Positions 1 to 64,000 of a DNA stretch of 64,000 nucleotides are shown here, one piece after another. A program made the position numbers and the translations under genes. The notes beneath the pieces were generated by a model. The model was given only the letters and a program-made list of their open reading frames with translations. It ran no database searches and was not told the DNA's origin. The stretch comes from Bolinopsis microptera. Lineage: Eukaryota > Ctenophora > Tentaculata > Lobata > Bolinopsidae. The stretch's first letter is position 1. Each line of letters starts with the position of its first letter. The stretch lies in contig NC_087075.1 of NCBI RefSeq assembly GCF_026151205.1, forward strand, positions 5,386,858-5,450,857, in the 5' to 3' direction.

Positions 1-142
1 CTCTACTAACCTAGTATAAGCATCTAGTAGCCTACTATGAGCTTTCATAAGCTTGTTACGACCCTAGTAAGCGTAAATGAACATGTTAGGATGTCCAATT
101 TAGGTGTTAAATGGTGTTAAAGATGAAATTTCGAAGACAAAA

Positions 143-230
143 TTCATGGCATTAAATGGAGAAAATGGAGAATTACTCATGGGTTTTTCCATTTTCTCCA
201 TAGAAAAAGTCTCCATTTTATGCCATTGCC
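143..230. repeat. Short foldback (MITE-like) fragment
   Basis: An imperfect inverted repeat built from ATGGCATTAAATGGAGAA and its complement. The same words (ATGGCATAAATGGAGAA, TTCTCCATTCTATGCCAT) form the ends of the DNA transposon at 17443-22241, so this is probably a related non-autonomous fragment. The rest of 1-564 shows no exon I can support; by homology with the paralogues at 27.2-27.8 kb it is first-intron sequence of the gene starting at 625. Confidence 0.45.
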
Positions 231-564
231 GCCTCCCCCTTCTCAGATTCTCATATCCATCAGTATCGTAAAGTAGTAGTAAATATTCTCATTTATAATT
301 CTAAAAATGATTTTACTTAGGCCATAGTTGTCGTCAGAATATTAGGAGGTTGCTTGAAATTCTATAAAATGTATATTGTAAATAATAATTAGTTTACTAC
401 TGTTAAAGTCTTGTTGAATCATTATATTATAGGGTTACTCATAGGAGACGATAGCTATATATTTAGTATATAATTTATGTGCAAAAGCTAAAAATGATTT
501 GGTGAAAAACAATAATTTGTCTAAAATATTTGTCGTTGTTCGACATTAAAGTACAAATTCTTAC

Positions 565-625
565 CTTCGTTCGTATCAGCACTTGCAGTCCCAAATAGGA
601 AGAGAAACGAAAACAATTTCAACAT
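565..625 (-). CDS. Signal-peptide exon of an array gene (gene E, partial)
   Basis: First coding exon, ATG at 625 reading leftward, encoding MLKLFSFLFLFGTASADTNE, a typical signal peptide with a hydrophobic core and small residues before the predicted cleavage (TASA). It ends in phase 1 at a GTAAG donor (565/564). It is nearly identical to the first exon at 27796-27856 and similar to that at 36327-36387, so it is the 5' exon of another member of the tandem family. The remaining exons lie left of the window. Its upstream region is interrupted 145 bp away by the giant palindromic element, which separates it from the conserved CACGTG sites now at 16759-16936. Confidence 0.75.
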
Positions 626-764
626 TCCTAATTTTAGAAGATTGGTGATTAACTGAGACAGATTAGAGGGACACACAGTACAGGGAGGTTTAAGCGATTA
701 ATTTAATCATTATCAAATACAAATTCTAAACAAGGGATAGTTAAAACGAACATGCTAAATCACT

Positions 765-770
765 CTACAC
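765..770. repeat. Target-site duplication, left copy (CTACAC)
   Basis: CTACAC abuts the left end of the palindromic element; the same six bases recur at 16580-16585 after its right end. The homologous uninterrupted sequence at about 25225-25240 and 36495-36510 carries a single CTATAC followed by TCGAA, so this is a 6-bp duplication made on insertion. Confidence 0.88.
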
Positions 771-814
771 TATGGTGGCCGAGGTGGGTCATTGTAAATT
801 ATTTCAAAATAAAT

Positions 815-1017
815 TTAGAAAACCAAAAAAAACCAAAAAATAACCAAACTTTTAAAAAATAAACCAAAAATAAATTAAAAAAAAACAAAAAAAAAACTAA
901 ACTAAAAAAAACTTTAAAAAAACCAAAAAAAAAACAATTTAAAACAATAAAAAGCCAAAACAAAAAAAAAACAAAAAAAAATTTAAAAAAAACCAAAAAA
1001 AATTCAAAACAAAAATG
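815..1017 (+). repeat. Subterminal A-rich low-complexity tract (left)
   Basis: About 200 bp of A-runs interrupted by CC and T (AACCAAAAAA words), 45 bp inside the left terminus, mirrored by a T-rich tract at about 16345-16535. Lengths of the runs differ between arms. Between 1018 and 1700 lie CG-rich GCGCGCGC and GATCGCGCTAACGCG stretches but no gene. Confidence 0.8.
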
Positions 1018-1717
1018 AAATCGCTCCATATGGCCGAAATGTGCCATCAGCAGTCCTCACTGCGCGCCACAAAGAACGTACGTTGCGCGCGCGCGCAGAT
1101 GTCTACAATTGTACCAAATGGCGATCGCGCTAACGCGTGCTTATTGTTCCCTCACGTGTAGTCTGATCCAGTTATTATTATCCACCTATTATTGTACTTC
1201 AGGTGAAATATATATGGCATACCGATAAACTCCTGTATTTGACGTGTGATTTAAGCGTGCTTGAAAACGACTGCAGACATTAGGTTATTGAGATTGAGTT
1301 CAGCATCTTGCCCGGCCCCATTGGCCGGACAAATCTCTATATAAATTTGTGTTCAAAGTTGGGAGATTACTTGGGCTTTTTATATTTTGTAGGATGATGT
1401 TAGCAGTGAAACAAAAATGTCATCAAAGTCAATAATTTAATAATCAGACCCATATATAAAACAACCAAGTATATGTTATAATTTAACAAAACATTGTAGT
1501 AGGATGATGTTAGCAGTGAAACAAACATTTTATCATAATAACTTACTTCGTATTCTAATCCTTAGAAAAGAATTGTACCAACTTTATAATTTACGGAGTT
1601 TAACATTTAAACTTTTAAGTTAACTTGAAATCCTTATAACATGATTTTATGGGTAATGGCTGGCTGTACCGAAGAAAAAACAGTACAAAAACCAACAGAA
1701 GAATCAAACCCACATAT

Positions 1718-2052
1718 AAAACAACCAAGTAAATGTTATAATTTAACAAAACATTGTAGTTCTGCTAAAAAGAATTCAATGTTAAAATTTAATGTTAAAA
1801 ATTGAATGTTAAAAATCTAAAAATCAATTTCATGCGTTTAATCGAGGTTTAAATGTGTTTAACCAACCAAGTAAATGTTAAAACAACCAGGTAAATGTTA
1901 TAATTTAACAAAACATTGTAGTTCTGCTAAAAAGAATTCAATGTTTTAATGTTAAAATTTAATGTTAAAAATTGAATGTTAAAAATCTAAAAATCAATTT
2001 CATGCGTTTAATCGAGGTTTAAATGTGTTTAACCAACCAAGTAAATGTTAGT
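1718..2052 (+). repeat. Two tandem copies of a ~165-bp AT-rich repeat (left arm)
   Basis: The block beginning ACAACCAAGTAAATGTTATA and ending TTAACCAACCAAGTAAATGTTA occurs twice in tandem, containing repeated AATGTTAAAA words. It lies just beyond the 3' end of the integrase gene and is mirrored at about 15305-15645. A shorter related piece at about 1440-1530 shares ATATAAAACAACCAAGTATA and AGGATGATGTTAGCAGTGAA. Confidence 0.7.
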
Positions 2053-2138
2053 ACAAAAACCAACAGAAGCTTTTTTACGATATTTATAACTAAACGTTCT
2101 TTATTAATAAAATCTCGGCCTCAACGAGACGGAAATTA

Positions 2139-5100
2139 TCAAAATCTGGTATCTCGATAGACCGCTTCCCTTATTCGTGTGTATTCCGCTTTAACCCCAC
2201 TTACCTGAAGTTCCTGAAACGGGTAAATATTTTAGCAAAAACGTTGCCTAACTATTACATGTTCATAGCCAGTCATTATTACGTGTTCATAGCCAGTCAT
2301 CGGAGTAAGATATATATATATTCCAGTTGCTTTTAGAACAATTTTATCTCAGATAACGATGTTTAATAAAATGATGCAAAGACTTGTTTCGAAGATCTAA
2401 TCAACACCGACTTTTAATGTGTAGGAGTACAGCTACAAAATATATATATATACGACAAACGATAACAATTAATATGAGAGGGGAAGTAGGATGCATTTGA
2501 AGACACTTACTGCTATCCGAGGGAGAGCAGCAACGAGGTATTCAGACGCCAACTCCGAATTAATTTTAATACCAGTAAAAACGTTGGACAAAATATCAGC
2601 GTCAGTGAAACTCTCTATATCCTTGTCAGAAAGCATGATTCCACACTCCTGAATGATAAATAATACCTGATAATTAATAAGAGAGGGGAAAATAAATAAA
2701 AATTGGGCCCAGATAATGGGTTTTCTGTCTGCTAATTTGTATAGCTATGATTGGGTTGTTTTTGTTTGCTAATTTATCTGATTGCGTTAGCCAACACTGT
2801 TGACGGTTTTTAGTAAAGAATAATTCATTGGATCTAATCAAACTAACCTCTCCGCCGTACTCTTCTGGGCACGAATACACATGCTCAGGGATTGTTCCTG
2901 ATGGAAGTTCCACGTTGCGCTGCTTTCTTCCCCTGAACAGATTTATTAGATTATTAGATATGCACTTAAAGAGGCCTCATGTAGCCTCCAGGCTCGAAAA
3001 ACCCCGAAAAACCCCGACACACCCCGAAAAACCCCGACAAACCCCGACACACCCCGACATATCCCGACAAACCCCGACAGACCCCGACAAACCCCGACGT
3101 GTCGAGATATGTCAGGGTATGTCGGATTATGTCAGTTTGCCCCAATAATTATTCAAACCCCGACACACGCCGAAATATCCCGACAAACCCCGACATATCC
3201 CGACAAACTTCGACAAACCCCGACAAACCCCGACACACCCCGACAAACCCCGACAAACCCCGACGTGTCGAGATATGTCGTATCATGTCGGGCCAACCGG
3301 CTACACGAGGCCTTTAAAGACATCCTATATGTTGTTTCTATTCTTGAATGTTTTCAGTAATTTCGTATTGCAGTTTACTATAAATTTATAATCCTACCTC
3401 ATATTGTTATGGTTCTCCCTGAATTCGTCGAGATAACGTTCGACAACAGGTATGAACACACCAGCAATTAAATCCCTGTCATACTCGCAACTTGAATCAT
3501 ACAGACCGTCTTGATCAATCTCTCTAAGTACGTGACGAAAACCATCACAAACCTTTTCGCGGACCTGTCAGCATTTTTTACTTGGAAAATGGGGACAAAC
3601 TATGGTATAAGTAAGGAAACGGACTTTGCTTTGCCTATGTTTGTTTCTTGTCGACAAATAATTGTTTTGAAAACGGTTGTGACCTAAGAAGTGAGCAAGA
3701 TCTAACCAGATTTAGCAAACATTTCACTCCAACTATTGCCTACCTGCCTCCACAATCGTTCTATTTTGTTGGCAGTAGAAGGACCAAGTATCGTTGTAAT
3801 CTCCTTGTCAACATTTTTCAGTTGCAATAGAGTTTTCTGAAAAAAAAGAGTGAAAACAAGCAGAATCCTGCGGTCTAACACCATAGCTTTAAGGTACGTA
3901 TTGAAATTTAATATGGAAACAGCATTTGTAGCAGACATGGCACAGGGACAGTAGGCAGTAGAATATATAAAAAACGCCTTGGAAAATTAACTCACGTGTA
4001 CAGCTGCAGCATGGACGGTCTCAGTTCCTTTGTCAAATCGAAGCATTTGCGGTAAAACTCTAGATTCCAGCAGATGGTCAAACAAAATACGTCCAATAAC
4101 TTCACTGTCTCTATTAGACCGCCCAATGTACAAGAAGATGATTTTCCTACTGTAAGTATCAAGGGCCCTGTGAAAAATTAAAAAGAATTAATAACGCTAG
4201 CATATCGCCCGACCTAAGAACCAACTTTATAAATATAATGAAATCTTATCATGATGATCAGCAATGTTTAAATTATGAATTACTTTAATTTTAAGCATCC
4301 CTCCCCATCACCTCTTAATAAAATACACTGCTAAAAATACATTGTTTAACTGTTTCATACTCAACAGCTATAAATTCACCCTTCTCCCAAAAGTCTTCCT
4401 CCGAGCTTTTCTCCCTGTTACATGATAGATAAGATTTGTTTGATTTGTTCAAGCTCCCCGTCAAGATTGAAGGGCCTTAATTTTGCTCACATCATTTCTA
4501 CAGTCTAAAACTTATATCATAGTTTGGTTATATTCTGTGTTTAAGCCCCTTGCCAAAATTAAAAGATCGGTACCACGCTATAGTCTATACACTCTACAGG
4601 GGCAGAACACCAAATAGGTGCTACAGTATAGTGATATAACTGATTGGCTGATAAGGGGGAAATCTTATCCAATGCTGTGCTCCCATACTGTCACATGATG
4701 CACTCAATCTCATCACGTAGTGTGTGCGCTCATGTCACGTGACAATATTCAGTCAGGTGCACCGTGCACACACTCAATCATGGTTATACAACATACACAT
4801 GATATGCGCCCAGAAATGCCCAGCAGGGTTATCTTTCTAGCTGATGTTGACAGTGGGATTACCCGTTTAATCCCGCCCCTTATGAGCCATCCCGCCCCTT
4901 TCAAAACATCATGAAGGAATTTATAAGTTGTGGGATGGTATAAAAACAATTAGAGCTCAGCAATGGCATGTTTTCACACAAACAAGAAATGTAACATACC
5001 CATATATTTTGAGGTCGAATTGGCAGTTGGCATCCCCACTTAACTTGTCATGGCCATCCAGACTCCATAAGTAGTTTGGCCCCTTGCTGAAGAAGGTCTT

Positions 5101-6244
5101 CTTAGGCCTCTTATTCTTGAACTTTGGAGTGCGCATAACAACACCTTGTGGATCAACTAACCTTAGTGTATTCATAACATCATCTCTCGATACGAAGAGG
5201 CCTTGAGACCTGCAACAAGGAACAGTGAATATACTGAATATTGATAAATAAGGTGTATATATACACATATATGCATTATACCGTTCCTTAACATCGTGAT
5301 GCCATTGTTTTAATACTACTTCAAGGCGCCTCAATTATTATAAAAATGTTTACTCCTTTTTTCATTGACGTGTTTAAATATTTTAACTTGTTACATTAAC
5401 ACTACAAATTTGCCCTTTTTAGTGTACCTTAGTTTTTCAGTCACATCCCGGTATCCTAATTGGCCCGAACTTTCGTTAACAACATTCTGTACCGCCGTCA
5501 GCAAAGTATGATCATCAACATCATTGTGTCGTTTAATGTTCCAGTGATTCAGCATTCTGCAAAGCACTTATTAGTGAAACTTTTAGTTTTACTGAAAATG
5601 TTTTGTTTTACTCAATCAATCCATGTGTATTGTGTACACATATGCACAACAGATTTTTGTTTTTAATATGTGGTCATTTGGTAAAGTATAAGTTTCGGTG
5701 TTAATCTTTAGTTCAAATACCAGTGAGGTAGATCGTAGAGGGCTGAGGGAGTGGAAGGTTTTTCGTCAGAAATATGAAAATTCAAAACCCATTCGATATG
5801 TTCATAGTAACTTGACTAGACTTAAACGCACTTGTGTGCTCATGAGTGTAATGAAGGAGGGTCCAATAAGGGTTAAATACACGGCGCAATTCTGCAACGT
5901 TTTACGTTGACATAGCAAAACTGAACTGCACATTGAATGAGGGTCCAATAGGGGCGCGAGCAATTTTGCTATGTAAATATAACAAAATTGCGCCCCGCAT
6001 TAGACCCTCGTTCATTGCATCTATGAGCACACATGCAGTAATGAACAGTAAACACGATTTCCATTAATTTACAATGTTCATTGTCTGCATTATACCTTTT
6101 TACAGTGCGTTCTGAATAAGCCCTGTAGTTGGGGAACTTCTTTGGCAGGAGTGAAGTAATCTCGCTGCAAGTATAGTTGGATGCTCTTGAAGCCTCCAAA
6201 AAGTGTCTCAGATCTTCGTCTCCCATCCATGCTGGACCATCCAT
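2139..6244 (-). CDS. Integrase/transposase, left-arm copy, intact, nine exons
   Basis: Spliced from complement 6096-6244, 5428-5556, 5000-5209, 3996-4167, 3744-3836, 3398-3564, 2848-2932, 2511-2648 and 2139-2213; every junction is GT..AG and all phases agree, giving 405 residues. Residues 1-50 are charged and probably helical; about 80-93 hold GYRDVTEKLR, a helix-turn-helix motif like that of IS3-type integrases. The catalytic core shows D144 (WSLDGHDKL), D208 (RFDKGTET) and E246 (NKIERLWRQ), with LDTYSRKI between, the pattern of the eukaryotic integrase-core family. The C-terminal third (YRDL..VFIPVVERYL, then ELPSGTIPEHVY) also recalls that family. It should cut and join element ends in the nucleus. 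The gene reads outward from the palindrome centre; an AATAAA-like signal follows the stop. The splice model is mine and untested. Confidence 0.85.
2998..3267 (+). repeat. CCCCGACAAA tandem arrays in integrase intron 6 (left)
   Basis: Two blocks (about 2998-3112 and 3156-3267) of a 10-bp repeat, ACCCCGACAA with variants ACAC, ATAT and AAAA, each ending in CGACGTGTCGAGATATGTC. On the gene's sense strand the unit reads CGGGGTTTGT. They sit between integrase exons 7 and 6, mirrored at 14094-14367. Confidence 0.85.
4733..4742. promoter_or_regulatory. GTCACGTGAC palindrome inside the element
   Basis: A perfect 10-bp E-box/CLEAR-type palindrome in the large intron 3 of the integrase gene; its mirror is at 12645-12654. 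It may be chance, but the same word recurs upstream of host genes in this window. Confidence 0.3.
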
Positions 6245-6887
6245 GACATATACCTATATTTTATGTTCTCATGTTGTGAAATTATTCATGGGACAAAGCA
6301 ATATCACAAATTACTTTGCAATAATGTCCTAGTTGCACACAATATTTTGATGATATTCAACTTCATTATTTGTTATTTGGTAATGCAGAAGGTATTTTAA
6401 CAGTATTAATACCCTACTATATAATGAAGATCATCAAAAGGCACTGAAAGAAAAATTTTTATATTTTTGAAAGAAAAATTTTTATTTACCACAAAACAAT
6501 CAAAACATAATGTTATACGAAACGAAAACGAAACGAAACACTGTATTTACTACCCCGCTACTATGCGACAAAGATATTGTATAAAGATAACTAAATAATT
6601 TATACAATATGGTGCCCATGTCTGAGCGGCTCTCCTCAAATAACTTTCTCTCCTCCTCGGAGCAGAAAGTTAAAAACAAAACACAGGTCTCATAAATCAA
6701 AAAATACTAAATAATGTTAAAGAGATAATATCAGATTAACTGTCGCAGAAAAATGGTTAAAGTATACATATTACATAATTGATTTTATTGACACACCGAT
6801 AAAAACCAGAAAAACAAGAAGTGGATACTCGGAAAACAAAAAATAACACAAAAAAGACTAGAAGCCACAAAAAATAGCTTAACCAGG

Positions 6888-7022
6888 CTATAGCTGATCA
6901 TACAAATAGTTCTTTAACTTACCCTTAAAAGAGACAATATTCTCGATGTTACGGACATTAAGAGGGAGAGAATTCCATGATTCAGGTGCATAGTTGCTGA
7001 ACCGCCTGCTAGTTGCCTTCAA
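6888..7022 (-). pseudogene. LINE reverse-transcriptase C-terminal fragment (left arm)
   Basis: A 44-codon frame ending in a stop, with FSNYAPESWNSLPLNV followed by FKGKLKNYLYD. This is the classic C-terminal tail of CR1/L2/Jockey-type LINE proteins (xxAPxxWNSLPxxxR....FKxxLKxYL). It is a 3' fragment only; no other part of the LINE is seen upstream. The same fragment is mirrored at 10365-10499. Confidence 0.7.
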
Positions 7023-8520
7023 TTTAGAGAACTATATTCATAAATAAAATCAAATTTCAATTTCAACCACATATACAGTACGCCGCGCACACAGCCACTA
7101 TTTTGGTGGGCGTTCTTATAGTTCTACTGTTCCATATCTTCCAAAGATGGATACTAGGCTCAGGTTACTTGGCTCAGATCTCGTGTCTTCTGATGCTTTG
7201 AGAGGGCCTGACATGGTTCAGATCTCGAGCCTTGGGTCGGATCTCGATGTTTGAGGATCGTATCCTTTTCGGCACGCTTTGTAAACACATAAGCTTGTTA
7301 GATCAGATCTTGCGAAAGGCACCTGAGACCTTGTCATCTATTAGTACGCTTGTTATACAGATCGGATCAATACATAAGAAAGAGAGATGGTGGTCGCAGA
7401 ATCTAATTATGATTGTCTTCAGCAAGTACATCCGCTGACAAAGAGGAGCTGAACTACTTCTGGAGTCTGGACACAGACGGTGTCCTCAACACCCGGAGAA
7501 AGGATCGAGATACCCTACTACCTCTACCTGGAGATGCCAGAGGTACAGAATCAAGAAATGTCCTGCTCATGTAATCCTTGACCATGGAGATCAGTCCTTG
7601 GCCAGCGGTGCCAAACCTCATTCCCACGACCCTGACAACTTAAAGTTAAACTAGAGCGGTATTTGGAAACCTGTTTATCTTTTAGTTATTTCTAACTGAC
7701 GATTGGGTTCAGTTGTCGTTTCAAAGTTAATTAGGTAAACTGATTGGGTTTTTAATTATTTTCCCAAGCTACCCTGTCTAGGAAAAGTCCAAATTGGGTT
7801 CAGTTGTCCGGTAGCCTTTGAGGAGCTATAAAATAATGACATAATACATCTTACAATATCATACATTTAAAACACCATGAGGAGAAGTTAAACATAACTT
7901 TCGAGATACAAATCGAAAAGTTCAAACATCCAGACAAGATATTACTTACTATTAAGTATATGTGCTCCCAAAAAGTCTTAACGGCCATCTAACACCATGC
8001 TAGTAGCCAGCTGTTACAGTAATAGCCCAGCCCTCTTACACCCCTCTAATAGCCATAACACCACCAGTAGTTATCAGGTATAATCCACGATTCTGCCTTC
8101 ACAGATTATCAACCAGTGTCCAAAATTATTTAATAAAGGATATTAACATCACACCATTTATCCCCAATCGACAAAGATCATATTCCAAATGTCTTCAAAA
8201 ACTACAGACCAGTGTCAAACCTTGAGAAAATTGATTGAAAGAAAAGGCTACAGGAGCAATGAGCATGTAATGATAATCTCAATTTTCCAGACTCTACTTC
8301 TGGACAATATGCTTACAAAAGAGATCATAAATGGGTACTCCACATCAAAGAGAATACATGAAAACATAATTAGTAATCAAATTACACATCAAAAAGATAA
8401 CTAAATAGGGTGAAAAGGAGTTTCGAAATGCAACAATAATACTAAAAAACAACCTAGGTATTTTTGTGAAAATATGACAGTATCTGCTTTAGCGCTCGAT
8501 TTTCATACCACGGTGTAAAT
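7023..8520. other. Inner left arm without recognisable gene
   Basis: About 1.5 kb with several short open frames but no family I recognise; repeated CAGATCTCG words occur at 7170-7320. The mirror is 8867-10364. Confidence 0.5.
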
Positions 8521-8687
8521 TTTCGAAAATATGCGCGGCGCGCCTAAAATTTTGGTTCTATTAAAAATAAATTTTTTGGTCAAAATTATATTTAATATAT
8601 TGAAATTAGTTGTTATTACAGATATATGTTAAAATATTTCCAAAATATAGAATATAAGTACCCAAAATAAAATGCGCGCAAAAAAGT

Positions 8688-8699
8688 CAAAATTTTAAC
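8688..8699. other. Palindrome centre (12-bp spacer)
   Basis: The two arms meet at GCGCAAAAAAGT / ACTTTTTTGCGC with only CAAAATTTTAAC between them, itself partly self-complementary. Such a centre would extrude readily as a hairpin. The flanking 170 bp on each side include GCGCGGCGCGCC. Confidence 0.9.
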
Positions 8700-10364
8700 A
8701 CTTTTTTGCGCGCATTTTATTTTGGGTACTTATATTCTATATTTTGGAAATATTTTAACATATATCTGTAATAACAACTAATTTCAATATATTAAATATA
8801 ATTTTGACCAAAAAATTTATTTTTAATAGAACCAAAATTTTAGGCGCGCCGCGCATATTTTCGAAAATTTACACCGTGGTATGAAAATCGAGCGCTAAAG
8901 CAGATACTGTCATATTTTCACAAAAATACCTAGGTTGTTTTTTAGTATTATTGTTGCATTTCGAAACTCCTTTTCACCCTATTTAGTTATCTTTTTGATG
9001 TGTAATTTGATTACTAATTATGTTTTCATGTATTCTCTTTGATGTGGAGTACCCATTTATGATCTCTTTTGTAAGCATATTGTCCAGAAGTAGAGTCTGG
9101 AAAATTGAGATTATCATTACATGCTCATTGCTCCTGTAGCCTTTTCTTTCAATCAATTTTCTCAAGGTTTGACACTGGTCTGTAGTTTTTGAAGACATTT
9201 GGAATATGATCTTTGTCGATTGGGGATAAATGGTGTGATGTTAATATCCTTTATTAAATAATTTTGGACACTGGTTGATAATCTGTGAAGGCAGAATCGT
9301 GGATTATACCTGATAACTACTGGTGGTGTTATGGCTATTAGAGGGGTGTAAGAGGGCTGGGCTATTACTGTAACAGCTGGCTACTAGCATGGTGTTAGAT
9401 GGCCGTTAAGACTTTTTGGGAGCACATATACTTAATAGTAAGTAATATCTTGTCTGGATGTTTGAACTTTTCGATTTGTATCTCGAAAGTTATGTTTAAC
9501 TTCTCCTCATGGTGTTTTAAATGTATGATATTGTAAGATGTATTATGTCATTATTTTATAGCTCCTCAAAGGCTACCGGACAACTGAACCCAATTTGGAC
9601 TTTTCCTAGACAGGGTAGCTTGGGAAAATAATTAAAAACCCAATCAGTTTACCTAATTAACTTTGAAACGACAACTGAACCCAATCGTCAGTTAGAAATA
9701 ACTAAAAGATAAACAGGTTTCCAAATACCGCTCTAGTTTAACTTTAAGTTGTCAGGGTCGTGGGAATGAGGTTTGGCACCGCTGGCCAAGGACTGATCTC
9801 CATGGTCAAGGATTACATGAGCAGGACATTTCTTGATTCTGTACCTCTGGCATCTCCAGGTAGAGGTAGTAGGGTATCTCGATCCTTTCTCCGGGTGTTG
9901 AGGACACCGTCTGTGTCCAGACTCCAGAAGTAGTTCAGCTCCTCTTTGTCAGCGGATGTACTTGCTGAAGACAATCATAATTAGATTCTGCGACCACCAT
10001 CTCTCTTTCTTATGTATTGATCCGATCTGTATAACAAGCGTACTAATAGATGACAAGGTCTCAGGTGCCTTTCGCAAGATCTGATCTAACAAGCTTATGT
10101 GTTTACAAAGCGTGCCGAAAAGGATACGATCCTCAAACATCGAGATCCGACCCAAGGCTCGAGATCTGAACCATGTCAGGCCCTCTCAAAGCATCAGAAG
10201 ACACGAGATCTGAGCCAAGTAACCTGAGCCTAGTATCCATCTTTGGAAGATATGGAACAGTAGAACTATAAGAACGCCCACCAAAATAGTGGCTGTGTGC
10301 GCGGCGTACTGTATATGTGGTTGAAATTGAAATTTGATTTTATTTATGAATATAGTTCTCTAAA

Positions 10365-10499
10365 TTGAAGGCAACTAGCAGGCGGTTCAGCAACTATGCA
10401 CCTGAATCATGGAATTCTCTCCCTCTTAATGTCCGTAACATCGAGAATATTGTCTCTTTTAAGGGTAAGTTAAAGAACTATTTGTATGATCAGCTATAG
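10365..10499 (+). pseudogene. LINE C-terminal fragment (right arm)
   Basis: Mirror copy of 6888-7022, same 44-codon frame (APESWNSLPLNV, FKGKLKNYLYD) and the same stop. Its presence in both arms means the LINE piece was in the ancestral half-element before the palindrome formed, or was copied by arm-to-arm conversion. Confidence 0.7.
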
Positions 10500-11142
10500 C
10501 CTGGTTAAGCTATTTTTTGTGGCTTCTAGTCTTTTTTGTGTTATTTTTTGTTTTCCGAGTATCCACTTCTTGTTTTTCTGGTTTTTATCGGTGTGTCAAT
10601 AAAATCAATTATGTAATATGTATACTTTAACCATTTTTCTGCGACAGTTAATCTGATATTATCTCTTTAACATTATTTAGTATTTTTTGATTTATGAGAC
10701 CCGTGTTTTGTTTTTAACTTTCTGCTCCGAGGAGGAGAGAAAGTTATTTGAGGAGAGCCGCTCAGACATGGGCACCATATTGTATAAATTATTTAGTTAT
10801 CTTTATACAATATCTTTGTCGCATAGTAGCGGGGTAGTAAATACAGTGTTTCGTTTCGTTTTCGTTTCGTATAACATTATGTTTTGATTGTTTTGTGGTA
10901 AATAAAAATTTTTCTTTCAAAAATATAAAAATTTTTCTTTCAGTGCCTTTTGATGATCTTCATTATATAGTAGGGTATTAATACTGTTAAAATACCTTCT
11001 GCATTACCAAATAACAAATAATGAAGTTGAATATCATCAAAATATTGTGTGCAACTAGGACATTATTGCAAAGTAATTTGTGATATTGCTTTGTCCCATG
11101 AATAATTTCACAACATGAGAACATAAAATATAGGTATATGTC

Positions 11143-14100
11143 ATGGATGGTCCAGCATGGATGGGAGACGAAGATCTGAGACACTTTTTGGAGGCTTCAA
11201 GAGCATCCAACTATACTTGCAGCGAGATTACTTCACTCCTGCCAAAGAAGTTCCCCAACTACAGGGCTTATTCAGAACGCACTGTAAAAAGGTATAATGC
11301 AGACAATGAACATTGTAAATTAATGGAAATCGTGTTTACTGTTCATTACTGCATGTGTGCTCATAGATGCAATGAACGAGGGTCTAATGCGGGGCGCAAT
11401 TTTGTTATATTTACATAGCAAAATTGCTCGCGCCCCTATTGGACCCTCATTCAATGTGCAGTTCAGTTTTGCTATGTCAACGTAAAACGTTGCAGAATTG
11501 CGCCGTGTATTTAACCCTTATTGGACCCTCCTTCATTACACTCATGAGCACACAAGTGCGTTTAAGTCTAGTCAAGTTACTATGAACATATCGAATGGGT
11601 TTTGAATTTTCATATTTCTGACGAAAAACCTTCCACTCCCTCAGCCCTCTACGATCTACCTCACTGGTATTTGAACTAAAGATTAACACCGAAACTTATA
11701 CTTTACCAAATGACCACATATTAAAAACAAAAATCTGTTGTGCATATGTGTACACAATACACATGGATTGATTGAGTAAAACAAAACATTTTCAGTAAAA
11801 CTAAAAGTTTCACTAATAAGTGCTTTGCAGAATGCTGAATCACTGGAACATTAAACGACACAATGATGTTGATGATCATACTTTGCTGACGGCGGTACAG
11901 AATGTTGTTAACGAAAGTTCGGGCCAATTAGGATACCGGGATGTGACTGAAAAACTAAGGTACACTAAAAAGGGCAAATTTGTAGTGTTAATGTAACAAG
12001 TTAAAATATTTAAACACGTCAATGAAAAAAGGAGTAAACATTTTTATAATAATTGAGGCGCCTTGAAGTAGTATTAAAACAATGGCATCACGATGTTAAG
12101 GAACGGTATAATGCATATATGTGTATATATACACCTTATTTATCAATATTCAGTATATTCACTGTTCCTTGTTGCAGGTCTCAAGGCCTCTTCGTATCGA
12201 GAGATGATGTTATGAATACACTAAGGTTAGTTGATCCACAAGGTGTTGTTATGCGCACTCCAAAGTTCAAGAATAAGAGGCCTAAGAAGACCTTCTTCAG
12301 CAAGGGGCCAAACTACTTATGGAGTCTGGATGGCCATGACAAGTTAAGTGGGGATGCCAACTGCCAATTCGACCTCAAAATATATGGGTATGTTACATTT
12401 CTTGTTTGTGTGAAAACATGCCATTGCTGAGCTCTAATTGTTTTTATACCATCCCACAACTTATAAATTCCTTCATGATGTTTTGAAAGGGGCGGGATGG
12501 CTCATAAGGGGCGGGATTAAACGGGTAATCCCACTGTCAACATCAGCTAGAAAGATAACCCTGCTGGGCATTTCTGGGCGCATATCATGTGTATGTTGTA
12601 TAACCATGATTGAGTGTGTGCACGGTGCACCTGACTGAATATTGTCACGTGACATGAGCGCACACACTACGTGATGAGATTGAGTGCATCATGTGACAGT
12701 ATGGGAGCACAGCATTGGATAAGATTTCCCCCTTATCAGCCAATCAGTTATATCACTATACTGTAGCACCTATTTGGTGTTCTGCCCCTGTAGAGTGTAT
12801 AGACTATAGCGTGGTACCGATCTTTTAATTTTGGCAAGGGGCTTAAACACAGAATATAACCAAACTATGATATAAGTTTTAGACTGTAGAAATGATGTGA
12901 GCAAAATTAAGGCCCTTCAATCTTGACGGGGAGCTTGAACAAATCAAACAAATCTTATCTATCATGTAACAGGGAGAAAAGCTCGGAGGAAGACTTTTGG
13001 GAGAAGGGTGAATTTATAGCTGTTGAGTATGAAACAGTTAAACAATGTATTTTTAGCAGTGTATTTTATTAAGAGGTGATGGGGAGGGATGCTTAAAATT
13101 AAAGTAATTCATAATTTAAACATTGCTGATCATCATGATAAGATTTCATTATATTTATAAAGTTGGTTCTTAGGTCGGGCGATATGCTAGCGTTATTAAT
13201 TCTTTTTAATTTTTCACAGGGCCCTTGATACTTACAGTAGGAAAATCATCTTCTTGTACATTGGGCGGTCTAATAGAGACAGTGAAGTTATTGGACGTAT
13301 TTTGTTTGACCATCTGCTGGAATCTAGAGTTTTACCGCAAATGCTTCGATTTGACAAAGGAACTGAGACCGTCCATGCTGCAGCTGTACACGTGAGTTAA
13401 TTTTCCAAGGCGTTTTTTATATATTCTACTGCCTACTGTCCCTGTGCCATGTCTGCTACAAATGCTGTTTCCATATTAAATTTCAATACGTACCTTAAAG
13501 CTATGGTGTTAGACCGCAGGATTCTGCTTGTTTTCACTCTTTTTTTTCAGAAAACTCTATTGCAACTGAAAAATGTTGACAAGGAGATTACAACGATACT
13601 TGGTCCTTCTACTGCCAACAAAATAGAACGATTGTGGAGGCAGGTAGGCAATAGTTGGAGTGAAATGTTTGCTAAATCTGGTTAGATCTTGCTCACTTCT
13701 TAGGTCACAACCGTTTTCAAAACAATTATTTGTCGACAAGAAACAAACATAGGCAAAGCAAAGTCCGTTTCCTTACTTATACCATAGTTTGTCCCCATTT
13801 TCCAAGTAAAAAATGCTGACAGGTCCGCGAAAAGGTTTGTGATGGTTTTCGTCACGTACTTAGAGAGATTGATCAAGACGGTCTGTATGATTCAAGTTGC
13901 GAGTATGACAGGGATTTAATTGCTGGTGTGTTCATACCTGTTGTCGAACGTTATCTCGACGAATTCAGGGAGAACCATAACAATACTGCAATACGAAATT
14001 ACTGAAAACATTCAAGAATAGAAACAACATATAGGATGTCTTTAAAGGCCTCGTGTAGCCGGTTGGCCCGACATGATACGACATATCTCGACACGTCGGG

Positions 14101-15221
14101 GTTTGTCGGGGTTTGTCAGGGTTTGTCGGGGTTTGTCGGGGTTTGTCGAAGTTTGTCGGGATATGTCGGGGTTTGTCGGGATATTTCGGCGTGTGTCGGG
14201 GTTTGAAATAATTATTGGGGCAAACTGACATAATCCGACATACCCTGACATATCTCGACACGTCGGGGTTTGTCGGGGTCTGTCGGGGTTTGTCGGGATA
14301 TGTCGGGGTGTGTCGGGGTTTGTCGGGGTTTTTCGGGGTGTGTCGGGGTTTTTCGGGGTTTTTCGAGCCTGGAGGCTACATGAGGCCTCTTTAAGTGCAT
14401 ATCTAATAATCTAATAAATCTGTTCAGGGGAAGAAAGCAGCGCAACGTGGAACTTCCATCAGGGACAATCCCTGAGCATGTGTATTCGTGCCCAGAAGAG
14501 TACGGCGGAGAGGTTAGTTTGATTAGATCCAATGAATTATTCTTTACTAAAAACCGTCAACAGTGTTGGCTAACGCAATCAGATAAATTAGCAAACAAAA
14601 ACAACCCAATCATAGCTATACAAATTAGCAGACAGAAAACCCATTATCTGGGCCCAATTTTTATTTATTTTCCCCTCTCTTATTAATTATCAGGTATTAT
14701 TTATCATTCAGGAGTGTGGAATCATGCTTTCTGACAAGGATATAGAGAGTTTCACTGACGCTGATATTTTGTCCAACGTTTTTACTGGTATTAAAATTAA
14801 TTCGGAGTTGGCGTCTGAATACCTCGTTGCTGCTCTCCCTCGGATAGCAGTAAGTGTCTTCAAATGCATCCTACTTCCCCTCTCATATTAATTGTTATCG
14901 TTTGTCGTATATATATATATTTTGTAGCTGTACTCCTACACATTAAAAGTCGGTGTTGATTAGATCTTCGAAACAAGTCTTTGCATCATTTTATTAAACA
15001 TCGTTATCTGAGATAAAATTGTTCTAAAAGCAACTGGAATATATATATATCTTACTCCGATGACTGGCTATGAACACGTAATAATGACTGGCTATGAACA
15101 TGTAATAGTTAGGCAACGTTTTTGCTAAAATATTTACCCGTTTCAGGAACTTCAGTTAAGTGGGGTTAAAGCGGAATACACACGAATAAGGGAAGCGGTC
15201 TATCGAGATACCAGATTTTGA
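11143..15221 (+). pseudogene. Integrase/transposase, right-arm copy, exon-6 donor lost
   Basis: Mirror of the left-arm gene: exons 11143-11291, 11831-11959, 12178-12387, 13220-13391, 13551-13643, from 13823, 14428-14512, 14712-14849 and 15147-15221. Relative to the left arm, 28 bp (ending exon 6 and including its GTAGG donor) are missing after codon AAC-AAT at about 13982. Read on, the frame meets TGA at 14003-14005, so the likely product stops after about 312 residues. It keeps all three catalytic residues but lacks the last ~100. One further change is L for V near the start of exon 9. A truncated but possibly active or dominant-negative protein is conceivable; I see no alternative donor in phase. 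Confidence 0.78.
14094..14367 (-). repeat. CGGGGTTTGT tandem arrays (right arm)
   Basis: Mirror of the arrays at 2998-3267, in two blocks (about 14094-14205 and 14259-14367). It differs from the left by at least two substitutions and one extra A in the spacer (TTTGAAATAATTATTGG). Confidence 0.82.
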
Positions 15222-16579
15222 TAATTTCCGTCTCGTTGAGGCCGAGATTTTATTAATAAAGAACGTTTAGTTATAAATATCGTAAAAAAGCTTCTGTTGG
15301 TTTTTGTACTAACATTTACTTGGTTGGTTAAACACATTTAAACCTCGATTAAACGCATGAAATTGATTTTTAGATTTTTAACATTCAATTTTTAACATTA
15401 AATTTTAACATTAAATTTTAACATTGAATTCTTTTTAGCAGAACTACAATGTTTTGTTAAATTATAACATTTACCTGGTTGTTTTAACATTTACTTGGTT
15501 GGTTAAACACATTTAAACCTCGATTAAACGCATGAAATTGATTTTTAGATTTTTAACATTCAATTTTTAACATTAAATTTTAACATTGAATTCTTTTTAG
15601 CAGAACTACAATGTTTTGTTAAATTATAACATTTACTTGGTTGTTTTATATGTGGGTTTGATTCTTCTGTTGGTTTTTGTACTGTTTTATCTTCGGTACA
15701 GCCAGCCATTACCCATAAAATCATGTTATAAGGATTTCAAGTTAACTTAAAAGTTTAAATTTTAAACTCCGTAAATTATAAAGTTGGTACAATTCTTTTC
15801 TAAGGATTAGAATACGAAGTAAGTTATTATGATAAAATGTTTGTTTCACTGCTAACATCATCCTACTACAATGTTTTGTTAAATTATAACATATACTTGG
15901 TTGTTTTATATATGGGTCTGATTATTAAATTATTGACTTTGATGACATTTTTGTTTCACTGCTAACATCATCCTACAAAATATAAAAAGCCCAAGTAATC
16001 TCCCAACTTTGAACACAAATTTATATAGAGATTTGTCCGGCCAATGGGGCCGGGCAAGATGCTGAACTCAATCTCAATAACCTAATGTCTGCAGTCGTTT
16101 TCAAGCACGCTTAAATCACACGTCAAATACAGGAGTTTATCGGTATGCCATATATATTTCACCTGAGGACAATAATAGGTGGATAATAATAACTGGATCA
16201 GACTACACGTGAGGGAACAATAAGCACGCGTTAGCGCGATCGCCATTTGGTACAATTGTAGACATCTGCGCGCGCGCAACGTACGTTCTTTGTGGCGCGC
16301 AGTGAGGACTGCTGATGGCACATTTCGGCCATATGGAGCGATTTCATTTTTGTTTTGATTTTTTTTTGGTTTTTTTTTAATTTTTTTTTGTTTTTTTTTG
16401 TTTTGGTTTTTTATTGTTTTAAATTGTTTTTCTTTTGGTTTTTTTTAAGTTTTTTTTAGTTTAGTTTTTTTAAAATTTATTTTTGGTTTATTTTTTAAAA
16501 GTTTGGTTATTTTTTGGTTTTTTTTGGTTTTCTAAATTTATTTTGAAATAATTTACAATGACCCACCTCGGCCACCATA

Positions 16580-16585
16580 CTACAC
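16580..16585. repeat. Target-site duplication, right copy (CTACAC)
   Basis: Second copy of the 6-bp duplication. The sequence after it (TCGAATTTCGAGATTTTTCTTAAAGG...) continues the host unit exactly as the uninterrupted paralogues at 25235 and 36505 do. Confidence 0.88.
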
Positions 16586-17434
16586 TCGAATTTCGAGATT
16601 TTTCTTAAAGGACCCCAAATTGTTGAAACCTGCTTAAATCGATATAATTTGAACGGTCTATCGACGAGATGTATTTTTGAACGCCGATTCCAAATCAACC
16701 AACCTGACACAGAGTTAAAATGCTCCCCTGGCGAGTTATCGACGAAAAACTGTTTTTGATCACGTGACTTGACCAAATATTAATAAGGAGATTGGTATAT
16801 TGTCTCGTTAGGATTAAGGTTTTAGCATATGCTGCAGTTAGGGATCGGGTTAGGGTAAGGTTTAGGGGTTTATATAGTCCCTCAGGCCTCAGGACCATCT
16901 ATAGAACTTGTTTACTGTTCAAGTGAGTCACGTGATATTAGAGTGTAGAATGATTGGTCATCATCCAGTTAAAAACAATGCCCAAGTCAAACTTCACTGT
17001 AGTTTCTACCAATTTTAAATTTCTCTTATCATAAGCTAAATTACGCCATTACGGTCAAAGCAAACAAAAATGTACAAGTTGTTTTGGACTGCCTTAAAAC
17101 GAGAGCACAGTCTCAGCTGACTTATCCTCAAGTGTGCTGCGCATGTCACGTCATTAGCTCTCGCCAGGGTTCTCGCTGGATAATTTTGTAATTGCATTGT
17201 TTTTGAAGAGTAATCGACGATTAACCCAAGGACATGGGACAGCTCATTGCTGAATTATTCAATAGCTCGGGGACTCTGGGTCTCTCCGGGGTCCCTTAGG
17301 CCTTAACTACTACTATAGGTGTAAGAAATACTGTTATAAATGTCAAAGCCTTACCAAATTGTATAGAACATCTTGTATTGGAGTAATAGAGAGATATAGA
17401 GAAAGAATGGGAGAAAGAACCCAAGGAATTTTAT
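16586..17434 (-). other. Conserved upstream region of gene E (array unit)
   Basis: About 850 bp of near-identity with 25233-26060, 30235-30870 and 36505-37240. No exon is supported. Shared marks in order: ATCACGTGAC, a TTAGGG-like stretch, GTCACGTGAT, CATCATCCAGTTAAAAACAA, GCCTTAAAACGAGAGCAC, TTATTCAATAGCTCGGGGAC. It lies upstream of the signal-peptide exon at 625, displaced 15.8 kb by the palindromic element. Confidence 0.7.
16759..16936. promoter_or_regulatory. Paired CACGTG sites upstream of gene E
   Basis: ATCACGTGAC at 16759-16768 and GTCACGTGAT at 16927-16936. The same pair, about 145-170 bp apart, lies in every array unit (25400/25543, 30267/30422, 36674/36817). CACGTG with TC..GA flanks is the binding word of bHLH-ZIP factors of the MITF/TFEB/USF kind (known). 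Function here is inferred from position and conservation, and recent duplication alone could explain the conservation. Confidence 0.5.
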
Positions 17435-17442
17435 GATCGGTT
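17435..17442. repeat. Target-site duplication, left (GATCGGTT)
   Basis: GATCGGTT precedes the element and recurs at 22242-22249. The paralogous regions at about 26063 (GATCGGTCAATGATG) and 30870 (GATCGTTTAATGATG) have a single copy, so this is an 8-bp duplication. Confidence 0.8.
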
Positions 17443-17691
17443 GGGGGGGTACCAATGGCATAAATGGCATAATGGAGAATTGGCCAAACAAAATTTCCAT
17501 TTATGCCATTTGATGATTTTTATGCCATTCTTCTCCATTCTATGCCATTCGAAATATGAAATTTTAAAACTTTGAACTGAGAATTTAATAACGAATAGTC
17601 TGCACCCCACTAGTACTGTCCATCTTTATCTCTATTTATTGTACTACAACATCTATTTTCACCCATTAATTTCCTCAAAATATCCCTAGCA

Positions 17692-18475
17692 ATGGGCATT
17701 ATTGATTACCTGCTGGATGCTGAAATCGTCACTTATTACCTTGGAAGTGATCAGAATGAGCAGCTGTTTGCATTTATTCGGGTTTCTTTTTCATCTGGTC
17801 GCTCAAGAAATATGGATGCGATAACTATGGCCCATGGAATGGAGAGAAAGAATGTGTACAGTGCTTTATCATTACATGAAGACACATCTGCAATTGCACA
17901 TGCACGTGGAAGTACAGTTTTGCATCCTACAGTTCACCTCAAAAAGGTTAAATCTACAGGCCAGAAAGCAGAACGAGTGAAATGGACTGGTAGTATGATA
18001 AGCCTAGGCAAGTTGGCAAATTCGAGAAGGGAAAAGAAACAATTTCCCTGTGTTCGCCGCAGTCGCAGATCCTGAAGAACGGAGTGGGAAGCCAATCGTC
18101 CATGGCCAAGAACTTTCTTGGGAAGCTGTAGATGATGAAGCTGGATGCCTCGAGGATGAGGACGACTTAGCTTATGAGGTAGAACCTGGAGTTGATGATT
18201 GTGATGATGGAGAAACGATATCAACAGATAAATATGGAACACTATCCTTCCGGTCTTTTGAGACACTCACGCTCAATGGAGGAAGAAGCACTTTATCAAC
18301 AAAATCTCGTCTTTCAAGATTCAAGGGGGACGCGTTTGGAGTGTCTTCTGATGTTCGCATATACAATCAACCTGAATGCGGATGTTCAACAGTTTTGAAA
18401 GCTGGCAGTACAGAAACTCTTAAAGTCTTCAAATCTCAGCAGGACTTTGCAACAGGAGTACTTACTTGTACTTGA
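17692..18475 (+). pseudogene. Unrecognised element gene, frameshifted
   Basis: Two overlapping open frames that read as one protein with a frameshift at about 18050: the first ends near EKKQFPC, the second continues FAAVADPEERSGKPIV. The first part (127 codons) has AFIRVSFSSGRSRNMDAITM and HARGSTVLHPTVHL; the second is acidic (about ten D/E in EDEDDLAYEVEPGVDDCDD) and then serine-rich. The coding frame ends where the nested LINE begins, so the protein is probably interrupted by that insertion. I do not recognise the family. Its position inside an element with inverted ends suggests a transposase or accessory protein. Confidence 0.45.
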
Positions 18476-18485
18476 TTAGGTCTCC

Positions 18486-21400
18486 TCAATCATTCGAGTG
18501 GCCTACACCAATGAACTCCCGTTTGTGACGTATCATCTCCCTCCAAAGTTTGCGGTCACTAGCCATCTCGCTCGCTCCTTCTAGGTCTATGTCAGTGTTT
18601 CCTGTAAACGCTGTAGCATCTTCCAGCAAACATTTCCTCCAGTTCTTTCTTGGACGGCCCCTAGATCTTCTCCCATGGGCAGGGGTCCAGTTAAGCAGGT
18701 ACTTAGGAAGCCTAGTGTCTGGCATTCTGGTGACATGGCCAAACCAACGCAGGCGGTTTGCTCCTATGTACGTCTCTACTGGATTTATCTTTGCACGCTC
18801 CAGCACTTCAGTGTTTCTAACCCGATCGAGCCATCTTATCCTAAGTATTCTCCTCAAGCAACGCTGATGGAACACCTCAAAGCGATGTAGCTGCTTTTTG
18901 GTTGTGTTCCAAACCTCACTACCATATAACAATATTGTCAAAACCGCTGCCTTATAAATCCTGATCTTTGTATAAGACTGGATGTTGCGGTTTTTCCATA
19001 TATTACTCAGTTGATTAAAGGCTCCGGAAGCTTTCTGAATCCTAGCTGACAGCTCACGGTCGATAGTACCGTCGCTGGAAATAATTGTACCTAAGTACGT
19101 AAAGTCACTAACTTGCTGCACTGGCGTGTCTTCAACAGTGATGTTCACACATAGCCTCAGTCTTTTTACCATTGATTCTAAGACCTCGCTGGGCACCATA
19201 CATACACAAAAGGTCAGTTGTCTCTTGAAGACCTTCCTCGCTGTTATCCAGTACAGCTATGCCATCTGCATAATCTGTATCTAACACAGTGATATCATCA
19301 ACAAGCGGACTGATAGATCTTTGAAGAACCGCTCCGTGGGACACCACTTTGTTGCTTTCTGTTCTCTCAGCAGCCACATTGAGGCAGACATTAAAAAGTG
19401 GGGGACCCTGAATGTCTCCTTGGCCACTGCCTGAACTTACTTCAAACCATTCTGATAGTTCACCATTGTGTCTAACAGCACTAACAGTTCCATTAAAGAA
19501 TGCCTGTATTATTCGAATGTATTTACATGGCAGGCCATAATGACTGAAAGCTTTCCAAATATAATTCCTGTCGATGGAATCAAAAGCTGCCTTGAAGTCC
19601 ACAAAATTTACATACAGGGGGAGATTATATTCAATGCAGTTATGTATAATAGTGCGGAGTGAATAAATCTGATCAATGCATGATCTGTTCTTTCTAAACC
19701 CACACTGATTGTCTCGTAGCAAACTTTCTAAACCGTCACTCATGCGTTGTAATATGATGATTTGATACAGTTTAGATGCTGTAGATCTTAGAGTGATCCC
19801 CCTATTATTGGAGCAATGAGAGGTATCACCCTTCTTTGGTACAATTATCACAATGCCTTTCAACCAGTCGTCAGGCACTGCTTCTGAATTCCAAACTTTA
19901 GAGAACAATTTCTCCATCCTATCCACAAGACCACTTGCCCCATACTTTAACTGCTCATTAGAGATTTCGTCGATCCCAGCACTTTTGTGGTTCTTCAATT
20001 TTTTGAGACAGTTTAAAATCTCAAGTCTAGTGGAGGGACCATCACCATCACCAAGATAAGGAAAGCATGGAATCACTTCAAGATGGTCCAGGTCAGACAG
20101 ATCCGCATTCGTGGGAGGAGGGTTTAATAGCTCCGAAAAATGTTCTCCCCAGGCCCATCTCTCTCTGAGCAGAGGGATCAGCAATCAACTTCCCGGATTT
20201 GTCTCTTACAGCAGTTGATTTTCGATTCTTCTTACCGGACAGTGTTTTTATCCGTTGCCAAACTTCCCTTTGCCGGCCATGGACAGCAGCTGTTTGATGT
20301 TTCCAGATCTGCTACAACTCTAAGAGCCCAATTCTCGTCGTCTTTCCTGCAGCTCTTTTTGACAAGTTTGTTGGCCCGAGAATACTCGCTCCTATTGTTG
20401 TTGTCACTAGGCGCCATCTGTTTAATCTTACTGCGTTCTGCAATAAGGCTTTTTGTCTCCTGAGACAAATGCTGCTGCTTTCTGCGCCGGGGGCGCTCAC
20501 CCAGTACCTCCATAGACACTTCTTTAATAGTATCCTTAACTAATGTCCATTCTCCATCAAGATTTACCTCCATTGGTAGGCAGCTAAAATGATTTTGAAG
20601 AGCAATGCAGTACTCTTCAACCTTGGACTGATCCCTAAGATTCTCAATTGCTGGAGATATCCTACGAGAGGCGTTCATTTTTTGAACTGCCATAAGTTTG
20701 ACTCTAAATTGACCCCGAACCAAATAATGATCGGAGCCAATGATGCTGGAAAAGCGTCCCACCGATTGTCAGCTGATGTAATGCACAGAAATCTAATAGT
20801 CGAAGGCCGTTGTCATTTGATGAAACGTGAAGGGAATGCTTACCAATCACACCGGACCAAGCTGAGTTATCTTGGCCAATGCGAGCATTTAGATCTCCAA
20901 GTAAAAACTTCACGTCATGAGCTGGTAGTTCATCAAATGCCCCAGATAGCTGCTGATAAAAGTCATCCTTTACCCCGACTGCTGCATCCTCAGTTGGAGC
21001 ATAAGCTATCACAATCGAAATGTTGATATGTCGACTGTGCAGCCTCGCTGCAAGAATACGTTCTGATATCGGACTGTATGAAATCAATGAATTTTTAGTC
21101 TTCTTCGAGAGGACTAAACCTACCCCTTGTCGTCTGTACCCATCACTTCTTCCTGAGTTAATAAAGAGGGACCCATCATCCAAGGTAACCTCACCAGTGC
21201 CGGATCTGTGCGTCTCTGTCAGCCCCAAGACATCCATTTTATATGCTGACATATTCTGTGACAATTCATACAGCTTTAAGGAACTGCTCTCCAATGATAA
21301 CACATTCCACGTTCCCACATCAATACTGTGTTTGATAAAGTTGTATGGGAGTGCTCTCCGGCTCTCCCCTTCTCCGGGTCCACATGAGTGATATGCTGTG

Positions 21401-21560
21401 AACTAATAACACTGTTGAAATAAGGCGACTTCTTTGTTCTCATCTGCACACTGGGGTCCTTGCGGCTTTGCCCAGAGCACTTCATCCTGGCTACACCCCT
21501 CCTTGAACTCCGAGAGTCACTCCACTTTTGGTTATTCATTGATGTTTCAGTAGCTATTTT
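18486..21560 (-). mobile_element. RTE-like LINE, degenerate
   Basis: A minus-strand non-LTR retrotransposon of the type often annotated 'craniofacial development protein 2-like'. 21318-20704 is the endonuclease: GTWNVLSLESS, LGLTETHRSGTG, YAPTEDA, LLGDLNARIG. A deletion removes part of its C-terminus before GSDHYLV at about 20725. The reverse transcriptase follows: IIVPKKGDTSHCSNNRGI, GFRKNRSCIDQI, NFVDFKAAFDSIDR, and the box DYADGIAVL at about 19280, where YADD has become YADG. The C-terminal part 19199-18486 (FTYLGTIISSDG, LRWFGHVTRMPD) is in another frame. At least three frameshifts, an internal deletion and the lost catalytic Asp make it dead. It is nested in the 8-bp-duplication transposon. 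Confidence 0.85.
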
Positions 21561-22241
21561 AAGGTTGAAGGGTAGCTGGCCCCTCGAACCTGGCAGTTTT
21601 TTATCGACCTTTACTGGTCTAGATCCATAGTTTTTTGTTGCACCTCATCTGTTTAAACTGGAATCACCCAGAACAGATTACTGTACTTAATAGTGGCACC
21701 TCGTAAAGGGTGTCTATGGTCATTGAAATAGGAGAGGTTATAAGTTACACGATCACTATTTCCTGAGATTATAAAAATCTCTTGCCACAGGAGTGGTTAG
21801 ATTTATTTCTTAAAAGTCATGCCCGATGAAGTACTACTGCCAGGAACATAGCCTAATCAATGGATCTCCTAATGTTGTGTTGTCAATGTTTGTATTCTGT
21901 ACATTTTGAACATCTCACAATTTGCTTTTCTTGAATAGTGAAATGTTTGGTATATATTTGATATAATAAATTTCTATTTTCTTTATTTGTCATATGAATC
22001 TTTGACTTTAACGATCATTCCAAGCGTTATAAAGCATGAAACATGTCTCTTATTCAAGTACTAATAATATTTGCGAATTTAAAGTCATCCTAAAGGTCAA
22101 ATATGAAGACCTAAATTCATGGCATAAATTGGCATAAATGGAGAATTGGCCAAACAAAATTTCCATTTATGCCATGAAATTTCTATGCCATTTGATGATT
22201 TTTATGCCATTCTTCTCCATTCTATGCCATTGGTACCCCCC

Positions 22242-22249
22242 GATCGGTT
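22242..22249. repeat. Target-site duplication, right (GATCGGTT)
   Basis: Right copy of the 8-bp duplication; the host unit resumes with AAAGATGTCATCTCTCCTAC, as in the paralogues at 26070 and 30878. Confidence 0.8.
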
Positions 22250-22597
22250 AAAGATGTCATCTCTCCTACTGGGGACCTAAAAATAGCCTACCTAGAGATG
22301 AGATACTTGTTTGAGTGACCATGGAGGTTTATCATACGAGGGTGAGGTGTTTGAAACACGCGCATTTTTAGGTACCAACATGGTCGTTTTGGTAAACAGA
22401 GCAAGAGCCTGTATCATAACTGAATTTTCATGAAAATATAACGTTTCGTATTAAGAGTTACAAGTTGGTTTGTCCGCACTAAATTAAGTTAAATAATGAA
22501 CGTACCTTTCAAGGCAATGGCATTTTACCTTGCCTCTATACAACGGGAACGGGATTCAACTCCCGGAGTTACAAGGATTGTCGATTAAACGGGAAAT
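22250..22597 (-). other. Array-unit spacer, no gene seen
   Basis: Homologous to 26070-26420 and 30880-31200 (shared GTTTGAAACACGCGCATTTT, TTCATGAAAATATAACGTTT). I find no convincing exon; short minus-strand open frames are not kept open in all copies. Confidence 0.5.
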
Positions 22598-22730
22598 TTA
22601 TACTATAAATTCCCTTCTTCCAAGATTCCCTGTAATCGGGGTATTACTGTACGCTGGTAACAGTGCAAGGAACACAAAGATAACAAGGAATAGTAATACA
22701 AAGTAAATAATCAAAAGTGATATATACCTG
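22598..22730 (-). CDS. Possible transmembrane-coding exon of gene B
   Basis: Minus-strand frame with a strong hydrophobic segment, LLIIYFVLLFLVIFVFLALL, then a short tail NTPITGNLGRREFIV and a stop, preceded by a CAG acceptor (ACTGATCAG/GT). It could anchor the array proteins in the membrane. Against it: the phase does not match the phase-1 ends of the upstream exons, and the homologous copies at about 26430-26560 and 31205-31362 contain stops or shifts near the start of this frame. I keep it as a tentative exon or relic. Confidence 0.3.
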
Positions 22731-23075
22731 ATCAGTATAAATGTGACATATAACATGACATTATGATAATGTCGAGGCATAAAATATTTTAGTCACAAGT
22801 TTTACGTAGTGTTAAGTAGTTACAAGTTTTATACACTATATACTAGTAAACTATATACTATACTAACCGTCTTAACATATTCTCTTCTTCTAATGTAGCT
22901 TTAAAATATATTGCAATCTAGAAATTCTTATTTTGCTCTGCAGTTTAGTTACCAAAGTATCTCGCGCTAATTGAAACGAGAAGTTCGCAGTATCTATTCC
23001 TCGTGGATGACATAAATATTAATTTAAAAGTTTAGATAATAACCTTATGAAGTTGGTATCAAGGTGTTAACATAC

Positions 23076-24937
23076 CAATGATAGCACAAAGTGGTGCATC
23101 ATAGACAAGACCAACTATCTCTCCGTCCATACACCTCGCTTTTCCTCCTCTGTTGATAAACCCTGTATCGCATTGTACCGTCATCAGTGTTCCATTTGCT
23201 ACAGGAAGTTTAGGCTCCGTTGAAACGACGTTCTTCAGGCTCAGTTCCTCGCAACCTTCGGTAGATATTCTAATTTTAGAATGTCGTTTTTTCGCGCAAC
23301 TAGTGAACTGTCGTGAAATATTCTCTTAATCTAATGTAGCTTTAAAATTTCAGAGATTATAGATATGGGTCAAACTTAGATTTCCTGAAAGTTTCGTAAG
23401 CCACGCCCAATTACAGTGGGCGTGGCGTGACACTCCCTCTTTTTCACTATTGTCTTCATAATGGTAATCTTGTTTTGCTCTTATGAGTGGGTCAATCATT
23501 TGACTCTTCGCCGATCGTGTGCAAGACGAACAATCGTTGTTCTGCAGTAAAGGGAGGATAGTGAACCATTTTCGATGATTCAATGGATGGTTCATTCCTT
23601 TTTATTGATTGTAAGGAACCTGTGACTAGCAGAGCTAACAAGCCCTGAAATGGTGACACCACCATAAATTCGTGTGATAGCGTTTTAGGTGCTGTCAGCT
23701 GTATAGGCCGGCCCATAAGCAGGCTGCAACCAATCAAGCGGTGCATGTGAGCCAAACAGGCCATTAACCAAGTGACGAGATCACTGACTGAGTGCTCGGA
23801 TCACGTATCCGATGAGTTTTGAAATGGTCATAACTCAGCCATATTTTAACCAATGAACTTGAAACCTTGGGAAAAGTTTTCAATTATCAAGCCAAATGTG
23901 TGCAAAAAATTTTGAGTTCTTAGCTTAAATCGTTCTCATTTTATGAAGACAATAGTGAAAAAGAGGGAGTGTCACGCCACGCCCACTGTAATTGGGCGTG
24001 GCTTACGAAACTTTCAGGAAATCTAAGTTTGACCCATATCTATAATCTCTGAAATTTTGGTGCAATTTGGAGACGAATTACGTGAGTTATTAAGAGGTTG
24101 CGTGTGGGTAGTCACTTATGGGCCACCCTGTATATAGCTAAGTATAACTCATGAAGCTACTACATGATATAAACTGATAGGTTTCTGAATAATATCTGGA
24201 AAAACAACATAAGATGAGTTCAATAGATTACCTGATAGTAATTGTGCGATGATCACTATTTCATACACGCGGATATTTCCATGCCTATTTATTTCTACAG
24301 TGTCCCCAAGTTCACACCCGGAGGGGACATAGCCTACAGGGACCGTGTTTTCATGGTACACTGTGAGGGAATAATAAGCACATCCCGATCCCTGACAGGT
24401 ACACGAGTCTCTAGAGCAGGTGTGAGTGTTGTTTTGCTTTGAGTCTGAGCCATAATAATGCACTACCTGCATAATGCAGTGTTCCGTTTCTAGAGACGCT
24501 CTAAACCAGGCCTTACTATTCCCTCTTTTTATTGCAGAAACCCAGGTTTTCAGGTCCCTGTCTATGGCTTTATCTGCTCCATTGGAAGCCACGTTATTTG
24601 CAAGAGTCGCAGACACAGACGTAGGTGTTATCTCACCTGGTACTTCTGGTCTTAGAGCACCTGGAGTAGTGAAAATTTCACATTGCATTATGATCAATGA
24701 TCATAATGTTTTCAGTCGGTCAAATTAGGGAAATAGCTGGATTTTACCTCATGATTATAACCAAACTTGTATAAATCCTGAAATTGGAGAACTTACTCAA
24801 ATCTAATGGAGTAATGGCACTAATAAATATCATTCAAAGTACAGATATAACCACTAATTCAAGTGTATCATTGATTCACTTTTACCTTTGAGGGGGGACC
24901 AAAGCAATGTCGTTATGATGATCAAGGTTGCTGTCAT
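23076..24937 (-). CDS. Gene B: secreted protein with F5/8C-like and sushi modules
   Basis: Exons complement 24886-24937, 24232-24660 and 23076-23255, all joined in phase 1 with GT..AG borders. Exon 1 encodes MTATLIIITTLLWSPLK, a signal peptide. Exon 2 (143 codons) reads TPTSVSATLANNVASNGADK, then LETEHCIMQVVHYYG, a Cys-rich CSRDSCTCQGSGC, and IRVYEIVII at the end: the layout of an F5/8 type C / fucolectin-like carbohydrate-binding jelly roll. Exon 3 (60 codons) has four cysteines in sushi/CCP order (GCEEL, VQCDTG, ARCMDG, APLCA) with LPVANGTLM, but lacks the usual Trp. The last donor is phase 1, so at least one more exon follows to the left. Likely extracellular, glycan- or ligand-binding. 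The exon-3 acceptor (ACCGAAG) has a weak pyrimidine tract. A foldback element sits in intron 2. Confidence 0.75.
23344..24058. mobile_element. Mariner-like foldback (MITE-type) in intron 2 of gene B
   Basis: Inverted repeats of about 120 bp at 23344-23463 and 23939-24058 (AAAATTTCAGAGATTATAGA outward, AAGCCACGCCCAATTACAGTGG inward in pieces). On the minus strand between them a frame includes KMVHYPPFTAEQRLFVL, like the N-terminal helix-turn-helix of mariner-family transposases. No DDE domain is present. The following 24059-24135 ends in GGGCCACCCTGTATA, a typical mariner-type terminus, so the true element may extend there. Short sequence identity only; no target duplication was found. Confidence 0.55.
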
Positions 24938-25179
24938 GTTCGGGTTTCACATGTCTTAATATCCTAATATATGTAGCTTATTAGAAATTATTTGTCTTAT
25001 ATTTTAACAAAAGTTACGGAATTTTAACACAAACCAATATTTTTCCTTTAATCATATGAAATCATATTTTTAACAAAAGATTGACTCTGGAAGTGCAACT
25101 GAAGTAGTGAAAAAAGTAGTGATCATTTTAAGAGATTGTCAGTTCAGGGAGGTTATAGCAATTAAAATAATTAATATCA

Positions 25180-26640
25180 AATACAAGTTCTAAACAAAGG
25201 ATAGTTAAAAACGCGCGTGCTAAATCACTCTATACTCGAACTTCGAGATTTTTCTTAAAGGACCCCAACCGTTGAAACCTTAAATCGATATAGTTTCAAC
25301 GGTCTATCGGTGTATTTGTGAGCGCTGATTCCGCATCAACCCACCTGACACAGGGTTAAAATGCTCCCCTGGCGAGTTATCGACGAAAAACTGTTTTTGA
25401 TCACGTGACTTGACCAAATAAGGAGATTGGTATATTGTCTCGTTAGGGTTAAGGTTTTAGCATATGCTTTAGTTAGGGTAAGGGTTAGGGTTTTATATAG
25501 TCCCTCAGGGCCATCTAGAGAACTTGTTTACTGTTTAATAGAGTCACGTGATATTATAGTGTAGATATAGTGTGATATTATAGTGTAGATAAGAGTGATT
25601 GGTCATCATCCAGTTAAAAACAATGCCCAAGTCAAACTTCACTGTAGTTTCTACCAATTTTGAATTTCTCTTATCATAAGCTAAATTACAGTCAAAGCAA
25701 ACAAAAAATGTACAAGTTGTTTTGGGCTGCCTTAAAACGAGAGCACAGTCTCAGCTGACCTATCCTCAAGTGTGCTGCGCATGTCACGTCATTAGCTCTC
25801 GCCAGGGTTCTCTCTGGATAATTTAGTTGCATTGTTTTTGAAGAGTTATCGACGAATAACCCAAGGACATGGGAGAGCTTATTGCTGAATTATTCAATAG
25901 CTCGGGGACTCTTGGTCTCTCCTGGGTCCCTTAACTACTACTATAGGTGTAAGAAATCCTGTTATAAATGTCAAAGCTTACTAAATTGTATAGAACAATT
26001 TATAGTGGAGTAAAAGAGAGATATAGAGAGAGAATGGGAATAAGAACCCAAGGATTTTTATGATCGGTCAATGATGTCATCTCTCCTACTGGGGACCTAA
26101 AAATAGCCTACCTAGAAATAAAATACTTATTTGAGTGACCATGAAGGTTTATTATACTATTATACGAGGGTGAGGTGTTTGAAACACGCGCATTTTTAGG
26201 TACCAACATGGTATTTTTGGTAAACAGAGCAAGAGGCTGTATCACAACTGAATTTTCATGAAAATATAACGTTTCGTATTAAGAGTTACAAGTTGGTTCG
26301 TCCGCACAAAATTAAGTTAAATAATAAACGTACCTTTCAAGGCAATGGCATCTTACCTTGCCTCTATACAACGGGAACGGGATTCAACTCCCGGAGTTAC
26401 AAGGATTATCGATTAAACGGGAAATTTATACTATAAATTCCCTTCATCCAAGATTCCCTGTAATCGGGGTACTTTACGCAGGTAACAGTGCAAGGAACAC
26501 AAAGATATGAAGGATTAGTAATTAAAGTAAATAAACATAGGTGATATATCACCTATATACCTGATCAGTATAGATGTGACGTATAACATGACATTATGAT
26601 AATGTCGAGGAATAAAATATTTTAATCAGAAGTGTTACGT
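25180..26640 (-). other. Upstream region of gene B and unit spacer
   Basis: Conserved unit sequence upstream of the ATG at 24937, homologous to 16586-17434 plus 22250-22800. It includes an uninterrupted version of both transposon target sites (CTATACTCGAA near 25230 and GATCGGTCAATG near 26063). No other gene is seen; 24938-25179 is unremarkable AT-rich DNA. Confidence 0.65.
25400..25552. promoter_or_regulatory. Paired CACGTG sites upstream of gene B
   Basis: ATCACGTGAC at 25400-25409 and GTCACGTGAT at 25543-25552, 463 and 606 bp upstream of the ATG. A TTAGGGTAAGGGTTAGGG stretch lies between them. Confidence 0.5.
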
Positions 26641-26681
26641 AGTTACAAGTGTTATATACGGTAGCGTGTCTTTATATTTAC

Positions 26682-27856
26682 CTGGGGCTGGCATGTAGTA
26701 GTCAGAAGCTGTGTCCGAGGAATAGAATTCAATCTGCTCCACTTTTTTACTCCACCGCTCGTTCCACTTATTGTGAGTACACGCCTGATCTGACATGGTA
26801 ATATCCACTACTTTTACCTCGTTACAGTGCACCGTTATCCTTGGTCCAGAGAACTTAGCTATCTTCCATCTCTTATTCACGTCACTAGATGGGGTGGAGA
26901 GGATATAAGGAGAGTAGTTTTGTGTGCAATAGCCGGTAGCGTACTGTGGGGGAGAGGTGAACCTGAGTCTGACAGTTCCTACCATGTATCCCTCTGCGGT
27001 GTAGAACCTCACATACACATAGTCCTCACTCCCATCAGCACTATTTGTCCGTATCTCTAGCGGAGTCCTTGTCAGGTTGTGAAGTATTTTTACTCCACGT
27101 TTCACTGGTTTCCAAGTTCCTGTAAAACAGTAAAACTGTATTCTTTATGAGTTCCATTTATTATGAATCCGTGTTGACCATTTTAGCCATCGCTGAGAAC
27201 GAGACAACTTAGTTGTCTTGATAAAACGACTGTTGAACTTAAACAATTCACTGGAAATTTATGGAGATAGGCGGACTCAAACAGATAGCACATGTAATTT
27301 TATTAGGAACGTTATAATATGATTTACCACGGCACTCAAAAATGGTGGACCATACTATTACTGCTCGATTTATAGGCATGCTTAGAATTAGTCGTCTGTC
27401 CGTTTTTATTTGCAGATAATCAATATATCACAGCTCACACGTAAGTTTTATCAATCTTATGTCGTAAACGATAACATATTTGAATTATTTTTAGTAGAGA
27501 TGTGCATTAGAATCTAATTTGTAAACTTCTTCCCATCAGTACCAATAGGAGGTTTAAAATAGAGATTATCTTGAGGCCTTAGGCCATAGATATCTTCAGA
27601 ATATTAGGAGATTGCTTGAAATTCTATGAAATTTAAACAATAAGTTTACTACTGCTAAAGTCTTATTATATAGATTATAGGGTTACTGATAGGATATATG
27701 TAGCTTCATAATATAACTACATGTGCGATAGATACAAAAATGATACTTAGTCTAAAATATTTGTCGCTGTTTGACATTAAAATACAAATTCTTACCTTCG
27801 TTCGTATCAGCACTTGCAGTCCCAACAAAGAAGAGGAACGAAAACAATTTCAACAT
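26682..27856 (-). CDS. Gene C: secreted protein with unrecognised 146-residue module
   Basis: Exon 1 complement 27796-27856 encodes MLKLFSFLFFVGTASADTNE (signal peptide). Exon 2 complement 26682-27119 is a complete phase-1/1 module of 146 codons beginning GTWKPVKRGVKIL and including VYVRFYTAEG, GTVRLRFTSPPQY, ITVHCNEVKVVDITMSDQ and DTASDYYMPAPG. I do not recognise a named domain; alternating strands and paired cysteines suggest a beta-sandwich extracellular fold. The same module recurs at 31466-31902 (frameshifted) and 47787-48236. The last donor (CCAG/GTAAATA) is phase 1, so another exon should follow, but the candidate at about 26430-26560 is frameshifted. 27120-27795 is intron, with no further gene. 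Confidence 0.72.
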
Positions 27857-29279
27857 TCCTAATTTTAGAAGATTGGGTATTAACTGAGACAGATTAGAGG
27901 GACGCACGAGGGACACAGTACAGGGAGGTTAAAGCAATTATAATAAATATTATCTAATACAATTTCTAAACAAGGAATAGTTAAAAACAAGCGTGCCAAA
28001 TCACTCGAACTGCGAGATTTTTCTTGAGGGGGGTTCACCCTGAAATTTGATTTAGAGATAGCAATTGACCAACAAACTAAGGCATGTGACCGAACTTTTG
28101 AGGGGGTTTTTTTGTGCTCTACTTGTAGCTGGTGGTCTTCTGAACTCTTATATGAACACAGAATCGACAGTTAAGTAGATATTGTGCTGATAATCTGAGT
28201 GCCCCACATGACATAAGGTTGGGTCACGAAATCCTCTCCGAACCTCCACGTGGTGTGGCCTGGTTGGCACTAACGGGTGGTGTGCTCTCTTGTTGAGTAC
28301 TAAGGTTGGGACTTGCCAACTCAAAGTTCCCATGGGAACCAGGAAGTCAACAATAACAGCTACCAAGCACCAGGAAATTTCTCTTTCAGATATCAGGTTA
28401 CAAGATAGTACACACACAAATGACGATACGTTAGACACAGATACCTAGCTCTAAGAGCTATTAAATCACCAGGAAATTCTCTTTCAGCTTTCAGGTCCCA
28501 TCGAAGTCACCCACCACAGAGCTAGGGATTCCAATTCGCTCATCCTGACTACAAGGACACACTGATAATGAGTAGTCTTGGCACTTCTCCCTCCAGTAAC
28601 CACTTTTCAGGTTTTTTCAGTTAAGACAGCTAATGCGTAAGGGCTGACACACGCTAGACACAGGCTCGTGATAAGACAGAATTAGGGATTTCAACTCTGA
28701 CTACGAGGACACACTGATAACGAGAATTCCTGGCACTTCTTCCTCCAGTAACCACTTTTCAGGGGACCGGGTTAGCTTTGCCACACTCTTTATTGAAGTG
28801 TGACTGGACGCTCTACAATCATCTAGTAGCAGCAGAGTTTGACTGACATCCTTACTGGTTCTATTCAGTTTCTACAGCGGAAGTTCTCAACACTCGAATC
28901 AGTTCATCTCGGACATCCTGCAGAGATGCTTTTTCACAGCCTGCCCCATTACACTGCACGGGGAACCCTTAGATCTACAGTACCCTGGTGGACAGCTTAG
29001 CTCATTAAAGCATAGTGGACCTCTTTAGTTCTGAGACGCAAAGCTAACCGGACCAGGAATAAACATCAATGCAATGCTTAGGGGATGCAAATAGGACATA
29101 CAACGTTTAACGATTTATTCGAACTTTTGATTCATTTTTAAGCTCGACGTTACATGGTATCAATTCAGGACAGATATTCCTTCTTCAGGTTCATTGAGGA
29201 AATCGTACCCGCTATTTGCGTTATACATGGCAAGTATCTGGACTAATGATAACTTAGGATCTCAATCAATCATAAATTC
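27857..29279. other. Upstream of gene C, interrupted by repeat-derived DNA
   Basis: Host unit sequence runs from 27857 to about 28020, then departs from its paralogues at TTCTTGAGGGG until about 30235. The insert holds a direct duplication of about 85 bp (about 28510-28612 and 28680-28761, sharing GACACACTGATAA and CTCCAGTAACCACTTTTCAGG), then a LINE remnant. No intact gene is seen. Confidence 0.55.
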
Positions 29280-29863
29280 CTCTCAGATTCCCAGGCTGCA
29301 TTTAAAGCCCTTAACAGCACCAATTTTAACTCCAGGTTCGTTCTGAACATCTCAGACCAACTCAACTCGCTAGGTTTTCTCATCGAGTAGAACTTTGTTC
29401 CAGGACATGAAGGAGTATACGGTAAAGAACTATAATCAACACCCAAATAAAAGATTACCTCTTCAATCTCCACATCAAGAAGTATAAACAGGTGGCACTC
29501 AGTGATAAAGGAAAAACCCCACTAACATTTTTCCTCAACAAAAACAGGTACAAGAAAATTAACATCACAGGTACTCACATCAGATGGCTAACATGGCTAC
29601 TATCAGGACACAGCCCACTAGCATACTTCCAGACGGTAGCAAACAACTCCAATTTCGAAACACAGGACTGTGAACACTGCCCAGGGGAAGCAGAAACATC
29701 ACAACACTTCCTATGTGAATGCATCCAGCTGATGACAACTAGAATGAGGATATTTGGTAAACCCATCCTAACAATTGAGGAACCCATCAATAGTAAACTC
29801 GACCACATTATCAAATTCGTGGAACAGTCAACAAGGTTTGACAGAGACGATCTATTTGGATAA
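29280..29863 (+). pseudogene. LINE remnant: RNase H part and Cys-His tail
   Basis: 29280-29430 reads LSDSQAAFKALNS, a stop, then FVPGHEGVYGKEL: the SDSQAA..ALNS and VPGH.G..GNE motifs of LINE-encoded RNase H, with an in-frame stop. In another frame, 29492-29863 reads ITGTHIRWLTWLLSGHSPLA, then CEHCPGEAETSQHFLCECIQL, here broken as CEHCPGEAETS and HFLCEC, the zinc-binding tail that follows RNase H in I/Jockey/R1-like elements. Two frames plus the stop make it a relic; no reverse transcriptase core is recognisable upstream. Confidence 0.65.
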
Positions 29864-30234
29864 GCATCTAGGACATACACCAAGGTTCATAAACAATCAT
29901 ACACTAGACCCACACAGGACTATCTCAGACAGTGACACATATTCAGGTGTGGACCATGCTCGGAAGTCCCTCGCCTGCCCGCCAAAGAAGAACATCTGAA
30001 GTGGGTTTGCTCTGAGCAAGGTAGTAACAGCTTCGAGACTCCAGAGGTCTGTTGCGTTGATATCTATTATTCTATGTTTTTGTATATACTTAGGGAGTCC
30101 TGGAGTGTGGCTAGCAGGAGTCACACTCTGTGGGCACGGCGAGAAGGCCTCCCTCTTCACTAGGAGGCCAGAAACCGTTGACCAAAACAGAGAGAGGGAG
30201 AGACATAAGGTTAAAAAGCATTTTTAACGTCAGG

Positions 30235-31465
30235 GCCTGGCGAGTTATCGACGAAAAACTATTTCGATCACGTGACTTGACCAAATAAGGAAGTTGGTAT
30301 AATTTCTCGTTAGGGTTAAGGTTTTAAGCATATGCTTCAGTTAGGGATTGGCTTAGGGTAAGGGTTGGGTTTTATATAGTCCCTCAGGGCCATCTAGAGA
30401 ACTTGTTTACTGTTTAAGTGAGTCACGTGATAGTAGAGTCTAGAGCTAGAGTTATTGGTCATCATCCAGTTAAAAACAACGCTCAAGTCTAACTTCACTG
30501 TAGTTTCTACAGATTCTTCTTATCATAAGCTAAACTACGGTCAAAGCAAACGAAAACGAGAGCACGGTCTTTGCTGACCTATCCTCAAGTGTGCTGTGCA
30601 TGTCAGGTAATTAGCTCTCGCCAGGGTTCTCGCTGGATAATTTTGTAATTGCATTGTTTTTGAAGAGTAATCGACGATTAACTCAAGGACATGGGACAGC
30701 TCATTGCTGAATTATTCAATAGCTCGGGGACTCTGGGTCTCTCCTGGGTCCCTTAACTACTACTATAGGTGTAGAAAATGCTGTTATAAATGTCAAAGCC
30801 TTACCACATTGTATAGAGCAATTTATCATAAGATGGAGAGAATGAGAGAAAGAACCCAAGGAATTTTACGATCGTTTAATGATGTCGTTTTTCCTATTGG
30901 GAACTTGAAAATAGCCCACCCAGTGATAGGATAGGTACTTGATGGAGGTTTATCATACGAGGGTGAGGTGTTTGAAACACACGAATTGTTAGGTACCAAC
31001 ATGGTCGTTTTGGTAAAAGGAGCAAGAGTCTTTATAACAACTGAATTTTCATGAAAATATAACGTTTTGTATAAAGAGTTACAAGTTGGTTTGTCCACAC
31101 TAAATTAATTTAAATGATAAACTTACCTTTCAAGGCAATGGCATTTTACCTTACCCCTAATCCTATGGCTATACAACGGGATTGAATTCCTTGAGTTACA
31201 AAGATTATCGATTAAACGGGAAATTAAGACTATAAATTCCCTTCATCCAAGATTCGTTGTAATTTATATAATCGAGGTACGCAGGTAACAGTGCAAGGAA
31301 CAAAAAGAGAACAAGGAATAGTAACACAAAGTAAATAAACATAAGTGATATATATTATATACCTGATCAGTATAGATGTGCCGTATAATGTCGAAGAATA
31401 ACATATTTTAGTCAGAAGTGTTACGTAATTACAAGTGTTATATTATAGTGTGTTACTATATTTAC
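30235..31465 (-). other. Conserved upstream region of gene C / spacer after pseudogene D
   Basis: Homologous to 25380-26680. It contains the CACGTG pair and an unoccupied version of the 17443-22241 target (GATCGTTTAATGATG near 30870). Short open frames on both strands are not maintained in the other copies, so I call none. 29864-30234 has no gene. Confidence 0.55.
30267..30431. promoter_or_regulatory. Paired CACGTG sites, gene C unit
   Basis: ATCACGTGAC at 30267-30276 and GTCACGTGAT at 30422-30431, moved about 2.2 kb from the gene C start by the repeat-derived insert. Confidence 0.5.
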
Positions 31466-32300
31466 CTGGTGCTGGTCTGTAGTAGTCAGAAGCTGTGTCC
31501 AAGCCAGAATCGAATTCAATCTGCTCCACTTCTCTACTCAACGACTGTCTCCAGCTACTGTCACTACACGTCTGATCTGACATGGTAATATCCACTACTT
31601 TTACCTCGTTACTGTGCACCGTTATCCATATTCCGGAGAACCTATTTATCATCCATGTTTTGTCAACGGAACCAGGTAGAGAGGAGAGAAGAGGAGTGTT
31701 GGATCTGCATAAGCCGATCCCGTACTTTGGGGGGGGGAGGCGAAAAAGAGTCTAAAATCTCCTGCATCCACTCCCGCTGCGGTGTAGAAGTTCACCTTCA
31801 CATACTCCTCACTCCCACCAGCACTATTTGTCCGTATCTCTAGCGGAGTCCTTGTCAGGTTGTGAGGTATCTTTACACCACGGGTCACTGGTTTCCAAGT
31901 TCCTGTAAAACAGTAAATCTGTCTGGAGGGGATTGTTTAAAACATATAAGTGATACGGAAAGGTTTGTTTAGCAGGAGCTTTTAAAATACATGTGTAAAT
32001 CGTCTTCAGCAGTAAATCTGTATTCTTTGTAATGGCTAAGTTAATGAAAATAATGAAATTTTATCAATTTCAATATTCATATCATTCTTGAAGTGCAAAT
32101 AGTTCACGGCTGTCGGATCACCTTCATATGACGAAATCTAGAAATATAGTTTTTGCCAGATGTTCGGAGTTACCCTCAATATCTGTCGCATTTACTATTT
32201 ATTATGAAACCGGGCTGATTCTATTGTTGCTTTAATTATCTATTGTTATTGTAACTTATCTATCGTATTATATCCGTAATATATATATATCCGTAATACT

Positions 32301-35300
32301 ATGTCGGAGCAGGAACCTAGCCAGGAACACAACCACAGAGCTACAAAGGAACCTGCCTGCTCAGACTTGCGTTTTCAGTTCATAGATCATGAACCGCCCA
32401 ACATCGAGATTGAGGTTACAAAGAAGCTTAAATTACCACAAGCAGCAGAGAGAGGAATATGGAAAGGAATAGATGAAGATTTGGTTATGCTTTGTCACGA
32501 GATCGTAGAGAAGGATGAGGCGATCAGGCTTCAAAAGACTGAAGGGAGAATCTACAGCTACCTGGAATATAGATTTGGGGAAGAGAATAAGATATTCGAA
32601 CAGAAACAGCAGAGAGAGGACAGGGAGACTAAGGCGATTAGGGTTTCTAAGAGGATAGCAAAGAAAGATATGAGGTCGGCAAAGAGGAGTAAGGACACTA
32701 ACGCTACAGCCACAGCGAAAAGAGAGTACCTCCGGCTGGTGCGGCTCCACAACAAAAGTCGACGCAATGAGCTCAAGAAGAAGAGGGGCAAGCAGGAGAA
32801 GAAAGAGCAGGATAAGTTTAAGAAGAACCCGTATGACTACAGCAAGAAGCTACTTAATGGTAAGCAGAACAACGCACCGCCAAGCTTCTCTAAGGAAGAA
32901 GCAGACAGGTTCTTCAAGAAGGAGTATAAGGACACGGACAGAGGTGCAATCTACACTAAGTTGGAAGGCCTTCCTGAGGCCAAGCCCCCAGTAGTTAAGT
33001 TCGAGCTGACAAAGCTGGACAGGGAAGATTTCGATGCAAAGCTGAAGAGCAGGCCTAATAAGTCATCCCCTGGTCCAAACGGTGTACCATATGTGGTGTA
33101 TAAGAGATGCCCGAGAACCGCACACATGATCTTCCAAACCCTATCTACCCTGTGGGACAAGAAGATAGTGCCACTACAATGGCGATTTGGTGAAGCAGTC
33201 CTTATCCCAAAGACTGAGGATCTGTCAGACCCAAGCAAGTTCAGGAATATTACAAAGACGAACACCAGCGGCAAGTTGAACATGGGAATTCTAGCAGACA
33301 AAATGCTGGATTATATGGTGTCTAATAAGTACATAGACAAGTCAGTTCAGAAGGGCTTTCTGAAGAAGACGCCTGGTTGTCTTGAACACACCCAAGTGCT
33401 TATGGAAGAACTAAAAGACGCCAAACTGGGTGGATTTAATGAATGCATATGGCAGAGTCCCACACAACTTGATCCTCTATGCCCTCCGGCATTACAAATT
33501 CCCTGAATGGCTCATAGATTACATGTTTAAGTACTATGATGAACTGATTGTAAGGGTGGTAACCAAAGACTGGAAGTCAAATTGGTTCTACTACATGTTA
33601 GGCCTCTTTCAAGGAGACCCTCTTTCAGTAGTGTTGTTCCTGATTGTATTCAACTTACTGTTAGATCTTCTACAAGATCAAAAAGAACTGGGTTATAAGC
33701 CCTCCTTTAGCTCGCAACCTACATCAAATCGGGCTTTTGCAGATGACCTAACACTTATGTCCTCCAGACTAGAGAAGGTAAAGAAGCAGATAGAGTTGAT
33801 GGAGCAGTTTTTGGATTGGAGTAGGAAAATGAAGGCCAAGCCTAGCAAGTGTGTCTCCCTGGGAATGAAGGTGATAGATGGTACGTACCAGGCTTATGAC
33901 CCAGAGATATTGATTGACGGCCAGCTAATCAGCTATGTAGGAAACAACCCGATTAAGTTCATGGGCCACTGGATCTATGTCGATCTAGGGTTAAATGACA
34001 CTAAACAACGGATTGAAGACAAACTAAAAACTCTGTTTCAGACAGTGGATGAGTGTGGTCTCAACGGTGTCATGAAGTGTTGGATCTACAATAACATGCT
34101 GACTAGCAAGATGTCCTGGGATCTGATGATTTACAACCTTCCTGTAAGTTTTGTGTACGAACTGGATGCTATCTGCACCAGATTCTTGAAGAAGTGGTTG
34201 GGTGTTACTAGATCAATTACTGTGACAGTCCTGTACAGGAGCAAGGATTACTTCGGGCTAAACTTGAAGAAGCTGAGTGACTTATACAAGTCTCTTCAGG
34301 TATCAAAGGGACACGCCCTGAAGAACAGTGATGACACCAAAGTTGTAGAAGCCTATAATAACAAGAGAGAGAAACAGGAGAACAGCCCGAGATGGTCTTA
34401 TACAACGGAGCTGACGGCAAGAGAGCGAGATCTTTACTTCCAGGAGTTGGTTGGAGTAGTGACTAAAGACCGAGTAGGACTCGGATGCAAACCAAAGTTG
34501 ACTGAGAGGCAGAAGCTAAGACAACTGGTAGAATCGGTGTCAGAGAACGACATGCTAGTCACCCTGGTAAACAAGGGAGTACAGGGCAAGTTCTTGACAT
34601 GGGAGAACACGATGCAGTTAGACTTAGGATGGAACAGCCTTATCTACAACTACAAGATGAGCCCGGCTCTCCTTAAATTCCACCTAAACTCGACACACGA
34701 CGTGGCTAATACCCCTGCAAACATGAAATTGTGGAACTACTCTAGTACAGGAAATTGTGCACTTTGTGGATGGAAGACGTGCAACATCAAGCACATCCTA
34801 GCCGTCTGCAGTGTAGCAAGAAACTCCAAAAGGTACAACTGGAGACATGACAACGTCCTACGTGTTATAGCCGGAGCCTTGCTTGACCAACTCAAGATGT
34901 ACAATTCCTCAGGTTCCACGACCTCCGACAAAGAATGGATACGGTTCAAGTCGAAGGATGGGAAGTATGAACACCCAAAGCCAAAGTTGAGGAAGGAGAG
35001 GCCCTTTGAGAGAGCGAAAGACTGGAAGCTGATATGGAACGAGGATACACTACCTGCCCAGTTCCCACAGCACATCTACAACACAGCGGAGAGACCCGAC
35101 ATTGTAGTATGGTCGGATAGTTTGAGAGAAGTAGTTCTGATTGAACTGACTTGTGGTGACGAGAGTAACTTCAGTGACCAAGTAGCACGTAAAGAAGCAC
35201 GCTACAACAGAGAGCTGATTCCTGGCATCGACGGGTGCGGTTGGAAAGCTCTGCTCTTTACGGTAGAGATTGGGTGTAGGGGCTTCTGGCACCATACTGT

Positions 35301-35478
35301 ACCAGCTCTATTTAACTACTTTGGATTGGCGAAGAGAACGAAGAATAAAGCCCTGAATGAGGCTGCTTTGGTCGCTCTTCGATGTTCCTATACAATCTGG
35401 TTAGCCCGCGACAACAAGAAATGGTCTACCTGCTACGACATCGCAAGGAGGCCAGAAGTCATAAACTGTGAAAGCTGA
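32301..35478 (+). mobile_element. R2-group LINE with restriction-like endonuclease, one frameshift
   Basis: Plus-strand non-LTR element in two overlapping frames, 32301-33506 and from about 33430 to 35478. Frame 1: basic, coiled-coil-like N-terminus (residues about 95-190, KKKRGKQEKKEQDKF), then RPNKSSPGPNGVPYVVYKRC and EAVLIPK. Frame 2: VDLMNAYGRVPHN, LGLFQGDPLSVVLFL, FADDLTLMS (intact catalytic box), a Cys-His knuckle CALCGWKTCNIKHILAVC, and the R2/NeSL-type endonuclease with RPDIVVW, VLIELTCGDES and KEARYNREL. The break lies at about 33425-33440, where a few conserved residues before VDLMNAYG are missing, so a small deletion is likely. N-terminal zinc fingers typical of R2 are not seen. 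It sits in the intron of pseudogene D, opposite strand. Confidence 0.85.
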
Positions 35479-36326
35479 GTGTTGGGCCCATAAAACATGT
35501 TGAAAGCTGCAACCAGGATCACAAGTACTGGTGGAATACAGAATGACTTGCTAATCAGATTGATAGATGGAGTTGCTATCGAAAGATATAGAACTCAGGT
35601 AAACATCTAACCTGTAATAGTTTATTGTTGATTTTTCTCTTATAATGTTCGCTTGTAAAACGAAGAATAGAAGAAATTACTTTTTTTCGAAACAACTTTA
35701 GTGAACATAACTTCGTTTTGACAAAGAGATTTTGAATATTTTGAATATGATGATCGTGCTCAAAAGACTAAAAATTTATATTAGAAAAAAAACATTAGAA
35801 CGTAAGAGCATAATAAAAGCTACCGAAGTCGGCACCCAAAAATGGTGAACCATGCTATACTGTTACTACTCGAATTATAGGCATGCTTAGTTGTCTGCCA
35901 GCCTTTATTTGCAGATTGTTAATATAGCACAGCTCACACATAAGATTTTATCAATCTTATGTCTTAAACGATAGCATATTTGAATTATTTTTCGTCGAGA
36001 TATGCATTAGAATCTAATTTTTAAACTTCTTCTCATCAGTACCAATAGGAGGAGGTTTAAAATAGAGATTACCATGAGGCCTTAGGCCATAGTTATCTTC
36101 AGAATATTAGGATATTGCTTAAAAATTTTATGAAATTTATACAACAAAGCAAAAGGTTTGCTATTGCTAAAGTCTTGTCAAATTATTATATAGATTATAG
36201 GGATACTGATAGGATATGTCAGACGATAGCTACATAATATAATTATAATTTTATGTGTGCGATCGATACAAAAACGATAATTTTTAGAAAACATTTGTTG
36301 TTCGACATTAAAATACACATTCTTAC
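35479..36326 (-). other. Remaining intron of pseudogene D
   Basis: After a short LINE 3' tail, 35820-36326 is homologous to 27330-27795 of gene C (GGCATGCTTAG, ACCAATAGGAGG). No exon is seen. Confidence 0.6.
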
Positions 36327-36673
36327 CTTTGATCGTATCAGCACTTGCAGTCCCAAATATCAAGAGGAACGGAAACAATTTCAAAATTTCTAACTTTAGA
36401 AGGTTGGGGATTTATTGAGACAGGAATTAGAATAATTATTATTTGATAAAAGTTCAAAACAAGAGATAGTTAAAAACGTGGGTGCTAAATCACTCTATAC
36501 TCGAACTTCGAGATTTTTGTTGAAGGACCCCCAACAGTTGAAACCAACTGAAATCGATATATTTTGTAAAGAGTTTGTAAAGCTAATTCCGAATCTCCCC
36601 ACATAAGTCATGATATACATAGGGTTAAAATTAAAATGCCCTCATGGCGAGTTGTCGACGAAAAACTGTTTCG

Positions 36674-36826
36674 ATCACGTGACATGACCATATAAGGAAG
36701 TTGGTCTAATTTCTTGTTAGAGTTAAGGTTTTAGCATATGCTTCAGTTAGGGTAAGGGTGGGGGTTTTGAATAGTCCCTGAAGACCATCTAGAGAACTTG
36801 TTTACTGTTTAAGTGAGTCACGTGAT
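36674..36826. promoter_or_regulatory. Paired CACGTG sites upstream of pseudogene D
   Basis: ATCACGTGAC at 36674-36683 and GTCACGTGAT at 36817-36826, 287 and 430 bp upstream of the former start codon: the least disturbed promoter arrangement in the array. The unit homology ends near 37240; 37240-37803 holds no exon that I can support. Confidence 0.5.
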
Positions 36827-37803
36827 ATTAGAGTGTAGAGTGATTGATCATCATCCAGTTAAAAACAATGTCCAAGTCAAACTTCACTGTATTTTCTACC
36901 AATTTCTTTTTATCATAAGCTAAATGGCGGTTAAAGCAAACAAAAATAGAAACATTGTTTATGGGCTGCCTTAAAACGAGAGCACGGTCTCAGCTGACCT
37001 ATCCTCAAGTGTGCTGCGCATGTCAGGTCATTAGCTCTCACCAGGATTCTCGCTGGATTATTTTCGAAATATTAGTAGACGATCTTAACCCAAGGACGTG
37101 GGGCAGCTCATTGCTGAATTATTCAATAGCTCGGGGACTCTGGGTCTCTCCTGGGTCGCTTAACTACTACTATAGGTGTAAAAAATACTGTTATAAATGT
37201 CAAAGCTTAACCACATTGTATAAAACACTTTACCGTGAAGTATTAGAGACATATGATTATGGGCTCTCTAGATATAGAGGGGGCTGGATGCTTGTAACTG
37301 TTTTAGGCTCCAGATTCCTGCATACATTTTTAATAGCTGGTGCGCTTCACGCTTCATACATCTTGTTTACCACGATTTTGCATGATCGTACTGAAAGTTC
37401 CGAACTGTGCGAAAGTGTGCGGAAAAAGATGTATAATGCGAGAAAGTGCGAGAAAGTGTGCCAACAGGTGAATAGTGCGATTTTATATTGTCCCTGCTTT
37501 TTTTTTAAAGAGAGGCTGGGGCCTGGGCCATGATAGCCCACGAGAGGATAGCATTGAGATGCTTTGCCTGCCTCTGGGGTGTGGCAACCATGGGGAAGGT
37601 TGCTGGAGAAATCAGAGTGAATGGTGGAGGGTGGTGTTGAAAGTGACATGAGTCAAAATGATACGCATAAGTGTCAGCTAAGTTTGAAAAAAAAATTGTC
37701 CATGCTGTAATTTGGTACAAATGTTTTGAGCTCATTTCCACAATAGCAACTCACACATATTGGTTCCTTATTCCCAGCATTTGTAAAGTTAATATATCTC
37801 CAG

Positions 37804-40800
37804 GTTTCTGTTGAGGAGGGCTCTCCAGAACAACACTCTTGGTCACTATCTGTACTGGCACCTCAAATCTCAGGTATTGACTATTGAACCATCGTTATTA
37901 TTTTGATGAGCAAATTTATTGTGTTAACGTTATTGATTTTCATAGTCTCTTGTAGATTCTCTGATAAATATTACTTAATAGTTGATATCTTTCTCTTAAA
38001 GTTATGAGTGCTTTTCATTAACAAATGAGCCTTACATGAAAATAAGGCTATGGTGATGGCTGACAAGACTAGTAGACTAAGTTAAAACATTTCATTACAT
38101 AAATTAACTTAATAAATTTAATAGGTTTTAGTTAGTTTATCCCAGGTGGATGGTCGACTCTACGGCGCACAGTTTGCTTTAGTAATAGAGTTTTACTTGC
38201 GTTGCTGTGGAGATCATATAGAGGAACTGAACAAGATATCAAACTCTATGTCTAAAATAGGACTGTTGTACGAGAAGGTCAGCAGGAAGGTCACTCTTGA
38301 TGAGGTGAGATTTGGAGATTTAGTTCTTTTCTAAGAGATTTAGTTCTATTGTGATGGCCCACTATTTTATAATCACTTTGGCTAAATTTGCTTGTGTGCT
38401 GTACGTATGTGTTTTATGTAACAAAGTTAATTTGCTTCACTACACTACTCTAGATCTCGCTCCATTTTTAGTCTTTAGCCAGACAATCATCTATCTTCGC
38501 ATGGTCAGACAGCGTTTAATTCGTAACGTTCACTTCATTAAAATGTTATTTAAGCTGTTCCTCACACCTTAGGGATCCTCCATATCTAGTTAATCTCACT
38601 AGGTAAGGGCAACAGGAAAAGAAATAATTTTCACAGAATTCTGTGCATAATGCATATACTCTACGCATAGCCCATATGGTACGGGAGAGAAGAACCTACT
38701 TTCCCTCCTGTGGCGTTGTGGAAGTGGATGTGCACGTCGTGTAGTATTGTAGAAGTGCGGGGACCGACAACTTCACCTATTTAGAACTAGTTCCCACACA
38801 GTTGATAGGGCACCCAATCAGCCTAAATCCCAAAACGCCAACTTCACCCAGGTCATATTATAATTGCACCCAAATACGACAACTTCGCCCAAATTTGTGC
38901 AGGTCAGATTTTCAGGTGCACCTCGTGTAACGTTGGATAAGTACACGTATAAAATCAGGTCAGATGTAGATTTGACTGACATTTCTAGTGAACAATATTA
39001 TCAGAACCGTGCACTGTATGATTTCAAAGGAGCACAGTTGGGGGGAGGCCACAGTTCGTGTGTATTTTAACGGAAAATTTATTTAATACGAGCCTTTTCT
39101 TTTGATCTTTATAATCATAAAACGTATATATACTACATACTACATATAAAAAATAACTGTATATAGTAATTTTTTAAACAACTGTTACTCTAGTAGCAGG
39201 GAGGGGTTGAGTGTGCACTTCAATGTACAGAGTTTTTTATACTGAATCGGGTTAAATAGGTCATTGGTAACTCAAATCACCGAGGGGCACATGTTGTGTC
39301 GCTAGTCCCAACCCTGTGGGGGCCACGCCCATATTTCACATTAGGCGCATATATGGGAAATCTGTATCTCTATATTTTAGTCTTTTGAGTCTTGACACCG
39401 TTTAGGGTTATACGGAATCTTTTAAATTGCGTATATGCAGAGGAGTTAAAATGAAAACAAATGTTTGTTTAGCTCATTATTCGTTTTGCAAAGCTTCAGT
39501 TGACGATCGATACATACTCAATCTATAATTGTAACTTACAACAACATAGTAGTAAGAGATGGTACCTGGGCAGAAATGGGCGTTACAGGACTGAGTCTGA
39601 GAGGATGATCCGGAACAGTCAGCGCCACCGTCTTTTGGGGAAGGATTAGTACAAGCCCGGGTCCTTGTCTGTGTTCCTCCCCCACACTCTTTAGAGCAGG
39701 AATACCAAGAAGAGTAGGAACTCCAACCTCCATTACTCGGAGCTGAGAGAGACCGATTAAATGTTTACGCTGCATTGTCTAAAATATCAATCAACAAATC
39801 TTAAAATAAAGTATTGGGCTCATATCAGGGATCCCAATTTGAAAATTAAAGCTGACTAAGAGCTAACAATGTTAACTCACAACAAGTTGGGACGGAGCAG
39901 TAGTCCCATCTTGTTCCGGAGTCCATCGTGTAGCACCAAACTTTATCGTACTTCTCCTCTGGGTTCCGGCAATAGCTGTGATTGCCAGTCCCCGCCCTGC
40001 AGTAGGGGATTGATGAGAAGAATACAGCGTTTATTTTTTTTCTGGGGGGGGGGGGGGGGGGGGGGTGGTTTCTGAAAATCCTGACGTCCGGAAATTTTTG
40101 CAGAATTAACGAAAAAGTCCCATTTATTTCAACTCTCTGAATTTTATTAACAATGAATTTGAGTTGGTTTTATTTGTACTCTTAAAAGTAGCTGGAAATC
40201 CGGACGTCCGGGGGAGGGGGTGATATTGCAAATTCGGACATACCCGGACAGTGGGAGGGGGTGGTCTGACAATCTGCGATTTTGGCGGCCGTCCTAAGTA
40301 GATGGCCCCAAAGCAATCTATTCTCGCTGATTGTGCTTGATTTATGTAAAAGAAATCTTTTCTGTTTTTGATCTGTATTATCTCCGTAATTTAGCTTATG
40401 ACAAGATATATTGGCAGAAATTACAATGAAGTTTTGATATTTAGTTATTTGTTTTAGGGAAAGATTAAACTTGGGCGTTGTTTTTAACTATCCCTTGTTT
40501 AGAAATTTTACTTAATAATGATAAAAATCAAAGTAAACCACATCAAGAATTTGTGTGATTAAACTACCAAACTTTGTTAAAAACAAATGATTATAAAATA
40601 TTATTATTAAAATATTATTATTATTATAGGCTATAACCCTTTTAGTCCAATGGAATAAACCTAGCATGCCTTGGTTGCAGCATCGCTTCACTTATAGGTG
40701 CATATAGGGCCCGATGTAATTGCTATGACTAGTTTAATGGTCAACTGGTGTTTCGGTGTCCCTAATTTTGTTTACAGTCGGTCACTTGTCAAGGCATGAA

Positions 40801-43800
40801 AGGTCATTCGGCAAATTTTCTTTGAAATAAAATGATGTATTTGTAAACATTTTGAAAGTTTATTGATTTTTTTAAAAATACTCACAATTGCTTTATTCCC
40901 ACTTCGTGGGGACTATCTGACAACCAATTCTGACATGTGACACCGTTAACCGTTGTAGATTTAGTCCCCCGATATCCTGATCCCTTGTTACTTCTATCAT
41001 AGGCATCCCAACATTCCAGGACTGAAATTTTAAGTTGGTCTGTGATTTGCAGTTCTGTCACAGCGTTTTAGGCTTGATATGGTGTAATTGCAGGAATGAT
41101 ATATTTCAGTGGTTTTTCGGCAACCGAACATTTTTCCCAGAAATTCCAAAAATTGGAAGGCGAAAATGGCGCTGCGCTGATTCACCCTCAGAACTTGAAA
41201 CAGAACGGTGTTTACTCACCACTTAAAGACGAAGTTATTGATCGTAAGATTAACAAGAGAAACATTGACATTGTCTTGCTTTCTGTAGGTATAGTAGTGG
41301 TAAATATTTATAATTAAAATTTTTGGTTGTTAATATGCACACTCTGTTACCTTTAAAAAGTAGATCAAGAATAAAATGTGTTCCAGTTATATGGGACATT
41401 TTCCCTCCACCTTATGTAATTGTAGCTAACATGTCGTCTGTATATTATATCTAAATAGCGGTATTTGTTGTAACTAGTATGATACTAGCTAAAATATCAT
41501 TTTAAAACAGAAAGTAACGGTAGTGGCTTCGTGATCATTTCGCTTATATTTGGCTACCCTTGAAAGTATATAAATATATGAAAAATAATCAAGGGATCAA
41601 ATAGAGAAACCAAAATATTTGTCTGAATCTAAAAAACGATGACACGAGACGGGGAATAAACTTGAAGCAGCTGGACATACTAAAATCGAAGATATGGGGT
41701 CGAGGGTACCTCTGGAGCCAAAGAACAATTGAATTGTCACTAGAGAACAAAGCAACAGGATAAGGGAGAGAGGTAAGGTACTGGAGAGAGCCCAACTTGT
41801 GGTAGATATAACGAGATAGTTAGATGTTCATGTACAAATTTGGGGATTGAAGTAGTTTCAAGTAACCCGGGAGATGGTTAGATGTATACATTTGGGGATA
41901 AGATAAGATAGCTGGAAAAGGAGCTTCTGTAACTGAATTGTGTTGCTCCATAGGCATAAAAATTATCTGAATGTTTTCATACTGAACATTTTGCTGTGCT
42001 GCAAGTAAAGTGTCTGTAAGACTTTTTAGCCCGGGATACCAAAATTAAGTACATGTGTTACTATTTTAGGATGCACGGAAGTTAAAACAGTTTTTAATGA
42101 ATATATCTAAAACTAAGCACTATAAACCCTATGTTGCCTTATAGCTTGTTTGTAAATGTGGCCTTTGCAGTTAGTTTGAGCTAAAACAGAGGCCCCTACA
42201 ACGTTCAGAAGCCGAGATACAAAAGTCATATATTTGCGCCTGAGGGTAATTTAAAAATTTCCCCCCTGCCTAGGGTTGGGACTACTGATAGAAATTGCGT
42301 ATCTTATCAATTCTGATCCAGAATGACCTTACAAAAGACCTGGTTTCTAGAAACGTTGTAGACACCAAACTGCGTACTCCATTTCAATTACCTTCTATAA
42401 AAAAGCAGTTTAACACGAAGAAAAAGGGGTGTGCACAAAGAGCAAAAAGTTAATAAGGTCAAATCAAACAGGGTGTCAAATCGAACAGGGTGTCTTGAAG
42501 AAACAATAACAAATGTCAAATTACAGCTTATAAAAGTAAACAATAGAATTGTTATTTTAAACAGTAACTCTATGTCTATTCTAAATTTTAATTAGGAAGA
42601 AACCGTACTGACAATGAAACGGAACAGTTCCTCTAATTCAGTAACAAATCGGTAGATTCATATATCACTATCAGGAGCAAAATGAATGGGAATTGAGAAA
42701 TGACCTTGTGTAGGAACCTATGATCGAATCCAATGCGAATTTTTTGCGCATAAACAACGATTGAACTTTTATTGTTAATGGGCCGCGCTCCTCATATCAT
42801 ATCACGCCTCATATCATAACACCCCTACCTCAAGCCATTAAACTAATTAAATGGGTCTACAGAGATTCGTAACGCGCGAAAGTGTACGAAGTTCCGCGTT
42901 AATGAGTCTCAATACTTTTTTTCCGTACTACAGAGTAGATTTTTTTCACTCTCGCCCCGGTGAAAATCAGTTTTTCTGGATTTTTTCCAAAATTAAGCAT
43001 TTTGGGCCTTTGTGACCTTTACAGTGTCAATATATACATGTGCATTGTGGTCATTATAAGCCAAAGTTTGAGTCTCTAAGACCTTCAGAAGCTGAGATAC
43101 AGATTTCCCATCTATGCGCCTAATGTTTAATATAAATAGGTAATTTTACCAAAACCCATAATCATGGGTAGAGTGGACCGCTGCCAGTGTCTCTCTTTCC
43201 CAAACAAAAGGAAATGATATTAATTTGATTGACCGTTCTCAAATGCAAAATGATACCGAGAATGAAATCGGTCGCTCGCTTTTCCCATTACGGCTTACGA
43301 ATTGTATATATAAGTTTCGATTGATTACATCAATCAGATGCTGTAAAAATATCTTTGGGTTGCGTTCGGGTAGATACCTAGTATTTCGGGGTAAGAGACA
43401 AGGGTGGTAGTTATTACTTATTGAACAAGCTGAAGTTTATTGAATCTTCATTGCCGAGTACAGCTGCCTTTGGGTAGTTCTTCTTAATCTATTACAATTG
43501 TAAATGAATGGGAAAAGCGAGCGACCGATTTCATTCTCGGTATCATTTTGAATTTGAGAACGGTCAATCAAATTAATATCATTTCCTTTTGTTTGGGAAA
43601 GAGAGACACTGGCAGCGGTCCACTCTACCCATGATTATGGGTTTTGGTAAAATATCATCTCTTTTTGATTATAATGTCAGGGTACTTTATAAAGTCGAAA
43701 TATAAACTGATATCTTCATTAATAAGGAGGAAGTTTCAACGATTTCGAAATTTTTCCTTTAAAAACATTTCCTTGTGTTTAGGGAAGCATATCGGTCGAT

Positions 43801-46800
43801 CACTGACTGAATATGCCACTTAATACTCATTCAAGTTGGCATTAAATTCATATATAATGACATTAAACTGTCGTGGCAAAGCAGAATTTGTTGGAAATCA
43901 CGAATGAGCAAAATTCTCACCTTTCGCACGTGCAAACTTTGAGCGGACGTTGCGTGCGCATCTAATATCAAATCGCAGTAAATTTTTGCATGTAATTGTT
44001 TTATATATAGCTTGATAAGCATGCAAAGTTTCAAAGTATTTCAAGAAGAACTGTAATCACAACGGCACTCTAAAGTTGACAGAAAATGGCGAAAACAGTA
44101 ATTTTCAGTGATTTTAGCAATTTTCTATCAATTTGGGCGTGTCCCAACGTGTGCAACTTTTCGATTTTCAACTTTAAAACTAGCCTAATGCACAATTTAT
44201 ACCTATAGAAAGCAGAACTGAGCTCCACAACCCAAGGCATGGCCCAACACCAGAGAATACTAAATCGCAAAATTGACGTTTTTATAAAATAATTCTTCAA
44301 AAAAGCACAAACTTCAATGACGAATATCTTTATGAAGGAGCAAGCTAGAAAAACTTTCCGGTAGATTTTCAGAATGCTTGAACAATTATCTAAGGTGAAA
44401 ATTTCCTCAGATTTTGAATAAAATTACTCCTTAATGGTTTAAAATTAATTTTTAAAGTTATTACTTTGTCAAAAATCAAGTTTTAAAAACGGTTAACTTG
44501 ATGACGTCATCAAGGGGTGTTTATGACGTCAAATAATTTATGTATACAATGTAAACTAAGGTGTAAACAATTGTTTGCAAGACCTGTGGTCGGAAATGGC
44601 TGTATCACAGTGCTGGCAAGCACGACCGGTGCATTTATTGTGGGTATACTATGTACCCCCTTTACTATTATACCCCCTTTACTATTATACCCCCTTTGGT
44701 ACACGTTACAAGCCTCCTTCGTGCACGCGAAGCGTGCACTCCGGCCGGAGGAGGCGGCCGAAGGCCGCCGCCTCCGGCAGGAGTTTTTCAGGCATTAAGA
44801 CTCATCGGAAGTCGTTCAGCAGATTTAATTTTAGTTCAAAACATTCTAATTTGATGTCAAAGATGACAGGAATAAAAAATAGTTATGTTGAGATTTTTAA
44901 GAAATTTGCATAAAATACTCGCCAGCACTGTTATACGAAATTCGGTAAAAAACCCAAAATTGCCATATTCAGGAGCCTTAATAACCATGTTAAAATCGAG
45001 TTAGAGATCTGAAATTTTTCAGAGCGTCTAGACGCTGACCAAATCGACTGCAAAAAAAGTTTCAGGTCTCAGGATCATCGGGAAATGGGTTTTCTAGAAC
45101 CCCTGTTTTACGATAGATTGTCGTGATACATACATATATATATACATATATTCAGGGATAGACGCTTTGCCAGTCAAATGTAGCCTGTTTTTAATTGTCC
45201 ATAGATTCAAAAGTATAAAAGATACAGCAATTTCCGACCACAGGTCTTGAAAATAATTGTTTACACTTTAGTTTACATTGTATAAACAAATTATTTGACG
45301 TCATGAACACCCCTTGATGACGTCATCAAGTTAACCGTTTTTAAAACTTGATTTTTGACAAAGTAATAACTTTTAAAAATGATTTTACACCATTAAAAAG
45401 TAATTTAATTCAAAATCTGAGGAATTTTTCATCTTAGATAATTGTTCAAGCATTCTGAAAATCTACCGGAAAGTTTTTCTAGCTTGCTCCTTCATAAAGA
45501 TATTCGTGATTGAAGTTTGTGCTTTTTTGAAGAATTATTTTATAAAAACGTCAATTTTGCGATTTAGTATTCTCTGGTGTTGGGCCATGCCTTGGGTTGT
45601 GGAGCTCAGTTCTGCTTCCTATAGGTATAAATTGTGCATTAGGCTAGTTTTAAAGTTGAAAATCGAAAAGTTGCACACGTGGGGACACGCCCAAATTGAT
45701 AGAAAATTGCTAAAATCACTGAAAATTGCTGTTTTCGTCATTTTCTGTCAACTTTAGAGTGCCGTTGTGATTACAGTTCTTCTTGAAATACTTTGAAACT
45801 TTGCATGCTTATCAAGCTATATATAAAACAATTACACGCAAAAATTTACAGCGATTCAATATTGGATGCGCACGCAACGTCCGCTCAAAGTTTGCACGTG
45901 CGAAAAGTGAGAATTTTGCTCATTCGTGATTTCCAACAAATTCTGGCTTTTTAATGTCATTATATATGAATTTAATGCCAACTTGAATGAGTATAAAGTG
46001 GCATATTCAGTCAGTGATCGACCGATATGCTTACCTAAACACAAGGAAATGTTTTTAAAGGACAAATTTCTAAATCGTGGAAACTTCCTCCTTATTAATA
46101 TTAATGAAGATATCAGTTTGTATTTCGACGTTATAAAGTACCCTGACATTATAATCAAAAAGAGATGATATTTTACCAAAACCCATAATCATGGGTAGAG
46201 TGACCGCTGCCAGTGTCTCTCTTTCCCAAACAAAAGGAAATGATATTAATTTGATTGACCGTTCTCAAATGCAAAATGATACCGAGAATGAAATCGGTCC
46301 CTCGCTTTCCCATTCATTTACAATTGTAATAGATTAAGAAGAACTACCCAAAGGCATCTGTGGGGGAAAAGCGAGCGACCGATTCATTCTCGGTATCATT
46401 TTGCATTTCAGAACGGTCAATCAAATTAATATCATTTCCTTTTGTTTGGGAAAGAGAGACACTGGCAGCGGTCCACTCTACCCATGATTATGGGTTTTGG
46501 TAAAATCTTTTATACTTTTAAATCTATGGACACTTAAATACAGGCTACAATTGACTGGCAAAGCGTCTATCCCTGAATATATATGTATATCTGTATGTAT
46601 ATCTGTATATGTCCCGACAATCTGTCGTAAAACAGGGGTTCTAGAAAACCCATTTCCCGATGCTCCTGAAACCTGAAATTTTTTTTGCAGTCGATTTGGT
46701 CAACGTCTAGACGCCCTGAAAAATTTCACATCTCTAACTCAATTTTAACATGGTTTTTAAGGCACCTGAATATGGCGATTTTGGGTTTTTTACCGAATTT

Positions 46801-49800
46801 CGTATAACAGTGCTGGCGACTATTTTATGCAAATTTCTTAAAAATCTCAACATAACTATTTTTTATTCCTGTCATCTTTGACATCAAATTAGAATGTTTT
46901 GAACTAAAAACACTACCAAAGGGGGTATAATAGTAAAGGGGTATAATAGTAAAGGGGGTATAATAGTAAAGGGGGTATTATAGCTTTATAGTAAATGGGG
47001 AACATAGTATACCCACAATAAATGCAACGGTCGTGCTTGCCAGCACTGTGATATCACGACAATCTGTCGTAAAACAGGGGTTCTAGAAAACCCACTTCCC
47101 GATGTTCCTGAAACCTGAAACTTTTTTTGCAGTCGATTTGGTCCAACGTCTAGACGCCCTGAAAAATTTCAGATCTCTAACTCGATTTTAACATGGTTTT
47201 TAAGGCACCTGAATATGGCGATTTTGGGTTTTTTACCGAATTTCGTATAACAGTGCTGGCGAGTATTTTATGCAAATTTCTTAAAAATCTCAACATAACT
47301 ATTTTTTATTCCTGTCATCTTTGACATCAAATTAGAATGTTTTGAACTAAAATGAATCTGCTGAACGACTTCCGAAGAGTCTTAATGCCTGAAAAACTCC
47401 TGCCGGAGGCGGCGGCCTTCGGCCGCCGCCTCTGGCCGGAGTGCACGCTTCGCGTGCACGAAAGAGGCTTGTAACGTGTACCAAAGGGGGTATAATAGTA
47501 AAGGGGGTATAATAGTAAAGGGGGTACATAGTATACCCACAATAAATGCACCGGTCGTGCTTGCCAGCACTGTGATTGGTAACTCAAAACACCGAGGGGG
47601 ACATAATGTGTCGCTAGTCCCAACCCTGTGGGGGCCCCCCGATTCAGTATAAAAAACTCTGTACGTCGAAGTGCACACTCAACCCCTCCCTGCTACTAGA
47701 GTCTAGAGTATGTGGATATACATATAATCTAGCTTACCTGATCAATTGAGACAAAAAATGATTATTAAGTAAACAAGAATGATAACCTGTTGCTGTGGTT
47801 TGTCTGTAGAATTTAGATGCTGTGTCCTGGTGACCGAACCTTATATGCTTCACGTCTCTACTCCAGAACTCGCGCCATCCACTTTGATCACATTCATTTG
47901 ACAGCGTGATATCCAGCACTTTATCTCCGTTACATTGAACTCTAATCCTGGGTACTCCTGGGTGTTCCGATATCTCCAATATTGTGCCTTTAGTAAGTAG
48001 GGACGAGGGGAGGTTATAATGAATTCCGCAGTGTCTTTGACTTTGACAGTCACCGAGGGTGACTGTACCTACGCGTTGAACGTTATTATTATATTCTGTT
48101 CCGTCGTAGAAATGTACGACTACGCGCACCTTATTACTCGAAGCAGTGCTCTTTGTTTTGATTTGTAGATTTCCACTGTTCATGTCAAAGCGTTTAGGAT
48201 CGTTACGATCATTTTTAGATGGTACTGCTCTCCAACCTGTAAAGCAGCCAACTGATTCCTTTATTACAATAGCCCTTATATGTTTACATTTTTATTTTGA
48301 CATTAACAAGAACTACGTCCATTTTCTCGATGGGGGAGAACGCTTCATTTTCAGTGTATACTGGTACCTATTTACCTTTTTTAGCATGGTGGATTTGAAA
48401 CCAGTAACAATTTAATAGCTCTTACCTTCATTTTCATCATCGGCATCTTGACTTGAACTTAAAGGATTATCAGCAGCCACTCCCCTAAGGAGAAGAGTCA
48501 CACACAAGATCAGCCTAACATTCCTTACTCTCGTAAGAAACTTCTGCCGGCTAACAGAAGAGCGATCAAGGCCAAGGTGTTCCCACACGTTCATTGGCTA
48601 AACTTTCAACTTTCTACATGAGCTACGGAAAATAGGAAAATGAGGATCTAAACGCATTTACGTGAAAATGAACTAATTTTGAAACAACCAGACTGGAGAC
48701 TCAAGACTTCAGAACCGATAGATTTGAGAGGAGAGTCTATTCGGAACAGTGCAATCCAAGACGAAACTGCCGATTCGACAAACAGAGACGTTACATCATT
48801 ATAGTTATACACAGTAAAAAGTGTAAACGTAAATGATAAATCCCATTTTCATGAGATAAATATTTCCTTTCGTTTTCATCAATCTGTGCTCTATCAATTC
48901 AATGCAAATGCACGAAATCATCAAATAATTATACATTTTGATGTGACTGATGTGGTTCCTAATCTCTAAGTGCAAACCCGTCCTACGGATTGTGACATAG
49001 TATACCATTTCACCATATTTCGGGCTAAATACCACATATTATTGGGGCTCAGGCTGTATAACTTTGCCAAAAACGTGTCTCTGTAGCTTTCTGGCTTTTG
49101 ATATGGCATCTGTAATCCGAGCGAAGCAATGTGGATGTTAGAAAGCTATGTTAGGCTGCACTGAGTGCATTCGGTTTAAAGGGCCAGTGCTTGAAACAAA
49201 ACAACGATCAGTAACCTCCTTTTAGCACAACGCACTGCCCAGATGGCTAAGCTACAATATCACAAAATGCAGATTTATACCAAAAGCACGCTCTTTTGGG
49301 CCTCGCGGCAACCCTCATGTCACGTGACGCACGTATAACTAATTTACTATGTCACGTGACACATTAATACGTGTGTCACGTGACTACAAGACTGCCAGCA
49401 TAAGTAAGCCGGTTAAGGGGTAGGGGCTTGGAGAAGCTTACGGGTTATTTCCACATAATAGCTTTGTGTTAAGTAGCTGAGAGAGGGGAGGGGGAGTTTA
49501 ACATGGTCAGAGAATGGCTTGCGTAATATGTGAACAATCCCTAAGTTACTTGCCTGAAGAATATGTGAACAATCCCTAAGTTACTCGCCCGAAGAATATG
49601 TGAACAATCCTTAAGTTACTCGCCCGAAGATTATGTGAACAATCCCTTAGTTAATCGCCCGAAGAATATGTAAACGATCCCTAAGTTACTCGCCCGAAGA
49701 ATATGCGAACAATCTCTAAGTTACCCGCCTGAAGAATATGTGACCAATCCCTAAGTTACTCGCCCGAAGAATATGTGACCGATCCCTAAGTTACTCGCCT

Positions 49801-52232
49801 GAAGAATATGTGACCAATCCCTAAGTTACTCGCCTGAAGAATATGTGACCAATCCCCAGGGGTGTAGGAAGCGGGGGGGCAGGGGGGGCCATCGCCCCCC
49901 CATGAAATCTGGGCAAGGGGCCAAAAAGGGCCAACTTTTTAATTTAGGTTACTAAAAATTTTTGGAAAAACAATTTTCCCGAAAATTTTTGTTTTCGAAG
50001 TTCGATATACGAATTTGGACTCGATGGTTCCACTTTGTAATGCGATCTCGGAAGGCAGGCCTCCCCTTCGCGATACGAGCTCATAAGCGGGAGCTCTGCT
50101 TTCAGAGGTACGTATCGAGAATGACTCGGACCGAAAATTTTGTAAGTCAAAAATTTTCAAAGTTTTCTTGGAAACTACTTTTGTTCATGTTTCATGCTAC
50201 CCTGATCATTATGAGCCAAAAATATTTTTTTCGGTTTTTTTGAAGTACCTACATTTGGAAGGTTGTGGAAGTGACACTGATTGGTTTCATATACTAATTA
50301 TAGAAAACGTGATATTTGGTCCTCAGATTTAAAGGAAAATGCGCAATATGACGTGGAGAACTGAAAAAAAATCGCGATTTGTCGTGAGGCCCCCGAAATT
50401 AAGGCTTTGGTGCGAAGCGCCAAAAAATTTATGCTGTGGCGCGAAGCGCCAAAAAATATTTAGAATTTGGCCCCCCCATGAAGAAAATCATTCCTACACC
50501 CCTGCCAATACCTTAGTTACCCGCCCGAAGAATATGTGACCAATCCCTAAGTTACTCACCCGAAGAATGTGTGACCAATCCCTGAGTTACTCACCCGAAG
50601 AATATGTGACCAATCCCTAAGTTACTCGCCCGAAGAATATGTGAACAATCCCTAAGTTACTCGCCTGAAGAATATGTGAACAATCCCTAAGTTACTCGCC
50701 TGAAGAATATGTGAACAATCCATAAGTTACTCGCCCGAAGAATATGTGAACAATCCCTAAGTTACTCGCCTGAAGAATATGTGAACAATCCCTAAGTTAC
50801 TCGCCCGAAGAATATGTGACCAATCCCTAAGTTACTCGCCTGAAGAATATGTGACCAATCCCTAAGTTACTCGCCTGAAGAATATGTGAGCAATCCCTAA
50901 GTTACTCACCCGAAGAATATGTGAACAATCCCTAAGTTACTCGCCTGAAGAATATGTGACCAATCCCTAAGTTACTCACCCGAGAGCGGGCACAGTTTTC
51001 AGAATAACGTTTAACACAATGATCTTATACAAGGTCGCAGCGTGAGAGAGCTGCTTACTTAATACAGCGCAGGGAGTGAGTGGTTTGAATAAAGTCCTAT
51101 AGCTTATCACTGCGTGTTATAGACTACGCACTTAAATCTGATAAAACCACAAGTGAAACTCTATATTATCATACTCACGCGTCAAGGATGGGGATTGAAC
51201 GCAAGGGGGTGGTTGTAAAACAGTCTTCAACCTGAACTATGATTAAACATACGGTTTAACTCAAATTTACACAATTACATGACTCCAGAGCATGATCACT
51301 GACTTTATACACCTAGCGTTACTCTCGTAATTACCATCCAGAGGTTAATTGCACTGTGATGTGTACTATAACATTTGTACAAGGGTGAAGGACTGTTATC
51401 TCCGACGTTTTATATAAGGGGGTCCCATATTCTATGGTTGAAGCAGGAACTGTAATTACTTAAATTAGAAAACTCTTGACTTGTCATGAAGGAACAAAGG
51501 ATCTCGCAAACAGAACCACTGGAAACAATCTCCCGTTGTTAGAGAACATTAAATTATAATGTATCAGGAAGGTCGTTTGTTAAACTTCGTCTAAATAGTT
51601 ATAAATTTGAGCACCTTCATTATCCGATCCTACATTATCCTACATCTTCATAATCTGATCGTAAGTCAGGTAATAAAGAAGCGGTTTAGGCTAACATTAA
51701 AAATTACAACCTTCCTATTAATGATAATATCCTCTTGTGGGCCAACTAGGTCCAGCCTCTCTCTTAAAAACCTCCCTATTTTCCCAAAAATAACCTCCCT
51801 ATTTTCAGATAAAGTCTACCCTGAACTCCCCGGCAGTTAACAAAACATTCTGTGGATTCCAAAACTTGACAGATCCTCGACAAAGGACAAAAGACATTCT
51901 GGTGGAGAAGACGAAGATATTTGATAGCAGCATGAGGCCCATGTTGATGAAGTTTACCAATCAGGTTAGCTAAGTCTTATCTTGTGATTTTGTGTTTCTT
52001 GTTTCTTGTTTGTTCCGAAGACTTGGTACGAGCTTGTGGCCAATATTCACAATGTTGAACGTTGGGGTCAGAAATTCTGTTATGTTTAAAAGATATCCGG
52101 CAACATGCATCACGTTTAACTTTACGATAATAAAAAAATTTAGAAAGTTAGAATTATCATCTTTTTCCCAGGATCCAACATATAAACTGAACTTTGGGAT
52201 AATCTACAAGGAGGGTGACGATCTAAGACAAG
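37804..52232 (+). CDS. Class I-like PI3-kinase catalytic subunit, internal exons
   Basis: Four plus-strand exons. 37804-37873 reads [18 protein letters not shown] then HLKSQ, the helical-domain signature of p110 subunits. 38146-38304 continues in phase: [20 protein letters not shown], matching the LLLESYCRACG..L..LNRQ segment. 51809-51964 ends [11 protein letters not shown], like DSxxxPLWL. 52172-52232 reads [13 protein letters not shown], the conserved start of the kinase domain (IIFKNGDDLRQD), ending in phase 1. The phases of exons 2 and 3 agree (0/0), but by comparison about 15-20 residues are missing between them, so one exon in the 13.5-kb gap is unassigned. Upstream exons and the rest of the kinase domain were not found in the window. 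It phosphorylates phosphoinositides at the 3 position at the plasma membrane (known of the family). A minus-strand gene lies in the gap. Confidence 0.82.
38305..39187. other. PI3-kinase intron, no exon seen
   Basis: AT-rich intron; short open frames at 38351-38572 and 38864-39070 have no recognisable family. Confidence 0.5.
39188..39326. repeat. Repeat paired with 47577-47702
   Basis: 39188-39250 (CTAGTAGCAGGGAGGGGTTG, GAGTTTTTTATACTGAATC) is inverted at 47641-47702, while 39266-39326 (GGTAACTCAAATCACC, CGCTAGTCCCAACCCTGTG) is repeated in direct orientation at 47577-47635. These look like ends of one repeat family at both edges of the gene F intron region; no target duplication is evident. 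Confidence 0.55.
39566..48594 (-). CDS. Gene F: signal peptide, module, kringle, thrombospondin-1
   Basis: Exons complement 48426-48594, 47787-48236, 40886-41021, 39881-39996 and 39566-39742; all borders are GT..AG and phases agree throughout. Exon 1 has a signal/anchor segment [16 protein letters not shown] and an acidic tail. Exon 2 is the array module ([46 protein letters not shown]). Exons 3-4 make a full kringle with six Cys ([45 protein letters not shown]) split at the usual intron. Exon 5 is one TSP1 repeat with six Cys ([26 protein letters not shown]). The product, at least 349 residues and open at the 3' end (phase 1), is secreted or membrane-bound. It lies in a PI3-kinase intron on the opposite strand. 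The 6.8-kb intron 2 is full of foldbacks. Confidence 0.8.
40044..40065 (+). repeat. 22-bp poly-G run in kringle intron
   Basis: Uninterrupted G22 followed by G-rich and CGGACGTCCGG-containing sequence to about 40320 (two copies of GGAAATCCGGACGTCCGG-like text). A possible quadruplex former and a risk point for assembly length errors. Confidence 0.8.
41022..43143. other. Intron 2 of gene F, left part
   Basis: No supported exon. A plus-strand frame at 41111-41285 follows a CAG acceptor ([20 protein letters not shown]) but matches nothing I know and has no fitting partner. 43035-43130 is an inverted copy of text near 39330-39385 (AAATCTGTATCTC / GAGATACAGATTT). Confidence 0.45.
43144..47575. 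repeat. Nested inverted-repeat (foldback) complex
   Basis: A ~140-bp unit (TTTTACCAAAACCCATAATC ... AATGAAATCGGTC) occurs four times: forward at 43144 and 46177, inverted ending at 43652 and 46507, making two small foldbacks. Between them 43653-44605 is inverted at about 45215-46176, and the 44606-45215 centre is inverted again at 46508-47575, where a ~300-bp piece (46612-46912) is also duplicated at 47050-47340. Tandem 17-bp GGGGGTATAATAGTAAA units occur at 44653-44702, 46918-46985 and 47485-47525. No protein is recognisable; mirrored short frames in the arms are by-products. Confidence 0.75.
44611..44934. mobile_element. Possible non-autonomous hAT-like element
   Basis: Ends CAGTGCTGGCAAGCA and CTCGCCAGCACTG form an inverted pair of about 10 bp (CAGTGCTGGC), like hAT termini. 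The same ends recur at about 46806, 47250 and 47571, inside the foldback complex. No clear 8-bp duplication here. Confidence 0.35.
48595..49318 (-). other. Upstream region of gene F
   Basis: About 720 bp between the gene F start and the CACGTG cluster. No exon or known repeat is seen. Confidence 0.5.
49319..49384. promoter_or_regulatory. Cluster of three GTCACGTGAC palindromes
   Basis: Perfect GTCACGTGAC at 49319-49328, 49351-49360 and 49375-49384, spaced 32 and 24 bp. This is exactly the CLEAR consensus bound by TFEB/TFE3/MITF-type bHLH-ZIP factors (known in vertebrates). It lies about 725 bp upstream of the gene F ATG. Regulation is inferred. Confidence 0.55.
49523..50985 (+). repeat. 35-bp minisatellite, split by a MITE
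   Basis: About 23 copies of a 35-bp unit (GAAGAATATGTGAACAATCC + CTAAGTTACTCGCCC), with variants C/A at the GTGAAC/GTGACC site and CGCCC/CGCCT/CACCC. It is interrupted at 49857-50504 by an inserted element. Some copies have single substitutions; no coding reading is apparent. 50986-51808 has no supported gene. Confidence 0.9.
49857..50504. mobile_element. hAT-like MITE inside the minisatellite
   Basis: A 648-bp insertion with inverted ends CAGGGGTGTAGGAA / TTCCTACACCCCTG and 8-bp flanks CCAATCCC (49849-49856) and CCAATACC (50505-50512), one mismatch. The CAGGGG terminus and 8-bp duplication are hAT traits. It contains GGCGCGAAGCGCCAAAAAAT-type repeats and no transposase. Confidence 0.78.
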
Positions 52233-52529
52233 GTGTTGTTCTCATCGTTATCACACACTTTTAGGGATTGTTTACCACTTCCCCCATCCTCCCTGATAAG
52301 TGAATGATCTCTTAGAGACGGTATAATTCACAAATTATCGAACCAGATGTTGCTAACACTAGAACACATACAAATGGACAAGAAGCTTAAAGGATTCTAG
52401 TTTGGGCTTGGACGCAAACAATAATTATAGAATAATAGATTCCTACTACTTACCATCCTCTCCCATATCTAATAAAGTGAGAGAGAGATAGAAAAGATAT
52501 ACACATAGAGAGTGAGAGAAAAGTACTCT

Positions 52530-54600
52530 AGCTGCCCCCACCAATATTTAAATACCATCACATTTAAGAAAAACATCTTTCATCTACTAAAACATAACAC
52601 AAAACAACACCAATTTAACTCAAAACACAAAAACTCCCTACGTCATATCCTACTCACAACTCTACCACACCCACCAACCCATCACCATATAACCTACAAC
52701 AACATCAATCCCCAACAATTCTTTAAACATACCACACAACCCACTCTTCCTTTCACCATAACTACTTCCATACCCCTTTGAAAATACTCTCAACCAAAAC
52801 AAAACCAAACCAATATAAAATATATCCAGATCACAATCTATATATTATCCAACGCATATAAACCCACCCTAAGAGATATATATATATATAACAATATATA
52901 TCCCCCAAACAACCAACACACCCCAACATCCCCACAAAAACCAAACACCTATCACACCATAGATATTAAGATAAAACAAAGAGTAAAACAATATATGACT
53001 TGATATATATATATATATATCCTAAATATCATACTACTACATATAACCATATCATATAGATCACCACACACTATATATAGATAAAACACATATTAAACCC
53101 CCAACACACACCAACCCCCCCCACCACCACCCCCACCCCCCACCAAAAACCCAACCCACAATATAGAGATATCTCTATACTAACTCCAATCTCCCAAAAC
53201 AAACCAATACCCCACCCAAACTAAATAACAAAACCAACACCAATCACCAAACCCCCCAAAACCCCCACACACCCCCACAACACAAAACACAACACACAAA
53301 ACCACCCCACACAAACCCCACACACCCCCCCCAACCCCCCCAACCACACAAATCACCCATCAAAACAACACAAAACAAACCAAAACCCACCCAAAAACCC
53401 CTCCCTAACCCCAACCCAACCCCCCAACCACCACAACCCCCCCCACCAACCCCCCCCATCACACCCCACAACCCCAACAACCCCCACCCCACTACAAACA
53501 CACATTCCACCACCCACACCTTCCACACCCCACATCCCCATTCCAACCACCACTCCCCCAACAACAAAAAAAATAACCAACCACCAAAACCCCCAAACCA
53601 ACAAATACACATATCCCACACACTCAACACTAACCTCACTACCCAACACCCAACCCCAACCAAACACCCAACTACCCCCACCTAACCCCCCCCCCCTACC
53701 CCACCACCCCAACCAACCCCCCACCATAACCCCACCCTACCCCCCCCACCCATACACACACACATCCTCTCAACACCTCATATTCACCATCAATCTACTC
53801 ACTACACTATATTACAATCATCTCCCTACCCACCATAACCTTCAGTCCCCATCTCCTGACTGTATCCCTTCCTCACTACAAAAAACCTTCCCCCCAAATT
53901 AAACTGCTCCACTCAAATACCTCACATACGCACACAACCAACCCACACACCCCATAACAAATAAATTATCAACACCAAAACAACCCACACCCCCACCAAT
54001 ACCCCTACTTCCCCCATTAACCACACAAACCCTCCCATCCACATCAACAACCTCACATACTACATAACATACCTCCATAAAACAACACCACCTTTCCACC
54101 AGACAATCCCATCTCTCGATCTAGAGTAGAGTACTCAACCCTTTGTAACCCACCACTTAAACATAATCTTTAATAAGAGAGAATTCCATAAATATTCCAC
54201 TTCTACTCTATAAAACTCCCCACTATCTAACGAGAGACACACATACGCTCAGATCAATCTCACACCAGGCCACTCCCCTCTCTCGCGCTCTCCCACCAAT
54301 CTCCCAAAACCAACACTAACACAAACCAAAAAATCAACCACTACTTTCCTTTCCCACATTACACACTCCTAATTATCTGACCTCCCATTACCCCGTCCGC
54401 CTCGCTGACCACCACCTATACACTATTCATACACTCAAGAACACTATTCCACTCCTATACATTTCCCTTACCCATATTAATTACCCACCCATTACCACTT
54501 AAATGTTATTCCCACAAATACACTATTAATATCCAGTACAATACAATATTACACCTTTCCCATCATGTACCGTTTCAAAAAAAAAATCCGCCTCGCACCC
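52530..54600 (+). other. G-depleted, C/A-rich region
   Basis: About 2 kb in which the plus strand is nearly devoid of G while C, A and T are abundant (long CCCCCCACC / ACAACCAAAC text at 53090-53760). Long minus-strand open frames here (Gly/Val/Trp-rich) are a by-product of the missing stop codons on a G/T-rich strand. No exon is supported. Composition returns to normal near 54700. Confidence 0.85.
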
Positions 54601-54699
54601 ATCCCATTCAACCTTAGAGTATTTTCACAAAATTTCACCGTCTTCATATAAACACCCCACTAAATATATACATATGAATCACTTGATAAATCTGCGTCA

Positions 54700-56555
54700 T
54701 AATATACTACACACCTACCCATTCCACCAACCTACTTATTTAGCCTCTGTTTAGTGACCAATATTCCCTAGCTCACTTAGAATACGCAGTACGATTTTCC
54801 TAACCCCTGTTTCACCTTGCTATCGACACAGAGGACTGAAGTGAGGATAACAATTCCTCCCACACACTGTGAGCATCTTCACTACAGTGAGTGGTTCCAA
54901 CTTGTTTGCGCTCCACTTAATCTCCCGTTGAGGGTTTTTGAATCAAATTATCGTTTATTTGACAGAGTCTCCAAACACCCCAAAAAAAACCTCAATGTTC
55001 ACTCATAACGATTTTGATTAGGTTTGTGTTTATCTGTGGTTTCAGGCGATGTGGTATAGGTAAAAACAGACGATGATGGCTGAGCGGTCAGATTCTGCAC
55101 ATACTGGCACGAGAGTATAAGGATGACACTGATACAGCCATGTCCATTGCTTGCTCACAGTGTCGCTCACTTTTATTGATTTGGTTATTCAATGTAATTT
55201 GGTTGATTATTTGGTAATTGATGGTTTATTTGACGTGGTAATGATGCAGAATGTGTCACTTATACTTATGAGCTTGTCAGTATAATAATAGTATCATTAT
55301 TGTTGGTTGGAATGTAAATGAAAAGTTAATGGTTTTGTATTATGTACGGGTTTTTTTTGGTGTACTTAGTGTGATTTTTATATGTGTATGTACTTTGTAG
55401 TTAGTAAACTTTGATATTGAAATCTTCGGACAATTATCTGTTGTAAATACTCAACTATTTTTCAGACTAAGATCTCAGCATATTTCTGGCCCCTATGTAG
55501 AAATATTTTGGGATTATATTGGATGGGCCATAGAACGACGATTTTCTATCCGCATTCAGAATTTCAATTCAATTTACAGCTTTTTATGGATGTGTCCCCT
55601 CCTTTGCTTAAGAATTAGTTCAGTTGTCTTTCATTCGTTGAATACAGTTACTTTTCTTATTTTTTATAATTTTATCACTTTCTTTTTTATTTTTGAGACT
55701 GTGCCAACAGCCAACTTTAATGTTTACGATTTTTGTCGGGAAAATCTAGACATAAAAAGATAACAATTTTACGAAATTATTCGTATTGTCGCTTGCTTAT
55801 CAAGCCATATAATTAATAATTAAATAATTTAGCCATATATCCAATATCATTTTTCTTGAAGGATTTTAAAATTAGGATAAAACCTTACTAAATAGAATTA
55901 CGAGTTTGTTTAACTTCATGAATTCTACATTATTAAAAGTCCAAAAGTATGTAAGTTATTCATTTTTAGACCATTTATAATAGCAGAGTGGTTGTAACTG
56001 AATTAATTTTGATAAAGTTGTGGTTTCGTTATATTTACTTGAAAGTTAAATGAATGCAGAATGATAATCGTTTTTCTTTGAACAGTATTACATCTTTATT
56101 TTATAATGGGTTTTTACAGAACGGGAGCTAGATGATGAAGAGAAATTATTATATAACTAATTTCAAATTTCCGCGAGTACAGCTGCATTTCAATGTGCGG
56201 ATTTCTAGTGAGCTACATTTTAAACAAGGAAAGGAAAAATGTACGGTGCAATAAAAGGTATGGTGCAGTAAAATGGTGCAGTAAATGCCAAATGGTACGG
56301 TGCAGTAAATAGTACGGTGCAGTAAATGGGGTTTTTATGTTTTACTGTACATGCACTATTTCTTATCCACATTCCTTTCTCTGTCCCAGTTCCCCCACTA
56401 CACTGCTTTGTGGGTACTATTTACGAACGAGATGGGCCATATAGCACGGGGGTCAAGGAGCTAAGTCTCTAGTATAATTAGTTTAAACCTGGCCCACTAC
56501 TTTAACTTAGTACTTACAGAAGTGCAATTTGTTCTCTTTTATATTAGTTACTAAC
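54700..56555. other. Stretch without recognised gene
   Basis: AT-rich DNA. A 63-codon plus-strand frame at 54817-55008 is not recognised. 56240-56335 contains several imperfect GGTGCAGTAAAT repeats. Confidence 0.5.
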
Positions 56556-57699
56556 CTGGATCAATAGGCTCCTCCTCTTTTCTTTAGGTGTCTTATTTTC
56601 TTCGCTTGCATCATAAGTAGCATCTTTGAATCTGACCTTGGTCATATCAGGGGACATGTTTGCAATGCAGCCATCAGGATCTGCTGCGTCAGGCAAACTT
56701 TTGGCTGTGGTACTGGAGAAAGCGAGTTAGGAAAATTATTGAAAAATATTTATGATTTATAGTAAGAATAATGATAAATCGTGATGAGAGCTATATAGTT
56801 GAAAATGTCTATAGTCTATAACCTAATTCCCGACGGTTGAATGAATTCATATATTTGAAAATGGCTGCATATCATATTTTGATAATGTTTGCAAATCATA
56901 CTTTGATGAAATCATATTGTGATAAAGTTTCCATACCATATTTTAACACTTACCATTTTCCCTTGACACCACACTTGAAACTCTTCGGCTGTTTTGTAAA
57001 AGTACCAGTCCATAGTACTAGATCCAGATATTAAGTTACTGAAGGGGATGTTATTTTCCACGGAGCAACCTCGTATAGCCACCAGCAGTATGCCATCTGA
57101 GGATAAAATTAAATAGCTTTCGTACACAACAATCTGAGCGTTACTAATTCCGATACAGCAAACAGAGGGTTACTTTCTGAACCACAATTGGAAGGACTGC
57201 TGGGAGTTATAATTTATAGTCTTACTTGAATTTGCAGGGATGTTGATGGTGATTAAAGTACCGTAATCACTATAATACTCATGGCCATGCTTTAGAAATA
57301 AACCGAAACGTATACCAGTTGTGTCACCCACGATATCAGTCTGCACAGAAAATAGATATCCATCTACAGGTGTTATGTCCATCCAGTCGTCTCTGATTGT
57401 TATCTCCTGCCACTCTGTCCACCCTGTCCAATCTGGGTGTGATAATGTGGTTACGATATGAGCTGAGCGCATTGTGTGATGTGTCACTTATAATCACGTA
57501 TCTGCATATTATGTGGATTTTTGGGTAAGAAATAGGTCACAGCTATATTAATATAACAGCTGTATAAGTAGGTTTAACAATTCTGACGCAGTTTAAACTG
57601 TACAGTAAAATGTTTGACTAGGTCTAGAGGATTCGATATTGACTTACCTACACCAATTATAGACTGGACTAGAAGGCTTGTCAGGAACATGATAAACAT
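56556..57699 (-). CDS. Gene G: small secreted protein, unrecognised fold, partial
   Basis: Exon 1 complement 57648-57699 encodes MFIMFLTSLLVQSIIGV, a signal peptide ending in phase 1. Exon 2, complement 57226-57486, reads SHPDWTGWTEWQEITI, SVQTDIVGDTTGIRFGLFLK and ends in phase 1. Exon 3, complement 56937-57096, reads GILLVAIRGCSVENNIPFSN and EEFQVWCQGKMVSVKI; a donor at 56937 gives the phase needed for exon 4, complement 56556-56712 (SLPDAADPDGCIANMSPDMT, EENKTPKEKRRS), though a closer GTAAGT donor at 56954 also exists. The exon-2 acceptor is weak. The strand pattern suggests a beta-sandwich extracellular domain, perhaps lectin-like, but no family is recognised. It continues left in phase 0 after exon 4. 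Confidence 0.55.
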
Positions 57700-58188
57700 A
57701 CTGCTAACAGAACTATATCTTATCGGGCGTTATTTGACCTTCATTCTAGAGGTAAAATTTTGATTATGCATTAATTGGTCCAAAGCAGATTGTGGTTCTA
57801 AAACTGATAAAATATGGGAATAAGTCCTGTCATCAATACTTCCATGAGATATCATATCTGTCACAGAATAGGACACTGGTAATACTGAGGCCAAAATTAG
57901 AACTATGTATAATCATAGGCGATTACACTGGCCACTAGAAAAAAATTCGAACAGAAAGGACAAGAGACAGGGAATGTAGAAGATTGTGAATTTGGGTCAA
58001 GTTTTAAAGGACAAATTTAAAAAATCGCCGGATCGGCTTTTATTTACTAAAAGTTTCCAAGCAAAGCAATTCGTCAAATTAAAGAAGTTGAAAGACTGTG
58101 CTGTTATAAATATAAACCACTAACAAGCTAAGTTACCCATGTCGCATGTGCAGTTGTTCACATGTCAGTACGTGGTCAGATCTACGCG

Positions 58189-58283
58189 GGTCCGGGACTC
58201 TACGCGTAAGACTCTAACACTTACCGGAACCCTAGGCCTAACCCTAACCCGCTGTAAAGTCTTACGCCGTAGAGTCCGGACCC
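58189..58283. repeat. Inverted repeat with telomere-like core
   Basis: GGTCCGGGACTCTACGCGTA and its near-complement TACGCCGTAGAGTCCGGACC (about 24 bp arms) enclose CCTAGGCCTAACCCTAACCC. It could be a small foldback or a structured site. The rest of 57700-59037 has no supported gene. Confidence 0.55.
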
Positions 58284-59037
58284 CTCTACACTAATCGGAA
58301 TCCTTTCTTTAGGTTTCTTGTTGGTGCATTAGTATGCAAGAGAGCTCATCATTGTTCTTGTGAAAACAGAAAATGAGTTGAGAGGACGAACTTTAAGACT
58401 AGTTAGTTAAAGAGTGACGGTGTTATCATCCTGTAGACATGGTTTGTCATTATCTTACAACTCCTCTTATAGGTACAAATCTGAGGCACCTCATTCCCAA
58501 CGGTGACTAATCATCTGACAAATACTGCACTCTACAGTATTCCATAGTATTCACCAGCTACAAGCTTAGTGAAGCTGACTAATGTGGTACATGGTAGCTC
58601 TTGTAATATTTATAAATATTTGAGCCGTCCAGAAGCAGTTGCATGGAGGTCTAACAATACGAACCTACGTAAAATTGTGGACTCACGAATGTGACTAAAG
58701 GATTGTTCCTCGGTTCATTCGTGGCTAGAAATAATAAACGAAACATATAATTATATACAATATACGGCATTCTCAATTCTGGCATACTGGTGACTACCTT
58801 ATCGGACCTAATTTGGACGGACATTACATGAACGGACATAATTATGAACGGACATTAATATGAACGCTCGAAGGCATTCAAAACCATCAAAAATCCGAAT
58901 TTTTTTCAATTTTTTGACGTTTTTTTAATTTCAGCAAATGATTTTAAATCCATTTTTAATACTTATACAGTAAGTAAGAAAAGCAGTCGTTAAGCATTAA
59001 AAATGTTAAAATATGTGTACATGATCAGTGTCTAATA

Positions 59038-59416
59038 TCACATATCATCTTCATCAAATGGGTTTTCGTGCATAGAATAGTCCATGCTTAAAGCATATGT
59101 GGTTTCTAGCTTTATGGAAACCTTTTTTATCAAACTACCCCGCCCCCCGGTCCTGCATTTCAGTGTTAACTTTTACAAGCCATTCGGCGTGAAGTGGTTT
59201 TATCTTAGACAACTTTGGGTTTACCTTAACATCACGTGGGGCTTTCCTAGCACTGTTTCATTACCTCCCCTGAGTTATATGAACTATAACAACGTCGGAT
59301 TCGACAATGTCCTTGGCAACACGATTTACCGTAATATCTAGAGGCTGGAACAAGTTTGTCATGTTGGCGGGGACTAACTCATGAACTATGTTGTTGAGTG
59401 CCATAATTTCGGTGAC
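59038..59416 (-). pseudogene. Pogo-like (DDE_1) transposase C-terminal remnant
   Basis: Minus strand: NNIVHELVPANMTNLFQPLD followed by ITVNRVAKD, the hallmark VPANxTxLxQPLDxxVN block of pogo/Tigger-type DDE transposases; then in another frame KPLHAEWLVKVNTEM, and at the end MHENPFDEDDM and a stop at 59038. Frames change at least twice, so it is broken. The sequence left of it (AT-rich, 58880-59030) may be its 3' end. Confidence 0.75.
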
Positions 59417-59663
59417 TTTTCCGCCAAGTGACCCTTGAAAACATCATATACTAGTAGAACTAGTATAGTGTTATATTATTTGTAGAGAATATTTTAATGG
59501 TGTACAGTGTAAGCATAGTTCAAAAATGTCTCTATTAGTATTGCCAAATTGCTTCCAGGCGTTTTGCACGAGCAAAATGTTCAAAAATGTTTGCCTTCGG
59601 CAAACTTTAACTGCACGATACTACTACTATAGTATTGAAATTTATAAAACCTTTGAAATTCTG

Positions 59664-59698
59664 ACTGTGGCGCACAGAAAATCATTCCTACACCCCTG
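59664..59698. repeat. Fragment of the hAT-like MITE family
   Basis: CTGTGGCGCAC then AGAAAATCATTCCTACACCC and CTG matches the right end of the MITE at 49857-50504. Only this end is present. 59699-60665 otherwise has no supported gene. Confidence 0.65.
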
Positions 59699-60742
59699 AA
59701 TTATCTGCTATTACATGTGAACATTGCGAGGTATCTAGAGGTGGGAAAGGAGGAATTATTTTTGTTTTACGGGGAATTGAATAATGATTGAATCAAGTAA
59801 TCAAGCTTTCTTGGAAACGCGTAGCTCCAGTATAGACATGGGTTTAAGTATAAGTATAAATTACAAGTCATTATCAGGGTACCATACCAACTACCACATA
59901 ACGATTGAGAAATTTAATTATATCTCCCCACGAATTTTACCTGGGGACCTCTCTGTTCATAAACAGGTTGAATATATATTGGAATAACAATTGATAGGCC
60001 GAGCGCCGCCCAGTAACAAGAATTTTGATAGAATTAATTTGTTTATAATAATATGCTCTCTCGTACCACAATTACTATTAGAAAGTTTCTTATTTTACTC
60101 TTAGTTCCCAAAAATTATTTCGACAAACATTTTGGTGGCCCTCTCGTTGTTGTTGTAAAGACCTGTATAGAGCCACCTCTAAGGGCTTTGAGACAGTTTA
60201 TTAAATATAATATAATAATCAATAATATCGAAAGTCGTTTCAAAATATTTTCAAACTCAAAGTTGAAATCACACTCACACTAAAAAAATCAATTATTTTG
60301 TCAAATAGTAAAAATTTAAAAAAAAAAAACTCTCGACACATTACATTTACAGTACGTAAGCATGATTAGCATCAGCATGCCTTTCATTTTATTTGTACCA
60401 CTTAAGTCCCAGAACCTTTTATCTTTTAATTCTGCTTGCTATAGTTTGTTATAATATACGGCTATTCTAATTTCTAGAAATTTTCAAGCGTGACGATGAA
60501 AATTTTATCGCGAGAATTATCTTTAAGATTTTGTGCATTAAAAAGCCGCGCGGAGTGGGGTAAGGCTTGCTGTTATCAGCGCTTTGGCAGTGAAAAATAT
60601 GCTGAAATATGTCAGTCCATTAAGCGAACGTTGTTTATTACTGCTCGTTTATTGTGTGTTTGCTGTCGTCCTATGTTATGTTATGTTATGATATGATGTC
60701 ATGATTTAGCGATTATTGGTCGCTGTATTACTCAATCATCCC

Positions 60743-61515
60743 TCATCTATTGGACTTCCTCAAACCAGGTACGTTGTGTAGCAGAAATTCTGGCCAGCTG
60801 TCCTCTGAGTTAGCTAGTGTTGACTGTTGCTCAAGAAGCACGCGTTTTGCGTTCGATTTGTAAATATTTATTGAAAATAAGCTAGGTAGGGACGTGATGT
60901 TCTTGTTGGTGTCTGTTAGAGCTAGTAAAGGTCCTTTAAAAAAGATGGATGCTTTGAAACATCGGTTATTGTACGTATCTAGCCATTCGCTACTGTTCTC
61001 ATGATTTGAACCATGCGTGGGTATGTTAACTGGAAACAAATTTCTAATTGATACAGGTACTGTGTTAGGAAAGTGCTTCATGCGGTGCATTAATGTAAGC
61101 GCATTCTTTACGATGATGCCGTGTATTGTCAAAATCTCAAATTTGCAGAATGCTTCTCTGGTGTGAGCTGGCAATTTGCCGTCTTTGTAAAAGTAATTTA
61201 CATATCCTGGCATAACCATCCGCATTCCTTGCTTTTGTTTACGGAATAATGTCTCAATGTGACATTTTGCCGCGAATCCCCAGGCTAACGAGCAGTAGTT
61301 AACATGTGCCTCAATAAAACTATGGTAGAGTTGTAGTCGCACTTTTAGGGGCAGATGTCGTTTTAATTTGAACATGATGCCTATGTACCTACTCATTTTT
61401 AATCTTACCGCTGTGATATGTTTACACCATGTTAGTTTCTCATCAATTATAACACCCAGAAACCGTGCCTCAGTAACCCGTTCAATGTTTGTTCCAGATA
61501 TGTTGAGACTCGTAA
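60743..61515 (-). pseudogene. 5'-truncated CR1/Jockey-like LINE, C-terminal part
   Basis: Minus strand, reading from about 61515: ARFLGVIIDEKLTWCKHI, then MSRYIGIMFKLKRHLPLKVR, LQLYHSFIEAHVNYCSLAWG and FRKQKQGMRM, the post-RT region of CR1/L2/Jockey LINEs. It remains open to a stop at 60743. The upstream reverse transcriptase is absent, as usual for 5'-truncated copies. TTATG repeats at about 60672-60700 (ATAAC on the LINE strand) look like its 3' microsatellite tail. 61516-62057 has no gene. Confidence 0.75.
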
Positions 61516-62057
61516 ATTAATGGCACATATAAATGTTTGCATTGCATTGACACTTTTATTTGTCACTGACACTATACAATATACATGTAGTTAAACTTAA
61601 ATTATTTCATGTTCAATTCCATTGGAAATAGTTTTCAACCAAAACCCAAAATTGGGTTGCCGAGAATGAAATCGGCCGTGAATGAATCAGAATAAGAAAA
61701 GCGAACGACCAATATAAACTGAAGTGTTTTTTTTTCTCACATTATCTGGCATCCTGAGGATAGAAATAGCCGCAGAGATATATGTTTATCTTAGAAACAT
61801 AGTATGTCCTCCATAATGTGCCAAGTTTTCGTTTCGTTTTATTTCCGTAGCTCCTGTCGATTAGCGACATTACCCTTTCCCTCGAAGTCACCCTGTTACT
61901 CAAACCACCGAAAGTATCAGTTCTAATCAATTTACTGGTCAGTCACTGTACGTTATCCCAAGTAATCAACTCATTACCAGACAATCAGTGCAGCTAGGAA
62001 GTGTTTCACGCTCCAGCTAGCCCCTTGTAGGAATCAGCTCTCAAACTCCAAGAAAAT

Positions 62058-64000
62058 GGAAAATTCAAATCAAGTACCTCAGATGCCAGCCCTGTCCTGT
62101 CACCTCAACGAAAACACTCATAGCCTACTTACACCAAGAACAACAGATCTGCCAACTTTAATACGTGCACCCTTCAGCGGTTTGGGTCAGGAACAAACGA
62201 ACACCTTAGACTACACAACATCAGTAACTCAAAACAATGTTCAGAAGAGTGAAGTCACCGAAGATCAGTCATTACCAGTTTTTCAACCAGCAAAGGAAAT
62301 TCCAGCAACAATCTCCTGGGGTAGCTTCAAAGGACAGGAAATTACAGACCAACTCCACGTGATGTACAACAGAATAATCAGTTGGAAACGTAACATCTTC
62401 AAGATCCCATCAGGTACCCTCGGCAAAGCATTTATCGGAGAAATAACTCGACTGCTTGACCTTTGGATCAACAAAACATCGATGGAATCAATATCATTTC
62501 TCGCTCTTAACGTATTTACTGCAACAATGCTCCAAAAACCTTCGAAAACCTCAAAAAATCGAGATCATATCAAATACCTCGGAGAACGTTTGGAGAAATG
62601 GAAAGCAGGAAAGTTCAAAAAGCTCTTGTCGGAATGTGAGGCTATACAGAAGAGAATACCCCAAAACACACAGCAGAAGAACCAAACCCATGTTGCCAAA
62701 GTTTTCACACGACTGATGCTACAGGGCAAGGTTGCGGCAGCTCTGAGATGGATAACAAACAACAACTCACAACCCCTGGAAATCAGTCCCGAAGTTGTCA
62801 AAAAACTGAAAACCAAACATCCTGACGCAGCCCCACTAGCAACTGGAGTACTCAAAAAGGATAAGGTGCCCATCGTCGAACCTGTCATCTTCGAAAACAT
62901 CGACGCCGAACTGGTCTACAAAGCCGCAAAAATCACGAAAGGAGCGTGCGGGCCCAGTGGCCTTGACAGCGACACCTGGAGGAGGATATTGTGCTCAAAG
63001 TCGTTCGGAAAATCCTCCTCAGACGCTTGTGATTCAATAGCCAGGGCATGTAGGAGGCTCTGCACCGAGAACGTTGACCCGCAGCCAATCGCACCCTTGC
63101 TAAACTGTAGACTTATACCTCTCGATAAGAACCCAGGCATTCGTCCTATAGGTATTGGTGAGGTCTTGCGACGAATAATGGGAAAAACGGTGGTCATGTT
63201 CCTGAAGCCCGAAATCATCAACTCCGTCGGGCCACTACAGCTTTCTGCGGGTCAAGAGGGAGGATGCGAAGCCGCCTGTCATGCAATGTCCGACATATTT
63301 GCTGAAGACGACTGCCAGGGAGTCCTACTGGTGGACGCAACGAACGCGTTTAACAGCCTCAATCGCCAGACAGCACTGCACAACATCAGACACACCTGCC
63401 CCGAATTCGCCACGTACCTAATTAACACCTACAGAAACCCATCGAAACTATTCCTCCCCGATGGCAATCACTTATTATCTAAAGAAGGAACAACACAAGG
63501 TGACAACTGTGCGTCCGGTTTTTATTCCATTTCCACTCTCATGCTTCTACAAGAGTTGTCACTCATCGTCGGCTGTAAGAATATCTGGTACGCCGACGAC
63601 GGAGGAGCTGGCGGCTACTTGGAGTCACTCAAAGCCTGGTGGGACAAACTTCTGATAATTGGACCTCCCATAGGATACTTCCCAAATGCCACAAAGACAT
63701 GGTTAGTTGTCAAACAAGAACACCTAGACAAGGCACGAGAGCTATTTGATGGGACAGGAATCCAGATTACTCAGGAGGGAACTGGGGATAAATCAGGAGG
63801 GCAGAGATACCTCGGCGCTGCCATAGGGACACAGTCATTTATCAAGCAATATGTACAAGATAAGGTGGCAAAATGGGTCACAGAGCTTGAGGAGTTATGC
63901 AAGATCGCACTAACCGAACCCCAGCTGGCGTACTCAGCGTATATCACTGGACTCAGCAAGAGGTGGACATACGTGATGAGGACAATACCAAATATAGCCG
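62058..64000 (+). CDS. Reverse transcriptase of a retroelement, intact, runs off the window
   Basis: Open from ATG 62058 (in-frame TAG just upstream) to the window end, at least 647 residues without a stop. The first ~290 residues have no motif I recognise. Then GACGPSGLDSDTWRRIL, CRLIPLDKNPGIRPIGIGEV, LLVDATNAFNSLNR (motif A), EGTTQGDNCASGFYSIS (motif B), IWYADDGGAGG (motif C, catalytic Asp pair intact) and GYFPNATKTWLVVK. This set of motifs is, from memory, common in cnidarian repeat proteins; I am not certain which clade it belongs to. No endonuclease, zinc knuckle or RNase H falls within the window. The unbroken length suggests a young, possibly active copy. Confidence 0.85.

Follow-up and report, generated by a model that had tools for sequence, protein, structure and literature searches.

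Architecture of the Palindromic Element

The window, a 64,000-nucleotide stretch of Bolinopsis microptera DNA, carries a whole palindromic element of the IS3EU type at 771..16579, as judged by its inverted repeats, its ends and an empty site. Self-comparison for inverted repeats reveals a near-perfect palindrome of 15.8 kb with a 12-nt loop. The longest inverted pair, 3402-8687 and 8700-13985, has 5,286 nt on each side with 12 nt between, and further pairs follow outwards (1945-3161 with 14199-15415, 1199-1950 with 15415-16166, and more to 771 and 16579). Because the inverted pairs run across the whole of 771-16579, an origin by chance or from short repeats is untenable. The initial annotation had the structure right in describing one 15.8-kb palindrome with a 12-bp centre.

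The left arm (771..8687), placed by the inverted repeats, the arm alignment and an exon model, is the transposase half with its gene on the minus strand. The right arm (8700..16579), placed by the inverted repeats and the arm alignment, is its mirror with the gene on the plus strand. The loop between them, at 8688..8699, is the sole non-palindromic centre according to both the inverted repeats and the comparison of joints described below. When aligned, the arms (7,923 nt on the left and 7,886 nt on the right) show 19 mismatches in 7,880 aligned bases, 4 of them inside the loop, together with small indels and one 28-bp deletion. Altogether, the left/right differences form 24 runs, two of which are the loop. 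There is one mismatch only in the inner 5,286 nt, where the 100% given by the inverted-repeat scan is rounding.

Several repeats lie within the arms. The outermost stretch, 771..1986 on the plus strand (half positions 1-1216), matches the terminal inverted repeat of a nonpalindromic copy, C10, and its counterpart at the right end is 15374..16579 on the minus strand, a mirror position computed from the inverted repeats. At the centre, 8327..9060 is a mirrored piece of a high-copy dispersed repeat, inside which the palindrome is fused. A different dispersed repeat of 519 bp, with a presumed 4-bp TATA duplication, occupies 6514..7032 on the plus strand of the left arm and the mirror site in the right arm (10355..10873, minus strand, position mirrored).

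Copies in the Genome

The genome (264.7 Mb in 232 contigs) was searched with window positions 771-1100 (330 bases), and the counts from this search are lower bounds. There are at least 71 matches. Nine of them reach 94% identity or more across 317 or more of the 330 bases; the others are shorter or weaker. The nine close matches are distributed two each to the window copy, C5:1340897-1359488, C10:9968922-9987071 and C1:20859265-20873814, with one on C6. The C6 match (15710373-15710705) is limited to the outer 317 bp of the family within the 19.2 kb taken, and a left end was not found there. A 3.1-kb relative with diverged ends lies at C11:10532034-10535124.

By self-comparison, three of the four close copies found with both ends (the window copy, C5 and C1) are palindromic, with arms of 6.7 kb or more, and C10 is an ordinary element. 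The genome search does not bear out a possibility raised at the outset, that every other copy would be ordinary and this locus misassembled. Five stretches containing other IS3EU-like loci show no palindrome across their genes; in one of them there is also a distinct inverted repeat of 1.4 kb. This repeat (L021:212-1620, that is, C5:6696711-6698119) is a self-complementary repeat of 93.7% identity near a diverged IS3EU-like transposase exon, and it is probably a separate foldback-like element.

Ends, Target Duplications and Empty Sites

The element in the window ends in TATGGTGGCC and GGCCACCATA, exactly at 771 and 16579, and is flanked by the target-site duplication CTACAC at 765..770 and 16580..16585. 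The window copy, C5, C1, C10 and C11 all have termini of the form TATGG..CCATA on both sides. The target duplications of the three palindromes are CTACAC (window), CTTATT (C5) and GTCACCG (C1). The duplication is 6 bp long at the window copy, C5 and C11, and there is a 7-bp match at C1 and C10.

Joining the two window flanks with a single CTACAC gave a 200-base query that matches C4:5584650-5584849, about 0.2 Mb away, over its full length and at 199 of 200 bases, with 1 mismatch. When longer flanks are compared with this empty site, the left 770 bp are 99.9% identical and the right 4,000 bp are 98.2% identical. The two stretches of flank homology overlap by exactly the 6-bp duplication, which implies that the element entered as a unit. 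The clean ends, 6-bp duplication and paralogous empty site reported initially are all borne out here, and at the level of sequence comparison the window palindrome is confirmed to be a real mobile unit. The joined flanks of C5 are found uninterrupted over 200 bases in at least 40 matches, and 15 of the 40 listed share the top score. By this criterion the C5 insertion is in a high-copy repeat. A search with the C1 flanks found no empty site elsewhere in the genome.

The Transposase Gene and Classification

The transposase predicted from the left-arm sequence has 394 aa encoded in 8 exons with GT-AG borders, and this model replaces the 405-residue product proposed initially. The exons are on the minus strand at 6096..6244, 5428..5556, 5000..5209, 3996..4167, 3744..3836, 3398..3564, 2848..2932 and 2469..2648, the last including the stop. 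Catalytic residues were assigned by eye as D144 in exon 3, D208 in exon 4 and E246 in exon 5. The protein matches the rva_4 integrase core (PF24764) at 83.6 bits where the cut-off is 26, and the rve and HTH_21 profiles fall below their cut-offs; exon 4 has an rva_4 match and a weak rve match. A sequence search of the PDB gave no match.

The gene in the right arm, mirrored from the left model, spans 11143..14891 on the plus strand. Exact mirror images of the left arm are seen in exons 1-5 and 8 (11143-11291, 11831-11959, 12178-12387, 13220-13391, 13551-13643 and 14712-14891). Exon 6, beginning at 13823, is cut short, and exon 7, with its end at 14512, shows a single difference. The cut is made by the 28-bp deletion, whose junction is at 13985..13986 and which removes the end of exon 6 with its splice donor. 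The initial reading of an integrase encoded twice, therefore, holds in that two copies of the gene are present, but only the left one is undamaged.

When the exons are mapped through the alignment, three of these arms keep an open frame, namely the left one of the window copy and the two of C5. In the C5 left arm this is so even with a 3.9-kb insertion directly before the last transposase acceptor. That insertion (in the region L001:2395-6337) has GGGGGGGGTGTCA..TGACACCCCCCCC-like ends and an AATGAT duplication, and it is found in one arm only. By the same mapping, both C1 genes have a common frameshift in exon 3, and exon 1 of the C10 gene contains a frameshift. Comparison of the window left arm with C10 shows differences at 10 of 1,175 exon sites, against 56 of 2,168 intron sites (p = 4e-4), and 6 of the 10 changed codons alter the residue. 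The lower rate in exons is a sign of selection on the transposase protein, although the C10 frame is broken.

Judged by its sequence features, the element is classed as an IS3EU-type DNA transposon. The initial annotation had called it IS3EU-like, and the rva_4 core, the TATGG..CCATA ends and the 6-bp duplication agree with that. IS3EU elements are described in PMC10045372 as having TA..TA ends and duplications that are usually 6 bp. A Polinton-like or viral element appears unlikely: the IS3EU features of ends and duplication are present, and no match to the DNA polymerase B or capsid of Polinton/Maverick elements was found among ten frames scanned from the window and C10. Nor was a P-type transposase or THAP domain, as in Foldback/Galileo, found in searches at E up to 1, where only rva_4, weak rve and weak HTH_21 matches appear.

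The Ordinary Form and Its Alpha-Kinase

C10 has terminal repeats of about 1.2 kb around an interior of about 16 kb and shows no palindrome on self-comparison. Its right part is homologous, with gaps, to one half of the window element; the homology starts at the end (18650) and reaches the palindrome centre at about 11801. In its left part, the match to the palindrome is confined to the first 1,200 bases, which are the terminal repeat. There, a 292-codon open frame encodes an alpha-kinase (PF02816, 80.6 bits, 2.1e-22 in a profile search). The alpha-kinase and transposase of C10 are on opposite strands in opposite halves, and both face outwards. No kinase match is present in any of the three palindromes. 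The palindromes are, then, the transposase half of C10 twice, head to head, with the kinase half absent.

A 2025 paper on TET-bearing fungal IS3EU elements (PMC12730594) gives them a transposase and an alpha-kinase in opposite orientation, TAYGG..CCRTA ends and 6-bp duplications. On gene content and arrangement, we take C10 to be the ordinary form and the palindromes to be derived. A more distant locus likewise has kinase and transposase on opposite strands, at C10:1352336 and 1362475, these being the positions of the genes. At C12:2826035 and at C7:18778561, the two genes are on the same strand. The small contig C195 (7378-10773) repeats the kinase-transposase locus C7:18778561-18781948 with the same scores and is perhaps an unpurged haplotype copy.

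The Fusion Joint

The centre of both C5 and C1 reads GCGCGCAAAAAAGTCAAAATTTTAACACTTTTTTGGATTTTTATTTTGGGTAC, and the joint, which is asymmetric, is identical in the two. It lies a few bases beyond a short hairpin (AAAAAAGT..ACTTTTTT), where the sequence switches at TTTTA to the mirror strand, so that both copies read GGATTTTTA and then TTTTGGG. The switch is a 5 bp microhomology (TTTTA) inside the passenger repeat. Just past the hairpin C10 has GGACCTTTG, unlike the GGATTTTTA of the joint, which matches copies of the passenger repeat elsewhere, and at the joint position C10 reads ..ACTTTTTTGGACCTTTG. Among the dispersed-repeat copies compared with the joint, five have GCGCGCAAAAAAGTCAAAATTTTTACCACTTTTTTGGATTTTTACC and one has ..TACT (six matched; a seventh gave no match). 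The passenger repeat is common: 38 of the 45 matches to the centre that were listed, with 40 of 224 candidates scored, fall outside these elements.

The window copy has the same loop, but with GCGCGC on either side. Compared with C5 and C1, its joint is a symmetrised one. Because C5 and C1 share an identical asymmetric joint, the palindrome appears to have formed once and then moved as a unit. The shared joint is the main evidence, from sequence, that a single origin is most likely, and likewise it is most likely that the palindromes moved as a unit after they formed. Since the joint lies internally, fusion at a shared outer end is rejected. The proposal of a head-to-head fusion of two copies sharing an outer end survives in its head-to-head geometry; in place of the shared outer ends, the transposase half is duplicated at an inner 5-bp microhomology switch, without the alpha-kinase half.

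Apparent Concerted Evolution of the Arms

If the arms had evolved independently since one fusion, all left arms should group against all right arms. No left/right split across the three elements is seen at gap-free sites in half positions 301-7916. This test and the tree use only columns in which all six arms have a base, and the tree is built on 6,173 of them. The joint itself sets the right arms of C5 and C1 apart from the remaining arms, and it splits C5 and C1 only. In the tree, the two window arms group at 98 and the two C1 arms at 100, and the window and C5 arms fall together, apart from C1, at 95. The arms of C5 do not group with each other. Length differences follow the elements as well: the 519-bp dispersed repeat at mirror sites of both window arms is absent from C5, C1 and C10, and a 202-bp insertion is in both C1 arms and in no other arm.

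Both window arms and the left arm of C5 have A at half positions 7248 and 7403, and G stands there in the right arm of C5, in C1 and in C10. It is as if the right arm of the window copy had been overwritten from the left. At site 1551, the arms group in the same way, but C10 has the other base. The right arm of C1 has 31 private substitutions between half positions 1855 and 3090. Simple arm-to-arm conversion does not explain these; either this arm escaped conversion there or the tract came from another copy. On these comparisons, the arms appear to evolve largely in concert in the window copy and C1 but not in C5, and since the C5 arms do not group, the homogenisation is patchy.

An unlikely reading of the same patterns is that palindromes arose recurrently, with C1 and the lineage of the window copy and C5 fusing independently at the same hairpin; the changes shared between arms would then mostly predate the fusions, and little conversion would be needed. 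The hairpin may be a hotspot, and the separation in the tree, with the C1 arms paired at 100 against the group at 95, is what such a history would give. The C1 arms also share 40 body differences from all window and C5 arms, of which, by comparison with C10, 28 are new in C1, nine are not and three are indeterminate. Against this are the identity and asymmetry of the joint in C5 and C1, and the fact that the pattern at 7248 and 7403 and the symmetrised centre of the window copy require conversion anyway.

We give much less weight still to the idea that each transposition regenerates the palindrome from one arm through a hairpin-ended replication intermediate. It would account for the symmetric centre of the window copy and for the single left/right difference in its inner 5.3 kb. 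However, C5 and C1 retain the original asymmetric joint, which also argues against the initial suggestion of hairpin resolution, in so far as it meant renewal at each move. Moreover, the differences between the window arms amount to 12 runs in the outer 2,331 bases and 1 run in the inner 5,286 bases (p = 6e-6), a comparison that begins after the first 300 bases, which are A-rich and contain a further 7 runs. This distribution fits better with a long conversion tract than with whole-arm renewal. Large palindromes are a familiar long-read artefact, but assembly from foldback reads is the least credible account of all, misassembly being unlikely because the arms carry private differences (the 28-bp deletion in the window right arm, the 3.9-kb insertion in the C5 left arm only and an 842-bp insertion in the C1 left arm only), while matching target duplications bound each element, one centre is common to three loci, and two of the palindromes (window and C5) have an empty site.

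Proposed Formation and Spread of the Palindrome

The account that we consider most likely is that of a cut-and-paste IS3EU element in palindromic form, which formed once, moved as a unit and later had its arms homogenised by conversion. Interrupted repair of an excision gap is a natural occasion for such a rearrangement in a cut-and-paste element. The palindrome would have arisen in a single event while a break or gap was being repaired, such as one left when a parent copy was excised. At the hairpin and the TTTTA microhomology, a 3' end may have folded back on itself or changed template; foldback priming near inverted repeats is documented at yeast breaks (PMC10622511). With foldback, the founding site would at first carry inverted flanks, which later transposition would shed. 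Alternatively, both ends could have copied the same half, the terminal repeats being alike, and the flanks would stay normal. The founding locus of the palindrome was not found in this genome.

With two functional outer ends, the product could be mobilised by its own integrase or by an integrase acting in trans, and would insert at other sites as one unit. As mapped, the C10 gene and both genes of C1 carry frameshifts, so transposition in trans is a possibility. Gene conversion between the arms would afterwards homogenise them, and in the window copy, a conversion tract passing through the centre would have overwritten the original joint, leaving the palindrome almost perfect. More tentatively, and with somewhat more doubt than belief, we suggest that this is a self-sustaining palindromic lineage, which lost the kinase half, doubled the transposase half, uses its arms as mutual repair templates through gene conversion, so that either arm could restore or overwrite its partner in the manner of Y-chromosome palindromes, and has out-multiplied its parent in this genome (three against one among close two-ended copies).

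Relationship to Known Systems

The family resembles other IS3EU elements in its TA..TA ends of the TAYGG..CCRTA type, its 6-bp duplications, its DDE integrase core and, in C10, an alpha-kinase opposite the transposase. It differs in that three of the four close two-ended copies lack the kinase half and have the transposase half doubled, in arms of 6.7 kb or more. Galileo and Foldback in Drosophila likewise have very long terminal inverted repeats that recombine, and Galileo is the closest example of inverted repeats that expand. For Galileo, PMC3573991 describes a 441-bp inverted duplication that lengthened a repeat, with the same central region in other copies, and repeats that reach about 1.26 kb, the longest-repeat copies described there being without a transposase frame. 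Here, the arms contain the transposase, and it is of another superfamily.

Foldback inversions at double-strand breaks in yeast and cancer are similar in that short inverted repeats near a break lead to head-to-head duplication (PMC10622511). The product here differs in being bounded by transposon ends and in occurring at several loci. The palindromes of primate Y chromosomes have gene-bearing arms that are kept alike by inter-arm gene conversion. The likeness extends to the gene-bearing, converting arms, and the difference is that here the palindrome itself is the transposon. A search for palindromic transposons in the open-licence PubMed Central literature, by title and start of abstract, found only short palindromic elements, the nearest being a mobile family of yeast mitochondria (PMC4478555) and the Made1 miniature element (PMC1784062).

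The three elements present IS3EU in the form of a giant palindrome, whose formation and spread can be traced at base-pair resolution through an ordinary relative, a joint and three descendants in one genome. The palindromes suggest that the alpha-kinase half is dispensable in cis for IS3EU movement and that both ends can be transposase-side. Large palindromes are generally held to be unstable, yet the window copy suggests that one of 15.8 kb, with a loop of 12 nt, can survive in a eukaryotic genome. The family would also be a natural system in which to study gene conversion between palindrome arms away from sex chromosomes.

Other Features of the Window

Far to the right of the element, the window has two tandem arrays built from almost identical 35-bp units, at 49525-49856 and 50505-50983, about 650 bp apart. 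From 52530 to 53100 and beyond, the strand is C- and A-rich and G-poor, with a GC skew of -0.71 and an AT skew of 0.35 over 52001-54000.
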